From NCBI GenBank assembly GCA_026169535.1, contig JAPFCU010000071.1:80782-144781 (forward strand): a DNA stretch of 64,000 nucleotides. Reading direction: 5' to 3'. The stretch's first letter is position 1. Each line of letters opens with the position of its first letter. Positions 1 through 64,000 of the stretch are shown piece by piece. Under the pieces are notes generated by a model. It saw nothing but the letters and a program-made list of their open reading frames with translations. It did no database searches and was not told where the DNA came from. Made by a program: the position numbers and the translations under genes. The stretch is from Blautia sp. Its GTDB lineage: Bacteria > Bacillota > Clostridia > Lachnospirales > Lachnospiraceae.

Positions 1-37
1 ACTCCTCAAATTTATCAATATCCAACTGTTCCCACAT
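1..37 (-). CDS. 5' end of a CDS running off the window (MWEQLDIDKFEE...)
   Basis: ATG (complement of 35-37) preceded by AAAGGA; starts just after the cupin stop codon; truncated by the window edge. Confidence 0.5.
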   Translation of the reverse strand, partial: MWEQLDIDKFEE

Positions 38-58
38 GGTTTTTCCTTTCATAAAAAA

Positions 59-385
59 TTAGTCCAAAATAATCAGGGCCATAAATACCAGATTCTCTTC
101 TCCGGAATTTGTCATAGCATGACCTTTTCCGTCTGGAGTAAACGTCATATCTCCAGCCTGGACCATACGGAGTTCCCCATTATCGCTGTAAATTCCTTTT
201 CCGGAAATAATATAATAAGTTTCACTTTCTCCGTGATGTTCATGAAATCCAAGAGAACAGCCTGGCTCCAGAGTAACCTCTGCATAAAGACGACATTTTC
301 CATTTAACTGCTCTTCATTCAGAATATGTTTGATCAGTACATGTCCCTCTCCGCCGCACATTTTCTCTACACAAGTTGTTTCCAT
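59..385 (-). CDS. small single-domain cupin protein
   Basis: 108 aa with cupin motifs (GCSLGFHEHHGESETYYIISGKG, GDMTFTPDGKGHAMTN). Confidence 0.85.
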   Translation of the reverse strand: METTCVEKMCGGEGHVLIKHILNEEQLNGKCRLYAEVTLEPGCSLGFHEHHGESETYYIISGKGIYSDNGELRMVQAGDMTFTPDGKGHAMTNSGEENLVFMALIILD

Positions 386-431
386 ATTTTTTGTCCTCCT
401 TTATAATCTTATCCTGTAGTAATGATACAGG

Positions 432-911
432 TTATTTATGGTAGGGTTCATTATTCAGTATCCGGTAGCCTCTGTAAATCTGTTCCAGAAGTATCATCTG
501 CATCAGCTGGTGGGGAAACGTCATTCTGGAAAAACAAAGCTTGAAATCTGCACGTTTCAGAATCTGATCACTGAGCCCAAGGGATCCGCCGATAACAAAA
601 TCTATAGTACTTTTTCCCTGTACGCCCAACTGTCCAAGTTTCTCAGACAATTCCACAGAGTCCAGCATTTTTCCGTCCAGAGCAAGAGCGATAACATAAT
701 CCTGCTCACGGATATGCTTCATCAGACGCTCTCCCTCTGTATTTTTTATTTGTTCATTCAGTGCATCGGATGCTTTGTCAGGAGTCTTTTCATCAGTCAC
801 CTGACAAAATGTCAGCTTACAATACCTGCTTAAACGTTTTGCATATTCCTGGATACCAGAAGTAAGATACTTTTCTTTTATTTTTCCGACAGACAAAATA
901 CGAATTTCCAT
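432..911 (-). CDS. rlmH: 23S rRNA (pseudouridine1915-N3)-methyltransferase RlmH
   Basis: 159 aa, SPOUT/RlmH motifs (ALDGKMLDSVELSEKL, FVIGGSLGLSDQ, LEQIYRGYRILNNEPYHK). Confidence 0.95.
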   Translation of the reverse strand: MEIRILSVGKIKEKYLTSGIQEYAKRLSRYCKLTFCQVTDEKTPDKASDALNEQIKNTEGERLMKHIREQDYVIALALDGKMLDSVELSEKLGQLGVQGKSTIDFVIGGSLGLSDQILKRADFKLCFSRMTFPHQLMQMILLEQIYRGYRILNNEPYHK

Positions 912-943
912 TGTATTTGAAAATTTCTCCTTTTTTTCTTCAT

Positions 944-3613
944 TTAAAGACTTTCTTCAATATAATTCTGGAATTCCTCCATCGACATAAGAACCTTTCT
1001 GGGTTTCGTTCCCTCTTCCGGTCCAACGACTCCGGCATCACAAAGCTGATCCATAATACGGGCAGCTCTGTTAAATCCTATCTTGAACATTCGCTGGAGC
1101 ATGCCAATAGAAGCTTTTTCTTTATCAATGATAAATTTACCTGCTTCTTCAAAATAGACATCTTTTTCCTCATTTCCGGAACCTGCACCTGCAATGCTGA
1201 CAGTATTGACCTGCTGTTCGATCTGCGTATCATATTCCACTGTCGGATTTTTGCTGGAAAGGAATTCTACAATACTGCTGACCTCTTCATCCGATACAAA
1301 CGCTCCCTGAAGACGTACAGGTTTCTGATATCCCTGAGGATAGAACAGCATATCTCCCTTTCCCAGAAGCTTTTCTGCTCCATTCATATCCAGAATGGTT
1401 CTTGAATCCACACCAGAGGATACAGAAAATGCAATTCTGGAAGGCATGTTTGCCTTGATAAGCCCGGTAATAACATTTACAGAAGGCCTCTGAGTTGCAA
1501 TGATCAGGTGGATCCCGGCAGCACGGGCAAGCTGGGCCAGACGGCAGATAGCATCTTCCACTTCGCCCGGAGCAACCATCATAAGGTCAGCAAGCTCATC
1601 GACTATGATTACGATCTGAGGCATTTTTTCCGGCGGAGTTTCACCTTCCGGTATCTTCATATTTTCTACTTTACGATTATACTCTTCCAGATTACGTACA
1701 TTAAATTCCGCAAAGGTATTATATCGGTTCATCATCTCCGTAACCGCCCAGTTTAAAGCTCCGGCTGCTTTTTTCGGATCAGTGACTACCGGAATAAAAA
1801 GATGGGGAATTCCATTATATACACTTAATTCAACTACCTTTGGATCGATCATGATCAATTTTACATCATCTGGTGACGATTTATATAAAATGCTGACGAT
1901 CAGAGTATTAATACAGACAGACTTACCGGAACCGGTAGCTCCCGCGATCAGGAGATGCGGCATCTTGGCAATATCTGTTACAACAGGTTTTCCTGCGATA
2001 TCCTTACCTACTGCAAAGGACAAGGTGGACTTTGCCCCCTGAAACTCCTGAGACTGGAGAATCTCCCTTAACATAACTGCATGATTTTCTTTATTAGGTA
2101 CTTCGATGCCCACAGCTGCTTTGCCTGGAATGGGCGCTTCAATACGAATATCCGCTGTGGCAAGATTAAGTTTGATATCATCTGCAAGGCCTACGATACG
2201 ACTGACTTTGACTCCCATTTCCGGCTGCAGTTCATACCGTGTAACCGTTGGTCCGCAGCTTACATTTGTGACAGTTACATTTACACCAAAATTATGAAGT
2301 GTCTCCTGAAGCTTCTGTGCCGTTTTGCGAAGATGAGCATCAGAGTCTCCCTGAGATTTTCCGCTTCCGCGTTTTAAAAGCTTTAAGGGAGGATAATGAT
2401 ATTCTTTTTTTTCTGCAGCTGTTTTTGTAGAAATCTCCTGTTGTATATTTTGTATTCCGTTTTCAATTTCTTTCTTGGAAGATTTTGGATTTTTATGAGG
2501 CTGAGATGGCTCAGGCGCAGCTGTTGTCTCCTGGGAAACAGAGTCTGCACTGTCAAAATCAAGAGAGTCTGCAGGAGAAAAATCCTCAAAAAGATCCGGT
2601 ACAGCTGCTTCTTCTGCAACAGGATCTGATCTGTGGATCTGAAATTCCAACTGATCTTTTCCGGTTTCCTCTGCACCTGTTTCAACATTGTTGTCAGAGG
2701 AAGCGACTGATGGATTTAAATCAAACTCTGCAGCTGGCGGTCTGGAAGGTTCCAGCTTTGTACCTTCCAGAAATCCGTGACTTTCTTCGGATGACTGAGT
2801 TTGAACAGACTGTCTGGAAACAGCCATTTCGTTTTCTGCCTCCAGTGCCTGGGCAGCTTTTTTTTCGGCTTCCAAAGTTTCCTCTAAACGACGGATCCTT
2901 TCTGCCTGACGAAGTTCTTTTTTCTGACGACGTTCTTGTTCACGAATCTCCTTTTTCAGATCACGCTCCGGCTGTCCCTCCATATAAAGTTCATGACCGC
3001 CTTTTACAAGCCCGAGAATTCCATCCCAGATTTTAAAAACAAAATCAAAAAAGGACTTCTGAGTAATAATGATCAAAGAGATCAGCATGACTGCTATAAT
3101 GATAATGTACCCGCCAGCTACTCCGAAGGCCTGGGTTGTTGACATGCAGATTGCGCCTCCTATCACACCTCCTCCGGTATGATATTCTGCACAGAGATGA
3201 TAATAATCAGAAATCGTAGTACTCTGAATATATCCTTCTGTTAGAAGCTGAACAAATCCGCACACGAAAATAAAAAATACAAGAGCTGCCAGAAGTTTTT
3301 TGTAAGCAAGTCTGTTACGTCTGTTTGACATAAAAAAAGCCGCTCCTACAAAAAGGAATACAGGAAAAACATAAGCCGGAAGTCCAATGATACCAAAACA
3401 GACGGTACTGATCTGTTCCCCTACTGTTCCTCCAAATCCAAGGTTGCTGAGTACCAGGATCATGGATGCAGCCAAAATGATCAGTAAAATGATCTCGGTC
3501 TGGAATCCACTGGCAGCTCCCTGCTTTTTGGAAGTGCTTTTTTTTCTGGCTGTATTTTTTCTAGTTGTTTTTGTGGTTCCCTTTTTTGCTGTCTGATTTT
3601 TTGCTGCTGCCAT
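944..3613 (-). CDS. ftsK: DNA translocase FtsK/SpoIIIE
   Basis: 889 aa; N-terminal TM segments, Walker A IAGATGSGKSVCIN, VDELADLMM, C-terminal gamma winged-helix domain. Confidence 0.95.
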   Translation of the reverse strand: MAAAKNQTAKKGTTKTTRKNTARKKSTSKKQGAASGFQTEIILLIILAASMILVLSNLGFGGTVGEQISTVCFGIIGLPAYVFPVFLFVGAAFFMSNRRNRLAYKKLLAALVFFIFVCGFVQLLTEGYIQSTTISDYYHLCAEYHTGGGVIGGAICMSTTQAFGVAGGYIIIIAVMLISLIIITQKSFFDFVFKIWDGILGLVKGGHELYMEGQPERDLKKEIREQERRQKKELRQAERIRRLEETLEAEKKAAQALEAENEMAVSRQSVQTQSSEESHGFLEGTKLEPSRPPAAEFDLNPSVASSDNNVETGAEETGKDQLEFQIHRSDPVAEEAAVPDLFEDFSPADSLDFDSADSVSQETTAAPEPSQPHKNPKSSKKEIENGIQNIQQEISTKTAAEKKEYHYPPLKLLKRGSGKSQGDSDAHLRKTAQKLQETLHNFGVNVTVTNVSCGPTVTRYELQPEMGVKVSRIVGLADDIKLNLATADIRIEAPIPGKAAVGIEVPNKENHAVMLREILQSQEFQGAKSTLSFAVGKDIAGKPVVTDIAKMPHLLIAGATGSGKSVCINTLIVSILYKSSPDDVKLIMIDPKVVELSVYNGIPHLFIPVVTDPKKAAGALNWAVTEMMNRYNTFAEFNVRNLEEYNRKVENMKIPEGETPPEKMPQIVIIVDELADLMMVAPGEVEDAICRLAQLARAAGIHLIIATQRPSVNVITGLIKANMPSRIAFSVSSGVDSRTILDMNGAEKLLGKGDMLFYPQGYQKPVRLQGAFVSDEEVSSIVEFLSSKNPTVEYDTQIEQQVNTVSIAGAGSGNEEKDVYFEEAGKFIIDKEKASIGMLQRMFKIGFNRAARIMDQLCDAGVVGPEEGTKPRKVLMSMEEFQNYIEESL

Positions 3614-3643
3614 GTTCAGGCATCCCTCCTACTAACTGATGAT

Positions 3644-4522
3644 TTATAACATATAATTTCCTACCAGCACTGCAATCCCAATGATAAAACAGTAATATGC
3701 AAAATAGCGGAACTGTATTCGATTTACCAGTTTAAGTAAAGTTCTGCAGGTAAAATACCCTACAACAGCAGAAACGATCATCCCCAACACATAGGTAAAT
3801 CCCAAGCCTATTGTCATATCGTTGGAAGCAAACTGTCCTAATTCCATGCAAAGTGCGCCAATAATAGCAGGTATTGAAATAATATAGGAATATTTCACTG
3901 CAAAGCTGCGGGTAAATCCGCTCATTAATCCCGCACTGATAGTAAGTCCGCTTCTGGAAAGTCCCGGAAACACAGAAAGTCCCTGACAGATACCAATCCA
4001 CATGGCATTTCCGAATTCAGCATCCCGGGCAGCTTTGTGCCCTCCAAGACGACTGAAATCAACCACAAGAAGGAGAATTCCGGTAATCAGAATCCCTGCT
4101 CCGGGTATCAGTTTGGAATGAGAGGCAAGGGCAGCCAGCCTGCGCGCCGTATAACCCAGAAGTGCTGTAGGAATCATAGATACCCAGACTAAAAGTGCAA
4201 ATTTCTTGTAAGTGCTGCTGATGATTTTGGCATAACGAAGTCGGTCTCCTGTTCTGTGGTTATGAATATAAAGGGACAGATTACCTATCATATCACAGAG
4301 CATGTCCACTGTTTCCAGACAAATACGGATAATGTCTTTTCGGAAGGTAAGGATCACAGCGGCAAGAGTTCCAAAATGGAGCATGGTCTCCAGAAGAAGC
4401 CCTGGTCCCCTTTCCATTCCCAAAAGATCCTGAATTATGCAGAGATGACCGAAACTGCTTACTGGAAGGAATTCCAGTATTCCCTGTATCACTGCCAGTA
4501 ATACTATATATAATACCGTCAT
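3644..4522 (-). CDS. uppP: undecaprenyl-diphosphatase UppP/BacA
   Basis: 292 aa; QGILEFLPVSSFGHL and PGLSRSGLTISAG motifs. Confidence 0.93.
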   Translation of the reverse strand: MTVLYIVLLAVIQGILEFLPVSSFGHLCIIQDLLGMERGPGLLLETMLHFGTLAAVILTFRKDIIRICLETVDMLCDMIGNLSLYIHNHRTGDRLRYAKIISSTYKKFALLVWVSMIPTALLGYTARRLAALASHSKLIPGAGILITGILLLVVDFSRLGGHKAARDAEFGNAMWIGICQGLSVFPGLSRSGLTISAGLMSGFTRSFAVKYSYIISIPAIIGALCMELGQFASNDMTIGLGFTYVLGMIVSAVVGYFTCRTLLKLVNRIQFRYFAYYCFIIGIAVLVGNYML

Positions 4523-4653
4523 ATTTCTATCCTTTTCTTTCGTCGGTTTTCCATCAGATCAGTGAAAACTGCTCACTGAACGAAACAAGTATATCATATT
4601 TCAAAGCAACTTACAAGAGAACACAGAAAAAATCGAACATGTGAGCGATAAAA

Positions 4654-4676
4654 AGAGACCGGAAAATCCGGTCTCT
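4654..4676 (-). terminator. intrinsic terminator downstream of the bifurcating-complex operon
   Basis: AGAGACCGGA-AAA-TCCGGTCTCT stem followed on the minus strand by TTTTT. Confidence 0.85.
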
Positions 4677-4691
4677 AAATTCTGCTGTTAT

Positions 4692-7600
4692 TTAGTTTGC
4701 ATGAGGTAATCTTGCATCGATCATGTTCATGAGATGATCTGTAGAACGAAGCGGTGCAACAAATTCTGCATCCTCTACTGCAACCAGTTTAGCATTTTCA
4801 CATGCAAGAACTCCACCGTAGATTTCGCCCATTTCTGCATAACGGTAAACAGGAAGTTTATCGTTCATTTCATCAGAGATATCTTCGATATCATCAAACG
4901 GCATTTCAACTTCATATACATGAGCCAGCTCTGCTGCAACTTCCCAGTTGGAGAATACTACGTCTTCTTCAATAGCCTGTTCTACAATCTGGAGTCTGCG
5001 CTCTGTATTAGTGAATGTACCATATGTAGATGCAAATCCTGTTCCCGGAATTACAACATCAGCAAGTTTTGCAGATTCAGTCATATGAGTATCGCAAACC
5101 ATCAGGAATACCAGCTCTTTAAGAAGTGCCGGATCCGGATCTTCGCCAAATACCAGAAGTGCTTTTACACCTTCCATTGCTTCTGCGCCTGCAGTAACAC
5201 CAAGATCGATCAGACCCTGACTGTTGTTTTTCGCTTTCAGCATAAGGATACCGTCACGAGCTTTTCCGATATGACCGGAAACAACTGCAATGTCACCAAG
5301 AAGTGATGCTGCTTCAGTAGTTACAACATTCTGCTGGAATACGATCATTGCTTTCTTGGCATTTGCATACAGTTCAGCAATTTCTTTTGCGTCCTCGGAT
5401 ACGGAAGCATTTTCTACAGAAGCTTTAAATGCATCAAAGCCTTCTGCAGCTGTGCCCTTGCCCATATCTACCAGTACTTTTGCAACGCCCTTGAAGAATC
5501 CAAGGCTGTTGTCTGTTTCGACAGTCTTATAAACAAAGCTCATATGATCCTGTGCGTATCCTTCTGGATTTACAAGAATAACCTTAGCGCCGTTTTTAGC
5601 TGCCTGTTTCAGTTTCAGACGGATTACCTGATTTTCTTTTGCAATAAATCCTGCACAAAGGATCACTTCTGCAGAAAGAAGTTCATTGATGGTATTCGGT
5701 GTTGCATTTACGCCAAGAACCTTCTCAAGTCCGTTCTCTCTGTTGTTGAAACAAAGTGTTTTAGCACCGATAGAATCTGCAAAGCTCTTGATCACATATG
5801 CTTCTTCATTTGTATATCTGTCAGAAATTGCTACTGCTACTGCATTTCTTCCATATTTAGCTGCAAGAGCCTCTGCTTTCTTAGCAGTAAGGACAAACGC
5901 CTCATGATAATCTACCTCAGTAAGCTCTCCGTCTTTTCTTGCCATTGGCTCAAGAAGCTTGCCTTCCATCACGGAGCAGTCAAAGCCGAATTTACCTCTT
6001 CCGCAGAGAAGTCCTTTATTCACAGCGCCTTCTCTGTCCGGTGCAGCTTTTACAAGCATATCACCATAAGTTTCCAGATGCATGGAGCATCCAACTGAGC
6101 AGTATGCACAGGTTGTGTCTGTAACATCTGTATCAAGAGGAACAGATTTTTCCAGAGTCAGGTTTTCCTGAAGAGCTCCTGTCGGACAAACACTTACACA
6201 CTGACCGCAGGAAATACATCCTGTTTCAGAAAGCGGCTGCTCAAGTGCCGGCATAACTACTGTATCAAATCCACGTTTCACAAGGCCGAGAGCACCTACG
6301 CCCATCACCTCATCACAGGCACGTACACAAAGTCCGCAGAGGATACATTTATTTGGATCTCTCAGGATGAACGGATGCTCATCATGGAATTCCACTTCAT
6401 TAATATCACCTGCCAGACGGTCTGGATCTACATTATACATGTTTGCGTAGGAAATAAGTTTACATTCAAAGTAATCCTTACATCCGCACTCCAGACAACG
6501 GTGAGCTTCCTCAACTGCCTGCTCTTCGTCATATCCGAATACAACCTCTGTAAAGTTGTCTTTTCTTTCTTCAGCATTCAGCTGTTCCATAGTCGGACGG
6601 CACATTCTCTCACGGTCTTCAAATGTAGCCGGAGTTACGTCCTTTTTGGTTACATAATAGTTTGGCTCGTATTTGATCTCTTCTCCACGAAGATAAGCAT
6701 CTACGATCAGATAGCTCTTCTTTGCATCACCGATGGACTCAACTGCGATGGAGATCTTGTCATTACCGCAGTCACCGCCGGCAAATACGCCAGGAAGTGC
6801 TGTCATATAGGTATCCTTATCGTATACAAGACCGCCTTTTCTTGTAAGCTCAACGCCTTCCATACCATCTGCGTTTACTCTCTGTCCAATAGCCAGGATG
6901 ACAGTATCTACGTCGATAGTCTCTGTCTTGCCTTCAACCGGAACCGGTGCGCGACGACCGGAAGCATCCGGCTCACCAAGTTCCATAACCTGAAGTACCA
7001 TCTGACGGCAATGTCCGTTTTCGTCAGAGATGATTTCAAGAGGATTTGTCAGGTTCAGGAAGATTACGCCCTCTTCCTCTGCCTCTTCGATCTCGATCAT
7101 ATCTGCAGGCATCTCGTCTTTTGTTCTTCTGTAGATGTTGTAAACCTTGTCAGCACCAAGGCGTACTGCTGTACGGCAGGCATCCATAGCTGTGTTGCCG
7201 CCGCCGACGATAGCAACATTTTTGCCAAGGTCAATGTCTTCGTTGCGAACAACCTTACGAAGGAAATCGATACCACCGATTACACCTTCTGCATCCTCAC
7301 CTTTGCAGCGAACACCGGTGGATACCCACGCACCGATACCTACACAGACAGCGTCATAATCTCTGCGGATAGTTTCAAAAGAGATATCCTCGCCGATTTT
7401 GGTGTTTGTGACCATGGTCACACCCATTTTTTCAAGAACAGCAATCTCTTCATCCAGAACTTCTTTCGGAAGACGGTATTCCGGAATGCCATAACGGAGC
7501 ATACCGCCAAGCTTCGGCATTGCCTCATAGATGGTGATATCGTGACCAAGCTGACGAAGGAAGTATGCCATGGAGATACCGTAAGGACCACCGCCGATAA

Positions 7601-8192
7601 TAGCAACATTCTTGCCTGTATCCGGCTCACAATCCGGAACAAATGGATCTTCGCCAAATTCATCTGTATCTGCAGCAAATCTCTTCAGATTTGCAATAGC
7701 GATCGGTTCGTCTACCAGACCACGGCGGCAGGCTGTCTCACATGGATGAGGACAGACACGTCCGATTGCGCCCGGAAGCGGAATATTTTCTCTGATCAGT
7801 TTGATTGCTTCTTCATACTGACCATTTGCGATCAGTCCTACATAACCCTGGCAGTCTGTTCCAGCCGGACACGCAAGCATACATGGCGGACGGCAATCTC
7901 CTTTATGGTTGGAAAGAAGAAGCTCCAGGTTTGTTTTTCTGGATTCAATTACACGTGGTGTATTGGTATGGATGATCATGTTTGGTGCAATCTCTGTTGC
8001 ACAGGCTTTCCAAAGCTTTGGATTACCTTCCATTTCTACCATACAAAGTCCACATGCACCGTAAATTTCTGTTCTTTCATCATAGCAAAGAGTAGGGATA
8101 AAAATATCGTTCTCTTTGCAGACATCAAGAATGGTCTGTCCGGGAAGTCCGTAGACCTCTTTTCCGTCGATATTTAATCTGTATTTATTCAC
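4692..8192 (-). CDS. 1166-aa fusion: NuoG-like [2Fe-2S] N-terminus + GltD/NfnB-like NAD(P)H oxidoreductase + two [4Fe-4S] ferredoxin motifs + molybdopterin-oxidoreductase-like C-terminal domain
   Basis: CYDERTEIYGACGLCMVE; CPHPCETACRRGLVDEPI; two GxGGxx(G/A) dinucleotide folds (AIIGGGPYGIS, AIVGGGNTAMD); CILCGLCVRAC and CISCGQCVSVCP; CAYCSVGC...LLCGRGKFG. Confidence 0.85.
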   Translation of the reverse strand: MNKYRLNIDGKEVYGLPGQTILDVCKENDIFIPTLCYDERTEIYGACGLCMVEMEGNPKLWKACATEIAPNMIIHTNTPRVIESRKTNLELLLSNHKGDCRPPCMLACPAGTDCQGYVGLIANGQYEEAIKLIRENIPLPGAIGRVCPHPCETACRRGLVDEPIAIANLKRFAADTDEFGEDPFVPDCEPDTGKNVAIIGGGPYGISMAYFLRQLGHDITIYEAMPKLGGMLRYGIPEYRLPKEVLDEEIAVLEKMGVTMVTNTKIGEDISFETIRRDYDAVCVGIGAWVSTGVRCKGEDAEGVIGGIDFLRKVVRNEDIDLGKNVAIVGGGNTAMDACRTAVRLGADKVYNIYRRTKDEMPADMIEIEEAEEEGVIFLNLTNPLEIISDENGHCRQMVLQVMELGEPDASGRRAPVPVEGKTETIDVDTVILAIGQRVNADGMEGVELTRKGGLVYDKDTYMTALPGVFAGGDCGNDKISIAVESIGDAKKSYLIVDAYLRGEEIKYEPNYYVTKKDVTPATFEDRERMCRPTMEQLNAEERKDNFTEVVFGYDEEQAVEEAHRCLECGCKDYFECKLISYANMYNVDPDRLAGDINEVEFHDEHPFILRDPNKCILCGLCVRACDEVMGVGALGLVKRGFDTVVMPALEQPLSETGCISCGQCVSVCPTGALQENLTLEKSVPLDTDVTDTTCAYCSVGCSMHLETYGDMLVKAAPDREGAVNKGLLCGRGKFGFDCSVMEGKLLEPMARKDGELTEVDYHEAFVLTAKKAEALAAKYGRNAVAVAISDRYTNEEAYVIKSFADSIGAKTLCFNNRENGLEKVLGVNATPNTINELLSAEVILCAGFIAKENQVIRLKLKQAAKNGAKVILVNPEGYAQDHMSFVYKTVETDNSLGFFKGVAKVLVDMGKGTAAEGFDAFKASVENASVSEDAKEIAELYANAKKAMIVFQQNVVTTEAASLLGDIAVVSGHIGKARDGILMLKAKNNSQGLIDLGVTAGAEAMEGVKALLVFGEDPDPALLKELVFLMVCDTHMTESAKLADVVIPGTGFASTYGTFTNTERRLQIVEQAIEEDVVFSNWEVAAELAHVYEVEMPFDDIEDISDEMNDKLPVYRYAEMGEIYGGVLACENAKLVAVEDAEFVAPLRSTDHLMNMIDARLPHAN

Positions 8193-8207
8193 AGTCTATA
8201 CCTCCTA

Positions 8208-9962
8208 TTAAACTCTCTTTACTGCACCAAATTTACAGGATTCTTCACACTTGCCGCACTTAATGCAGATAGCCGGATCGATCTTATGCTGCTGTTTCTT
8301 CTCGCCGCTGATCGCTCCAACCGGGCAGTGTCTTGCACAGGCTGTACAGCCCTTGCAGTCCTCTGTGATCTCATAGTGAATAAGAGCCTTACAGGATTTT
8401 GCAGTACATTTATGATTGTAAATATGATCCTCATACTCATTGCGGAAGTATTTCAGGGTAGTCAGTACCGGGTTCGGAGCAGTCTGTCCAAGTCCGCACA
8501 TAGCACCGTCCTTGATCTTTGCTGCCAGTTCCTCCAGAAGTTCGATATCTCCGTCACGGCCCTCGCCCTTTGTGATTCTTTCCAGGATTTCCAGCATTCT
8601 CTTGGTACCGATACGGCAGTAGTTACACTTACCGCAGGATTCTTTCTTTGTAAAGTCAAGGAAGAAACGAGCCATATCTACCATACAGGTGTCCTCATCC
8701 ATAACGATCATACCGCCGGAACCAACGATAGCACCTGTTTTATTGATATCTTCATAAGTAACAGGGGTATCGATCAGTTCTGCCGGGATACATCCGCCGG
8801 ATGGTCCGCCCATCTGAACGGCCTTAAATTCTTTGTCGTTTTTGATTCCGCCGCCAATGTTGTAGATAACTTCTTTCAGGGTCATTCCCATAGGAACCTC
8901 TACAAGTCCGCCTTTCTTGATCTTACCTGCAAGAGCAAATACCTTGGAACCTTTGGATTTCTCAGCACCTCTGTCAGCAAAGGCCTGGCCGCCGTTTGCG
9001 ATAATCCATGCAACGTTTGCATAAGTTTCTACGTTATTAATGTTGGTCGGAAGCTTCCAGTATCCCTTTGCAGCCGGGAATGGAGGTTTCAGACGCGGCA
9101 TACCTCTCTCACCTTCCAGAGAAGCGATCAGAGCGGTCTCCTCACCACATACGAATGCACCTGCACCAGCTTTGATGCGAATATCAAAGTTGAAATCTGT
9201 TCCAAACAGATTCTTTCCTAAATAGCCTTGTTCTCTTGCCTGTGCCATGGCAATGTCCAGACGTGCGATTGCAAGCGGATACTCAGCACGGCAGTAAATA
9301 ATTCCTTCTGTAGCTCCGGCAGCAAAACCGCCGATGATCATACCTTCAAGAAGGGAGTGCGGATCGCCCTCAAGTACGGAACGGTCCATGAATGCACCCG
9401 GGTCACCCTCGTCTGCATTACATACCATATATTTCTGTGCGCCTTTGTTAGATTTAATGGCATTCCATTTGAACCATGTCGGGAAACCGGCACCTCCACG
9501 TCCACGGAGTCCGGAAACCTTGATCTCCTCGATTACTTCATCCGGGGTCATGGATGTGATAACTTTGCGTGCTGCCTCATAACCGCCGGTAGCTATGTAC
9601 TCTTCGATCTTCTCAGGGTTGATCTGTCCGCAGTTACGGAGAACAATTCTCTGCTGCTGGGAAAGGAAAGCCTCATCCTCAGCTGGGATCACATATTCTT
9701 CCACCGGTTTGCCGCCCATCAGGTGTTCTTCCACGATGCGCTCTACTTTATCTGTTGTACATTTGACATATCTTGCTTCAAGAGCACCTTCATCGTTATA
9801 TACATCAACGATAGGCTCCAGATAACAGGTACCGATACATCCTGTTTTGTCGATCACGACATTTGTAAGATTTTTTTCTGCTGCGATGCGCTGAAACTCA
9901 TCAGAGGTCTTCTTCGCTCCGGTAGCAATACCACAGCTGCCTTGTCCTACAACAACTTTCAT
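8208..9962 (-). CDS. NuoF/HydB-like NADH-binding FMN iron-sulfur subunit with N-terminal thioredoxin-like and C-terminal 2x[4Fe-4S] domains
   Basis: 584 aa; GRGGAGFPTWFKW, ADEGDPGAFMDR, SCGKCNYCRIGT, C-terminal CKGCTACARHCP / CIKCGKCEESCK. Confidence 0.93.
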   Translation of the reverse strand: MKVVVGQGSCGIATGAKKTSDEFQRIAAEKNLTNVVIDKTGCIGTCYLEPIVDVYNDEGALEARYVKCTTDKVERIVEEHLMGGKPVEEYVIPAEDEAFLSQQQRIVLRNCGQINPEKIEEYIATGGYEAARKVITSMTPDEVIEEIKVSGLRGRGGAGFPTWFKWNAIKSNKGAQKYMVCNADEGDPGAFMDRSVLEGDPHSLLEGMIIGGFAAGATEGIIYCRAEYPLAIARLDIAMAQAREQGYLGKNLFGTDFNFDIRIKAGAGAFVCGEETALIASLEGERGMPRLKPPFPAAKGYWKLPTNINNVETYANVAWIIANGGQAFADRGAEKSKGSKVFALAGKIKKGGLVEVPMGMTLKEVIYNIGGGIKNDKEFKAVQMGGPSGGCIPAELIDTPVTYEDINKTGAIVGSGGMIVMDEDTCMVDMARFFLDFTKKESCGKCNYCRIGTKRMLEILERITKGEGRDGDIELLEELAAKIKDGAMCGLGQTAPNPVLTTLKYFRNEYEDHIYNHKCTAKSCKALIHYEITEDCKGCTACARHCPVGAISGEKKQQHKIDPAICIKCGKCEESCKFGAVKRV

Positions 9963-9973
9963 ATCTCTACCTC

Positions 9974-10486
9974 CTATGCGTTTTTCGCTTTATAATCGTC
10001 AAGAATCTTCTTGACGGAAGATTTTGTCAGGTTTCCATATGTTTCTTCACCATCTGCTGATTTTACCATCATAACAGGTGCCAGAGAACAGCATCCAAGA
10101 CATGCTACATTATTCAGTGTAAACAGCCCGTCCTCTGTTGTTTCTCCATCTTTGATCCCAAGGTGCTCACAGACTGCCTCCTCGATCATATCAGAACCAT
10201 TTACATGACAGGCTGTACCTTTACAGAGCATGATAAGGTATTTGCCGATCGGCTGTAAGCGGAACTGTGCATAAAACGTTGCCACACCATAGATTTTGGC
10301 AGGCATGATCCCGGTTCTTTCTGCGATATAATTGATCGCATCCATGGAAAGATAGCCGTAGATATCCTGAGTCTGCTGAAGAATAGTGATCAGACTTCCC
10401 GGTACCTTAGCGTATTTCTCAAGCACCGGAGCCAGCTCAGCGAATGACCCATTGTCACTGTTCTGACATCCACACGTATTGCTCAT
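9974..10486 (-). CDS. NuoE/HydC-like [2Fe-2S] thioredoxin-fold subunit
   Basis: 170 aa; YGVATFYAQF, CKGTACH, CLGCCSLAP. Confidence 0.93.
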   Translation of the reverse strand: MSNTCGCQNSDNGSFAELAPVLEKYAKVPGSLITILQQTQDIYGYLSMDAINYIAERTGIMPAKIYGVATFYAQFRLQPIGKYLIMLCKGTACHVNGSDMIEEAVCEHLGIKDGETTEDGLFTLNNVACLGCCSLAPVMMVKSADGEETYGNLTKSSVKKILDDYKAKNA

Positions 10487-10534
10487 ATGATTGTCCCTCC
10501 TATATAAAATATAATAAACTGCTCATTCTATGGT

Positions 10535-10562
10535 ATTATATCACAAAAGAAAGGACAATCAA
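10535..10562 (-). promoter_or_regulatory. candidate sigma-A promoter of the NuoE/NuoF/fusion operon (TTGATT-16-TATAAT)
   Basis: minus-strand TTGATT (10557-10562) and TATAAT (10535-10540), AGGAGGG ribosome-binding site before the 10486 start. Confidence 0.6.
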
Positions 10563-10604
10563 AGAAAAAACTACATGATTTTTCATAATTTGTTAAAAAA
10601 GTGA

Positions 10605-11360
10605 CTAATTTAGAAAGGGGTTTACTTTTTTCTTTCTTTCCTTACAAACATCAATCAGTTCATAGAGTTTGGCAAGGGCTTCTTTCATGCCGCCAACCTC
10701 ATCGATAAGTCCCTCTTCCACGGCTTCTTTTCCTTCCAGCATAGTACCAACATCTTTTACAAGCTGAGTGGTATCCAGCATAAGCTCTTCCAGTCGTTCC
10801 TGTGTTGTATGGGAATGACTGGCAATAAAATTTGTGATTCGATCCTGAATTTTTTCCATGTTCCGGTATGTCTGGGCAACTCCGATAAACATTCCACTGG
10901 AACGTACCGGATGGATTACCATCGTAGCACTGGGTACCACAAAGGAATAATCCGCAGAAACAGCCATCGGGACACCGATTGAATGGCCGCCCCCAAGAAC
11001 CAGGGATACTGTCGGAATACTTAGGGAAGCAATCATTTCCGCAATGGCAAGTCCAGCTTCCACATCACCTCCCACTGTATTAAGAAGAATTAAAAGCCCT
11101 TCTACTTCTTTATCATCTTCTGCCATAGCGAGTTTCGGTAATACATGTTCATATTTTGTGGTTTTACTCTGAGAAGGCGCAGATTCATGTCCTTCTACCT
11201 CTCCAATAATAGTCAGAAGTTCTACTCTGTGCTTTTTAGGATTTTTATCCAGGGTTACCTGCCCCATTTCCCGGATCTGGTCATCTCGTTGATCCGTTTC
11301 CTTCAATTTCAGATCCTTTTGCTCCGTATTTTCTATATTATCAGAATTATATTTTTCCAA
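10605..11360 (-). CDS. tepA: ClpP-family serine protease, TepA-like
   Basis: 251 aa; VGGDVEAGLAIAEMI, GGGHSIGVPMAV (nucleophile Ser), MVIHPV; ClpP/crotonase fold. Confidence 0.75.
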   Translation of the reverse strand: MEKYNSDNIENTEQKDLKLKETDQRDDQIREMGQVTLDKNPKKHRVELLTIIGEVEGHESAPSQSKTTKYEHVLPKLAMAEDDKEVEGLLILLNTVGGDVEAGLAIAEMIASLSIPTVSLVLGGGHSIGVPMAVSADYSFVVPSATMVIHPVRSSGMFIGVAQTYRNMEKIQDRITNFIASHSHTTQERLEELMLDTTQLVKDVGTMLEGKEAVEEGLIDEVGGMKEALAKLYELIDVCKERKKKVNPFLN

Positions 11361-11466
11361 TTCTCAGTACCTCCATGTATACGAGCAGTTAAGGATTATT
11401 ATGCACCTTACGTTTCTGGATTATGCACAATATGTCATTATCTGAATTTTGAAAGCAAACAAAAAC

Positions 11467-11503
11467 AGCCCTCAAATCCCCTGTTTGCAAGGGTTTGAGG
11501 GCT
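11467..11503 (-). terminator. intrinsic terminator downstream of yebC
   Basis: AGCCCTCAAA...TTTGAGGGCT 10-bp stem, T-rich on the minus strand afterwards. Confidence 0.85.
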
Positions 11504-11511
11504 ATTCTTAT

Positions 11512-12240
11512 TTATTCGTCCCAGTTATGCCAAACATCTGTTACGTCGTCATCCTCATCAAGAAGATCCAGGGTTTTCTGAAGATTCTTAATATCTTTTT
11601 CGTCGGTAAGCTCTACATAGGTCTGGGGAACCATGGCAACCTGAGCTTCCAGCATAGGTACGCCGGCAGCTTCCAGAGCTTCTCTTACTGCACTGAAATC
11701 ATCCGGTGCTGTGATCACCTCAAAACTGTCTTCTTCTTCGCTGAAATCCTCTGCTCCTGCATCAAGAGCAACCATCATCAGCTCGTCAGCGTCCATTTCA
11801 CATTCTTCTTTGTCAATGATGATCTGTCCCTTCTGATCGAACATAAAGGATACACAGCCCTGTGTTCCAATGCTGCCATAACCCTTTGTAAAAGCATTTC
11901 TTACATTGCTGGCAGTACGGTTTTTATTGTCAGTCAGTGTTTCTACAATGATGGCAACGCCGTTTGGTCCGTATCCCTCGTATGTAGCATGTTCATAGTT
12001 GTCTGCGGAGTCTGCACCTGCTGCTTTTTTGATTCCGCGTTCAATGGTATCGTTGGGCATATTGTTTGCCTTTGCTTTGGCAATCACATCACGAAGCTTG
12101 CTGTTATTGTTCGGATCCGGTCCGCCTGCCTTTACAGCCATAACGATCTCTCGTCCGATAACGGTAAAAATTTTACCTTTTTTAGCATCGTTCTTTTCTT
12201 TCTTATGCTTTATGTTTGCAAATTTTGAATGTCCTGACAT
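11512..12240 (-). CDS. yebC: YebC/PmpR family protein
   Basis: 242 aa; [24 protein letters not shown]-terminus and [14 protein letters not shown]. Confidence 0.95.
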
Positions 12241-12271
12241 AACTTACTTTCTCCTTTTGTGTCATTATCCT

Positions 12272-13576
12272 TTATTTTATTTTTTCGGCCCGTACCTTTC
12301 CAATCGTCCTGTGACCAAGGGAAATGATCTTGAATCGGTAGCCGTTTGCAACAAGTTCTTTTTCCAGATCTGCCTCTGTAGGGATATGTCCCAGCATTTC
12401 CGTCAGAAAACCATTAAGAGTAGCCACTTCCACATGCCCAAAACTGATGCCCAGTTCCTCTTCCACATCCTCGATTTCGGCAAATCCATCTATCAAAATA
12501 CTGTTATCTGTCTGTGTCCTGATGGTGATATCTTCGTCTCCGTCATATTCATCCAGAATCTCTCCGACAATTTCTTCCAGGATATCTTCCATGGTAACGA
12601 TTCCCTCTGTCTGCCCATATTCATCTACTACAACTGCCATATGAGTCTGCTTCAGCTGCATAGTATGGAACAGGTTACTGATACTGGCAGATTCCGGAAC
12701 GAAATCGGCCTTTCGAATCAATCCCGGAAGTTCTTTTAAAGGCTTGAATTTTGCCCATGGATTCTGAGTCATAAATTTCAGTGCGTCCTTATAATGGAGC
12801 AGCCCCTGGATATCGTCCATATCCTCTGCATAAACGGGATAACGGGAATTTCCTTCCTCCAGCATTTCATCAATAACATCTTTCAAAAACCGCTCCTGAT
12901 CAAAACCTACCACAGCGGTTCGGTGAGTCATGATATCTCCAACTTTTGTCTCATTAAATGAAATGATATTTTGTATCATTTCTGCTTCGTTTTTTTCAAT
13001 GACTCCCTGCTCATGGGCTTCATCTACAATAGAAATGATCTCTTCTTCTGTCACAGCCTCCTGTTGTTCACGAAGTCCTACTCCAAAGATTACTGCTGTC
13101 ATCCTTGCAAGAGCAGTCACCAGCAAGGTAAGCGGCCATAAAACAGTGACCACCCCATTAATAAGCCCGATATAACGGAAAGCATATCGCTGAGAACGAT
13201 AACTTCCAATACGGCGGAACATAAGGATTCCAAAGGATGCAAGGATCATAACACAGAGAACGGAGATCAGTACCAATGCAGGAAACTGATCTATGTAACG
13301 GTGAGACATCCGCGCAAGCATTGGCACGAGAAAAACACCCATAAAAATTCCTGAAGCAGTTACGATCAGGGGAATCGCATTTACATAACGTACAGGTTCC
13401 TCCAGAAGCCGCTTCAGAAGAATGGCCTTTTTATTGCCTTCCTCTGCCATTTTTTGTATTTCACTCTGACTTAAGTTTCTCACTGCTGCGGCAAATCCAT
13501 AGAATATACCGTTCAGCAGGATCAACAGTATCAGAACAATCAGCCCCCCCAGGGGCCATCGACTGCCGTCGTCCAT
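12272..13576 (-). CDS. hemolysin/CorC-like CNNM + CBS domain membrane protein
   Basis: 434 aa; DUF21 TM region, CBS pair (IMTHRTAVVGFD..., MAVVVDEYGQTEGIVTMEDILEEIVGEI). Confidence 0.9.
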   Translation of the reverse strand: MDDGSRWPLGGLIVLILLILLNGIFYGFAAAVRNLSQSEIQKMAEEGNKKAILLKRLLEEPVRYVNAIPLIVTASGIFMGVFLVPMLARMSHRYIDQFPALVLISVLCVMILASFGILMFRRIGSYRSQRYAFRYIGLINGVVTVLWPLTLLVTALARMTAVIFGVGLREQQEAVTEEEIISIVDEAHEQGVIEKNEAEMIQNIISFNETKVGDIMTHRTAVVGFDQERFLKDVIDEMLEEGNSRYPVYAEDMDDIQGLLHYKDALKFMTQNPWAKFKPLKELPGLIRKADFVPESASISNLFHTMQLKQTHMAVVVDEYGQTEGIVTMEDILEEIVGEILDEYDGDEDITIRTQTDNSILIDGFAEIEDVEEELGISFGHVEVATLNGFLTEMLGHIPTEADLEKELVANGYRFKIISLGHRTIGKVRAEKIK

Positions 13577-13696
13577 TTAGTATTTCCTTTCTTTTTTCAC
13601 GATCTGTCAGATGTCAAAAACAACCGAAGATTCGCATAATCACTGCTAAAATATAGCACTTTCCCATTGATTCGTCAAGGATTCCCGGGGATTCTC

Positions 13697-14044
13697 CTAA
13701 AAACTAAGCTCAAGACTGATCTCAAGAGCATGATTGACACGATCCAGCATTCCCTGATCTAAATGACATACTTTATCTTTCAGCCTTCTTTTGTCAATGG
13801 TACGGAGCTGTTCTAAAAGAATCACAGAATCCTTTTCGATTCCATAGGCAGAAGCATCTATCTCAATGTGAGTAGGCAGTTTTGCCTTGTTCATCTTTGA
13901 AGTGATCGCGGCACATATCACTGTAGGACTGTGCCGATTTCCAACATCATTCTGTATGATCAAAACCGGGCGCACTCCACCCTGCTCACTTCCAACCACA
14001 GGTCTAAGATCTGCATAAAATATATCCCCTCTTTTTATTACCAC
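13697..14044 (-). CDS. mazF: MazF/EndoA-type mRNA interferase
   Basis: (M)[35 protein letters not shown]; the ORF track starts at 14053, but the GTG at 14044 with upstream GGAG fits family N-termini better. Confidence 0.92.
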
Positions 14045-14140
14045 ACAATTCACACTCCATCCTGTTTTCTCTACTGATGAGTATTTCCAGATTTTTCTTG
14101 TGTATACATGCGTGATAGTTCCAGTTTCTTCCGTCAGGGA

Positions 14141-15307
14141 TCATTTAAAAAAAGTCAGTTCTCCCCATTCCTTTCCGTTTTTCATATAAACCCTTGGCAC
14201 ACGCTTACCAATATCGCAGGCAAACTCGTAAGAAAATCTTCCGGACAGATCTCCAATCTCCTCCATACTGATAAACTGGTCTCCATCTTTTCCGATCAGT
14301 GTTACTTCATCCCCTTTTTGAGCTTCCGGTATGTGGGATACATCCACCATAAACTGATCCATGCAGACCCGGCCGATAATTGGAGCTTTCTTTCCATGGA
14401 TCAGAACACTCCCTTTATTTGACAGGCTTCGTGGATATCCATCTGCATATCCCACCGGAATCGTGGCTACTTTCATATCTTTTTGCGCTTTAAAAGTACC
14501 TCCGTAGCTGACTTCAGCTCCGGCTTTAAGTACTTTCACATAGCTTATATGACTTTTCAGCTCCATGGCAGGTTTCAGCTTTACAGGATCTCTTTCTACT
14601 TCGTTAGACGGATAAATCCCGTATATGGTAATTCCGGCCCGAACTGCATTCAGGTTTGCCTCAGGCATACGGATGATCCCCGCACTGTTAGAACAGTGCT
14701 TCAAAGGAACGTCAATATTTTTTTCCTCCAGAAGTCCTGCAAAAGACAAATATCTGTCAAGCTGTTTTTCAGCCGGGGCTATGTCTTTTTCATCTGCTCT
14801 GGCAAAATGAGTAAACATACCTTCTATACAAAGATTCGGAAGAAATGAGATCCTGCGGATCTCCTCCGCACTTTCGGGCACATCTGCAAAACCGATGCGG
14901 CTCATTCCCGTATCCAGTCCCAGATGGATATGTACGCTTTTTCCCTGGCGGACTGCTTCTTCAGATAATTTTTGAGCCATTGTATACTCACAGACCGTCA
15001 GTCGTATATCTTCAGCAATCATTTCAGGAAAATATTCTTCAAATACGATTCCTAAAATAAGAATCGGTTTCTTCACTCCAAAAGACCGAAGCTGAAGAGC
15101 CTCTTCAGCAGTTGCAACTGCAAATCCCCAGATATAATCACGGTCGTGGATCAGTGCTGCAACAGCTTCTGCACCATGTCCATATCCGTCAGCCTTGATT
15201 ACGGCAATGATCTTTGTATCTTTTTTTATGTTTTTTCTCATTTCTCTGAAATTACTATTTATAGCATCCAGAGAAACAACCGCTTTGATCCTGTCATATT
15301 TTTTCAT
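14141..15307 (-). CDS. alr: alanine racemase
   Basis: 388 aa; AVIKADGYGHGA PLP-lysine motif, VCMDQFMVDVS. Confidence 0.95.
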   Translation of the reverse strand: MKKYDRIKAVVSLDAINSNFREMRKNIKKDTKIIAVIKADGYGHGAEAVAALIHDRDYIWGFAVATAEEALQLRSFGVKKPILILGIVFEEYFPEMIAEDIRLTVCEYTMAQKLSEEAVRQGKSVHIHLGLDTGMSRIGFADVPESAEEIRRISFLPNLCIEGMFTHFARADEKDIAPAEKQLDRYLSFAGLLEEKNIDVPLKHCSNSAGIIRMPEANLNAVRAGITIYGIYPSNEVERDPVKLKPAMELKSHISYVKVLKAGAEVSYGGTFKAQKDMKVATIPVGYADGYPRSLSNKGSVLIHGKKAPIIGRVCMDQFMVDVSHIPEAQKGDEVTLIGKDGDQFISMEEIGDLSGRFSYEFACDIGKRVPRVYMKNGKEWGELTFFK

Positions 15308-16814
15308 ATCTTCCTCCGTATCCTGTCACTTCAGAAACTGCCGGGAGCAAATCTCCTGCTTTCATCCCGTATTCTCCTTTTGTTTTGGCAGCCAGATCTC
15401 CTGCTCTTCCATGGATATAAACACCAAGGGCAGCTGTTTTGTCCGGTTGGGACAGATTGTTTTCCCGTTCTGCGCAGAACATTCCTGCCAGTACACCTGT
15501 AAGTACATCTCCGCTTCCTGCTGCAGCCATCCCTGGGTTTCCTGAAAGGTTCAGCCATACAGCACCGTCAGGAGAAGCCGTTACAGTACATGCATCTTTC
15601 AAAACACAGACTGCTCCGGTTTCCTCTGCCAGTTCTCTGGATGCTGATATACGATCTTTCTGGAGCTCCGTAACTGTTTTTCCGGTAAGCCGGCTCATCT
15701 CTCCCATATGTGGAGTTAAAACCGTCTGTTTCCCCAGAAACCTTCTCAATTCCGGATTATCTGCCAGAAGATTCAAACCGTCTGCATCCAGGATCATCGG
15801 CTTTTTCCTCCAGGTGTGTTCCAGGAACCACGACAGTATTTTCCGGCTTCTTTCGGACTTTCCAAGTCCTGGCCCAATGATCAGCACATCACACCAGTCC
15901 AGTGCTTTTTCCCAGTCCTTTGGCTCTTCACTGCAGTCAATGATCGCTTCTGGAAGCAGCACCTGCAACGGGATCCGGTTGTCTTTTTCTGTAAGGATTT
16001 TTACCATGCCGGCACCGGCTGCCAGAGCTGCAGCCGCACAGAAATATGCTGCTCCGCACATTCCGATACTTCCTGCAACAGCAAGCACTTTGCCAAAAGT
16101 TCCTTTGTTGCCTTCCGGATTTCTTTTGGGCAGTTTTTTTATATCACTGTCCTCCAGTATATAACAGGGAGCCATCAGTTCCGGAGCTTCATAGATGCCG
16201 ATATCTGCAGTTACCGTTTTTCCGGCAAATTTTTTGCCAGGATAAAGGCAAAGACCCGTTTTCCGGAAGGCAAAGGTCACAGTCATATCTGCCGAAAAAG
16301 CAGTTCCCATTACTTCACCTGTATCGCCGTTGATTCCGGAAGGGATATCTACTGACACCTTCCACCCGGAAGTCAGATTCATATCACGGATCAGGTCTGC
16401 ATACCTTCCTTTTACAGGACGGGCCAATCCCACCCCAAAAAGTGCATCTACTATAGTAGTATATTCCTGCCATTCCGGGTTATTCACAACAGGTACCTGA
16501 TAATTTTGAGCAATGCGGTACTGCTGTTTTGTTTCTTCTGTCATATGGGAAGGATTTCCTGCTAAAAAAATTTCCGAATGATATCCATGAAGAAACAGAA
16601 TCCTTGCAACCGCAATGCCGTCCCCGCCGTTATTTCCGCTTCCGCACACACAGAGAATCTTTTCCTCTGTTTCTCCTTTTTTCAGCTTTTTTTCTATTTC
16701 TTCTGCCGTTTTTACGGCTGCCCTCTCCATAAGGACTAAAGAAGGAATCCCCATCTTTTGAATCGTATTCTGATCCAATTTTTTCATAAGACTGCAGCTT
16801 ACTGCTTTTTTCAT
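15294..16814 (-). CDS. nnrD: bifunctional NAD(P)HX epimerase / ADP-dependent dehydratase
   Basis: YjeF N-domain (GSGNNGGDGIAVAR) plus carbohydrate-kinase-like C-domain (GSGDVLTGVLAGM); start chosen at MKKAVSCS because AAAGGA lies upstream (ORF track starts at 16835). Confidence 0.93.
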   Translation of the reverse strand: MKKAVSCSLMKKLDQNTIQKMGIPSLVLMERAAVKTAEEIEKKLKKGETEEKILCVCGSGNNGGDGIAVARILFLHGYHSEIFLAGNPSHMTEETKQQYRIAQNYQVPVVNNPEWQEYTTIVDALFGVGLARPVKGRYADLIRDMNLTSGWKVSVDIPSGINGDTGEVMGTAFSADMTVTFAFRKTGLCLYPGKKFAGKTVTADIGIYEAPELMAPCYILEDSDIKKLPKRNPEGNKGTFGKVLAVAGSIGMCGAAYFCAAAALAAGAGMVKILTEKDNRIPLQVLLPEAIIDCSEEPKDWEKALDWCDVLIIGPGLGKSERSRKILSWFLEHTWRKKPMILDADGLNLLADNPELRRFLGKQTVLTPHMGEMSRLTGKTVTELQKDRISASRELAEETGAVCVLKDACTVTASPDGAVWLNLSGNPGMAAAGSGDVLTGVLAGMFCAERENNLSQPDKTAALGVYIHGRAGDLAAKTKGEYGMKAGDLLPAVSEVTGYGGRYEKI

Positions 16815-16839
16815 GCTTCTGTCCTTTCTATACACAGCA

Positions 16840-16876
16840 ACAGGCTGTCACGCCTGGAAATAGGGTGACAGCCTGT
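16840..16876. other. long inverted repeat between rex and nnrD
   Basis: ACAGGCTGTCAC-G-CCT-GGAAAT-AGG-GTGACAGCCTGT: 15 bp with one bulged base. Confidence 0.8.
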
Positions 16877-16917
16877 ATTAACAAGCACTTATAAAAAGGT
16901 CCTTAAACCAGGACATA

Positions 16918-17565
16918 TCAGCTGTTTTCATGTTCCTGACGGTACTGACTCAGATTGTAGGAAAGTCTCATAAGACTTTCTGAAAGATGTACATTTTCCA
17001 CGATCACATCATCGGGAGTCTCCAGATCAATATGTGCAAAATTCCAGATGGCCTTGATCCCGTTTTCGATAAGGATATCCGCCATATCTCCCGCTTTGTT
17101 TTTCGGAAGTGTCAGGATTGCAATTTCAATCTGATTTTCTTTCAGGAAAAAAGGAAGATCACTGATCATCTGAATTTCAATACCGCGTACTGCAATCCCC
17201 TCCAGTACCGGATTGATATCAAAAATTCCCATGAGTTTAAATCCACGTTTCTCAAAATCTACATAATTTGCCAGAGCCTGACCCAAATTACCGGCACCGA
17301 CAATGATCATGGGATGAACCGTATCCAGACCCAGGATCTTTCCAATTTCTGTATAAAGATATTTTACATTATAGCCATAACCCTGCTGACCGAATCCACC
17401 GAAATTATTCAGATCCTGACGGATCTGGGATGCTGTAACATGCATTTTCTTGCTGAGGTCATTGGAAGAAATTCTTTCTACATTTTCTTCCAGCAATTCT
17501 CCAAGATATCGATAATAACGGGGCAGCCTTTTGATCACTGCTTTTGAAATTTGTTTTGCCTCCAC
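16918..17565 (-). CDS. rex: redox-sensing transcriptional repressor Rex
   Basis: 215 aa; winged helix (TASQIRQDLNNFGGFGQQGYGYNV) and Rossmann fold (IIVGAGNLGQAL). Confidence 0.96.
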   Translation of the reverse strand: MEAKQISKAVIKRLPRYYRYLGELLEENVERISSNDLSKKMHVTASQIRQDLNNFGGFGQQGYGYNVKYLYTEIGKILGLDTVHPMIIVGAGNLGQALANYVDFEKRGFKLMGIFDINPVLEGIAVRGIEIQMISDLPFFLKENQIEIAILTLPKNKAGDMADILIENGIKAIWNFAHIDLETPDDVIVENVHLSESLMRLSYNLSQYRQEHENS

Positions 17566-17595
17566 AAGATGACCCTCCTTCTGATTTCCTATCTA

Positions 17596-17624
17596 ATTAT
17601 AACGAAATGTTATTTTAATGTCAA
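17596..17624 (-). promoter_or_regulatory. consensus sigma-A promoter of rex (TTGACA-17-TATAAT)
   Basis: minus-strand TTGACA at 17619-17624, TATAAT at 17596-17601, 17-bp spacer. Confidence 0.85.
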
Positions 17625-17659
17625 ATAAAGTTTTTTCTCTTTACAAAAATTTTTTGGTC

Positions 17660-17689
17660 TTTACAAAATCATTGTAATAGCTTTATAAT
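17660..17689 (+). promoter_or_regulatory. sigma-A promoter of the divergent ABC-F gene (TTTACA-18-TATAAT)
   Basis: TTTACA 17660-17665, TATAAT 17684-17689; CTGGAGG ribosome-binding site before ATG 17737. Confidence 0.75.
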
Positions 17690-17736
17690 CTTACCGTATG
17701 CACAAATGAAATAAGGTAATTTCTGGAGGAATTGTA

Positions 17737-19653
17737 ATGATTTTAGCATGTCAGAGCATCTGTAAATCTTTTGGAGAAAAAGAGATTTTAAAAGATGCCT
17801 CTTTTCACATAGAAGAGCGGGAAAAAGCCGCTCTTATCGGTAATAACGGTGCAGGAAAGACCACCCTTCTCAGAATCATCATGGAAGAGATCTCTTCCGA
17901 TTCCGGAAACGTAGTTCTTGCAAAAGACAAGCGTATGGGATATCTGGCACAGTATCAGGACATTCATGGTCACCGCACTATCTACGAAGAGCTTCTTACC
18001 ACCAAGCAGTATATCATCGACATGGAGGAACGAATGCGTTCCATGGAACAGGAAATGAAACATGTTCAGGGTCTGGAGCTGGAACGTCTGATGAATACCT
18101 ATACCCGCCTGACCCATGAATTTGAACTGGAAAACGGCTATGCGTACAAAAGTGAACTTATGGGTGTTCTGAAAGGACTTGGATTTTCAGAAGAGGATTT
18201 TGGGAAAGAAATCGAAACTCTTTCCGGCGGTCAGAAAACACGTGTAGCTCTGGGCAAACTGCTGATCTCCAAACCGGATATTCTGCTTTTGGATGAGCCT
18301 ACCAACCATCTGGATATGGAAAGCATCGCCTGGCTGGAAACTTATCTTCTGAATTATCCCGGCGCTGTATTTATCGTTTCCCATGACCGTTATTTCCTGG
18401 ACAAGGTTGTTACAAAAGTAATAGAAATCGAGGCGGGGCAGGTCACTTCTTTTCAGGGAAATTATTCAGCTTATGCAGAAAAAAAGGCACAGCTTCGTGA
18501 TGCACAGTATAAGGCATACCTTAACCAGCAGCGGGAGATCAAACACCAGGAAGCAGTAATTGTTAAACTGAAATCCTTTAACCGGGAGAAATCCATCCGC
18601 CGGGCAGAAAGCCGGGAAAAAATGCTGAATAAGATTCAGAGGCTTGATAAACCTGTAGAAATACAGACCCAGATGCGTCTGTCTCTGGAGCCCCGGGTAG
18701 TCAGCGGAAATGATGTCCTTACTGTAGAAGGTCTTTCTAAAAGTTTTCCCGGTCAGACGCTTTTCACTGATATTTCTTTCCAGATCAAGCGAGGGGAGCG
18801 CATTGCTCTGATCGGAAACAACGGAACCGGAAAAACCACTATGCTGAAGATTCTCAACAGCATTCTCCCTGCAGATGCAGGCAGTTTTTCTCTTGGTTCC
18901 AAAGTACAGATCGGTTATTATGACCAGGAACATCATGTACTTCATACAGAAAAAACTATTTTTCAGGAAATTTCAGATACGTATCCAACTCTCACGGAAA
19001 CAGAAATCCGTAACATGCTGGCAGCATTCCTTTTTACCGGCGATGATGTGTTTAAGGAGATTTCCGCTCTTTCCGGCGGAGAAAGAGGTCGTGTATCTCT
19101 TGCCAAACTGATGCTTTCAGAAGCCAATTTCCTGATTCTGGATGAGCCTACCAACCATTTGGACATTGCATCTAAGGAAATTCTTGAAGAGGCATTAAAC
19201 AGCTACACAGGCACTGTCCTTTATGTATCTCATGACCGTTATTTTATCAATCAGACCGCTACCAGGATCCTGGATCTTACAAACCAGGCTGTAGTCAATT
19301 ATATTGGCGATTATGATTATTATCTGGAGAAAAAAGAAGAGCTTACAGAAAAATATGCTCCTGTCCAGCAGGCAGCAGTTGTTTCGGAAATTCAGGAAAC
19401 CGTTTCCGATAACAAGCTTACCTGGCAGCAGCAAAAAGAGGAACAGGCCCGCAGACGTAAACAGGAAAACGAACTGAAAAAGACAGAAGCCCGTATCGAG
19501 GAACTGGAAAACAGAGATAAAGAAATCGACGACACACTGGTACTTCCCGATGTCTGTACCAATGTGGGACGTTGTGCTGAATTAAGCCGTGAAAAAGAAG
19601 CAATCCAGGCTGAACTGGAAGAATTATATGAGAAATGGGAAACCCTTGCGTAG
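17737..19653 (+). CDS. ABC-F family ATPase (YdiF-like; divergent from rex)
   Basis: 638 aa; duplicated ABC cassettes (IGNNGAGKTTLL/LSGGQKTRVALGKLL and IGNNGTGKTTML/LSGGERGRVSLAKLM), no TM segments. Confidence 0.93.
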   Translation: MILACQSICKSFGEKEILKDASFHIEEREKAALIGNNGAGKTTLLRIIMEEISSDSGNVVLAKDKRMGYLAQYQDIHGHRTIYEELLTTKQYIIDMEERMRSMEQEMKHVQGLELERLMNTYTRLTHEFELENGYAYKSELMGVLKGLGFSEEDFGKEIETLSGGQKTRVALGKLLISKPDILLLDEPTNHLDMESIAWLETYLLNYPGAVFIVSHDRYFLDKVVTKVIEIEAGQVTSFQGNYSAYAEKKAQLRDAQYKAYLNQQREIKHQEAVIVKLKSFNREKSIRRAESREKMLNKIQRLDKPVEIQTQMRLSLEPRVVSGNDVLTVEGLSKSFPGQTLFTDISFQIKRGERIALIGNNGTGKTTMLKILNSILPADAGSFSLGSKVQIGYYDQEHHVLHTEKTIFQEISDTYPTLTETEIRNMLAAFLFTGDDVFKEISALSGGERGRVSLAKLMLSEANFLILDEPTNHLDIASKEILEEALNSYTGTVLYVSHDRYFINQTATRILDLTNQAVVNYIGDYDYYLEKKEELTEKYAPVQQAAVVSEIQETVSDNKLTWQQQKEEQARRRKQENELKKTEARIEELENRDKEIDDTLVLPDVCTNVGRCAELSREKEAIQAELEELYEKWETLA

Positions 19654-19667
19654 GGTCTCCCATTTTT
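19633..19667 (+). terminator. intrinsic terminator overlapping the ABC-F stop codon
   Basis: AAATGGGA-A-ACCCT-TGCGT-AGGGT-C-TCCCATTT followed by T's; convergent with icd. Confidence 0.8.
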
Positions 19668-19697
19668 AAAGTTCATGTATATTTCCTGAAAGTATTT

Positions 19698-20909
19698 TTA
19701 TTTCATCAGACGATTCAGAGAATCACGAACTGCAAGAATAAATTCTCTGCTGGAAAGAACCTTCGGATGTTTCAGGCTGGTGATCAACGCAAGATCCTTG
19801 GTCATCTTTCCATCTTCAATAGTTGTAAGTGTGGCTTTTTCCAGTTTATCTGCAAATTCCATCAGTTCCTGATTTCCATCCATTTCTCCGCGTTTGCGAA
19901 GAGCACCGGTCCAGGCAAAAATAGTAGCAACTGAGTTGGTTGAAGTTTCTTTCCCTTCCATATGACGGTAGTAATGTCTCTGTACAGTTCCATGAGCTGC
20001 CTCGTACTCGTAGTAGCCCTGAGGCGAAACCAGTACGGAAGTCATCATTGCAAGGGAACCAAAAGCAGATGAGACCATATCACTCATTACGTCCCCATCA
20101 TAATTCTTACATGCCCAGATAAATCCACCCTCGGCTTTCATGACACGGGCAACAATATCATCAATAAGACTATAGAAATAAACAAGTCCCTGCTCTTCAA
20201 ATTTCTCTTTAAATTCATCCTCATAAATCTTCTGGAACACTTCTTTAAATTTAGCGTCATAAGTTTTGGAAATGGTATCCTTGGCGCCAAACCATACATC
20301 CTGTCGGGTATCCAGTGCATAATTGAAGCAGCTTCTGGCAAAGCTTTCGATGGATGCTTCCATATTATGCATTCCCATGGCAACACCGGGTGTCTTGAAT
20401 TCCTGCACAAGAGCCCGCTTTTCCTCGCCGTCTTCAGAAGTATATACCAGTTCCACCTTTCCCGGTTTATCTACATAAAATTCGGTGTTTTTATAAATAT
20501 CTCCATATGCATGACGAGCCAGTGTGATAGGTTTTTTCCAGTTGCGTACACAAGGTTCGATTCCCTTGACTACAATGGGGGCACGGAAAACAGTTCCATC
20601 CAGGATAGCACGAATGGTACCGTTAGGGCTTTTGTACATTTTTTTGAGGCTGTATTCTTTCATACGGGCCTGATTTGGAGTGATGGTGGCACATTTTACC
20701 GCTACACCATATTTTTTTGTTGCCTCTGCCGCATCAATGGTCACCTGATCATCTGTTTCATTTCTGTATGCAAGCCCCAGGTCATAGTATTCTGTATTCA
20801 AGTCAATATAAGGGAGCAGCAATTCATCTTTGATCATTTTCCAAAGGATACGGGTCATCTCGTCTCCGTCCATTTCCACAAGTGGTGTGGTCATCTTGAT
20901 TTTTTCCAT
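19698..20909 (-). CDS. icd: NADP-dependent isocitrate dehydrogenase, eukaryote-like (IDH1/2) subfamily
   Basis: 403 aa; [51 protein letters not shown]-like [14 protein letters not shown]. Confidence 0.93.
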
Positions 20910-21000
20910 CTGTCATTCTCCTCTCAGTCCGAAATCAGTAGATACTGTTTCTGGTCACATTATGAAAAGTATTGTACAAAAAAACTCCCCTTACGTCAAC

Positions 21001-21023
21001 TTTTTTGGGATTTGCCCAAAAAA
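21001..21023. terminator. bidirectional-type intrinsic terminator
   Basis: TTTTTTGGG-ATTTG-CCCAAAAAA downstream of the S8 peptidase. Confidence 0.85.
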
Positions 21024-21040
21024 GATATTTTCTGATAATC

Positions 21041-21871
21041 CTACATCTCCATAAAACGTTTAAAATTGAATTTTCCCCATCCCTGCTGATTTCTTGGAAG
21101 CCCCATATCGTCTGTGCTGTCCCGCAGCATCATCTTGATCTCCACATTTGTAAGAAGAGGATCTTTTTCCATCATTCGGGCAATGGCTCCTGAAATAAAT
21201 GGCGTAGACATAGACGTACCGCTTTTGATTCCATAGCCGCCCCCTGGCAGACAGGATGTGATTCGATTTCCAGGTGCCACAAGATCCGGCTTACAGACAC
21301 ATTCAAAGGTAGGTCCCCGTCCGGATACACCGGCACTTCCAATAAGCATGTCGCTGGATCCTACGGTGATCACTTTTTTGCTGCTTCCGGGAGCTGTAAT
21401 GCTTCCCGGCTTCGGTCCCTGATTTCCTGCCGCTGCTACGACTACAAGTCCCTGATCCCATAACTCTTCTACTCCCTGGCTCAATAGATGATGGTCACAC
21501 CAGGTTCTATATATGGTACCTACAGAAATATTTACAATACGGATACGATATTTTTGATAGTTTTTCAGGATCCATTGGAAAGCCCGCAGAACATCCTCTT
21601 TATTTCCGTTTCCCATCCTGTCCAGTACTTTTACCGCAATAATCCTGCAGCCTGGAGCCACGCCCTTATATCTGCCGCCGGAAGCACTTCCGTCACCGCA
21701 AAGGATTCCAGCTACGTGAGTACCATGTCCATTATCGTCATATGGTGTTTTTTTGTTGGAAATAAAATCGACAAACATCTGTATCCTGCCCTTGAAGTCT
21801 GGATGATCAGAGATTCCTGTATCTAGAAAACAGACCCCAATATCTTTTCCAGTATAGGTCAGCTGTTCCAT
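21041..21871 (-). CDS. S8 (subtilisin-like) serine peptidase without signal peptide or propeptide
   Basis: 276 aa; FLDTGISDHPDF, NGHGTHVAGI, AAAGNQG, SGTSMSTPFISG. Confidence 0.93.
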   Translation of the reverse strand: MEQLTYTGKDIGVCFLDTGISDHPDFKGRIQMFVDFISNKKTPYDDNGHGTHVAGILCGDGSASGGRYKGVAPGCRIIAVKVLDRMGNGNKEDVLRAFQWILKNYQKYRIRIVNISVGTIYRTWCDHHLLSQGVEELWDQGLVVVAAAGNQGPKPGSITAPGSSKKVITVGSSDMLIGSAGVSGRGPTFECVCKPDLVAPGNRITSCLPGGGYGIKSGTSMSTPFISGAIARMMEKDPLLTNVEIKMMLRDSTDDMGLPRNQQGWGKFNFKRFMEM

Positions 21872-22019
21872 GAATATACTCCAAAAAAGAATCTTTTATA
21901 CTACTATATTCCATAAAAAGAATCCTTGCGAATTTCACAGAAAATGTATATTATTCACAGAATTGCCAATAATGGAGTTATTGGATCTAATATAGAAAAG
22001 CACTGAAAAGGAGGTTTAT

Positions 22020-22169
22020 ATGATCTGGTTTTTATATCTGATCTTATTTTTTATTATGCAGTCTGCTGTCTTACTTTGTTGCCTGGCTGCCGGAAACGAC
22101 GCTTCATCCCAAATGATTTCCGATATGGAGCAGATTGAATATATTCAGAGATGGATGAAAAAGCAATAA
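22020..22169 (+). CDS. 49-aa putative membrane micro-protein MIWFLYLILFFIMQSAVLLCCLAAGNDASSQMISDMEQIEYIQRWMKKQ
   Basis: ATG preceded by AAAAGGAGGTTTAT; hydrophobic N-terminal segment then charged tail; followed by a terminator; below the ORF-track length cutoff. Confidence 0.65.
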   Translation: MIWFLYLILFFIMQSAVLLCCLAAGNDASSQMISDMEQIEYIQRWMKKQ

Positions 22170-22181
22170 GCGTTTAATCAA

Positions 22182-22209
22182 ACATAAGCCGGATTTCTCC
22201 GGCTTATGT
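22182..22209. terminator. intrinsic terminator between convergent genes
   Basis: ACATAAGCCGG-ATTTCT-CCGGCTTATGT perfect 11-bp stem. Confidence 0.85.
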
Positions 22210-22217
22210 CAATCATC

Positions 22218-23840
22218 TTATCTGTATTTTTTCAGGATCTCATACATTTCTTCAAACTGCTCTTCCATTTCTTTTACCAGACGGAACTGCGTTCTTGCAC
22301 GAACGAGATTATGTTCCGGATAAGCAGTCTTAAAATACACATCTCCCTGAAGAAAATCTGCAAGGAAGCGCATACCGCACTCCAGTGTCATTAATCTTGC
22401 ACCCCATGGAAGGCTTTCTGTTTCTTCCGGAGTCAGTACATCATTCGCCATCTCCAGGTAACCCTTTACATAAAGCTCATAAAGATGGATATCAAAATGC
22501 ACCTTATCCAGATCCGGTTCATCCTCTTCCGCAGTAGAGGCTCCAAAACGGATAGAATCACCGAAATCATTGGCAGCAAGGCCAGGCATAATGGTATCCA
22601 GATCAATAATGCACAGACCTTTCCCTGTATCCCCGTCAAAAAGAATATTATTCAGCTTGGTATCGTTATGAGTTACACGCAGCGGAAGAACTCCTTTCTG
22701 AAGCTGTTCCATCAGAACGCCGCAGTCCTTTTCACGGAAAAGTACAAACTCTATTTCCGGTCGGCATAGACGGGCACGATTCTTTACATCTTTTCGAACC
22801 GCTGCCTCAAAATCATGAAATCTTTTTACTGTGTCATGAAATTTCGGAATTGTTTCATAAAGACTTTCTGCAGGATAGTCTCCCAGCTGCATCAGGAAAT
22901 GACCAAAGCTTCTGGCAGACTGATAAAATTGTTCCGGACGTTCCACCTGCTGATAACACACAGAATTTGGCACATAATGAAGGCAGCGCCATGGCTGACC
23001 CTGATCATCCTCAAAATAGGTATCTCCGCTTTTTGTTTTAATATAAGATAAGGTTTCTCTGTCCAGATCACCGCCTTCTTTGCGGATCACATCACGGAGA
23101 TATTCCGTCACTCCAAAAATATTCTCCATTACCTGTGCCGGATTTTTAAATACATTAATATTTACACGCTGCAGTACATAAAACGGGACGTCCGTCCCAT
23201 CCGGATCCGGCATATAAACCGCATAGGTCTCATTAATATGACCCTCTCCAAAAGGCTTCACATAGCTGCACTGAGGCCCAAAACCAAAAGCATAGACCGC
23301 ATCCTCAAGGCAGCGGCTGTCTGCACCCTCGATTTTTCTTCTGGTGGAAAAAATCACCTCGCCGGCCTCCACTTTTCTGCCGGATTCAATTGTGCAGTTG
23401 GCTTTTACAATACTTCCCAGGCATACATGTGCGCCAGCACACACAACTGAATCATGATCCACAACTGCTCCGCTGTTGATCAAAGCCGCACGTTCAATCC
23501 TTGTATGTGTATTTACTACAGCTCTCTGCATAATAAAGCATCCCTGCTCGATCACAGCGCTGGGGCTTACGATTGCAGACGGATGAATAATTGCAGGAAC
23601 CTCATAGCCTTCTTCAATCAGCTTATCTGTCCACTGGAGGCGTGTCCTGTTATTGCCAAATGCAGCTACTGCTACAGGATATTCCGAATGAAGAAGCATG
23701 TAATCACAGCACATACCGATCACGTCTTCCCTTTTTGCAGCGTCATCCAGAAAAACCACCTTTTTATAGCCCAACTGCAAAGCTGTCTCCTTTACCATCT
23801 GGCCAAATCCTCCAGCCCCCAGGATCAATAAAGTTTCCAT
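22218..23840 (-). CDS. fusion of PglD/NeuD-like left-handed beta-helix acyltransferase and NahK-like (APH-fold) sugar kinase
   Basis: N-part METLLILGAGGFGQMVKETA...INSGAVVDHDSVV; C-part HNDTKLNNILFD...CIIDLDTIMPG...DFGDSIRFGAS. Start reset to 23840 (GGAGACAGATATG) from the ORF-track 23909. Confidence 0.85.
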   Translation of the reverse strand: METLLILGAGGFGQMVKETALQLGYKKVVFLDDAAKREDVIGMCCDYMLLHSEYPVAVAAFGNNRTRLQWTDKLIEEGYEVPAIIHPSAIVSPSAVIEQGCFIMQRAVVNTHTRIERAALINSGAVVDHDSVVCAGAHVCLGSIVKANCTIESGRKVEAGEVIFSTRRKIEGADSRCLEDAVYAFGFGPQCSYVKPFGEGHINETYAVYMPDPDGTDVPFYVLQRVNINVFKNPAQVMENIFGVTEYLRDVIRKEGGDLDRETLSYIKTKSGDTYFEDDQGQPWRCLHYVPNSVCYQQVERPEQFYQSARSFGHFLMQLGDYPAESLYETIPKFHDTVKRFHDFEAAVRKDVKNRARLCRPEIEFVLFREKDCGVLMEQLQKGVLPLRVTHNDTKLNNILFDGDTGKGLCIIDLDTIMPGLAANDFGDSIRFGASTAEEDEPDLDKVHFDIHLYELYVKGYLEMANDVLTPEETESLPWGARLMTLECGMRFLADFLQGDVYFKTAYPEHNLVRARTQFRLVKEMEEQFEEMYEILKKYR

Positions 23841-24024
23841 ATCTGTCTCCTTCTTCTCATTTGCATTTTCACAGGCTCGCAGCCTCAGGAGTATATCAAA
23901 TTTTGTCAAAATATCTGCAGCCTATACATGATATGATTGTAACAGAATACAACAAAAAAAGACAGAGGTTTTTGTAAGGAGTTTTTATCTATATGATCTG
24001 TCAATAGACCGTAACTGTATCTGT

Positions 24025-25248
24025 TTATGCCAAAGCAGAATCAGTTAAATCTCTTATTTCTTCAATCACCGGCCGCCTTACTTTTTTTCGTGTCATTTCC
24101 AGAATATGAAGCGGTGTGATATCTATAGCCCTGCATTTTACCGGATCTTTGCGCAGATATTTCTGAAGTACATGAAACAATTCATCCTGATGATCCGGAT
24201 TCGACATATTAATAAAGTCAATCAATATGATCCCTGAAAGGTTCCGAAGGCGTATCTGTCGTGCAATTTCTCCGGCAGCCTCCAGATTGATTTTACGGTA
24301 TGTTTCTTCCGCTTTCTTTTTGCCGGTATATTTCCCGCTGTTCACATCAACAGAAACAAAGGCCTCCGTTTGTTGGATAACAAGAAAACCGCCGCTTTTC
24401 AGCCATATTTTTTCCTGCTGTACTTCCTCCAGGGCACGCTCTATCCTATACAGCTTACAAAGTGGAAGAAGCTTATCCTCATAAAATCTTAATTTTGTCA
24501 GTTCTTCCGGACGAAAATCCTGAAGATATCCCTGAAGTTTTTTATAAATCTCCGGAATATCTGTAACGATCTCTTCCAGGTTACGGCTGTATACATCACG
24601 GACTGCAGCCAGATAAAAAGGCTCTGCCTCGTAAAGAAGACTAAAGCAGGTACGATTTCTTCCAAGCACTGCAGCTTTTTGATAGAGTGCTTTTAAAAAT
24701 GCAAGCTCATGAAGAAATTCTTCTTTTTGTGCCTCTGCACTATTAGTCCTTGCTATGATTCCATAGCCTCGAGCCTTTTGCTCACGTTCTGGTTCCAGCC
24801 ATTTATTAATTACAGATGCTTCTTCTTTTGTAAGTTTTCCTGAAAAACCGATTTTTTTATTTCCTGTGGTAAGAACCAGATATTTACCGGTAAAATTCAG
24901 ATTTGTAGTCAATGCCGGAAGCTTTCCCTTCATAGCATCCCGGCATACCTGAACCAGCAGCTCGTCTCCCGGACGCAAAGATGAGCCGTCCTTTCGTCCT
25001 GCAGTAAAAATAGCATCTGCAGCCTGATCCAAGGGAAGGTATCCTGTAATTCCTTCTCCAAAGCGGACAAAAGCGGCCTTAATATTGGAAGCAATATTTT
25101 CCACCTGTCCTACATAGATATTATTCAGGATACTTTTTTTTCCTGCTGCTTCCAGGCGAAGTTCCATAACGTTCTGATCTTCCGTAACGGAACATACAAT
25201 ACAGGGACACCCATGAACAGAAAGCTCTGTAATGATCAGCCGGCTCAA
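24025..25248 (-). CDS. rng: Rne/Rng family ribonuclease, short form
   Basis: 407 aa; S1-like N-domain (NIYVGQVENIASNIKAAFVRFGEGITGYL), FVSVDVNSGKYTGKK, GIILIDFINM. Confidence 0.9.
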   Translation of the reverse strand: MSRLIITELSVHGCPCIVCSVTEDQNVMELRLEAAGKKSILNNIYVGQVENIASNIKAAFVRFGEGITGYLPLDQAADAIFTAGRKDGSSLRPGDELLVQVCRDAMKGKLPALTTNLNFTGKYLVLTTGNKKIGFSGKLTKEEASVINKWLEPEREQKARGYGIIARTNSAEAQKEEFLHELAFLKALYQKAAVLGRNRTCFSLLYEAEPFYLAAVRDVYSRNLEEIVTDIPEIYKKLQGYLQDFRPEELTKLRFYEDKLLPLCKLYRIERALEEVQQEKIWLKSGGFLVIQQTEAFVSVDVNSGKYTGKKKAEETYRKINLEAAGEIARQIRLRNLSGIILIDFINMSNPDHQDELFHVLQKYLRKDPVKCRAIDITPLHILEMTRKKVRRPVIEEIRDLTDSALA

Positions 25249-25982
25249 ACTTCTCCCCCCAGATCTTCCAGTGGAACAAAGCGGGGGCTATTGTTCTCGC
25301 CTGCATCTGCATAAACTTCTCTTCTTTCAATAAGATATGCAAACTCCTGCAGCTCTTCTCCCATCCATTTCATAAAGGTATCCATAACCAGTTCCGGTTT
25401 TGTATAGTTTGAGCTTGCAGAAGCCAGCTGCATAAAGATTCCATCTTCCTGAATTTCTGCCTTGTAGATAAACGGACGAATATCAACTGTCTTTTCACTG
25501 CGCTTTGTTTTTTTTGTTACAATGATCTCATTCTGATCAAGAAATTCTGTGAACTTTTCTTTCCATGAGGAAACCGGTTCTTTTCCTTCCCGGAAAGAAA
25601 CATAATAGTCTGCCGCGGCAACCAGAGCCATTGCTGTGCTTGCCTTTCCATCTTCTACCTGACGGACAGAGCATACGGTTACTCCCTCTACCATTGTTTT
25701 ATTCAGGCGCTGCTGAATTTCTGTAGTTGGCATTGTCTCGGTCAGCTCCATATCGAAATATTCTCCAAGACTGGTGGTTCCAACACCAAGAGGTGCTGCA
25801 AAGGACATGATCATATGAGGACTGTATCCTCCGGAAAAAGCAACCGGAATCTCTGCTCTGCGAATAGCCTTCTGGAAATACCGCATAGTGTCCAGATGAC
25901 CCACAAATTTCATATATCCTGTTTTTGTAAATTTAATTCTTACCTTCAACGCATACACCTCCCTCATATTTTCTGGCACCAC
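25245..25982 (-). CDS. TIGR03936-type radical-SAM-associated protein (DUF2344)
   Basis: KVRIKFTKTGYMKFVGHLDTMRYFQKAIRRAEIPVAFSGGYSPH; overlaps the upstream radical SAM gene. Confidence 0.88.
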   Translation of the reverse strand: MVPENMREVYALKVRIKFTKTGYMKFVGHLDTMRYFQKAIRRAEIPVAFSGGYSPHMIMSFAAPLGVGTTSLGEYFDMELTETMPTTEIQQRLNKTMVEGVTVCSVRQVEDGKASTAMALVAAADYYVSFREGKEPVSSWKEKFTEFLDQNEIIVTKKTKRSEKTVDIRPFIYKAEIQEDGIFMQLASASSNYTKPELVMDTFMKWMGEELQEFAYLIERREVYADAGENNSPRFVPLEDLGGEV

Positions 25983-27801
25983 AGCCAGAACATCTCTGAC
26001 GGCAGTTAGGCGTCACTGTTTCATTCTTCGCCTGATTCCATTCACGGATCAGGAATTCTTTTGTTACCCCCGCATCAATAAAATCCCATGGAAGGATTTC
26101 ATCTGTATTTCGCTCACGAAGGGTATAAAATTCTATATCCATACCTGTCTCGGCAAATGCTTCTTTCCAGATCTCATAATGGAAACTTTCTGACCATGCA
26201 TCATAAAGGGCACCTTTTTCGTAAGCCTTCAGGATAACATCCGCGCTTCTCCGGTCGCCTCTTGCAAGGAAACCTTCCAAAACAGTTACATCCGGCTCAT
26301 GCCAGTTATAACGGATACTCTTCTGGTTCAGCTGAGAACGGATCTCATTTTTTACGATCTTTGCTTTTTCAATAAATTCTTCTTCCCTGTACATAGGAGC
26401 CCACTGGAAAGGAGTAAATGGTTTTGGCACAAAAAAGGATGTACTCACATTGATCTGTACCTTTCCATTTCGTTTATCTTTTGGAATCTCATAATAGCGC
26501 TCTGCGATTTTCTCTGCAAGATGGGCAATCCCTTTCATATCTTCCTCAGTTTCTGTGGGGAGTCCAAGCATAAAATAAAGCTTTACGCGGTTCCATCCGC
26601 CTTCAAAAGCTTCTCCGGCTCCATGAAGAATATCTTCTTCCGTAAGCCCCTTGTTGATCACATCCCGAAGACGCTGAGAACCAGCCTCCGGTGCAAAAGT
26701 AAGACTGCTTTTTTTCACATCCTGCACTTTACTCATAACATCCAGTGCAAAGGCATCGATTCGAAGAGAAGGCAGGGAAATATTTACCGCTTTCTCGCGG
26801 AATTCATCAATCAGGAACGTAACCAGTTCCTTCAGCTGAGTGTAATCACTGGAACTTAAAGAACTTAAGGAAATCTCTTCATGCCCTGTATTTTTCAGCA
26901 TAGTACGCGCCGCTTTTTTTAAGGTCTCCACATCACGTTCTCTGGTAGGACGATAGATCATTCCCGCCTGGCAAAAACGACAGCCCCTGATACACCCTCT
27001 TTGGATTTCCAGAGTCACACGATCCTGAGTTGCTTTGATAAAAGGAACTACCGGGGCTTCCAGCATATTATAGTCGTTTTCCATATCCACGATCAGCTGC
27101 TTTTCTACTTTTTCAGGAGCTTCCGGTCTGTTTGGCATAAAAGAGGCAATCGTTCCGTCTTCTTTATAACTTACATCATAAAAAGAAGGAACATAAATAC
27201 CCGGGACCTGAGCCGCTTTTTTCAGGAAATCCACTTTGCTTCCGCCTGCTTTTTTATTTTCAATATAGGCATCAAACAAAGCGTTATAAGAAATTTCTCC
27301 CTCTCCAATATAAAAAAGATCAAAAAACGGTGCCAGAGGTTCTGGATTATATGAGCAGGCTCCTCCTCCGATCACAATAGGAAAATCCTCACCTCTTTCT
27401 TCTGCTTTCAGAGGAATACCTGAAAGATCCAGAAGCTGAAGTACATTTGTATAACACATCTCATAACCCAGAGTGATTCCAAGCATATCAAAATTTTTTA
27501 CCGGATCCTGGGACTCCAGGGCAAAAAGAGGGATATTCTGCTCTCTCATTAACTTGTCCAGATCTGTCCAGGGGGAAAACAGTCGTTCACACCATATGTC
27601 ATCTCTTTTATTAAAGCTGTCATAAAGGATCGCCATCCCCAAATTGGACATTCCAATTTCATACACGTCCGGAAATGCCATACAAAACCGAAGATCCACC
27701 TTATCTTTATCTTTCATGACAGAATTAACTTCCCCACCAATATACCGGGCAGCTTTATCAATCTTTAGTAATATTTCATCGTTTAATGCAAGTTTTCTCA
27801 T
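25933..27801 (-). CDS. TIGR03960-type B12-binding-domain radical SAM protein
   Basis: 622 aa; EIQRGCIRGCRFCQAGMIYRPTRER; C-terminal CRQRCSGCGA. Confidence 0.92.
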   Translation of the reverse strand: MRKLALNDEILLKIDKAARYIGGEVNSVMKDKDKVDLRFCMAFPDVYEIGMSNLGMAILYDSFNKRDDIWCERLFSPWTDLDKLMREQNIPLFALESQDPVKNFDMLGITLGYEMCYTNVLQLLDLSGIPLKAEERGEDFPIVIGGGACSYNPEPLAPFFDLFYIGEGEISYNALFDAYIENKKAGGSKVDFLKKAAQVPGIYVPSFYDVSYKEDGTIASFMPNRPEAPEKVEKQLIVDMENDYNMLEAPVVPFIKATQDRVTLEIQRGCIRGCRFCQAGMIYRPTRERDVETLKKAARTMLKNTGHEEISLSSLSSSDYTQLKELVTFLIDEFREKAVNISLPSLRIDAFALDVMSKVQDVKKSSLTFAPEAGSQRLRDVINKGLTEEDILHGAGEAFEGGWNRVKLYFMLGLPTETEEDMKGIAHLAEKIAERYYEIPKDKRNGKVQINVSTSFFVPKPFTPFQWAPMYREEEFIEKAKIVKNEIRSQLNQKSIRYNWHEPDVTVLEGFLARGDRRSADVILKAYEKGALYDAWSESFHYEIWKEAFAETGMDIEFYTLRERNTDEILPWDFIDAGVTKEFLIREWNQAKNETVTPNCRQRCSGCGARKYEGGVCVEGKN

Positions 27802-28072
27802 ATAGCTCCTTTCGCTTTTTATGCATTTTTATTTGCAACGGTCCTCCATTTTCCAAACCATCTGGTATTCTTTTAATACGCCAGATGCATTTTATCATAA
27901 TCATAAAATAAAAGAACCTGTTTTAAACAGCATATAAACCCAATATATTATATCTTTATTACGAAAATAGTTCAAGCAAATCTTCTTTATTCTGTTTTTT
28001 AATATTTCCTTCCGTGGATATATCATCTATTTTCTCTCGTACTATAATGTAATAGTGTTTATAATTTTCGCT

Positions 28073-28615
28073 TTATTTTCTTCTGTCCCATTCCTTTTTT
28101 GTAAGACAGTTCACATGTCCTGTTCGCTTTTCCTGCAGTAGAGGTACATCCACATCCTGGGTTGTCCACTGGTACTGAAAACCGCATTTTTCCTGAACAC
28201 GCTTTGATTTTTCATTTCCATCGTAGTACGCACACCAAACCTTTTTCATTCCCAACTCTTCAAACGCATGACGCAGCAATTCTTCTGCTGCCTCCGGCAT
28301 GATGCCCATGCCCCAGTAAGGTACACCGAGCCAGTATCCAAGCTCACACTCATCCTCTTTTTCTGTCAAATCGGTATCTGTTCCCATTTTCAGGGCAATG
28401 TTTCCAATAGGAAGATTTGTTTCCTTCCATATGAGCGCATACGTTTCAGGAACAGAAAGCACATTTTTGATAATCCGTTTGCTTTCCGCTACATTTACGT
28501 GCGGTATCCATCCGCAAATTGGTCCCACCAGCGGATCTTTTGCATATTTATAACATTCCTCTGCATCTGATTCTTCCCATGGCCGAAGAATCAGTCTGTT
28601 AGTTTCCAAAATCAT
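28073..28615 (-). CDS. GNAT (RimJ/RimL-like) acetyltransferase
   Basis: 180 aa; ETNRLILRPWEESDAEECY, ELGYWLGVPYWGMGIMPEA. Confidence 0.9.
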   Translation of the reverse strand: MILETNRLILRPWEESDAEECYKYAKDPLVGPICGWIPHVNVAESKRIIKNVLSVPETYALIWKETNLPIGNIALKMGTDTDLTEKEDECELGYWLGVPYWGMGIMPEAAEELLRHAFEELGMKKVWCAYYDGNEKSKRVQEKCGFQYQWTTQDVDVPLLQEKRTGHVNCLTKKEWDRRK

Positions 28616-28683
28616 ATTTCTGCTCCTCTCTTAAAACCCGCGTTCTTTCTGCATTCGATACCATAGCCGTATTTTCCTTCCGA

Positions 28684-29235
28684 TTATTCGTTTTCATCCA
28701 TTCCCTTATACACCTGTTTTTTAAACCAATGCTGAAACTCCGACGCAAGGGAATCAGAAGAAAATTTCAATTTACGTATTTTTCCGTCCATATCCTCATA
28801 CATCACATAATAGACCTTTCCTCTGGCATGTTCTGCAATCTCCGTTTCTGTCTGGCGGCCAACAATGCGTTTAATATAATTTCTGTGACAAAGGATAAAT
28901 CCACCCCGGTCACAGGTCAGATACCAGTCTCTCTCCCACTCCGGACGGTCGTAATCTGTCCGGTCTTTCCAGTAGATACCGAGCCTGCGTTCCTGCCTCC
29001 ATGCCTTAAACAGACTGAACAGAGGAATCCCATAAGAACCTGGAATGACCAGCGCCAAACAAAAAAGTATAATTTTTATTCCTTCCGAATCGAAACGCCT
29101 GTAAAATAACACGGTAGCTCCTATGATGATACAGACGATCAGTAAGATTATAAACATGGTGAAACCCGACCATAAAAATATTCTGGTCAGAGAATCGTCA
29201 TAGATTGTCTTTTCTCTTTTTCCACTGCTTTGCAT
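28684..29235 (-). CDS. two-TM membrane protein with cytoplasmic PH-like (YcxB-like) C-terminal domain
   Basis: 183 aa; two hydrophobic helices then RDWYLTCDRGGFILCHRNYIKRI...LKFSSDSLASEFQHWFKK. Confidence 0.5.
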   Translation of the reverse strand: MQSSGKREKTIYDDSLTRIFLWSGFTMFIILLIVCIIIGATVLFYRRFDSEGIKIILFCLALVIPGSYGIPLFSLFKAWRQERRLGIYWKDRTDYDRPEWERDWYLTCDRGGFILCHRNYIKRIVGRQTETEIAEHARGKVYYVMYEDMDGKIRKLKFSSDSLASEFQHWFKKQVYKGMDENE

Positions 29236-29264
29236 TTTCTTTTCTCCTGCTCAATATATCGCTG

Positions 29265-29642
29265 TTATGCCAGCGCTTTTTTTGCAAGTCTTGTTTCTCC
29301 CCAGGGTGTCTTCAGCATGGTATCATTTCCTATAATTCCTGCCCGAACAACTTCGATAGGTTCTTCCAGTTCAGAAATCCGGATGCCATCAATACATGCT
29401 TTTGCCTGAAATTCATCAAACTCCTGGAAAACCTGTTCCTGAAACACAAAGGAAATATTTTCCTTCCGCTCTTGTGCATCTGGCGGAACTATACAGGAAC
29501 CCATAAGATATGCGCCACCTCGATAATGAAATTCAACCAGGGTAAATGCCATTCCTTCGTTATAATCCGACCGGATGATTTCCATTACATCTTTTCCCAT
29601 AATCCATAATGGTTTCTGCTCTTTCTTTTTAAATACAAACAT
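29265..29642 (-). CDS. hypothetical protein (125 aa, soluble)
   Basis: intact same-strand ORF in the gene run; no family recognised. Confidence 0.65.
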   Translation of the reverse strand: MFVFKKKEQKPLWIMGKDVMEIIRSDYNEGMAFTLVEFHYRGGAYLMGSCIVPPDAQERKENISFVFQEQVFQEFDEFQAKACIDGIRISELEEPIEVVRAGIIGNDTMLKTPWGETRLAKKALA

Positions 29643-29663
29643 AAAGCGTTTCCTCTCCTGTTC

Positions 29664-29984
29664 TTATTTTTTCTTTTTGGGTTTTGGAGCTGGCAGTTCC
29701 TCGTACATAACGTGAAACAAGCCTGTCAAAAATTCCTTACTGTCAACTTCATCGACCAGCAGCATTTCCTTTGCCCCCTCATAGGGCAATTCATACTGAG
29801 CTGTTTTCATATAACTGATTGCTGCTTTCACTGGCTTAACAAGCAATCTGTTATCATATATACCTCCTACAATCCTGCCACGATAATAAATAATAAATTC
29901 TCCCATCATAGACCGATAAGAAATTTCATCCAAAGCAGATAACTGCTCCAAAATATACTTTAAATATTCTTTACTTGATGCCAT
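29664..29984 (-). CDS. TfoX N-terminal domain protein
   Basis: 106 aa; YRSMMGEFIIYYRGRIVGGIYDNRLLVKP. Confidence 0.85.
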   Translation of the reverse strand: MASSKEYLKYILEQLSALDEISYRSMMGEFIIYYRGRIVGGIYDNRLLVKPVKAAISYMKTAQYELPYEGAKEMLLVDEVDSKEFLTGLFHVMYEELPAPKPKKKK

Positions 29985-30015
29985 AATTCCACCTCTGAGT
30001 TAAAATAGCTAATGA

Positions 30016-30354
30016 TTATCTTATTTCAATATTATTTATTTTCAATATCCCAATCCGGATCAAAATCCCCTCCACCTGACGGAAATAGATGATAAAAGCA
30101 ACCAGTATGATTGCATACAAAAGTATAGAATCTTGAAGAATTTTTCGAGCAAAAAATACGATGACAAACAGCGGAGACATTAAGAGTAATAAAGTAATTA
30201 TACACACTACTGTATTCTTAACTGTATCTTTATTCCATTCGCGAAATTCAGCCCCACAAGCGCAGCTGTTGGGAACCATTCCAAATTTTACATGAATCTC
30301 CAGCCCACACTTCATGCAGTACATTTTCTTCATTTTAGCACCTCTCTGCTCCAC
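30016..30354 (-). CDS. zinc-ribbon + two-TM hypothetical protein
   Basis: CMKCGLEIHVKFGMVPNSCACGAEF followed by two hydrophobic segments; start probably MKKMYC. Confidence 0.65.
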   Translation of the reverse strand: MEQRGAKMKKMYCMKCGLEIHVKFGMVPNSCACGAEFREWNKDTVKNTVVCIITLLLLMSPLFVIVFFARKILQDSILLYAIILVAFIIYFRQVEGILIRIGILKINNIEIR

Positions 30355-30412
30355 CTGTAAAAGATTTTATCCTCTTTATTACGTTACCTGTACTGTTTTT
30401 TATCAGGATCAT

Positions 30413-30550
30413 TTACATTTTTAAGTATAATACTGCCGTTCTTGCATAATTTATCTTTTCCCCTAAAATTCCGGATGCCAGGAAATATAATCCGATTCCG
30501 AAACATACAAATGAAAACCTCACTGAAAACAATCGAAAGGAAAGCGGCAT
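30413..30550 (-). CDS. possible 45-aa membrane peptide MPLSFRLFSVRFSFVCFGIGLYFLASGILGEKINYARTAVLYLKM, or the 3' continuation of 30602..30907 after an in-frame TAA
   Basis: in frame with 30602..30907 across one TAA; own SD-like GAGGGGG 8 nt before ATG; one hydrophobic segment. Confidence 0.45.
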   Translation of the reverse strand: MPLSFRLFSVRFSFVCFGIGLYFLASGILGEKINYARTAVLYLKM

Positions 30551-30601
30551 AACAAAATCCCCCTCAGGAATTTCTTCTTTTCTATTAATAATAGTACTAT
30601 C

Positions 30602-30907
30602 TTAGTCTCCTTTTTTCCATTTTTTATAATTATATACGGCCTGAATAAGCAGCATTATTGAAAATATCACTGCAATTAAGCATGTTCCAATATTTGACAG
30701 GAAAGAAATATGAAAGCCAATAATAGTTATTATCGACAGTGGAATCATCCATAATGTTCTGATAAATTTTCTTCTATAGCTTAGTTTCCAATAGCACAAT
30801 TCTATTCCTGTATCAATTTTTTCACATTGTTTCCATTTTGGGAACATCACTAAAGAAATGATTACAAGTGCAATTACAGGTAGAAACATAAATACCAATT
30901 CCATCAT
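30602..30907 (-). CDS. small membrane protein (101 aa)
   Basis: three hydrophobic segments; same-strand gene run. Confidence 0.6.
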   Translation of the reverse strand: MMELVFMFLPVIALVIISLVMFPKWKQCEKIDTGIELCYWKLSYRRKFIRTLWMIPLSIITIIGFHISFLSNIGTCLIAVIFSIMLLIQAVYNYKKWKKGD

Positions 30908-31064
30908 ATCCCTCCTTTTGTATATTTATGTCATTATATGATATCCCTGTAAGATTCAAGTATATTTCGATGTTAAATACTCGTAGAAATTCAGCTATTA
31001 ATATATGACATTTCTTTTATTGCCTTTATTAAGCTTCTTTTATTTTGTACTTCAGGAATCACAT

Positions 31065-33176
31065 TCACTGTGTCTTCGGCAGATGAATCTTCAGCATTTC
31101 CATTCCCAGAGGACTTTCACTATGACATACATCTAACGCCTCTCCCTTTATCGCCATTTCATAAATGCTATCTGATACATGGATTTTTTCCTCACTTCCG
31201 TCATCTAAAAGTACCGTCAATGTGTTGTCGTCGCCTTTGGTATTGGGATCTTCCTTATGACTGTCAACAATGACCGTTTTATAATGACGGGCCGGTCCGC
31301 ATAAAGCAGCATTTGCACAATAAGAAATACTCATGCCCAAGGACATACTCACAAGTATCACAAAAAAACCAGTTTCAAAACGTCTTCCCTTCGGTGTACG
31401 GTAAAGGCATAAAGAAATCACAGGGACAGCAATGAGCAGCCCCTGGATAATCCATATTTCACCGCTGCCTTTGGGCTGCATTGCACTTCGACTCCATATA
31501 TAATGAACCTGCCAGAGCATTGCAAGAGCCGGAAAAAGCATGACCGGCAAAGAAAGGCGGATATGCATGGAATTCCATTCTGCTGTGGCATTTTTCGGAC
31601 GATCTCCCAAAATAATTACCGGGGCAGATACAATACAAAAAATAAGAAACGGAATCGGTGATATGGCAGCAATCGCCATAGTTGTGCGAAACTTTACCCC
31701 TGCAAAGAGATATAACGGAATGGGTGAAATAACTCCAACAAGATACAAAATCATAACTACCCACAATCCCGTACTGATTGTTTTCAGATGGTCATGCCAG
31801 TGGGTACGATATTCCTCTCTCCACTGCAGTATGCTTTCCTCTTTTACCTGTTCTGCTGTCTGGCGTTCCATGGCAGGTGTCAGCAATGCTGCCAGATCCG
31901 TGCTTTCGATCCACTCTGCAAGCCGGGATGCCCCCTGCATATTTGTTTCTACGGAAACCAGCTTTTTTCTATTTGCATCTAATAACTGAATAGAACGGTT
32001 GACTGTAAGACGAACAGATGCCACCTGTTCCGCTTCCAGCTTCTTTTGTCTTCCCAGGCTGCTGATATACAAAACAGAATGATCCTGAAACACGAACATG
32101 GAGCGGTTTCGTCCTGCAAGGAGCATCCATACTCCAAAAAAAGTAACAAAAACGCCAATTGCTCCAAGAAAGATTGTACTGCCGTCAACAGGGACTGCTG
32201 ATGCAACTGCAACTGCCATAAAGAGAAAAACACTTCCCAGCAGCCACAGGAATATCCCAACTCCTGTGACTTTCTTCTGTTCCCGCAGCACAACAACGGG
32301 TTTATGTAACATGTCCTCAGGTTCTCTGTGACGATGCAGCAAAAGAATCAGCCCGGAACTAAACCATATCAGAAGCAGAATCAGTTCTATGGCTGTGTTT
32401 TGCGGAGCCAAAGGATCACCGGCAAAAAACAATATAACAAACAGAAACAGAGAGACAACCGCAGAAGTATATCCCGTCAGTGTGCAAGGCCACTTCTTTC
32501 CTGCCGCCGGAGGATTATTGTCTGGTTCCAGTTGTCTTTTAGGAGCATCTGGCTCCAATCGGACCGGCTCCATTTCCGGCACTTTTTCCAGCACCCTGCC
32601 GCAGTGTGGGCACTGAGACACATACTCCATCTGTGGAAAACGGCTTTTTTTATCAAGGGGCAGATTCTGACCGCATCCAGGGCATACCCAATACTGATAA
32701 AAAGCCTTCTGACGCATCAGGCGAAGATACAGATACCCTCCAGCCGGACATAGAAAAACCAGAATCAGATAAAGCAGATCCTTCGTTAATAGAAATATTA
32801 TAAAGCATCCCATGGACAAAACAGCCGAAGACAGCAATACCCGTGTTCCCATATGTACCGCCTGGCTATTTGCAGTGATATACGTCTCATTTCCACTGGT
32901 CATCCCTATATGTTGTATTTGTAGCAGAAACGCTTCTATCAATTCATAGAGGTCGTCGATATCATCTATTTCTTCACTTGACAGATGGTCGTACAGCTTT
33001 TCATTTACAAAGATCCTGCACCCTGTTCTGTTCACTTCTACCTTGGCATAAAGCAGCGTCAGTGTGAAATTTTCACCATAAAATTTCATCCGATACTTCG
33101 GGTATTGCGCTTTCAATCTGTCATAAAGTTTTTTTAGTTCATCCATATCATACATAAGCCTGCCCTCCCTGCTCAA
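31065..33176 (-). CDS. 703-aa multi-domain membrane protein with zinc ribbon, PH-like segment and DUF3592-like C-terminus
   Basis: CPGCGQNLPL...CPHCGRVL; FVFQDHSVLYISSLGRQKKLEAEQVASVRLTV; LTVLLDDGSEEKIHVSDSIYEMAIKGEALDV. Confidence 0.75.
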   Translation of the reverse strand: MSREGRLMYDMDELKKLYDRLKAQYPKYRMKFYGENFTLTLLYAKVEVNRTGCRIFVNEKLYDHLSSEEIDDIDDLYELIEAFLLQIQHIGMTSGNETYITANSQAVHMGTRVLLSSAVLSMGCFIIFLLTKDLLYLILVFLCPAGGYLYLRLMRQKAFYQYWVCPGCGQNLPLDKKSRFPQMEYVSQCPHCGRVLEKVPEMEPVRLEPDAPKRQLEPDNNPPAAGKKWPCTLTGYTSAVVSLFLFVILFFAGDPLAPQNTAIELILLLIWFSSGLILLLHRHREPEDMLHKPVVVLREQKKVTGVGIFLWLLGSVFLFMAVAVASAVPVDGSTIFLGAIGVFVTFFGVWMLLAGRNRSMFVFQDHSVLYISSLGRQKKLEAEQVASVRLTVNRSIQLLDANRKKLVSVETNMQGASRLAEWIESTDLAALLTPAMERQTAEQVKEESILQWREEYRTHWHDHLKTISTGLWVVMILYLVGVISPIPLYLFAGVKFRTTMAIAAISPIPFLIFCIVSAPVIILGDRPKNATAEWNSMHIRLSLPVMLFPALAMLWQVHYIWSRSAMQPKGSGEIWIIQGLLIAVPVISLCLYRTPKGRRFETGFFVILVSMSLGMSISYCANAALCGPARHYKTVIVDSHKEDPNTKGDDNTLTVLLDDGSEEKIHVSDSIYEMAIKGEALDVCHSESPLGMEMLKIHLPKTQ

Positions 33177-33617
33177 TTATTCCAAAGCAACATTATCATT
33201 ATTTATTGAAATCAGGATTCCATATTTCGAATGAGGTAAATATTTTACAGTCAGAACGTCTCCCTTGTCTATTCCTTTGGAATAAGAGAATTCTACGTAT
33301 TCGTCATGACCATCATCTATACTGATGATCACAACACTTCTGTCATTTCCTTTTCCATGAGCATTGTCCCTTGCATAACCGGTAATAGTTTCAAATTGAC
33401 TATTTCTGTAACAGGGAATATCCAGAATGATCGGCAGAAACATTTTATACAGGAAGATGCACACAAGAATTGCTGCCATTATCTTTAAGACGGTATCTTC
33501 TTTCTCTGTCATTTTATTGTGGAATTTTTTTCTCTTGATAAGAAAGAAAAACAGGGTGATCACCATTGCAAAAATGATTATGCTTCTGCTGAGCATTTTA
33601 AATAGTATCGCATCCAT
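33177..33617 (-). CDS. DUF3592-like membrane protein
   Basis: 146 aa; two TM segments then GNDRSVVIISIDDGHDEYVEFSYSKGIDKGDVLTVKYLP. Confidence 0.6.
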   Translation of the reverse strand: MDAILFKMLSRSIIIFAMVITLFFFLIKRKKFHNKMTEKEDTVLKIMAAILVCIFLYKMFLPIILDIPCYRNSQFETITGYARDNAHGKGNDRSVVIISIDDGHDEYVEFSYSKGIDKGDVLTVKYLPHSKYGILISINNDNVALE

Positions 33618-33657
33618 TCACATTCCTCATTTCTTATTTTTCATTGCTCTGAAATTC

Positions 33658-33800
33658 TTATCTCTTATCAAATTTTTCAACTTCCAATTTTTTGACAGCA
33701 AAATATTTCACCAAAAGAAACACTCCCAAAATACAAACCAAGCAGAGCAAAACTGGTTATGCACCATCCTGCTGCCACTTTCTTTGCTGACTTTTTTCAT
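33658..33800 (-). pseudogene. frame-disrupted small membrane protein, reconstructed MKKVSKESGSRMVHNQF[+1 nt]LLCLVCILGVFLLVKYFAVKKLEVEKFDKR
   Basis: ATG with AAGGTGG 8 nt upstream; frame broken at a 4-T run (plus-strand A's at 33749-33752); adding one T restores a one-TM micro-protein. Confidence 0.5.
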
Positions 33801-33887
33801 TAAATATACCACCTTCACAATTCTTCTTCGGATACTTTTATCTTTGCATGGAACATATTTTCCAAAGACTCTTTCCATTTGTCCTTT

Positions 33888-34391
33888 TCACAGTCTGTCA
33901 AAGAACAAATATAGTGCCAGCATAACGATGACACAGCCGCAGAATACGCCCATAGCCTTCCTCAATTCGTTATCACGAAATTCTTCCCTTGGTAAAATTC
34001 CGTCTTTTTCGTAATCATAGTAAACGTGATCTGTGGTATAAGCCGGAATATGGTCTCCCACTTCATACTCATTATATATTTTCCCTGAGACCTGCATTCT
34101 CTTATCTGTATCATAGTAGAAGAAATAATTTGTAGATACACCATGTCTTCCACTGGGAGAGCTATAGGTGTCTTTTTTCCTGATTACAACATTCTCTATA
34201 AAATAATCTTTTCCAAGAACCATTTGCTCCATCTGTTTTTTAAATTTCACAGAGGTGATTGCCACCCTTGTCCAAAGGAACACAAACAGGATACTAAGTA
34301 TCACCAGCAAAACTGCTAAAAGTTTCTTTATTCTTTTTCTTCTTATTATTTTCGCTTCCAGATCTTTCGTCTTAATCAGTTTGTTGCTCAA
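33888..34391 (-). CDS. two-TM membrane protein, DUF3592-like topology
   Basis: 167 aa; TM, extracytoplasmic YFFYYDTDKRMQVSGKIYNEYEVGDHIPAYTTDHVYYDY, second TM. Confidence 0.55.
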   Translation of the reverse strand: MSNKLIKTKDLEAKIIRRKRIKKLLAVLLVILSILFVFLWTRVAITSVKFKKQMEQMVLGKDYFIENVVIRKKDTYSSPSGRHGVSTNYFFYYDTDKRMQVSGKIYNEYEVGDHIPAYTTDHVYYDYEKDGILPREEFRDNELRKAMGVFCGCVIVMLALYLFFDRL

Positions 34392-34494
34392 TTTTAATTC
34401 CCGCGCCTCTCCTAAAACTCAAATTGTATTAGCCCTTAAAATATTTGGGGACTATTTATATTTTTTTCTCCTGCAAGCTTTAACACTTAATTGT

Positions 34495-35184
34495 CTAATT
34501 GAACTCCACAAGATCCAGCCCGGTTTCCACCTGGAATCCATCTGCCCACTTTTTATCACGATAAAAAACAATCCCCTCCTGATATCCGTCACTGGTAAAA
34601 AACAACTGTTTTTCATCTCCATATTCTTTAATAATCTTGTTCAGTTCGTTTGCAACACTTACATCAAACCAGTCGTCGTACACTTCTGCCTCAAAAGTAA
34701 ACTGCCTGTTTTTCCATTCAAAAGTAACTGTTCGTTTTCCTGTTCCTTTTTCCCAGTTCACCTGACTGGTATCTTCCTGTATATTCTTAAAATCAAGTTC
34801 TTCTTTATCCAAAGACGAAACACCTGTCAGAAAATCCGTATACATCTTTTCTGCATTAAAGAATTCCACGTCAAAAGTATATACACCGTTTGCATAAGGA
34901 GTCCATGTCATATTGTCATAATCAAAATCTCCCTGTCCCAGTACAGTCAGCAGCATCGCAGCCTTATTTAATTCCACTTCCGGCGGCATCGCTTTATAAT
35001 CCTGTTCCAGATCATCTATCATTTGATCGGTCGTTCCCTGTATCTCATATTTTCCAAAAATTTCAGCAAGTTCTTTATATGTTTTTTGCATAGTTTCTCC
35101 CCCTGGTAAATTATTTTTAAGTCCACATCCACTTAATAACAGCGACCCGGATAAAATAAATATTAAAAGTTTTTTCATGATCAC
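34495..35184 (-). CDS. lipoprotein, unknown function
   Basis: 229 aa; signal peptide and lipobox LLLSGCGLKNN. Confidence 0.75.
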   Translation of the reverse strand: MIMKKLLIFILSGSLLLSGCGLKNNLPGGETMQKTYKELAEIFGKYEIQGTTDQMIDDLEQDYKAMPPEVELNKAAMLLTVLGQGDFDYDNMTWTPYANGVYTFDVEFFNAEKMYTDFLTGVSSLDKEELDFKNIQEDTSQVNWEKGTGKRTVTFEWKNRQFTFEAEVYDDWFDVSVANELNKIIKEYGDEKQLFFTSDGYQEGIVFYRDKKWADGFQVETGLDLVEFN

Positions 35185-35198
35185 AGTTACCTTCCTTT

Positions 35199-35726
35199 TT
35201 AGAATATGTCAGCAATTTCCTCTGATTTTAAGTTATCCAGCCAGCTTTCCATATTTTCAAAATTATCAAACTGTCGGGTAAGAGTGAAAATTTTTTTATT
35301 CTTATAATACAGTTTTATTTTACAGCTGTTTATTTTTTTATATGTAATTTTATTTCCTGAAAAAATGCAGCTTTTTCTTCCTTTCATTACTTTTATTTTT
35401 TTATCATCCAGAACAACAATTTTATTATTTTGATAATATTTCCACATAAAAAAGTCTGCAATACTTACCAAAATTACTACCGCTGTATAGCACATATTTT
35501 CCCAGTCTCCGGATAGAAAATACGAGATAAAAGCGATTGCCGCCATAATCCCTAATGGAATACAGATAATGGTCATAACTTTCAATACTTTCATCATATT
35601 GCTGCGCATTTTCACTGTATAAACAGCGGTATCATCTTCCTTGCTTTTTTCTGTAAGGTATTTAAAAATAACTGGAACAAGAAAAATAGCCCCTAAAATA
35701 TATGCACTACTGTAAATTAATTTCAT
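35199..35726 (-). CDS. membrane protein with PH-like C-terminal domain
   Basis: 175 aa; hydrophobic helices then KIVVLDDKKIKVMKGRKSCIFSGNKITYKKINSCKIKLYYKNKKIFTL. Confidence 0.55.
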   Translation of the reverse strand: MKLIYSSAYILGAIFLVPVIFKYLTEKSKEDDTAVYTVKMRSNMMKVLKVMTIICIPLGIMAAIAFISYFLSGDWENMCYTAVVILVSIADFFMWKYYQNNKIVVLDDKKIKVMKGRKSCIFSGNKITYKKINSCKIKLYYKNKKIFTLTRQFDNFENMESWLDNLKSEEIADIF

Positions 35727-35765
35727 CAGTTCCTCCCCTAAACCATACAGTACAATTGGAACTTA

Positions 35766-36113
35766 TCATAAAAAAAATTCAAACCATATTCCAACTGTGA
35801 TAAGTGACAAACCAGAAATTCTCCCTGCAATTTTCGATTTTTGATATCCTAAAATTTCAATAGTTTCAGGGGTTGTAAATGGGAATACAGTAATATCTAT
35901 ACCCATTAGCATAATTCCAGCCCCGATAATAGAACTGGTATTCAATAAAATGCCATAAAACATCACCAAAAATCCAGCGATGATACCCATAATAAAATAT
36001 TTTAGTTTATGGTTGTCTTTCTTAGTGCTTGTCCTATAATTATTTTCACATTCACTGCTACAAAATTCATAGCTGCTGTTTGAATTTTTACCACAGTATC
36101 GGCATTTCTTCAT
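35766..36113 (-). CDS. zinc-ribbon + TM hypothetical protein
   Basis: CRYCGKNSNSSYEFCSSEC followed by hydrophobic segments. Confidence 0.65.
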   Translation of the reverse strand: MKKCRYCGKNSNSSYEFCSSECENNYRTSTKKDNHKLKYFIMGIIAGFLVMFYGILLNTSSIIGAGIMLMGIDITVFPFTTPETIEILGYQKSKIAGRISGLSLITVGIWFEFFL

Positions 36114-36135
36114 TTTAAGTCACCTCAGTAATTGT

Positions 36136-37344
36136 TTATCCATTAAAGCAATCCTGTCTGCTTCGTTTTTTCTTTCTTGCATCCAGCGGAGAAAAGGTCT
36201 GGATATAATCCCTTCGGATCTCTGTAACATCCTGAGTAAGAAATGCGGCAATACGCTCCTGATCGGAAATCAGCTCCGGAAAGCAGGATGCAAATTTCTC
36301 TGCCAGCTGTTTCTCTTTTCCATACAGGTTAAGAGATCTCTCGTATCCAATCAGTTCTCTCAGGACAGAAGTAAACTCTTCATACCTGTTTTCTCTGATC
36401 TCCAGATCAACGCTGGCTTTTGCAGTTGTTCCATTTAGATAAAGAACCTTCAATAAAGTATCGTTTCTGGAACGATCCATGGTTACCCACAAAGCCAGCT
36501 TTTTTGAAATCAGCTTTCCGCCCATCAGCATCCAGTTCTGGCTTCGATAAATTTCAAGATACTGTTTCATGGCGGGATCTTCAAATGGTATTCGTTCAAA
36601 GTGCTCTCCCTCCAGAAGCAGCTCCAGCTGATTTTTGCTGAGGCTCTGATTCAGCACCGGTATACTGTGGCATGGCGTGCAAATATAGCGTTTCATTTTC
36701 TGAAATAGTGTAGCAACTAAAACTGCTATACAAAATAAACACAGAAAAAACTGTCTGTCCATTTCTACTTTACCGGTTGCTGCTTCCCAGATACCACACA
36801 GAACGATCACAACACCAAATCCCCATAACCCGAAAATCAGAAGTTTTTTCAACGGATAAAAATGAATCCATTCGATGATCTGCACCTGCTGTTTGCCGCT
36901 CATAGTTTTCTCGCGTAAGAGCAGACGGGCAATCCATTGATTCAGAATCTGAGGAATCCATGCAATTCCAAACAGTAACGCCATAATACCCGCATAAAAA
37001 GCAATTCCGATCCATCCGATATCAAGATAAGATTCCAGAAGCAGAGGGAAGCTTATCAGCAGTAACATAATAAAAAAAGATGGCGACGACGTCTTTTTTC
37101 GCCCCTTTTGGACATTCACATCATTTATCGCGGAATTGACACACAAGACAGAAATTATAACCGCTGACATCCCTCCTGACACCCAGTTTTTAAGATCTCC
37201 AAAACGCATGACATGTTCCTTCTGGTGCATGCCGGGAAAGTTCCCGGTAATGCCCGCATAAAGGCAAAAACCTAAATAAGCCAGCGCAAGCAGCGCTCCT
37301 GCCAGCTTCAAAATTGTTTTTCCAGAAAATTTTCGTTTCTCCAT
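36136..37344 (-). CDS. multi-TM hypothetical protein (402 aa)
   Basis: intact ORF, six or so hydrophobic segments then a soluble C-terminal half. Confidence 0.65.
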   Translation of the reverse strand: MEKRKFSGKTILKLAGALLALAYLGFCLYAGITGNFPGMHQKEHVMRFGDLKNWVSGGMSAVIISVLCVNSAINDVNVQKGRKKTSSPSFFIMLLLISFPLLLESYLDIGWIGIAFYAGIMALLFGIAWIPQILNQWIARLLLREKTMSGKQQVQIIEWIHFYPLKKLLIFGLWGFGVVIVLCGIWEAATGKVEMDRQFFLCLFCIAVLVATLFQKMKRYICTPCHSIPVLNQSLSKNQLELLLEGEHFERIPFEDPAMKQYLEIYRSQNWMLMGGKLISKKLALWVTMDRSRNDTLLKVLYLNGTTAKASVDLEIRENRYEEFTSVLRELIGYERSLNLYGKEKQLAEKFASCFPELISDQERIAAFLTQDVTEIRRDYIQTFSPLDARKKKRSRQDCFNG

Positions 37345-37390
37345 GATGTTTGTTTCTCCTGTAAAATGGTATATAGAAAAGTAAGCTTGT

Positions 37391-38218
37391 TTATTCTCCT
37401 CTGCGCTGACGGATTATAAAATAAAGCAGCAGACAAAAGGTTGCCACAGAAGCTCCCATACAGGGAAAATAAATATCTCCGGACATTTGGTTCACAGCCG
37501 GATGACTCAAAACGCACATGGTAACACAAGCCGCAAAGGCCAGTCCGCTTAGCAGAATACACAGTGGATTTCTGTTTTCAGTCAGCTCCAGGGTGTTCTC
37601 CCAGGTTTTCCTTCTCTCGAATTCCTGCAGCAGCATTTCTTCATCCTGGATTCCCTTAACCAGAAAATATGTATGTCGGATCATACGCTTACCGGGATGG
37701 CGTAACTGGCATCGAACAGCGTAATGGCTGCTGTTTTCTTTGATGTTCAATACTCTCAGGATTTCCTCTGCGCCATTTGGAAGAAAGGGCTGCCGACCCT
37801 GAGTGCGTAAAAATGTCTGGGTTTCCATTGCGCCAAGGGCAAATCCCCAGAATCCGCGTCCATGATAAGACAGACCGCGTGCATCCATGACCCATAAACG
37901 GTCGTTTTCTGTAAGGAAAAAGATCATGGCGTCCTGCATCCCGCGCCGTCCCAGCCTTGTAGCCAGTACAATCCCAAATGCAGTGGCAAGAAGAACTAAA
38001 ATCATAGAAAAGCTTTGCTGGGGCAGCCCCAGAGAAAGGGACAAAAAGCTCCCTGCAAAAAGCAAAGCTGTCATCAGAAATACAATTCCCAATATTCCTC
38101 CCACCGTCCGATAGCCATAGTGGCTTTTTTTCTCTGTCTCAGGGGACATCCACACTTTTTTCAGCTCCATTTTTATCGCCTCCTGTACCATCTTTATATC
38201 AGTTTTTATCTCGTTCAT
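37391..38218 (-). CDS. multi-TM hypothetical protein (275 aa)
   Basis: hydrophobic segments flanking a FLTENDRLWVMDARGLSYHGRGF...-type cytoplasmic domain. Confidence 0.65.
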   Translation of the reverse strand: MNEIKTDIKMVQEAIKMELKKVWMSPETEKKSHYGYRTVGGILGIVFLMTALLFAGSFLSLSLGLPQQSFSMILVLLATAFGIVLATRLGRRGMQDAMIFFLTENDRLWVMDARGLSYHGRGFWGFALGAMETQTFLRTQGRQPFLPNGAEEILRVLNIKENSSHYAVRCQLRHPGKRMIRHTYFLVKGIQDEEMLLQEFERRKTWENTLELTENRNPLCILLSGLAFAACVTMCVLSHPAVNQMSGDIYFPCMGASVATFCLLLYFIIRQRRGE

Positions 38219-38585
38219 TCAAAAATGACTTTACTCTTTCAACTGGAAATTTGTCCTCTATATCAACCACTTCAAACAAATTCAAAGGCAATTCCTTTTC
38301 TCCAATCAAGGTAAGATACTCACTCACAGCTCTGCGGTCGATCATTATTTTGCCATGTCCGGCCCAGTGACGGTTACTCTCTTTCTTTTTTAAACCAGAA
38401 ATCCAGTATTCATCTCCATTTTCGATATCAATATAGTTTGAATAGCTTCCATTACTCTTCTGAAAAGCATGGTCATTAAAGTAAATGGTTTTCTTGGTTT
38501 TTGAGGTTTTTACATATCCGACCCATGCCGGACCATCATCGGAATATCCTGTTTTTAATTCAATATACATTAGATTATTAATCAT
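38199..38585 (-). CDS. hypothetical soluble protein MINNLMYIELKTGYSDDGPAWVGYVK...
   Basis: intact ORF; internal Met start fits better than the 38609 start; tail overlaps 37391..38218. Confidence 0.7.
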   Translation of the reverse strand: MINNLMYIELKTGYSDDGPAWVGYVKTSKTKKTIYFNDHAFQKSNGSYSNYIDIENGDEYWISGLKKKESNRHWAGHGKIMIDRRAVSEYLTLIGEKELPLNLFEVVDIEDKFPVERVKSFLNERDKN

Positions 38586-39009
38586 TTTTTTCCTCCGGCT
38601 TTCTTTCAAATGACAGGTATCTTGTTCCCTGGAATGTCAGTCTGCCTGTCATAATAAAATCCATAAGCTTTTCTATATCATCAAATTCATCATAGTCTCC
38701 ATGGATGCCCTCTCGATGATATACAATTCCATTTTTCTCGTTTCTCTCCAGACAGTCCAGCAGTTTTTCCTCTCCATATTTTTTCGCAAATAAAGTAAAT
38801 ACATATGGTTTTATTTTACTCAGTACCCCCTTTTGACAATTTTCTTCACATTTATAACAATGTGTCAATTCTTTCTCTATTGAGCATTTTCTGTTTTCAC
38901 AAAAATCATGATCCGGACATTCCTTTGAGCCACACCCATTACATGTAACATTTTCTGAACATAAACAGCATGCAAGACCACATCTGGCAATTCCTAATTC
39001 ACGTTTCAT
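38578..39009 (-). CDS. DUF3795 Cys-rich protein
   Basis: 143 aa; RCGLACCLCSENVTCNGCGSKECPDHDFCENRKCSIEK. Confidence 0.85.
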   Translation of the reverse strand: MKRELGIARCGLACCLCSENVTCNGCGSKECPDHDFCENRKCSIEKELTHCYKCEENCQKGVLSKIKPYVFTLFAKKYGEEKLLDCLERNEKNGIVYHREGIHGDYDEFDDIEKLMDFIMTGRLTFQGTRYLSFERKPEEKND

Positions 39010-39181
39010 ATAGTACCTCCGGTAAATTTCTGTTTTTTAAGGATTTTTTATTTGTAAATAATTCATAGCAGTATTATATATTATGAGATGTTTTTTGTAT
39101 ATATTTTTCTGTATAAAATGATATATCTTGTCGCTGCTCACTACTTTCACAGTATAGTTACTAACATTCTTAAATTTTATA

Positions 39182-39251
39182 ATACCAAACGAATGTATCT
39201 TGACAGAAAGAATGCATTTAGATATAATCAATACATACCAAGAGAATGTTA
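39182..39251 (+). promoter_or_regulatory. tetR promoter (TTGACA-17-TATAAT, 39200-39228) flanked by two ATACC-N7-TGTwx operator-like copies
   Basis: ATACCAAACGAATGTAT (39182-39198) and ATACCAAGAGAATGTTA (39235-39251). Confidence 0.65.
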
Positions 39252-39268
39252 TGAAAAGAGGAAGTCCT

Positions 39269-39916
39269 ATGGCAAGAAACAAATATCCGGAAATGACTGT
39301 AGAAAAAATTCTGGATGTGGCACAGCATCTGTTTTTGGAAAAGGGTTATGATAATACCACAATCCAGGATATTGTAGACCATTTAGATGGTCTCTCCAAG
39401 GGAGCGGTCTACCATCATTTTAAATCAAAAGAGGAAATTATGGACGCAGTAAGTGATCGTATGTTTTCCTCAAATAATCCTTTTAAAAAAGTCCGAAATC
39501 GTACAGATCTTAACGGTCTTCAAAAACTTCGTGAGGCAATCCGGCTGAATCAGTCTGATGAGGATCAGACCAGCATGACAATACAGTCTATTCCTCTTAA
39601 AAGAAATCCAAGACTTCTGGTTGAGATGATTGAATCCAACCGGCGTATTTTAACTCCGTATTATCAGGAACTTCTGGAAGAAGGAAATAAAGACGGTTCG
39701 ATCCATACAGAATATGCAAAAGAAATCGCTGAACTCATACCCCTGCTCACCAGTCTATGGCTTCTTCCTTCAGTATTTCCCTCTGATAAAGAAGGTATGA
39801 AAAATAAGTTTCGATTTCTGGGAGATATGTTGGAAAAGATGGGGGTATCTCTTATGGATGCTTCGATTTGTGCACTGATAGATGAATTCTTTGAAAAAAT
39901 TCCAGAAGAAAAATAA
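39269..39916 (+). CDS. TetR-family transcriptional regulator
   Basis: MARNKYPEMTVEKILDVAQHLFLEKGYDNTTIQDIVDHLDGLSKGAVYHHFKSKEEI; AGAGGAAG SD; ORF track starts at 39200. Confidence 0.93.
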   Translation: MARNKYPEMTVEKILDVAQHLFLEKGYDNTTIQDIVDHLDGLSKGAVYHHFKSKEEIMDAVSDRMFSSNNPFKKVRNRTDLNGLQKLREAIRLNQSDEDQTSMTIQSIPLKRNPRLLVEMIESNRRILTPYYQELLEEGNKDGSIHTEYAKEIAELIPLLTSLWLLPSVFPSDKEGMKNKFRFLGDMLEKMGVSLMDASICALIDEFFEKIPEEK

Positions 39917-39940
39917 AGTTGCCATAAGGCAATTTTATTT
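39917..39940 (+). terminator. intrinsic terminator after tetR
   Basis: AAGTTGCC-ATAA-GGCAATTT followed by T-rich tract. Confidence 0.6.
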
Positions 39941-39951
39941 TTAAGATATAC

Positions 39952-39974
39952 ATACCATCGTCCGGTATTATAAT
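39952..39974 (+). promoter_or_regulatory. MFS promoter -10 (TATAAT 39969-39974) with ATACC-ATCGTCC-GGTAT palindrome in the spacer
   Basis: 5-7-5 inverted repeat immediately upstream of TATAAT. Confidence 0.6.
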
Positions 39975-40005
39975 TAAAAACAATAGAAATATGGAGGTAT
40001 CAATC

Positions 40006-41238
40006 ATGACAGAAAAAAAGAATCCGAAACTTTTTACCCGCAATTTTACATTTTTGATCTTGGGGCAGATCAGCTCTCTGATTGGAAATTTCTCTCTGAA
40101 ATTTGCTCTTTCCATGTATATCCTGGAACAGACAGGCTCCGCTTCTGTTTTTGCAGGGCTGTTAGCTGTGGCTATGCTCCCTACTATTTTACTGTCCCCC
40201 TTTGGAGGAATTCTGGCAGATCGGGCAAACCGCCGTAATATTATGGCAGCACTGGACTTTCTTTCCGGGCTTTCCGTACTCATTGCCAGTTTTGCGGTAC
40301 CTTCAGAGCATGATATTTTTGCTATCGGCGCACTTCTTCTTATTCTGTCAGTCCTGGGGGCTTTTGAATCTCCTACTGTACAGGCGTGTATTCCGCAAAT
40401 GCTGTCAGGCGACAATATAATAAAAGGAAATGCCATTGTTAGTCAGGTGGCTTCCATTGCTTCTCTGCTCACTCCATTTTTGGGAAGCATTTTCTATACT
40501 GTACTGGGAATTCGGTCAGTATTCTATACTACGTCTATCTGCTTCTTTGTAACTGCCTTCCTGGAATGTTTTATTTTTCTCGATCATAAAAAATCACAGT
40601 CAAAAACAAAGCTTTCTTCTGTCATCAAAGAAGACTTTTCTGACAGTATGCGCTTTCTATGCCGCCAACAGCCTGGTATATTAAAACTTCTTCTGCTTGC
40701 TGCCTTCGTGAGTCTGTTTGTAACCGGTACTGCTGTAATAGGCTTTCCGTACCTGGTTCGAACAGTATTGGGGCTTTCCTCCAATCATTACGGCATTGCA
40801 GAAAGCGCTATGGGAATTGCTTCTGTCTCAGGAAGTCTTCTGGTAGTTCTGCTTGCAAAAAAAATATATAGCCGTCATCTTTGTATGGTTCTGGTGTCCT
40901 TCGGAATTTGCCTTATTCCATGCGGAATTGCATTTATTCTGCCATTGAAAACGCTTCCCCGTTATCTTATCTTACTGATTATGTTTTGTGCCTGCCAGCT
41001 TGGATGCAGTCTGTTTTCCACTTACGCTGTTTCTCTCATACAGTCAAAAACGCCAGAACATCTGATGGGCAAAGTGATGTCATATGTGTTTACTCTTTCT
41101 ATGTGTGCACAGCCGGCAGGACAGATCATTTACGGAGCATTATTTGATCACTTCTCAGATAACGTTTATTTTGTTCTGATTCCAAGCGGTCTGCTCATAT
41201 GTCTCATTGGATTATTGTCCCGGCACTTTTTGGATTAG
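40006..41238 (+). CDS. MFS transporter (enterobactin-exporter/MefA-like fold)
   Basis: 12-TM pattern; SPFGGILADRANRRNIM motif; GGAGG SD before ATG 40006. Confidence 0.9.
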   Translation: MTEKKNPKLFTRNFTFLILGQISSLIGNFSLKFALSMYILEQTGSASVFAGLLAVAMLPTILLSPFGGILADRANRRNIMAALDFLSGLSVLIASFAVPSEHDIFAIGALLLILSVLGAFESPTVQACIPQMLSGDNIIKGNAIVSQVASIASLLTPFLGSIFYTVLGIRSVFYTTSICFFVTAFLECFIFLDHKKSQSKTKLSSVIKEDFSDSMRFLCRQQPGILKLLLLAAFVSLFVTGTAVIGFPYLVRTVLGLSSNHYGIAESAMGIASVSGSLLVVLLAKKIYSRHLCMVLVSFGICLIPCGIAFILPLKTLPRYLILLIMFCACQLGCSLFSTYAVSLIQSKTPEHLMGKVMSYVFTLSMCAQPAGQIIYGALFDHFSDNVYFVLIPSGLLICLIGLLSRHFLD

Positions 41239-41269
41239 CAGATTTCAGTACACCTATGTCTTCCCGTCA

Positions 41270-43506
41270 CTATAATCGATTGGAACTGCCGCGGATCGAA
41301 CGTTGGAACAACAGCCATGTACTGAGAAAATAACAGCCCAGCAGCAAAGCAAAAATTCCCACAGTTATGCCTGTTTGCCGCATTAAGGCTCTGCAGCCAA
41401 TATAAGCTGAGATTTCTGCAGAAACACTTTGAAGAAAATAACTGATCACAACAATTGCCACAGCAATTGCCGTTGCAATTGGCAGGCCAAACCAGACACC
41501 AAGCTGTTTTAGAACCAAAATATTCAGTTCCTTCTCTTCTACTCCCATTTTTCGCAGAACTGAAAATCGGTAATGATATTTTTCTGCATCTAAGAGCTGT
41601 TGGAGAGCCAGCACGGTAAGACACATAACCATCAGCACAACTGCACTGTAGATCAGGGACGCTTTTAGGATAAAATTAAGGGCAATTGTACGGTTCACTT
41701 CAGTGGTATGAATAGTTGTACTGTAGCCTGGCAGATTGTCTTTGCCAGGATCCTCTGGATAAGTACTTGCCAGAAGCTGTTCCAGCGCTTCTGCGGTTTT
41801 GAAGGATAATGGACGTTTGGTCATCACAAACCGGTTTCTCTGAACCGGCAGCAAAGCCTGTGCTGCTTTGTCAGGTATAATATACACCACATCCGTATAA
41901 AGATTATAGATGGATTCCCCTACAGGCTCCTGAAACACTGGGTTTTCACTGAGTTTCAGTGTGCCTGTGTCAGTTTCCAGTAAGCTGTGGACAGCGATGT
42001 AATCCTCAATATCTTTAACATCCGCTGCACGATGCCAGTGTGTGGCAAATTCATCTGACTTCAGGATGACTGGCTCATATCCCAACATTTCCCGAACAGC
42101 ATTATAATCCTTCAGTGCAATCGCTAACGGAGGAAAATCGTACTTTACCCGCTGGTGAAAAGAGTCTCGTTTTGGAAGATACTCTGAAAAAATCAGATCA
42201 TCCTCTATCGCAATTTGATTTTTTTCTATAAAATCAGTAATTTCGTCATAGTCTGTATCCGGAAGATTTTCCACTTCATAAACATTATTGTAGCGGCTTG
42301 AAATTTGAATATCATAGACAGCCCGACTGTCCAGATAACCCAGGCTCCATCCTGTCAGAACCGGCGCAATGACAAACAAGCAGATAGAAAAGGTCAATGT
42401 AACGCAAATTATAGTCATCGTTTTCGTATTGGTAACAAGCTTAGACGAAAGCTGTCCAAACAGAAATAAATTTGTATTGTGATATTTGCGGGACACTTTA
42501 GATTCTTTCCAGTACAGGAGCGCTTCATTAGATAAATAAATGATCGTGGAAATGATAAACAAAATATCTGCAATCCCAAACATTAAATATTGATTCAGGG
42601 TTGGAGCATCATATCCAAGAAAATAGGTGTTTTCCAATTTTGCAATGGAAAAAGTCGGTATGGCAGTCATGACTGCGCCAGCCAGAAGTCCACAGAGATA
42701 CCTGGAAAATCCTGTTTTTCTGCGTAAAAAAGCACCTGTTATTCCCCAAAGCAGAGTCAGCGAAGGAAAAACGATATTCCCCCAATACATGAGCTTAACA
42801 GGAAGCGGATGTCTGGAATCGAAATAGAAATAATATTTTACAGCCCCCACTTCCAGCATCCATAACAGCAGGATGCCATAGAAAATACAGATCATCGGCA
42901 TCCATCTGCTTTTATGAAGAGGTTTTTCATTCTGCCGGTTTGCCGTCATAAGCTCAATAATCCTGCTTTTATTGAGAATTCTGACATTCCCTATTCCAAC
43001 CAGAATCTGGCAAACAACAAAGAAGCCCACAGTCATCAGCACGGTATCTGGAAAAAAAGCCCAGGAAAAAGCGTATGGTTTCCCAAAAGATGCAAGCAGC
43101 ATGGCAGTAATAAACTGAGAGACAATCATCCCCAGAAGGATTCCCACCGACACAGAGAGTATGAGCAGAAAAAAAGTCTCGCTAAAAAAGAGCAGCCCTA
43201 TGGTTTTTTGTTCCATTCCCAAAGTTGCTTCAACGGCAAACTCCTTTTGTTTTTTCTCAGCATGAAACGATTGACATAGTGAATCAAAAACAACAAAAGC
43301 AGACTGACTCCGCAAATTGCCAGTTTCATGCCTCCGGCCAGCAGGGAAATGTTATATTCCGCACCAATGGTCGGATGATAGTACCTGCTGCTGACAGACA
43401 GAAACGCATAGAACAAGGTAACACAGACTGTCATGGTCACAATATAGATTGAATAGTCCTTCACAGACCGCTTTGCATTTTTGAAAACAAGCTTAGCGTA
43501 CATCAC
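41270..43506 (-). pseudogene. BceB/FtsX-like ABC permease split into two overlapping frames (43198..43506 and 41270..43315); about 745 aa if rejoined
   Basis: ...LIHYVNRFMLRKN | QKEFAVEATLGMEQKTIGLLFFSETF...: homologous continuity across frames at minus-strand A_AAA_AAC (43255-43249). Confidence 0.85.
43249..43255 (-). other. slippery heptamer A_AAA_AAC in register with the upstream permease frame
   Basis: 0-frame AGA AAA AAC AAA AGG; -1 frame continues CAA AAG GAG TTT. Confidence 0.8.
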
Positions 43507-44269
43507 TCAAACCTCCTCCCATCATGGTAAGGACATCCAGGATTTTTTCGAAGAAAATCTTTCGGGAGTCGCTTCCTTTGCGGATTTCCGTGAAGATTGC
43601 GCCATCCCGCAAAAAAAGGATGCGGCTTGCGTAGCTTGCCGAAAAAGCGTCATGTGTCACCATCAGGATCGTGGCTCCAAGCTCTTCGTTGATACTTTGG
43701 ATGGTGGATAACAGCATTTGAGACGAGTGACTGTCTAAGGCACCGGTGGGTTCATCTGCCAGGATCAGCTTAGGCTGATTGATAATAGCTCTGGCACAGG
43801 CACACCTTTGCTTCTGACCACCAGATACCTGATAGGGATATTTGTCCAGAATATCCATGATATTCAGCTTTCCGGCCATTTCCCGTACCCGCCCGTCAAT
43901 CTTGCCTGCCGGAACCTTGTTGATGGTCAGCGCCAGAGCTATATTTTCCGAAATAGTCAAAGTATCCAGCAGATTAAAATCCTGAAATATAAACCCCAGA
44001 TTTTCCCGACGAAACCGCGCGATCTGCTTTTCCTTTATTTCTGTAATATCTGTACCATCCAGATAGATATGTCCCGCACTGACCATATCAATGGTGGAAA
44101 TACAGTTGAGAAGGGTGGTCTTGCCTGAGCCGGAGGCTCCCATGATTCCTACAAGTTCCCCCTCCTGAACAGAAAAGCTGATGTCCTGGATTGCTTTTGT
44201 AACATTCCCGCCATTTCCGTAATATTTTTGGATATGATTCAGTTTCAAAATTTCTTTCATCTTTATCAC
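43493..44269 (-). CDS. BceA-like ABC transporter ATP-binding protein
   Basis: [47 protein letters not shown]. Confidence 0.93.
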   Translation of the reverse strand: MIKMKEILKLNHIQKYYGNGGNVTKAIQDISFSVQEGELVGIMGASGSGKTTLLNCISTIDMVSAGHIYLDGTDITEIKEKQIARFRRENLGFIFQDFNLLDTLTISENIALALTINKVPAGKIDGRVREMAGKLNIMDILDKYPYQVSGGQKQRCACARAIINQPKLILADEPTGALDSHSSQMLLSTIQSINEELGATILMVTHDAFSASYASRILFLRDGAIFTEIRKGSDSRKIFFEKILDVLTMMGGGLSDVR

Positions 44270-44316
44270 CTCTGATCTCTATTGTAGAATAAAAACGTCT
44301 TTGTTTGTATCAGGTT

Positions 44317-44347
44317 TTCTTACAGAGTTCTAACAAAAATGTAAGAA
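44317..44347 (-). promoter_or_regulatory. candidate BceR-type operator upstream of the ABC genes
   Basis: TTCTTACA-N15-TGTAAGAA, containing TAACA-AAAA-TGTAA (44331-44344). Confidence 0.65.
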
Positions 44348-44376
44348 GTGCAGAACAATTTTCAGTTCTGCACTTC
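44345..44376 (-). terminator. terminator hairpin overlapping the sensor-kinase stop codon
   Basis: GAAGTGCAGAAC-N8-GTTCTGCACTTC perfect 12-bp stem, then TTACATTTTTG on the minus strand. Confidence 0.75.
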
Positions 44377-45375
44377 CTGGATCAGACAGTTGATGTGAAA
44401 AGAAAGGAAAACGGCTGTGCCCTGTTCCGACGACTTTACCGTAATACCAATACCCAGTTTTTCACAGAGACGTTTGCACAGGTACAGGCCGATTCCCGTG
44501 GACTGATGGATCAGTCGGCCATTCTGACCGGTAAATCCTTTTTCGAAGACACGAGAAAGATCGGATGCAGCAATCCCGATTCCGTTATCTTCCACTACAA
44601 GAATAATTTGATTCTGCTGCCTGCAGGCATAAATATGAAAGATTGGATTCTCTTTCCGATATTTAACCGCATTGGAAATCAATTGATTCAGAATGAACCG
44701 TACCCATTTTTCATCAGAATAAACCATATCCTGTATTTCCGCCACTTCCAGATGAACGCCACTTTGAAGCAGCATATATTTATTATCTGCAATCGCCTGA
44801 TGCACCACCTGGGACAGAGCTATTTCCCGGACAGAATAATCTTTCTCTGTATGTTCACTGCGTGCGTAATAAAGCGCCTGTTCGGTAAAGCGATTGGTCT
44901 TTTCCAGTTCCAGCAGAAGTTCTTTTGTCCAGGCCGTCCGGTGGTTTTCACACAGAAGTTTCATGGCAGTAATGGGCGTTTTGATTTCATGAATCCATTG
45001 CTCAATGTATTCTTTATACTCCAGGCGTTCCCGCTCGACCTCTCCAATCTGCTCCAACATGGATTTTCCGGCCATTTTCAAAAGTTGATAGTAAACCTGG
45101 TCCTCAGCCTGTTCCGGCAGTTCCATAACTTCGGAAATAAGATATCTCTCTGAAAGCTGTTCCGCCATAGCCAGAAGTTTTTTCATTTGCCGTTTTCGTT
45201 TCCAGTAAGTAAAAGTAAGTCCAGACAACAAAATCAATGTCCAGACAGTCAGAATCAATACTACGGCAGAAACAGAATTGCCGCAGGCCATCAGAAATAC
45301 AGTAAGTGCAGCCATACAGACCAGATTTGTCAAAAGAAATGGCAGCCTGTTTTTCCAATATTGTATGCTGTTCAT
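44362..45375 (-). CDS. BceS-like intramembrane-sensing histidine kinase
   Basis: 337 aa; two TM segments with short loop; WIHEIKTPITAMKLL H-box; VVEDNGIGIAASDLSRVFEKGFTGQNGR. Confidence 0.92.
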   Translation of the reverse strand: MNSIQYWKNRLPFLLTNLVCMAALTVFLMACGNSVSAVVLILTVWTLILLSGLTFTYWKRKRQMKKLLAMAEQLSERYLISEVMELPEQAEDQVYYQLLKMAGKSMLEQIGEVERERLEYKEYIEQWIHEIKTPITAMKLLCENHRTAWTKELLLELEKTNRFTEQALYYARSEHTEKDYSVREIALSQVVHQAIADNKYMLLQSGVHLEVAEIQDMVYSDEKWVRFILNQLISNAVKYRKENPIFHIYACRQQNQIILVVEDNGIGIAASDLSRVFEKGFTGQNGRLIHQSTGIGLYLCKRLCEKLGIGITVKSSEQGTAVFLSFHINCLIQEVQN

Positions 45376-46040
45376 ATTGTGTACCCCTGCCGATGCTTAG
45401 TCTTTATAAAATCTCTCAAACCGATGCCCGTCAGCTTCTCCCGGATGCGGTTGATATTGACGCTCAAAGCGTTATCATCTACATATAGCTGATTGTCCCA
45501 CAAGTATTCAATCATATCTCCGCGAGAACAGATTTTTCCTCCGTTCCTGAAAAGGTAATAGAGAATTTTTAATTCGTTTTTGGTAAGTTCTACCCTCTGC
45601 CCATTATAATCCAGACTGCTGGATTCCAGATGCAGCACTGCATCTCCATAGACGATCTGTTCTCGTTGCTGTGCCGGATAGGCTTTTTTCAGCAGAGAAG
45701 CAATCTTGGCAAGCAAAATGGCTGTGTTATAGGGCTTTGTGATAAAAGCGTCTCCTCCAAGCATAATACTGTTTAATTCATCCATATCCGTAGTACAGCT
45801 TGTTACAAAAATAATCGGCACTTGAGAAAAAGTGCGGATCTGTGAACAGAGGGAAAATCCGCTGGTTCCAGGCAGCTTGATGTCCAGTAAGATCAAGTGT
45901 GGATGATCTGCTTTGACCCGGTCAATCACACCAGAAAAATCCTCCGGAGCCGCTATTTCATAGCTGTTGCTTTTCAGAAGCGTTTTCAATTCATTCCGTA
46001 TCAACGGATTATCTTCGATTATCATTATTTTTTCTTTCAT
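45372..46040 (-). CDS. OmpR/BceR-like response regulator
   Basis: 222 aa; receiver (LILLDIKLPGTSGF) and winged-helix C-domain; 4-nt overlap with kinase. Confidence 0.93.
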   Translation of the reverse strand: MKEKIMIIEDNPLIRNELKTLLKSNSYEIAAPEDFSGVIDRVKADHPHLILLDIKLPGTSGFSLCSQIRTFSQVPIIFVTSCTTDMDELNSIMLGGDAFITKPYNTAILLAKIASLLKKAYPAQQREQIVYGDAVLHLESSSLDYNGQRVELTKNELKILYYLFRNGGKICSRGDMIEYLWDNQLYVDDNALSVNINRIREKLTGIGLRDFIKTKHRQGYTI

Positions 46041-46126
46041 ATCAGCCTCCGTAATAATATAAAACAGCTGTTCTTGCTTCCACTGACATTCCTATCAGGC
46101 AATTATAAAAGCACCGCTTTCTCTAA

Positions 46127-48466
46127 TCACCATTCATTAACAGCTTCTGTAATTTCCATGCTGCAGATCCGCTTTGCCGGCACATATACTGCTGCTGCAG
46201 CAGAGACAATGCCAAACACCACCGTAATGCCAATCAGGGTTATTGGCAGGGTCCATGGTGTTCCAAAGTATCTCGTAAGCAGTCTGGTATGCAAAAACCA
46301 ACTTAACGGAATTCCTGTACTGCAGCCAACTATAAGTCCTGACGCAGTGTAAGTAAAGGCTTCTGCTGCAATCATTCGCGTAAGCTGTTTTCTGTCCATG
46401 CCAACTGCCCGCATAGCACCATATTGTTTCTTACGGGCAGTGACACTCATAGAAATGCTGTTGATTATATGAAACAATGTGATCATTGCAAGAATCGCCA
46501 GAAAACTATACACAATAAAGACAGAGGCTGCATAAGTTGCGTGATCCTGCTTATTCCTTTCGCGCATATCTTCAAAGATCACATCTCTTCCAGCAAGATT
46601 TTCAATCTTCTTTATCGATTCGTCTGATGCATTTTCCTGCAACTGTACACCGATCAAACTATAATTTTCTTTGCCTGTAAGTCTGGCAAAAGTTTCCTGA
46701 GAACAGATCACACTATACTCACTGGGGTATATCCCATCAGACACAGCACATGCAATTTTAAGCTTCTGTCCTGCTATTTCAATGATATCTCCAACTTTTA
46801 ATGGATTATCTTTATTTAAAACAGTCATAACCTGATCGCTGTTTCCATGGATTTCTGACAGATCGCCCTGTACAAGACATTCCTGTGCACTGTCCAAAAG
46901 ATATTCACTGTAGGATATCAGATTCACATAATCAATTCCCTGACTTGAGGATGCAGCAGAAACTTTTTCCATATATGCACTTCCAAAAACATGCTCTACT
47001 CCTGGAACAGAGAGAATACTGTCCTCTAGCGCCGGACTCAATATCTGTTCATTTGCATATCCGGTAAACGTAATATCCGGCTGCCACGACCTCAATGACG
47101 GGAGAAGTGCCTGTGCAAAATCCAATCCCACCGAAAAGCTAAAAAATAAAATAACACTGAGTGAAAAACTGAAAGTCATCAGTATCCAGTTTTTTTTAGG
47201 AGTAAACGCATGATGAATGCCCAGGACTTTTTCCACTTTCCCTAAATCCAGGTTTACAGTATGGCCTGCAAAAGATGTCGAATCCACATTGCCGGAAACT
47301 GCGGCCACAGGAGAAACTCTGGCTGCACGTCTGGCTGGTGACTGTGCTGCCAGAAGAACCGTAACAACGCCTACTGCTGCCCCGCTGAGCAGCCCAATCG
47401 GACTGACTGCCAAAACTGGCATGGAGCTGAATTCACCACCAATCCCATAACGCAGCATTATACATATTCCCCAACTGATCATTATTCCTGCAAATAAACC
47501 AACAGGAACAGCAGTTTTGCACCAGTTTAAAGCCTCAAAACGCACATAACGGATAATTTGTTTACGACTTGCCCCAATACAGCGCAGCATACCAAAAAAC
47601 TTTATCCTTTGTGCCACATTACTGTTCATACTTCCGGAAATCATCAGTATACCGGCCATCAATACCAGTATAAACAGGATTATCGCCAATCCATAGATAT
47701 TTTTCACAGACTCACTGCTGCTTTGTCCTGTCAGTCCCATAACTGCAGTATTCTCAGAAATACTTTCTCCTGAGAGATGATACTGTTGTTTTAATTCCTT
47801 AATTGCACCAGAAGCCTTTGACGCGTCCTGAAACTGAACATAACAGACTGGATCCGTCTCCGTTTTATTTTCTTCCATAAGAGCGCCAAATTCACTTCGT
47901 GTCATATACACGGCAACAAGATAGGTCTGTCCCCTGTAATCATCTTTATTATCTGAGCCGAATCCTGAAATAATAAATTCAGTATCTCCGGCAGGAGTCT
48001 GCAGCGTTATCCTGTCTCCAAGAGATACATCCAGGGCAGTCTTTGCGTTGGAGCTAAGCATAATTTCCCTGTCATTTTGTGGAAGAACTCCTTCTTCAAG
48101 AGCATTGGAAAGCTGGCTTAAATAGATATTATCAGTCCCGTATAAAGCGGCTTTTTTCTCTCCGATATAGTATGGCTGATCTGCGTCAGAATTAAATTCT
48201 TCCACCCAGCCGACACCTGCAGTATCAGAACGCTGGCTGATCTCCTGTCCCATACTCTGGGAGATATTTTCCAGTCTGATGTGCCAGTTCCCATGTTTTT
48301 CCTGAAGTTCACTGCTCTTTGTCCGGATAAACATATCAGCCGTACTGAAAACCGTTGTCACAAGCAGTACAGAAATAATAATACACAGAATTGTCATTCG
48401 GTTCTGTCTTTTTCTTACTTTTGCTGAAATTGGAATAAGGCTTAAGTAACTTCTCACTCCCGACAC
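46127..48466 (-). CDS. FtsX/MacB-like ABC permease
   Basis: 779 aa; MTILCIIISVLLVTTVFSTADMF, RIKFFGMLRCIGASRKQI, KKQYGAMRAVGMDRKQL. Confidence 0.92.
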   Translation of the reverse strand: MSGVRSYLSLIPISAKVRKRQNRMTILCIIISVLLVTTVFSTADMFIRTKSSELQEKHGNWHIRLENISQSMGQEISQRSDTAGVGWVEEFNSDADQPYYIGEKKAALYGTDNIYLSQLSNALEEGVLPQNDREIMLSSNAKTALDVSLGDRITLQTPAGDTEFIISGFGSDNKDDYRGQTYLVAVYMTRSEFGALMEENKTETDPVCYVQFQDASKASGAIKELKQQYHLSGESISENTAVMGLTGQSSSESVKNIYGLAIILFILVLMAGILMISGSMNSNVAQRIKFFGMLRCIGASRKQIIRYVRFEALNWCKTAVPVGLFAGIMISWGICIMLRYGIGGEFSSMPVLAVSPIGLLSGAAVGVVTVLLAAQSPARRAARVSPVAAVSGNVDSTSFAGHTVNLDLGKVEKVLGIHHAFTPKKNWILMTFSFSLSVILFFSFSVGLDFAQALLPSLRSWQPDITFTGYANEQILSPALEDSILSVPGVEHVFGSAYMEKVSAASSSQGIDYVNLISYSEYLLDSAQECLVQGDLSEIHGNSDQVMTVLNKDNPLKVGDIIEIAGQKLKIACAVSDGIYPSEYSVICSQETFARLTGKENYSLIGVQLQENASDESIKKIENLAGRDVIFEDMRERNKQDHATYAASVFIVYSFLAILAMITLFHIINSISMSVTARKKQYGAMRAVGMDRKQLTRMIAAEAFTYTASGLIVGCSTGIPLSWFLHTRLLTRYFGTPWTLPITLIGITVVFGIVSAAAAVYVPAKRICSMEITEAVNEW

Positions 48467-49137
48467 CTCCCGAAATCTGTCAGTACACCATCTGATACCT
48501 GAAGTACCCTGTCAGATGTTTGTGCGATACTGCGGTTATGCGTGATCATGAGAATCGTCTGCTGGTATTTTTTTGATGCCTTTTTCAATAAAGCGATCAC
48601 TTCGCGGCTGTTTTGTGTATCCAGATTTCCGGTAGGCTCATCAGCCAGAATCAGAGCAGGGCGGGTGATCAGCGCGCGGCCAATAGCCACTCTCTGCTGC
48701 TGGCCTCCTGAAAGCTGACTAGGAAGATGCTTCCGTCTTTCTTTCAGATTCAGCACCGTAAGCAATTCCTCCAGATATTCTTTGTCCGGCTTTTGGTAAT
48801 CCAACAACAGCGGAAAAATAATATTCTGCTCTACGGTAAGTTCCGGAATAAGGTTAAATGCCTGGAAAATAAATCCAATGTTTCTCCGGCGGAATACGGT
48901 AAGTTTCTGTTCATTCATGGAAAAAATATCTTTGCCGTCAATAAATACCTTACCTGATGTAGGCAGATCAAGCGCGCCTATCATATTCAGCAGTGTACTT
49001 TTTCCCGAACCGCTTTCCCCGATAATCGCTGCATACTCCCCTTTTGGGACAGAAAAATTAATGTTTTTCAATGCCTTTACAGCAGTTTCACCACTGCCGT
49101 AGATCTTACAAATGTTTTTAACTTCTAATAAATTCAT
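48454..49137 (-). CDS. LolD/MacB-like ABC ATP-binding protein
   Basis: [45 protein letters not shown]. Confidence 0.94.
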
Positions 49138-49205
49138 AGTGCTGCACCTCTTTCTTAATTACTTTTTCATACAGACAGATTTATCTGTCTTTGTCTGCAA
49201 TTGAA

Positions 49206-49249
49206 AGGATAGCACCCAAACATTACAGCAAGCCTACACACAGCCTACA
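49206..49249 (-). promoter_or_regulatory. candidate OmpR/VanR-type operator: three TGTA half-sites with 11-bp spacing upstream of a -10 TATCCT
   Basis: minus strand TGTAGGCTGTG TGTAGGCTTGC TGTAATG (49249-49222), TATCCT at 49206-49211. Confidence 0.6.
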
Positions 49250-50282
49250 ATTTTGTAGGATTTAAAAAATTTATAGTAAAAATTGTACCTTTTCCCAATT
49301 CACTGTCAACTTCGATCATACCTCCATGTGCCTCTACAATTGCTTTAGCAAGGGGTAATCCAAGGCCGATTCCCTGCTTGTCCTTAGAAAAGCGACTTCG
49401 ATAAAATCGTTTAAAAATGTGATGCAGATCTTCCGGATGGATGCCGAAGCCATTATCTTTCACCATGATCTGAACGCCGGAAGAAAGCTCTTTCCATTCA
49501 ATAGAAACAAACTCTCCCTGTTTTGTATGGTCAAGGGCATTCTTTACAATGTTATCTATGGCTTCTGTGAGCCAGTCACGGTCACAATTCAAAAAAACCG
49601 TATCAGTTCCAGACAAAGTCACTTTCTTCTGCTCCTGCCTGGCTCGGTATAAAACATGCAGTTCAACATCCCTCATCATATCAGCCACATTCTCTACAGA
49701 TTTTTCAATCACAACAGATCCTGCATCCAGTCTTGTTATCTTGAGAAGATTTTGTACCAACGTTTCAATACGATCAAGCTCCTGCTCAGACAGCTCTGCA
49801 AACTCCTTTACGGTTGAAGATGCTTCTGCTTCCTCCTGAAGTAAACCATTGTAAATATTCAGCGCTGCCAAAGGTGTTTTTAACTGATGGGAGATATCTG
49901 AAATGGTATTTTTTAAAAACTCTTTTTCCCTTACTTCATTTAACGCATGAGCATTTAGCGCTTCCGCCATACAATTGACAGAATGAAACAGGTGATACAG
50001 TTCACCTTCCTGATCGCATTCAATCCGTGCATCCGTATCTCCATCCAGATACGCATGAATCTGTGATACTGCCTGTTCCATCAACTTATTTTGTTTTTTA
50101 AAATATCGGACAAAAACAATCCATAATGCTCCCATTATAAATATTGAAAGAACCAGCAATAACAGAGAAACTTTTGAACACATCAGATAAACACAGACTT
50201 CCGCTAATACAGTAAACACTGTCAGAACAGCTGATAAGGCAAGAAAAAATTTTTTTATATCCTGATTTACAAATATTTTCAT
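49245..50282 (-). CDS. sensor histidine kinase
   Basis: 345 aa; DISHQLKTPLAALNIYNGLL, HIFKRFYRSRFSKDKQGIGLGLPLAKAI. Confidence 0.93.
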   Translation of the reverse strand: MKIFVNQDIKKFFLALSAVLTVFTVLAEVCVYLMCSKVSLLLLVLSIFIMGALWIVFVRYFKKQNKLMEQAVSQIHAYLDGDTDARIECDQEGELYHLFHSVNCMAEALNAHALNEVREKEFLKNTISDISHQLKTPLAALNIYNGLLQEEAEASSTVKEFAELSEQELDRIETLVQNLLKITRLDAGSVVIEKSVENVADMMRDVELHVLYRARQEQKKVTLSGTDTVFLNCDRDWLTEAIDNIVKNALDHTKQGEFVSIEWKELSSGVQIMVKDNGFGIHPEDLHHIFKRFYRSRFSKDKQGIGLGLPLAKAIVEAHGGMIEVDSELGKGTIFTINFLNPTKL

Positions 50283-50289
50283 AACAGCC

Positions 50290-50988
50290 TCAATCTATCA
50301 CATTCCATTTATAGCCCATACCTCTGACCGTCAGCAGCATTTTCGGTTCACCGGGATTGTCCTCGATTTTTATTCTCAGCCTGCGAATATATACCGTCAG
50401 AGTACTGCTGTCAATATAATTTCCATTACAGTCCCATAACCTGTCCAATATCTGCTCTTTGGTAAGAACCACATTAGGATTTCTCATAAACAGGCAAAGA
50501 AGCTTGTATTCTGCCGCTGTCAGTTCCAGTAACCGGTCATTTTTGAATGCCTGTCCCTGTAATAGATGTACCTTGATTCCATTTGACTGCAGCATGGTGT
50601 CTTCTGTACTGAAATCTTTTGCCCGTCTGAGCAGCGCATTGACCCTGGATATCAGTACCCCCAGTTTAAATGGTTTTGTAATGTAGTCGTCACCGCCAAT
50701 ATCCAGACCCATAATTATATCTATTTCTTCATCGGCTGCTGTCAAAAATATAATCGGCACTTTCGATGTCTGTCTTACCTTTTTACAAAATTCAAATCCG
50801 GTACCATCGGGAAGTGATACGTCTAAAACCAGCAGATCATACTTTCCATCCGCCCAAAGGTTTTCTGCCTCTTTGAGCGTCCTGGCAACGACCAGTTCAA
50901 ATCCTTGTTTTTTTAATGCAAAGGTAAGCCCGTTGACCAGACTCAGGTCATCTTCTATCAATAATATATTATTCATAGTACTCTCCAT
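50290..50988 (-). CDS. OmpR-family response regulator
   Basis: 232 aa; LLVLDVSLPDGTGFEFCKKVR, VYIRRLRIKIEDNPGEPKMLLTVRGMGYKW. Confidence 0.93.
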   Translation of the reverse strand: MESTMNNILLIEDDLSLVNGLTFALKKQGFELVVARTLKEAENLWADGKYDLLVLDVSLPDGTGFEFCKKVRQTSKVPIIFLTAADEEIDIIMGLDIGGDDYITKPFKLGVLISRVNALLRRAKDFSTEDTMLQSNGIKVHLLQGQAFKNDRLLELTAAEYKLLCLFMRNPNVVLTKEQILDRLWDCNGNYIDSSTLTVYIRRLRIKIEDNPGEPKMLLTVRGMGYKWNVID

Positions 50989-51021
50989 TTTTACATTATG
51001 TCAATGTCTTTAAAGGATAAA

Positions 51022-51048
51022 AGGCTTCCGCTTTTAGCGCGGAAGCCT
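51022..51048 (-). terminator. intrinsic terminator after the beta-propeller gene
   Basis: AGGCTTCCGC-N7-GCGGAAGCCT, minus-strand TTTT after. Confidence 0.85.
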
Positions 51049-51057
51049 CCCGATGAA

Positions 51058-52995
51058 TCATTCCAGTTCTATTCCCCAGATCTTACAGTCTCTGGTCCCT
51101 ACAACAGCGGTACTTCCGTATACAGCCGGGGAAGCCTCAATCACGCCTTCGCTGAGAGAAAGCGTATCCAGTACTTCACCGGTCTTTCCATTAAGAAGAT
51201 ACATATTTCCATTGCTGCTGCAGTAAATAACACGTCCCTTCTTATCCTTGTCATATACACAGACCGGAGAAGACCATGCATAGCCGGATTTATGTTCCCA
51301 TACCATTTTTCCAGTCTTTTTGTCCAGACAGTGAAGAACGCCGGTTACATTGTCATCTGTTTTAGATACTGTTACATATACATAATCCTTAAGATCATTT
51401 TTTCCTGCAGCAATGGTAGACTGGACACCTCCTGACACACCATCATCTGTATAACACTGATAATCTGTCTGCCAGATGATCTCACCTGTCTCCGCATTGA
51501 TCTTCCATACCGGTACTGTTGCCTGGTCGTAACTTCGCCATCCCAGGCGGAAAGAAGTACTTACATAAAGATAAAGATGTCCATCCTCAATAGACAGCAC
51601 CGGTGTAGAATTGGAGTCATCCAGGATATCCTGAACCCATACAAGTTCCATTGAATTCAGATCAAGGCACATCAGATTACCGCCATTATCTGATGTAAAC
51701 AGGTAGTTTTTGTATACAGTAGCACTGACTTCCATACCCACCCAGAAAGATTCTGTACTGGATCTGGTTCCATAATAATGCCATTTAACAATTTTTCCCG
51801 GATGGATGGACAGAGTTCCTGCTTCCGGGTCATATTGGGTGTTCAGCTTGATCAGATACAAAATACCATTTTCTCCTGGATAGATCAGAGTATCCGTTTC
51901 CCCGTCCACCAAAGCAGAAGAATCAAAAAAGCTTAAGCTGCCTCTAAGAGAAAAGGGATCGTTATCTCCAAAGGTATACATCGTGCTGCAGTCCAGAAGA
52001 TTGATCACAAACACTCTTGCTGTTCCCTGGTCACTGTTATAACCTGCACCTACATAAAGGATCGGATATCCTCTGGGATCCAGAGCACCGGAGCCTTTAA
52101 ACGTATATCCCAGATAAAGAGGTTCTCTTGTATCTTTTCCTGTTTCCAGATCCAGAAAATATACATAACCATCCATGCAGGCATAGATTACCTCTACCAG
52201 ATCTTCTTTTTCTTTTGCCCAGTCATACATGTTCATATGAGCCTTTACTTCTTTTGACCACTTCTGCATCAACGGCTGTCCGGTCCACCCGCTTCCGGTC
52301 CAGACCGTTCCCTGAGAAGAAAGCGATCCGGTATCTCTGGACCATTTGTCTCTTAATATATTTTTTTCAAGAGAGGCTTTTCCATATGCGGCGCTGTCCC
52401 GGAAATTATTTCCTCTGAAAGTGACAATCCCTTTCACCTTTGTGTATTCATTTCCTTTGTTAAAGGAAATTGGACTGTCCGCCGTATAGGAAGAAATACT
52501 GTCAAGCACAGTGCCGTCAACTTCCACTTCTGTAGAAGAAATCAGGTTTTCCGGTCTCGTAGACTCCACACAATGAGGGTTGAAAAATATCTCCTCTGTC
52601 TTTTCCATTTCAAGCAAAGGTTCCTCTGTCTTTTTTGAAAAAACATGTATCGTTTTGTCTCCACCGCCTGCAAATCGAGAACTCAGTCTATGCACGATAT
52701 AGATACCGGAGCCGCCTGCCAGGCAGAGAATAAGAAACAGAAGGACAGGCTTTACTGATATGACATTGTTTAAAATACACTTCCAGAAAATCAGTCTTCC
52801 TGGCAAAGGATACTTCTCAGGAAGCTGTCTTCCAGACTTCTCTTTTAGTGGAGACGCAGACTTTTTCTTTTTTGAAGAAATATGCTCTACTCTTCTTTTT
52901 TGCTGAGGCGCTGTTTTCTGGACAGGCTTTTCTGTCTGTATTTTAGGCGGGTGATAATTACTTTTTCTTATATGGGAATTTCTCTTTTGTTTCAT
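51058..52995 (-). CDS. membrane-anchored PQQ-like beta-propeller protein
   Basis: repeated propeller motifs (VYFLDLETGKDT, VWKINAETGEIIWQTD, LHCLDKKTGKMVWEH, MYLLNGKTGEVLDTL); Lys-rich N-terminus then a TM; start MKQKRNSH rather than 53046. Confidence 0.85.
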   Translation of the reverse strand: MKQKRNSHIRKSNYHPPKIQTEKPVQKTAPQQKRRVEHISSKKKKSASPLKEKSGRQLPEKYPLPGRLIFWKCILNNVISVKPVLLFLILCLAGGSGIYIVHRLSSRFAGGGDKTIHVFSKKTEEPLLEMEKTEEIFFNPHCVESTRPENLISSTEVEVDGTVLDSISSYTADSPISFNKGNEYTKVKGIVTFRGNNFRDSAAYGKASLEKNILRDKWSRDTGSLSSQGTVWTGSGWTGQPLMQKWSKEVKAHMNMYDWAKEKEDLVEVIYACMDGYVYFLDLETGKDTREPLYLGYTFKGSGALDPRGYPILYVGAGYNSDQGTARVFVINLLDCSTMYTFGDNDPFSLRGSLSFFDSSALVDGETDTLIYPGENGILYLIKLNTQYDPEAGTLSIHPGKIVKWHYYGTRSSTESFWVGMEVSATVYKNYLFTSDNGGNLMCLDLNSMELVWVQDILDDSNSTPVLSIEDGHLYLYVSTSFRLGWRSYDQATVPVWKINAETGEIIWQTDYQCYTDDGVSGGVQSTIAAGKNDLKDYVYVTVSKTDDNVTGVLHCLDKKTGKMVWEHKSGYAWSSPVCVYDKDKKGRVIYCSSNGNMYLLNGKTGEVLDTLSLSEGVIEASPAVYGSTAVVGTRDCKIWGIELE

Positions 52996-53057
52996 ACACT
53001 TCTCCTGTACAACAGGACATATGACCAGAGAAACTATCCTGGTCAATCCTGAAGCAT

Positions 53058-54341
53058 CTATCTTCTGGCAAGTTCTCTGGTAATCTCTTCCCAGGTAACT
53101 CCTTTTTCTGCCATCAAAACCATAACATGATAGAGAAAATCGGAAATTTCATATTTTATTTCATCTTTATCCGGATTTTTTGCAGCAATTACAATCTCCG
53201 TACATTCCTCTCCTACCTTTTTCAGGATTTTATCGATTCCCTTATCAAAAAGATAGTTTGTGTAGGAACCTTCTTTCGGATGGAGTTTTCTGTCCATGAT
53301 CACATCATACACATCCTGGAACACACGAAGAGGATTGGCATCATTATATTCTTTTTTCATCAGAGGCTGGAAAAAACAGGTTTTGTTTCCGGTATGACAG
53401 GCAGCGCCTGTTTGTGCAACCTTTGCAAGAATCGTATCATTATCACAATCCAGTGTTAATGATTTTACATACTGAAAATGTCCGGAAGTCGCGCCTTTCA
53501 GCCAAAGTTCCTGACGGCTTCTGCTCCAGTAAGTCATTTTTCCTGTATGGAGTGTAGCCTGAAACGCCTCCTCATTCATATATGCTACCATAAGAACTTC
53601 ATCTGTTTTATAGTCCTGCACCACAACCGGGATCAGGCCATCACTGTTCAACTTAAACTCAGACCATTTAATGGCGCTTTCACAGATATCCACCGGAATT
53701 CCTTCTTTTTTACATGCATCTTTAAAATGTACAAGATCCGTATCTGCAGCACTTACAAAAGCTCCGCTGAGTCCACCGACTGCAGAATGTTTCAGCAGAT
53801 CAAGCAGTTCTGGTTCATGATTTTCCTCTGTATGCAGAATTACCTGCATGGAAGAAACTGCTGCCACGGAATCCTGAACAGCATCAAGAGCAAGAATCCC
53901 TCCTGCATAATTTTCGATCAGTTCCTTATTGTCTGTAAATTCCTCCGGGGATGAAACGCATACATACATCTTTTCCCTGCCAAAACGTTTGGACATTTCT
54001 TCCAGAAGATCAATATTACTCTGTTTGGAAAAATTAAGAGCGACTTTTGCACAGCCGGCATAGATCAGTTTTTTTACGTCTTCCATTCGGTTGATGTTTC
54101 CGGCTGCCATCACCGGAATCTCCGAAGCTTCACAGATTGCTTTGATTCTGGCAATGGCTTTTTCATGTTCCATATCGTCGGAAGAAAAGTCAAAAATAAG
54201 AATCTGATCCGCCCCATTATCACTGTACATACCTGCAAGTCTTTCCACGTCTCCGTCACCAAAAAGATTTCTCTGTCCGAATCCTGTTACCGCTCTTCCT
54301 GATTCCAGGTAAAGACAGGGGATCATTTGTTTATTATCCAT
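53058..54341 (-). CDS. hisI: HisIE (phosphoribosyl-AMP cyclohydrolase / phosphoribosyl-ATP diphosphatase) with N-terminal HisF/HisA-like barrel domain
   Basis: C-part [55 protein letters not shown]-part [26 protein letters not shown]; start reset from 54485 (GGAGA before ATG 54341). Confidence 0.9.
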
Positions 54342-54366
54342 AATATTTCTCCTTTTCATCACATTG

Positions 54367-54954
54367 CTACAGGCTTCCCTTTGTAGAAAGTACATCTGTG
54401 ATCCTTGGATCAAAGGAAGTCGCCTGATCAAGAGCTTTGGCAAAACTTTTAAACATTGCCTCTGCCAGATGATGGCTGTTTCCATTGGTAAGTACTTTAA
54501 AATGCAGATTCATGCCTGCACTGTAAGAAACAGCATAAAAGAATTCTTTTACCATTTCTGCTGTCATATCACCAATACGTTCTGAAGAAAATACTGCATC
54601 TGAAGAATAACAGGGGCGTCCGGAAAGATCCACTGCACAAAGAACTAATACCTCATCCATGGGAAGGATACAGCTTCCAAACCGCCGGATCCCTTTTTTA
54701 TCTCCCACAGCTTCTTTGATGGCCGTTCCCAGAACAATGCCGGTATCTTCTATCGTATGGTGATCATCTACATGCAGATCTCCATGGACGCGGATACAAA
54801 GATCAAATAAACCATGTCTTGTAAATCCATCCAGCATATGATCAAAAAATCCCACACCTGTAATAATATCGGAATATCCATTCCCATCAAGTTTCAGTTT
54901 CAGCTTGATCTCTGTTTCTTTTGTATTTCTCTGGATCGATGCCTCTCTTGTCAT
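54367..54954 (-). CDS. hisB: imidazoleglycerol-phosphate dehydratase
   Basis: [43 protein letters not shown]. Confidence 0.96.
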
Positions 54955-56276
54955 AATTCCTCTCCTGTCTGCTCATTTTCAAAACGTACTGCAATAGAAT
55001 TTGCATGTGCAGTCAGCTGTTCTGACGAAGCAAACTGCTCAATATCTTTATGAATCTTTTTCAGTGCTTCCCTGGAATAATATACAATGCTTGATTTTTT
55101 TACAAAATCATCTACAGAAAGAGGAGAGAAAAATTTAGCGGTTCCATTTGTAGGAAGTACATGGTTCGGACCTGCAAAATAATCCCCCAAAGGTTCAGAA
55201 CTGTATTCTCCAATAAAGATCGCTCCTGCATTTCTTACCTTCAGCATAACTTCAAAAGGATTCTTTGTGACAATCTCCATATGTTCCGACGCAATGGCAT
55301 TGGCGGCATCGATTGCTTCATCCATATTCTCCGCAATCAGTATATATCCAAAATTATCCAGAGATTTCTGTATGATCTCTCTGCGGGAAAGGACTTTGAC
55401 AAATTCCTCCACCTCATAGCTGACCTTCTCTGCCAGCTTTCTGCTTGTAGTGATCAGGATTGCTGACGCAAGTTCATCATGTTCTGCCTGGGAAAGAAGA
55501 TCAGCCGCCACAAAGCGCGGATTAGCGCTGTCATCAGCCAGGATCAGTATTTCGCTGGGACCGGCAATGGAATCGATGCTCACATGACCGTAGACCGCTT
55601 TTTTTGCAAGCGCCACAAAAATATTTCCAGGTCCTACAATCTTATCCACTTTAGGAATGCTCTCGGTACCATAAGCAAGGGCTCCTACTGCCTGTGCGCC
55701 GCCTGCCTTATAAATTTCATCTGCCCCTGCTTCCCTGGCAGCTACCAGAGTAGAAGGATTTACTTTTCCGTCTTTTCCCGGAGGAGTCGTCATCACGATC
55801 CGGTCTACTCCGGCTACTTTTGCCGGGACGATATTCATAAGCACAGAAGACGGGTAAACAGCCTTTCCCCCGGGAACATAAACTCCTACACGCTGAAGAG
55901 GAGTTACTTTCTGCCCAAGCATAGTTCCTTCTTCAGAAGAGGTAAACCAGCTATTCTGCTTCTGCCTTTCATGATAATCTCTGATATTTACCAATGCTTT
56001 TCGGATTACGCCCACCAGAGCCGGATCAACGGCATCATAAGCCTCTCTGATTTCTTCTTCCGTTACCCGGATGGTTTCTTTTGTGATCTCTGTTTTATCA
56101 AATTCCCTGGTATAGGCAAAAAGAGCGCTGTCTCCTTCTGAACGCACTTTATCTAAAATTTCTGCAACAGCAGCTTCATAATTTCCATAATTATTAGGGC
56201 TTCTTTTCAGAAGATCCTCAAGAATATCCTTTGTTGTTTCTTTTGTAAGCGATACGATCCGCATATTTTCTCCCAT
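54951..56276 (-). CDS. hisD: histidinol dehydrogenase
   Basis: 441 aa; IDSIAGPSEILILAD, AEHDELASAILIT, GPNHVLPTNGTAKFFSPLSVDDF. Confidence 0.96.
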   Translation of the reverse strand: MGENMRIVSLTKETTKDILEDLLKRSPNNYGNYEAAVAEILDKVRSEGDSALFAYTREFDKTEITKETIRVTEEEIREAYDAVDPALVGVIRKALVNIRDYHERQKQNSWFTSSEEGTMLGQKVTPLQRVGVYVPGGKAVYPSSVLMNIVPAKVAGVDRIVMTTPPGKDGKVNPSTLVAAREAGADEIYKAGGAQAVGALAYGTESIPKVDKIVGPGNIFVALAKKAVYGHVSIDSIAGPSEILILADDSANPRFVAADLLSQAEHDELASAILITTSRKLAEKVSYEVEEFVKVLSRREIIQKSLDNFGYILIAENMDEAIDAANAIASEHMEIVTKNPFEVMLKVRNAGAIFIGEYSSEPLGDYFAGPNHVLPTNGTAKFFSPLSVDDFVKKSSIVYYSREALKKIHKDIEQFASSEQLTAHANSIAVRFENEQTGEEL

Positions 56277-56300
56277 CCCTTCTGTAAGTACTTGAGCAGA

Positions 56301-56942
56301 TCAGTTTTTTATTACACTGCGAAAATCACTGATCAGTTTCCGGATCCGCTCATCTTCCATTTTCATACTCACCTGATTTACAATCATTCTTGCAGAAAGA
56401 GGACAAACCTCTTCCAATACTTTCAGGCCGTTTTCTTTTAGTGTGCTCCCGGTTTCCACAATGTCCACGATTACCTCGGAAAGCCCTACAATAGGAGCCA
56501 GTTCAATAGAACCGTTCAGCTTTATGATCTCTACTGTCTGATGCTTTTTGTTGTAAAAATAGTCTTTGGCAATATTAGGATATTTTGTAGCTACCCGGAT
56601 CAGCTGATTATTATGCAAAAGTTCTCTGGCACTTTCCGGACCGCACACACACATCCGGCAGGTCCCAAATCCCAGATCCATAACCTCGTAAAGTTTCCGT
56701 CCTTCCTCAAGAATGGTATCCTTCCCTGTAATTCCAATGTCTGCCGCGCCATATTCTACATAGGTGGGAACATCTGGTCCTTTTGCAAGAAAGAATTTCA
56801 ATTTCAGTTCCTCATTGACAAAGATCAGTTTTCGCGATTCTTTATCACGGATTTCCTGACAGGTGATTCCAATCTTTTCAAAAATATCCAAAGTTTTCTG
56901 AGCCAGACGTCCTTTTGTCAGAGCGATCGTCAGATATCTCAT
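56301..56942 (-). CDS. hisG: ATP phosphoribosyltransferase, short form
   Basis: 213 aa; [23 protein letters not shown], short form needing HisZ. Confidence 0.95.
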
Positions 56943-56943
56943 T

Positions 56944-58062
56944 TCAGCAGCCCTCCTTTACTTTCCGCAGGGCTACCCGCCTGCCTTCTTTTCTCAGTCT
57001 CTGTGCTTTTGCCACCACCTCTTCCAGAATATCTTCTGTATAAGTCAGCACATACGGCTCTTCCCCCTGGAAAGTTTCGATCTTCTGTCTTGACAGTGCA
57101 GTAAGAAGGCTGTCTATCACAATAACGAAGCCAATGGAAGCCGCCGGAGTACCAAAATGCTTCAGAAGGTCATTGTAGCGGCCTCCTTTTACAAGAGGTT
57201 CTCCTGTACCATAAGTATATGCCTGAAAAATAATGCCTGTATAGTACTGGATCTTACTTACCATTCCAAAATCAAAACTGATATATTTTTCATATCCATA
57301 AATTTTCAGGATATCATAAATTTTTTCCAGACGCTCTACTGCCCGGACAGCCATAGGATTATCGGTAAAAGAACGTGCTTTATCCAGAATCTCTCTGGAT
57401 CCAAATAAATGAGGTATCTGCTGCAGCGCTGTGGAAAGCTTTGGATCAAGTTTCTGTTCTCCAACCAGCTCTTCTACTCCGAAATAATTTTTTTTTGCGA
57501 TCAGTTCATGAAGATGTTCTTCTGCTTCCTCATCCAGAGCAGCTTCCCGGAGAAGAGACCTGAAATAGTCCACCTGTCCCACACTTACCTGAAATTCTCT
57601 TAATCCTGACGCCAGAAGGCACTCTACTGTCATAGCGAGAAGCTCCGCATCTGCTTCCGGGGAATCATCACCAATACGCTCTACACCCATCTGAGTGGTT
57701 TCTTTTAATCTGCCCTGATACCTGGAGCTGTTCACAAAAGCCTGTCCTGTATACGATAATGTGATTACTTCTGTTTCCGGAGAAAAATATGTGGCACAGG
57801 CTCTGGAAACAGATGGTGTAAAGTCAGGCCGCAGAACAAGGGTATTCCCTTCCCGGTCAAAAAATTTATAAAGGTCCCTGGAAGGAACAGTTCCTACTTC
57901 CCTGCTGAATACCTCAAAATATTCAAACGTCGGTGTTTCAATCTCATCATATCCATATCCTTGAAAAACTTTCCGGATTCGCTCCTGCAGCTGATGTTTC
58001 TGTGCACATTCCCTGCTGTAGATATCCCGGACTCCCTCTGGAGTGTGAAAAATCCTCTGCAT
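56944..58062 (-). CDS. hisZ: ATP phosphoribosyltransferase regulatory subunit
   Basis: 372 aa; HisRS-like ([25 protein letters not shown]), adjacent to short hisG. Confidence 0.94.
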
Positions 58063-58148
58063 ACTCTTATCCTCCCGAAATTTGCTTTAGTTCGCTACCA
58101 TATTACTATATGAAATATCTAAAATTATAGTAAATAAAAAAGAGCTTG

Positions 58149-58679
58149 TCAATCCCGCAAATTCAGATCTGTTTTTATACCTTCCAGATACGGTACAAAA
58201 AATCCACTCTGCCGTGGCAGATAAAAACATTCTTCCAATTCTTCTCTTCGAAAACTCTTTCGTCCCCCTTGCTCCATCCTGTCCCAGAATCTAAGCAGCA
58301 GTCTTAAGGGCAGATAATAAAAAAGATCCTCACTGCTGAAAAAAAGCAGAAAAAAAGCAATTCCTCCCTGTTCTTCAAACGCTTGCATAAACTCCACCTG
58401 ATGGCGGTGGATATTACTTAAAGGGAAGGTATCTGTGCGGCATTCTTTTGCATCAAAGCATACAGGGATGCCCTGTACAGCTCCAATATAATCCACAGTA
58501 CTTTTCTGCTCAAAATAAGCCAGTGTGATCTGATGATGACTTTTGTCCATTTTTACAGGTGTAATAGGCGTAGGAATCTTCTGGATCAGCGCCAGCTTCT
58601 TTTCTGCATACTGCTCATTTGTACGATTGACCAGTTCCTCCAGGGTTGAACCCCGGAGGCCTCTGCTTACCCACGCCAT
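58149..58679 (-). CDS. recU: Holliday junction resolvase RecU
   Basis: 176 aa; RGSTLEELVNRTNEQY, STVDYIGAVQGIPVCFDAKEC. Confidence 0.93.
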   Translation of the reverse strand: MAWVSRGLRGSTLEELVNRTNEQYAEKKLALIQKIPTPITPVKMDKSHHQITLAYFEQKSTVDYIGAVQGIPVCFDAKECRTDTFPLSNIHRHQVEFMQAFEEQGGIAFFLLFFSSEDLFYYLPLRLLLRFWDRMEQGGRKSFRREELEECFYLPRQSGFFVPYLEGIKTDLNLRD

Positions 58680-58681
58680 GG

Positions 58682-59239
58682 TTACTTCAGCATTTTGATA
58701 GACGGGAAATAGCGTACGATTGCTTTTCCGACAATCTGATCAAATCTAACGAAGGTGTTGTCCCAAAATCTGGAATCCCTGGAATTTTCACGGTTATCTC
58801 CAAGCATGAAATAGGAATTTTCCGGAACTACATAAGGTCCGTAGTCTCCTCTTGGTGTCTCCGGCACAAAACTGTCATCCAGAGGTTCCTGTGCCCCATT
58901 GATATATACTTTTCCGTCACGTATCTCCACAGTTTCTCCCGGAAGACCGATCAGACGCTTGATAAAAAGCTGACTCTCATCGTCCGGATATTTGAAAATG
59001 ATAATGTCGAAACGCTCCGGATCCTTCATTTTTTTAGAAATACGATTCCCAAAAATATCTGCATTGATTCCATATGCCAGACGGAAACCAAAGACACGGT
59101 CACCGGTCATAATGGTATTCTCCATAGATTCTGAAGGAATTTTTGCATTAATAAGTACAAAATTATTCACAAAAAGTACAATCACAACCACAATAACGAT
59201 CATTTTTACATAATCCCAGATTTCATTCCAGATTTTCAT
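58682..59239 (-). CDS. lepB: signal peptidase I
   Basis: 185 aa; IPSESMENTIMTGDRV, FIKRLIGLPGETVEI, YFMLGDNRENSRDSRFW. Confidence 0.95.
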   Translation of the reverse strand: MKIWNEIWDYVKMIVIVVVIVLFVNNFVLINAKIPSESMENTIMTGDRVFGFRLAYGINADIFGNRISKKMKDPERFDIIIFKYPDDESQLFIKRLIGLPGETVEIRDGKVYINGAQEPLDDSFVPETPRGDYGPYVVPENSYFMLGDNRENSRDSRFWDNTFVRFDQIVGKAIVRYFPSIKMLK

Positions 59240-60215
59240 GATAACTCTCCTCTAACTGTTCTTCTTTGATGATATAAGTAAATAATTCCGGCGGTTCCGC
59301 ATAAAAACATTTTCCGGATATGCTTTCCAGACATCCGGAAAGTTTTGGAAACGTCAGACAGTATGCATGCAGAAGCTGATGTCTCAGCCCATATTTTTCA
59401 CGGAGACTCCTGTTAAATTCTCTGTTTCCATATTTAGCATCTCCCATAAGAGGATGACCCTGAGACGCAAGATGAGCTCGTATCTGATGAGTGCGCCCTG
59501 TTACCAGTCTTACCTTCAGAAGGGTTACTCTTCCATTATTGCCCAGCGGGGTGTACACCGTTTCAATGAGCTGAGCATCTTCTTCTGGAGTTTTATAAAT
59601 GGTTACCTTATTCTGTTTTTCATCTTTTTTCAGATAACCTTTCATGTGACATTTTTCTTTCAGAACACCTTTCACCACACACAGATAATCTTTATGTATA
59701 GTTCTGTCATGAAAAAGTTCCGAGAGCTCCTGAAGGCCGGAAAGACTTTTTCCTGCTGCCACAATACCACTGGTGTTTTTATCCAGACGATTGCATACAG
59801 AAGGTCTGAAAGTTGTAAGTTCCTCTTCTGTTATACTGCCTGTTCCCAGTAAATATCCTGTCACATATTCTACCAGAGACGGATCTCCGCTGTCATCAGG
59901 CTGAGAAAGCATTCCCGCTGGTTTATTGATCAAAAGTATATGACTGTTTTCATAAAGAATATCCAGCTTTGTTTCTGCTCTGGGTGCTTTCTCCGTACCG
60001 CTGAATTTCAGATAGGTATCATCACTTAAAAAAATCCTGATTTCATCTCCAACAGACAATTTTTCGTTTCCGGATGCTTTTTTTCCATTCAGGGTAATAT
60101 TTTTTTTACGAAGCATTTTATAAAGAAAACTCTTGGGCGCTTCTCGAAGAAGCTTTGCCAGATATTTATCAAAACGCTGCCCTGCTTCATTTTGATTGAT
60201 CATAAACTGTTTCAT
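59223..60215 (-). CDS. RluA-family pseudouridine synthase with S4 domain
   Basis: 330 aa; VCNRLDKNTSGIVAAGKS, LVTGRTHQIRAHLASQGHPLMGDAKYG. Confidence 0.94.
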   Translation of the reverse strand: MKQFMINQNEAGQRFDKYLAKLLREAPKSFLYKMLRKKNITLNGKKASGNEKLSVGDEIRIFLSDDTYLKFSGTEKAPRAETKLDILYENSHILLINKPAGMLSQPDDSGDPSLVEYVTGYLLGTGSITEEELTTFRPSVCNRLDKNTSGIVAAGKSLSGLQELSELFHDRTIHKDYLCVVKGVLKEKCHMKGYLKKDEKQNKVTIYKTPEEDAQLIETVYTPLGNNGRVTLLKVRLVTGRTHQIRAHLASQGHPLMGDAKYGNREFNRSLREKYGLRHQLLHAYCLTFPKLSGCLESISGKCFYAEPPELFTYIIKEEQLEESYHENLE

Positions 60216-60222
60216 AATTCAC

Positions 60223-60846
60223 CTACAGACAGATCGCCAGAATTGTATGGCGGATCAGTTCATTTCTTGATAATTCCGGATAACGTTCGTCCGGACGGAA
60301 TTTAATTCCCTCTTCCAGTGATTCTCTGTGCTCATTCATAGAATCCAGACGTTCCAGAAAAGGTTTCAGGTCTTTAAAAATCTTAACCGTGGCCCGGTAT
60401 CCATTTCCTTTCAGGATTTTCTGTGCTTCGTTTTCCATAAAAGCTACATCAATCTTCGGATCGCTGCTGTATCCTACCACCAGATTTCCACAGATGGCAA
60501 ATGCATCAATAAAGGCGCTTTTTTCATAAAAAGTCATATACATCTCATAAGACATGACCAGGTCACCGCAGTGTTCCTGGATCTGCTCATACACAGACTT
60601 CTCCATGGACGGGGACCGAAACAGCATGATCAGGTTGACCATCATCTTACAGGCAGGAAGACATCCTACCACAGCAACAACTGTCCATATTGTCAGTCTT
60701 GTTTTAAAATATAGAAACGCAGTAAAAAATATCAGAAGAGGAACCGCAAACAAAATGGCTGTGATGATCAGTTTCCTTTTCTTTTCCGCTGCAATATAGC
60801 CAAATTGACCTTTTCTTGCTGATTTTCCAGTATTTTTTTTGCTCAT
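60223..60846 (-). CDS. two-TM hypothetical protein (207 aa)
   Basis: intact ORF; two hydrophobic helices and soluble C-terminal domain. Confidence 0.75.
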   Translation of the reverse strand: MSKKNTGKSARKGQFGYIAAEKKRKLIITAILFAVPLLIFFTAFLYFKTRLTIWTVVAVVGCLPACKMMVNLIMLFRSPSMEKSVYEQIQEHCGDLVMSYEMYMTFYEKSAFIDAFAICGNLVVGYSSDPKIDVAFMENEAQKILKGNGYRATVKIFKDLKPFLERLDSMNEHRESLEEGIKFRPDERYPELSRNELIRHTILAICL

Positions 60847-60864
60847 GTAATACTCCTTGATATA

Positions 60865-62754
60865 TTATTTCTTTTTCTTCTGATGGGTATGACGTATAGT
60901 TTTTCTGTTATGGTTTTTTCCTGTCTGTTTCCTGTTTTTTGTTTTTTCTCCGGTGCTCCCACGCTCCGGGCGTATCAAACATTTGGGGCCAAATCCCACC
61001 AGATCCATCCGTCCCGCCAGTTTAAGCCCCTCCAATACAAGGACTCTGTTTGCAGGATTTTTATACTGCATCAAAGCTCGCTGGATAGCTTTTTCATGTG
61101 GATCTTTTGGAACATATACTTTCTCCCCTGTAAGAGGATGGATCCCTGTATAATACATACAGGTAGAAAGTGTAGATGGTGTTGGATAAAAGTCCTGTAC
61201 CTGTTCCGGCGTAAATCCAAGATCACGAACATACTCGGCAAGCTTCACCGCATCTTTCACTGTACAGCCTGGATGGGAAGACATGAAATACGGTACGGCA
61301 TACTGTTTCTGACCTGTTTTTGCATTTGCCTTCTCATAAGCCTTTAAAAATCTCTCATAAACCTGATGAGATGGTTTGCCCATATAACGAAGTACCTGAT
61401 CGGATACATGTTCCGGTGCAACCCGGAGCTGCCCGCTGATATGGTACTTCACAAGCTCCTGTAAAAAAACAGGACTTTTATCTGCCATTACATAATCAAA
61501 ACGAACACCCGAACGGATAAATACTTTTTTGACCTTCGGGATCTTGCGGAGCTTACGAAGAAGTGCTACATAATCACTGTGATCTGCAGTCAGATTTTTA
61601 CACGGTTCCGGAAAAAGACACTGACGATTCTGGCAGACACCTTTTGTCAGCTGTTTCTCACAGGAAGGCTGGCGAAAATCTGCGGTTGGGCCTCCAACAT
61701 CATGAATATATCCTTTAAATGCCGGATCCTCTGTCATATGTATAGCTTCTTTTATGATAGAATCATGGCTCCTTGTCTGAAGTATCCGTCCCTGATGAAA
61801 AGTAAGTGCACAAAAACTGCAGCTTCCAAAGCATCCCCGGTTACTGGTAAGACTGAACCGGATTTCTTCAAGAGCAGGGATTCCTCCCTGACTGTCATAC
61901 ATCGGATGCCAGGTTCCGGTAAAAGGAAGATCATAAACATCATCCATCTCCTGCTGTGTCAATGGTTTGGCAGGGGGATTCTGAATCACATATCCTCTTG
62001 TACCATAATCCTCTGCCAGCGGTTTCGCGGTAAAAGGATCTGTATTTTTGTACTGAACCGCAAAACTGTCTGCATAAGCTTTTTTATTATCCCGGATTTT
62101 CTCATAAGACGGAAGGACAATTGGATCATATACCATATCCAGTGTCTTACTTTTATAAACTGTTCCCGGAATATAGGTGATCTCTCCAACCTGCAGTCCA
62201 CTGTCAAGTGCTTCTGCAATCTCAAGAATAGAATGCTCCCCCATCCCATAAGAGATCAGATCTGCACCGGAATCCAGCAGAATGCTTCTGCGTACCTGAT
62301 CCTGCCAGTAGTCATAATGAGCCAGTCTTCTGAGACTTGCCTCAATCCCACCCAGTATGATCGGTGTATTTTTATAAGTCTGGCGAATCAGATTGCTGTA
62401 GACTACTGTTGCCATATCCGGTCGGAGACCCATTTTACCTCCCGGAGAATAGGCATCCTTCTGCCGATGTTTTTTTGAAACTGTATAATGGTTCACCATA
62501 GAATCCATATTTCCGGCTGTCACAAGAAAACCCAGGCGCGGTTCCCCAAACACCTGGATACTTTCTTTTTTACGCCAGTCGGGCTGGGATATAATCCCGA
62601 CCCGATAGCCCCGGCTCTCTAAAAGCCGGCTTATGATGGCACAGCCAAAAGAAGAATGATCCACGTAGGCATCTCCTGTCAGATAGACAAAATCTACCTG
62701 GTTCCATCCCCTGTCTTTCATTTCCTTTGCTGTTACTGGTAAAAATTTATGCAT
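60865..62754 (-). CDS. YgiQ-family radical SAM protein
   Basis: 629 aa; SLTSNRGCFGSCSFCALTFHQGR, GGIEASLRRLAHYDYWQD. Confidence 0.95.
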   Translation of the reverse strand: MHKFLPVTAKEMKDRGWNQVDFVYLTGDAYVDHSSFGCAIISRLLESRGYRVGIISQPDWRKKESIQVFGEPRLGFLVTAGNMDSMVNHYTVSKKHRQKDAYSPGGKMGLRPDMATVVYSNLIRQTYKNTPIILGGIEASLRRLAHYDYWQDQVRRSILLDSGADLISYGMGEHSILEIAEALDSGLQVGEITYIPGTVYKSKTLDMVYDPIVLPSYEKIRDNKKAYADSFAVQYKNTDPFTAKPLAEDYGTRGYVIQNPPAKPLTQQEMDDVYDLPFTGTWHPMYDSQGGIPALEEIRFSLTSNRGCFGSCSFCALTFHQGRILQTRSHDSIIKEAIHMTEDPAFKGYIHDVGGPTADFRQPSCEKQLTKGVCQNRQCLFPEPCKNLTADHSDYVALLRKLRKIPKVKKVFIRSGVRFDYVMADKSPVFLQELVKYHISGQLRVAPEHVSDQVLRYMGKPSHQVYERFLKAYEKANAKTGQKQYAVPYFMSSHPGCTVKDAVKLAEYVRDLGFTPEQVQDFYPTPSTLSTCMYYTGIHPLTGEKVYVPKDPHEKAIQRALMQYKNPANRVLVLEGLKLAGRMDLVGFGPKCLIRPERGSTGEKTKNRKQTGKNHNRKTIRHTHQKKKK

Positions 62755-62765
62755 GTATTTTGCTC

Positions 62766-63581
62766 CTAATTTGCTACTGACTGAGCGCGGTAGCCCTCTG
62801 CAATAATATCAAGCTGTCTGTGGAAGCGCTCAAGCTGCTGAAGATCCTTGGTCTGGAATACACGAAGGAACTCGTTCTGAATCTTTTCTACCTCTCGTTT
62901 ATTGGAAATCTTATAAAGATTCTCAATACTGGAAAGAATATCTTTTACAAGATTGGACTGCATTCTGGAAGAATTCTGCGCATCCATGATTTCGTTTCGC
63001 ACAGAAGACATTTCCTGATCCAGTGCGATAATGGCATCCGCCGCCTTGCTGAGACGTTCTGCCACATGCAGAGGCATCTCACCTTTATATTTATATTGCA
63101 GAGAATGCTCAATAGTTGCCCAGAAATTCATTGCCATCGTACGGATCTGGATTTCCGCCTGAATGGTTTTTGGTCCCTCAATGGTTTCCACCGTATAATA
63201 AATAATCAGATGATAGCTTCTGTAGCCGCTCTGCTTAATATGTTTCAAATAATTCTTTTCACTTTTTATCTGCATGTCACTGCGTTTCTGAATCAGAGCT
63301 GCAACTGTATCAATATCTTCTTCAAACTGACATATGATTCGAATGCCGGCAATATCCTCTACTTCCTCCTCCATACGTTCCATAGGAATATGTTTGCGCT
63401 GCATCTTTTCCAGGATGCTGGTCACACTCTTGACCCGGCCTCTCACCTGCTCTATAGGGGAATACAGATCATTCTGTCTATGTTCCTCTATGATATGCTC
63501 AAACTTTACTGTCAATTCCCGGACAGCAAGCTCATACGGGCATAAAATACTTCTCCATAACTGTATTTCCATATCATTCAC
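62766..63581 (-). CDS. small alarmone (ppGpp) synthetase, RelQ/YjbM type
   Basis: 271 aa; RVKSVTSILEKMQRK, DIAGIRIICQFEEDI, SGYRSYHLIIYY, EIQIRTMAMNFWATIEHSLQYK; no HD hydrolase domain. Confidence 0.94.
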   Translation of the reverse strand: MNDMEIQLWRSILCPYELAVRELTVKFEHIIEEHRQNDLYSPIEQVRGRVKSVTSILEKMQRKHIPMERMEEEVEDIAGIRIICQFEEDIDTVAALIQKRSDMQIKSEKNYLKHIKQSGYRSYHLIIYYTVETIEGPKTIQAEIQIRTMAMNFWATIEHSLQYKYKGEMPLHVAERLSKAADAIIALDQEMSSVRNEIMDAQNSSRMQSNLVKDILSSIENLYKISNKREVEKIQNEFLRVFQTKDLQQLERFHRQLDIIAEGYRAQSVAN

Positions 63582-63655
63582 TCCTTACAGGAAAATACCG
63601 GAGTACACTTTGATACTCCTGCATATTATAGCATACTTTTAAAAGATTATGTAAT

Positions 63656-64000
63656 TTAATATGTATAGTTTCTGATTTTTTTCTCAAAAATTTTCAGAAG
63701 CCAGTATGGATTTACGCTCAGTTCTTTTTGAAAGGGACCTTCAATATAAATTCCCAGATGAAGATGTACCGGAAATTTCCCTCTGGTTCCCTCAGATCCG
63801 TATCCGGTATTTCCCATATATCCCAGAATGTCTCCGGCAGCAACCGTCTGCCCTTTTCCGATATTTGCTTCATATCCGGAAAGATGCGCATAATAAAAAT
63901 ATCCCCCATGAGGAGAACGGATGCCGATCCGGTAGCCGCCCAGAGGAAGCCATCCTTTTTGTTCCACTGTGCCGTCTGTCATACTGATAACAGGATAATA
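63656..64000 (-). CDS. M23 (LytM-fold) peptidase domain protein, truncated at the window edge
   Basis: GGYFYYAHLSGYEANIGKGQTVAAGDILGYMGNTGYGSEGTRGKFPVHLHLGI; frame open to base 64000. Confidence 0.85.
   Translation of the reverse strand, partial: YYPVISMTDGTVEQKGWLPLGGYRIGIRSPHGGYFYYAHLSGYEANIGKGQTVAAGDILGYMGNTGYGSEGTRGKFPVHLHLGIYIEGPFQKELSVNPYWLLKIFEKKIRNYTY

Follow-up and report, generated by a model that had tools for sequence, protein, structure and literature searches.

A travelling gene array in Blautia, probably an orphan immunity locus

Sixteen genes of a Blautia genome (G000), all on the minus strand, raise the question of what function, if any, their products share. They occupy positions 28073-39009 of the window, the 64,000-nucleotide stretch of DNA that was analysed. 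A preliminary description saw recurrent domains among the proteins and read them as an orphan immunity or envelope-stress array, or an undescribed membrane system. Comparison with related genomes favours orphan immunity. At the sequence level, however, most of the proteins give no support to the idea of shared folds, and no window gene matches a known immunity family.

The array and its insert

The run of about 11 kb in one orientation is as first described, its coordinates unchanged and its 16 open reading frames (ORFs; i1 to i16, from high to low coordinates) mostly tightly spaced: at 11 of the 15 junctions the neighbouring ORFs overlap or are separated by no more than 68 bp. A Shine-Dalgarno sequence precedes most starts; together with homologues, it places the starts of i2, i3, i10, and i12 later than before. 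ORF and family searches of the 16 ORFs revealed no toxin, integrase, or transposase, again as first described. Specifically, no toxin ORF or toxin-family match interrupts the tandem array, and no recombinase adjoins the island.

The closest relative, G011, lacks the entire 27.8-51.05 kb, with clean junctions: its PQQ-like gene is followed, after 42 bp, by the radical SAM gene. Because G011 joins the flanking genes directly, the accessory insert is taken as this whole region (27802..51057, by junction alignment with the G011 locus, L068). Entry by an ICE inserting into the 5' end of the radical SAM gene is attractive but is not proposed here, since the window holds only one copy of that end. 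Separate cargo shares the insert at 39200..50988: TetR and MFS genes, and two two-component/MacB-type ABC modules, all absent from G011 and not adjoining the array in Parablautia or genome G057. The TetR/MFS pair, formerly taken for the array flank, sits inside this accessory block, not at its edge. Between array and cargo lies a promoter-like conserved segment (39029..39111, minus strand). Its counterpart upstream of i3 in G057 (L066:13853-13940) is 83% identical, and the one that precedes i6 in G061, a different species of the genus (L064:8680-8740), is 79% identical.

The array proteins

Four genes stand somewhat apart. The i1 product (38578..39009) is a DUF3795-like Cys-rich protein, by a weak Pfam match (E 0.65), whose relatives are scattered through unrelated contexts. 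The i2 gene (38199..38585, start corrected by its Shine-Dalgarno sequence) encodes a soluble protein without family, found also in the G061 array and, solitary, in many species. TfoX_N (i13, 29664..29984; E 7.3e-8; scattered relatives) and the GNAT acetyltransferase (i16, 28073..28615; Acetyltransf_3, E 1.1e-28) are real Pfam matches. These flanking soluble genes are probably passengers; in all, four or five members of the array appear to be unrelated cargo of this kind.

This invites the explanation that the stretch is a miscellany of accessory genes at an integration hotspot, without common function. Relatives of i1, i2, i13, and i16 are indeed scattered in GNAT/HTH contexts; the left edge of the insert is a gene whose 5' end serves other mobile elements as an attachment site; and mobile islands accumulate many unrelated genes, which counts against the immunity reading. 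Evidence from the core genes, given below, makes a miscellany improbable.

Of the other genes, the first is i3 (37391..38170), predicted to encode a transmembrane (TM) pair, a cytoplasmic domain, and a second TM pair. It adjoins i4 in G061 and G057; relatives outside the genus are solitary (five other genera), one of them adjoining two-component/ABC genes. The i4 protein (36136..37344), missing from the PH-like set of the preliminary description, has six TM helices and a C-terminal PH-like domain in its AF2 model, as supported by Foldseek, and is the key immunity candidate of the array. Next come a treble-clef zinc ribbon plus TM protein (i5, 35766..36113; DUF2116 at E 5.9e-6, short of the cut-off by 0.2 bits), which the G061 array lacks, and i6 (35199..35726), whose position is kept in G061 and Parablautia. 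The i6 product is a DUF6560-like membrane protein, with two TM helices and a PH-like domain; its full-length DUF6560 match is below cut-off (E 0.0012; hhalign probability 6%). DUF6560 is a family with two TM helices plus a bPH-like domain.

The lipoprotein i7 (34495..35184; signal and Cys20) is 87% identical in G061 and Parablautia. The i8 protein (33888..34391), an extracytoplasmic domain between two TM helices, is conserved in both (89% and 79% identity, respectively). The i9 protein (33177..33617; two TM helices and a small extracytoplasmic beta domain) is 96% identical in G061, and its relatives are carried on ICEs beside DUF6560 and DUF5104. The i10 protein (31065..33155) comprises an N-terminal domain, a zinc ribbon, and a polytopic membrane portion; its C-terminal ~400 residues align with a shorter stand-alone family, and its structural model is of low confidence (pLDDT 55). 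The remaining members are i11 (30602..30907), a small protein with two or three TM helices (96% identical in G061, dN/dS 0.08); i12 (30016..30333, start corrected), a zinc ribbon with two TM helices, present in G061; i14 (29265..29642), soluble and without family, an array member in Parablautia (77% identical in L131, 92% in G061); and i15 (28684..29235), an array member with two TM helices and a cytoplasmic domain, present in G061, G057, and Parablautia.

Do these proteins share a fold? No array protein matches a Pfam DUF3592 or bPH family above cut-off. Profile comparison finds no kinship of i15 (28684) or i3 (37391) to PH proteins, and none among the C-terminal domains of i8, i9, and i10. 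A PH or DUF3592 fold common to all of them was therefore rejected at the sequence level, nothing significant emerging for i3, i15, or i4 versus DUF6560, or for i9 versus i8 and i10. Of the TM-pair plus PH-like proteins first proposed, 35199 survives as a below-cut-off DUF6560 match, 28684 and 37391 show no such kinship, and 31065 has the low-confidence model; the DUF3592-like ectodomains once assigned at 31065, 33177, and 33888 have no family match above cut-off.

Nor do named families provide a function: among window proteins, Pfam yields no curated or named immunity (Imm) family above cut-off, and no match to DUF443, DUF5079, or DUF5080. A known anti-phage defence system was rejected, as ten island proteins gave no match to PADLOC models. 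No i4 relatives were found in plasmid and phage collections, and no solved structure is usefully related to i4 or DUF6560.

Movement, selection, and decay

The core i4-i6-i7-i8-i9-i10...i14-i15 keeps the same order in G061 and Parablautia, with single-gene insertions and deletions, and gene number and type vary among the window genome, G061, G057, G011, and Parablautia. Conserved order and tight spacing might point to a single multi-subunit membrane machine, for envelope stress or secretion, built from all core proteins. However, its subunits come and go: G057 holds only i3, i4, and i15; G121 has i4 but none of the rest; and i3 occurs by itself in other genera. An obligate complex would not tolerate such gain and loss, so this explanation is largely contradicted and very improbable. 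Family-wide synteny with housekeeping expression, which would speak against an immunity array, is not seen: i3 and i4 were found in 5 and 6, respectively, of 239 other family genomes.

Synonymous divergence (dS) is 0.19-1.08 for array genes versus 1.5-2.3 for three core genes of the genome, which indicates that the set moved horizontally. The surviving array genes have dN/dS of 0.08-0.34, and are therefore under purifying selection. The array travels between genera as a block, gaining and losing single genes; its mobility, modular order, and purifying selection, along with the decay that follows and the linkage of two families to immunity and toxin genes, are the observed part of the explanation favoured here.

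The array is partly decayed: its gaps hold remnants of two further genes and one deletion junction, all on the minus strand. The junction (34392..34494) marks the place of a DUF6560 gene that is present in G061 (L064:10080-10553; E 3.1e-59) and Parablautia, and aligns solely to the end of that gene. At 33620..33869, three collinear blocks of 93-94% identity, with deletions between them, are what remains of a gene for a polytopic membrane protein, of which G061 (L064:11204-11854) and Parablautia have intact copies. At 30359..30563, two blocks 84-87% identical to G061 represent a GHKL-type histidine kinase gene and its neighbours, intact there (L064:15858-18792).

Partial decay would also suit a miscellaneous collection. 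Nevertheless, the i4-i15 core order is kept across genera, under purifying selection, and the core recurs with immunity families, not random cargo. A control neighbourhood of 63 proteins contained no Imm, SUKH, or PT-HINT among the 25 commonest families shown, 46 rarer ones not being displayed.

The company of i4 and DUF6560

Both i4 and the DUF6560 proteins of sister arrays are linked to immunity and toxin genes. An i4 orthologue (~75% amino acid identity) occurs in arrays with Imm70 (E 1.5e-44), Imm33 (8e-20), or DUF6572 (8e-36), several of which adjoin serine-recombinase-like ORFs. Apart from i4, most genes of such arrays show 92-100% identity from one host to another; the core radical SAM identity of those hosts to the window ranges from 88 down to 50%. 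Recombinase-like ORFs, named by eye, lie beside sister arrays L134, L139, L146, and L196-L198. More distant i4 relatives occupy mobile cassettes that are nearly identical to one another and carry DUF5104 and ankyrin genes, some of them also a gene resembling DUF443, the TsaI family; in the sister array this match is below cut-off (22.2 of 26.2 bits).

Two loci bring toxins closer. The EssC (type VII secretion, T7SS) locus of G188 includes an i4 relative that follows, after 12 bp, a hydrophobic, Gly-rich ORF of LXG-like character (L107:5559-6095); this link comes from a single 6.7-kb MAG contig, and the LXG match is below cut-off (E 0.0024). In G364, DUF6560 genes sit in a SUKH, PT-HINT, and Ntox15/Tdi1 toxin-immunity array, one of them (L210:7851-8288) starting 18 bp after a toxin-like ORF (L210:6882-7832). 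Two further leads were discarded: a YezG-like reading by eye of L109:10732-11163 (no Pfam match), and the glycine zipper as evidence by itself (GxxxGxxxG in 159 of 1,491 ORFs examined).

Resistance to antimicrobial peptides or bacteriocins would account differently for the same neighbourhood: the stretch would be a resistance island, its small membrane proteins and the adjacent two-component/MacB-type ABC modules acting together against peptides such as lantibiotics or leaderless bacteriocins. Two such modules and an MFS pump share the insert; two-component/ABC genes interrupt and flank the G061 array too; SdpI-family genes lie near relatives of i1, i2, i5, i13, and i16; and the PH-domain membrane proteins DdE and DdF act in leaderless bacteriocin export (PMC8657885). 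However, the Parablautia and G057 arrays have no adjoining two-component/ABC genes; the array gaps contain no bacteriocin precursor, their sole small ORFs with a Shine-Dalgarno sequence falling in the kinase remnant; and the contexts of i4 and DUF6560 are immunity and toxin arrays, not bacteriocin clusters. We consider such an island unlikely.

Probable orphan immunity

Judged by gene content and context, the stretch is probably an orphan, heterogeneous polyimmunity-type array, likely directed against membrane-acting toxins. This reading is favoured because i4 relatives and sister-array DUF6560 genes occur in immunity and toxin arrays and no toxin system was found in G000 (neither LXG, EssC, nor PT-HINT, in a genome 89.75% complete). 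That these proteins confer immunity, and against which kind of toxin, we infer. Each membrane protein or lipoprotein would neutralise a different toxin from neighbouring Gram-positive bacteria, probably mainly toxins acting at or in the membrane. The PH-like, polytopic, and lipoprotein factors, anchored in the membrane, may capture toxin domains on arrival there and so prevent insertion or depolarisation, much as TsaI reportedly protects against TspA, and ExiC/ExiD against EsxX (PMC9484751, PMC12744356).

A bolder proposal, tentative and with somewhat less than an even chance, has two parts: that proteins with a TM pair and PH-like domain (the i4 and DUF6560 types) form an undescribed immunity class whose targets are polymorphic or T7SS toxins that act on the membrane, and that the arrays are an acquired interbacterial defence spread by mobile elements in gut Firmicutes lacking those toxins. 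If the immunity reading is right, the i4 type, DUF6560, and DUF5104 would be candidate immunity families against toxins acting at the membrane, with two candidate toxin-immunity pairs: the LXG-like ORF and i4-like protein of G188, and the toxin-like ORF and DUF6560 protein of G364.

Comparison with known systems

Heterogeneous polyimmunity loci, in the available portion of the account by Zhang et al. 2012 (PMC3482391), are like the window array in being same-strand, closely spaced, toxin-free, and variable in content between strains, as are the array and its relatives. Several have an adjacent recombinase; in the present case recombinase-like ORFs stand beside sister arrays and none at the window island. 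Their superfamilies are mostly soluble, whereas the window core is made up of membrane proteins and lipoproteins, none assigned to a named immunity family.

The DdE and DdF proteins of leaderless bacteriocin clusters are likewise bacterial PH-domain proteins that handle a membrane-active toxin, but their role is in export, as part of a bacteriocin cluster (PMC8657885), and no such cluster is present here. T7SS immunity islands, with tsaI (DUF443) clusters and orphan exiC/exiD, offer polytopic membrane immunity proteins and orphan island copies in Firmicutes, with glycine-zipper or depolarising toxins as targets (PMC9484751, PMC12744356). They differ in that DUF443, DUF5079, and DUF5080 are not represented among the window proteins, and that G000 yielded no T7SS or LXG.

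Finally, the acquired interbacterial defence islands of Bacteroidales, as presented in the available portions of two accounts (PMC10470768, PMC12247911), likewise lie in gut bacteria and consist of mobile genes for orphan immunity, as is proposed here. Those islands target Gram-negative T6SS effectors, whereas the present host is Gram-positive and the protein families are others. If the immunity reading is correct, Gram-positive gut bacteria gain a counterpart to the Bacteroidales orphan-immunity islands.

The array and its proteins

Sixteen minus-strand ORFs, from i1 (39009) at the upstream end to i16 (28073) downstream, occupy window positions 28073-39009 as the preliminary description had them, except that the starts of i2, i3, i10, and i12 lie later than it listed. 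Eleven of the 15 junctions are overlaps or gaps of at most 68 bp, and a Shine-Dalgarno sequence is present at most of the starts. Two to several transmembrane helices are predicted in i3, i4, i6, i8-i12, and i15, a single stretch in i5, and a lipoprotein signal in i7. Pfam matches are solid for i16 (GNAT) and i13 (TfoX_N), and above cut-off for no other array protein; i5, a treble-clef protein, falls slightly below. PADLOC returned no match among ten array proteins scanned.

Recurrent folds had also been proposed. For i4, the model (mean pLDDT 64, with about 60-83 in the C-terminal domain) ends in a domain of six strands followed by a helix. Its top Foldseek matches are to PH domains for the most part, though no single match reaches significance (best E 0.019). 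The i6 protein matches DUF6560, a two-transmembrane plus PH-like family, over its full length (E 0.0012). Profile comparison joined neither i3, i15, i4, and DUF6560 to one another nor i8, i9, and i10; the i10 model is of poor quality. Shared folds are therefore borne out only in part.

A larger insert

The closest relative is G011, with a radical SAM protein 96% identical to that of the window; there, only 42 bp separate the PQQ-like gene from the radical SAM gene. Window 27.8-51.05 kb is therefore accessory: the island was correctly judged so, but the real insert is larger than 28073-39009 and includes the TetR/MFS pair, thought to lie beside it, and two two-component/MacB-type ABC modules. 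The pair (39200-41238) and both two-component modules (41270-50988), whose ABC transporters are of the MacB/FtsX type, are all missing from G011; similar modules also interrupt the array of G061, another species of the genus. The two-component/ABC cargo suggests the main rival reading of the array, antimicrobial-peptide resistance, but the related arrays in Parablautia and genome G057 occur without the two-component and ABC genes.

At the same site, G057 carries i3, i4, a different GNAT gene, and i15, and gene content directly upstream of the radical SAM gene differs in many examined species of the genus. Five other genomes contain detached 5' pieces of that gene, comprising its first 46-49 codons (window 27663-27801; loci L074:15727, L160:9148, L161:9610, L162:8656-8799, L163:9174, and L164:8577). 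All terminate at a common core, TTYCCGGAYGT (codons 44-47), and some adjoin ICE-like genes or a tyrosine-integrase-like gene. The gene thus seems to offer mobile elements an attachment site at its 5' end.

Exchange and decay

On a separate contig of G061, i2, i3, i4, and i6-i15 follow the window's order with additional genes interspersed. In Parablautia sp. Marseille-Q6255, where identity of the core radical SAM protein is down to 71%, a single row holds i4, i6, i7, DUF6560, i8, DUF5104, a polytopic protein, DUF6560, i9, i10, i14, and i15; its array genes are at 70-88% identity. Between the window genome and G061, dS is 0.19-1.08 for 11 array genes versus 1.5-2.3 for three core genes; judged by these rates, exchange of the array postdates the separation of the two species. 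The dN/dS of 0.08-0.34 places the surviving array genes under purifying selection.

Gaps in the window array hold remnants of a polytopic gene (33620-33869) and a histidine kinase (30359-30563), and one gap has a junction at the place of a missing DUF6560 gene. The kinase remnant derives from a module pairing a GHKL-type kinase with a LytTR-like regulator, which is 81-93% identical across three unrelated contexts (L064:15858-18456, L114:14294-16436, and L162:13531-16047). Upstream, a short promoter-like segment (39029-39111) is common to the differently composed G057 and G061 arrays, which have different first genes. The G061 array also contains a small gene trio (L064:18856-19893) resembling, by eye, DUF3990/DUF3791 toxin-antitoxin systems. 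In G045 (C2:740048-741598), two equal-scoring matches to the i14 region (window 29275-29645), about 1.2 kb apart, suggest a tandem duplicate.

Company kept by relatives

Few genomes carry homologues of i3 or i4: in a family-wide sample of 239 other genomes, 5 have i3 and 6 have i4. A collection-wide scan found 29 i4 loci. In the first type (Hungatella, Eubacterium callanderi, Clostridiales CCNA10, an Oscillospiraceae MAG, Parablautia, and Blautia caecimuris), an i4 orthologue accompanies lipoproteins, a bPH_3-like protein, and, in variable position, Imm70 (E 1.5e-44), Imm33 (E 8e-20), or DUF6572 (E 8e-36). Apart from i4, the common genes are mostly 92-100% identical across families, and several loci adjoin a serine-recombinase-like ORF. 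In the second type (Sellimonas, Gemmiger, Pseudoflavonifractor, Mediterraneibacter, and others), an i4 relative at 23-27% identity accompanies DUF5104 and ankyrin repeats, in some with a DUF443-like gene (TsaI family; E 1.4e-4, below cut-off); several copies are 99-100% identical, and some adjoin relaxase- and recombinase-like ORFs. The third is a single 6.7-kb MAG contig (G188) on which an i4 relative and EssC (E 2.8e-64) belong to one row; 12 bp before the i4 relative ends a 178-residue ORF that has a hydrophobic, Gly-rich stretch and a weak LXG match (E 0.0024).

DUF6560, which both the G061 and the Parablautia array contain, was found in 29 of 299 family genomes. It also occurs on four near-identical ICE-like loci, all with DUF5104, an i9 relative, or both within the stretch examined. 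In the complete genome G364, DUF6560-type genes lie amid SUKH immunity, PT-HINT-WHH, PT-HINT-GH-E, LHH, and Ntox15/Tdi1 genes, one starting 18 bp after a toxin-like ORF. This Lachnospiraceae polymorphic toxin locus (L210 and L212), with PT-HINT fused to WHH, GH-E, and Ntox15 tips, Tdi1, SUKH, and several DUF6560 genes, adjoins conjugation-type genes. A shorter array (loci L120 and L202), which includes an L064_13-like gene, DUF6560, and a 400-residue i10 relative among others, occurs in G045 and in another genus (G307) at about 95-100% identity and adjoins transposase- and relaxase-like ORFs. Relatives of i1, i2, i5, i13, and i16 neighbor mainly GNAT and HTH genes; their 25 commonest neighboring families include no Imm, SUKH, or PT-HINT.

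Comparison with known systems

We infer that the window array genes are immunity genes. Neither LXG, PT-HINT, nor EssC (the FtsK region alone matches) was found in the window genome; since that genome is 89.75% complete, the negative result does not show that such genes are truly missing. Heterogeneous polyimmunity loci, as defined by Zhang et al. 2012 (PMC3482391), are same-strand, closely spaced, toxin-free immunity genes that vary between strains; the window array has the structural features so described. Among staphylococcal membrane proteins, TsaI and ExiC/ExiD protect from membrane-depolarising T7SS toxins, and antitoxin islands contain orphan copies of exiC/exiD (PMC9484751, PMC12744356). 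The array is not assigned to TsaI/ExiCD because those families are absent. By analogy with their protection, it quite probably works as a polyimmunity-type set: membrane-anchored and lipoprotein factors would each counter a different incoming toxin, a preventive set in a strain that makes none of them. Although the kind itself is known, we propose as new here polyimmunity-type arrays that consist of lipoproteins together with membrane proteins of PH-like and polytopic type, and that pass from one family of gut Firmicutes to another.
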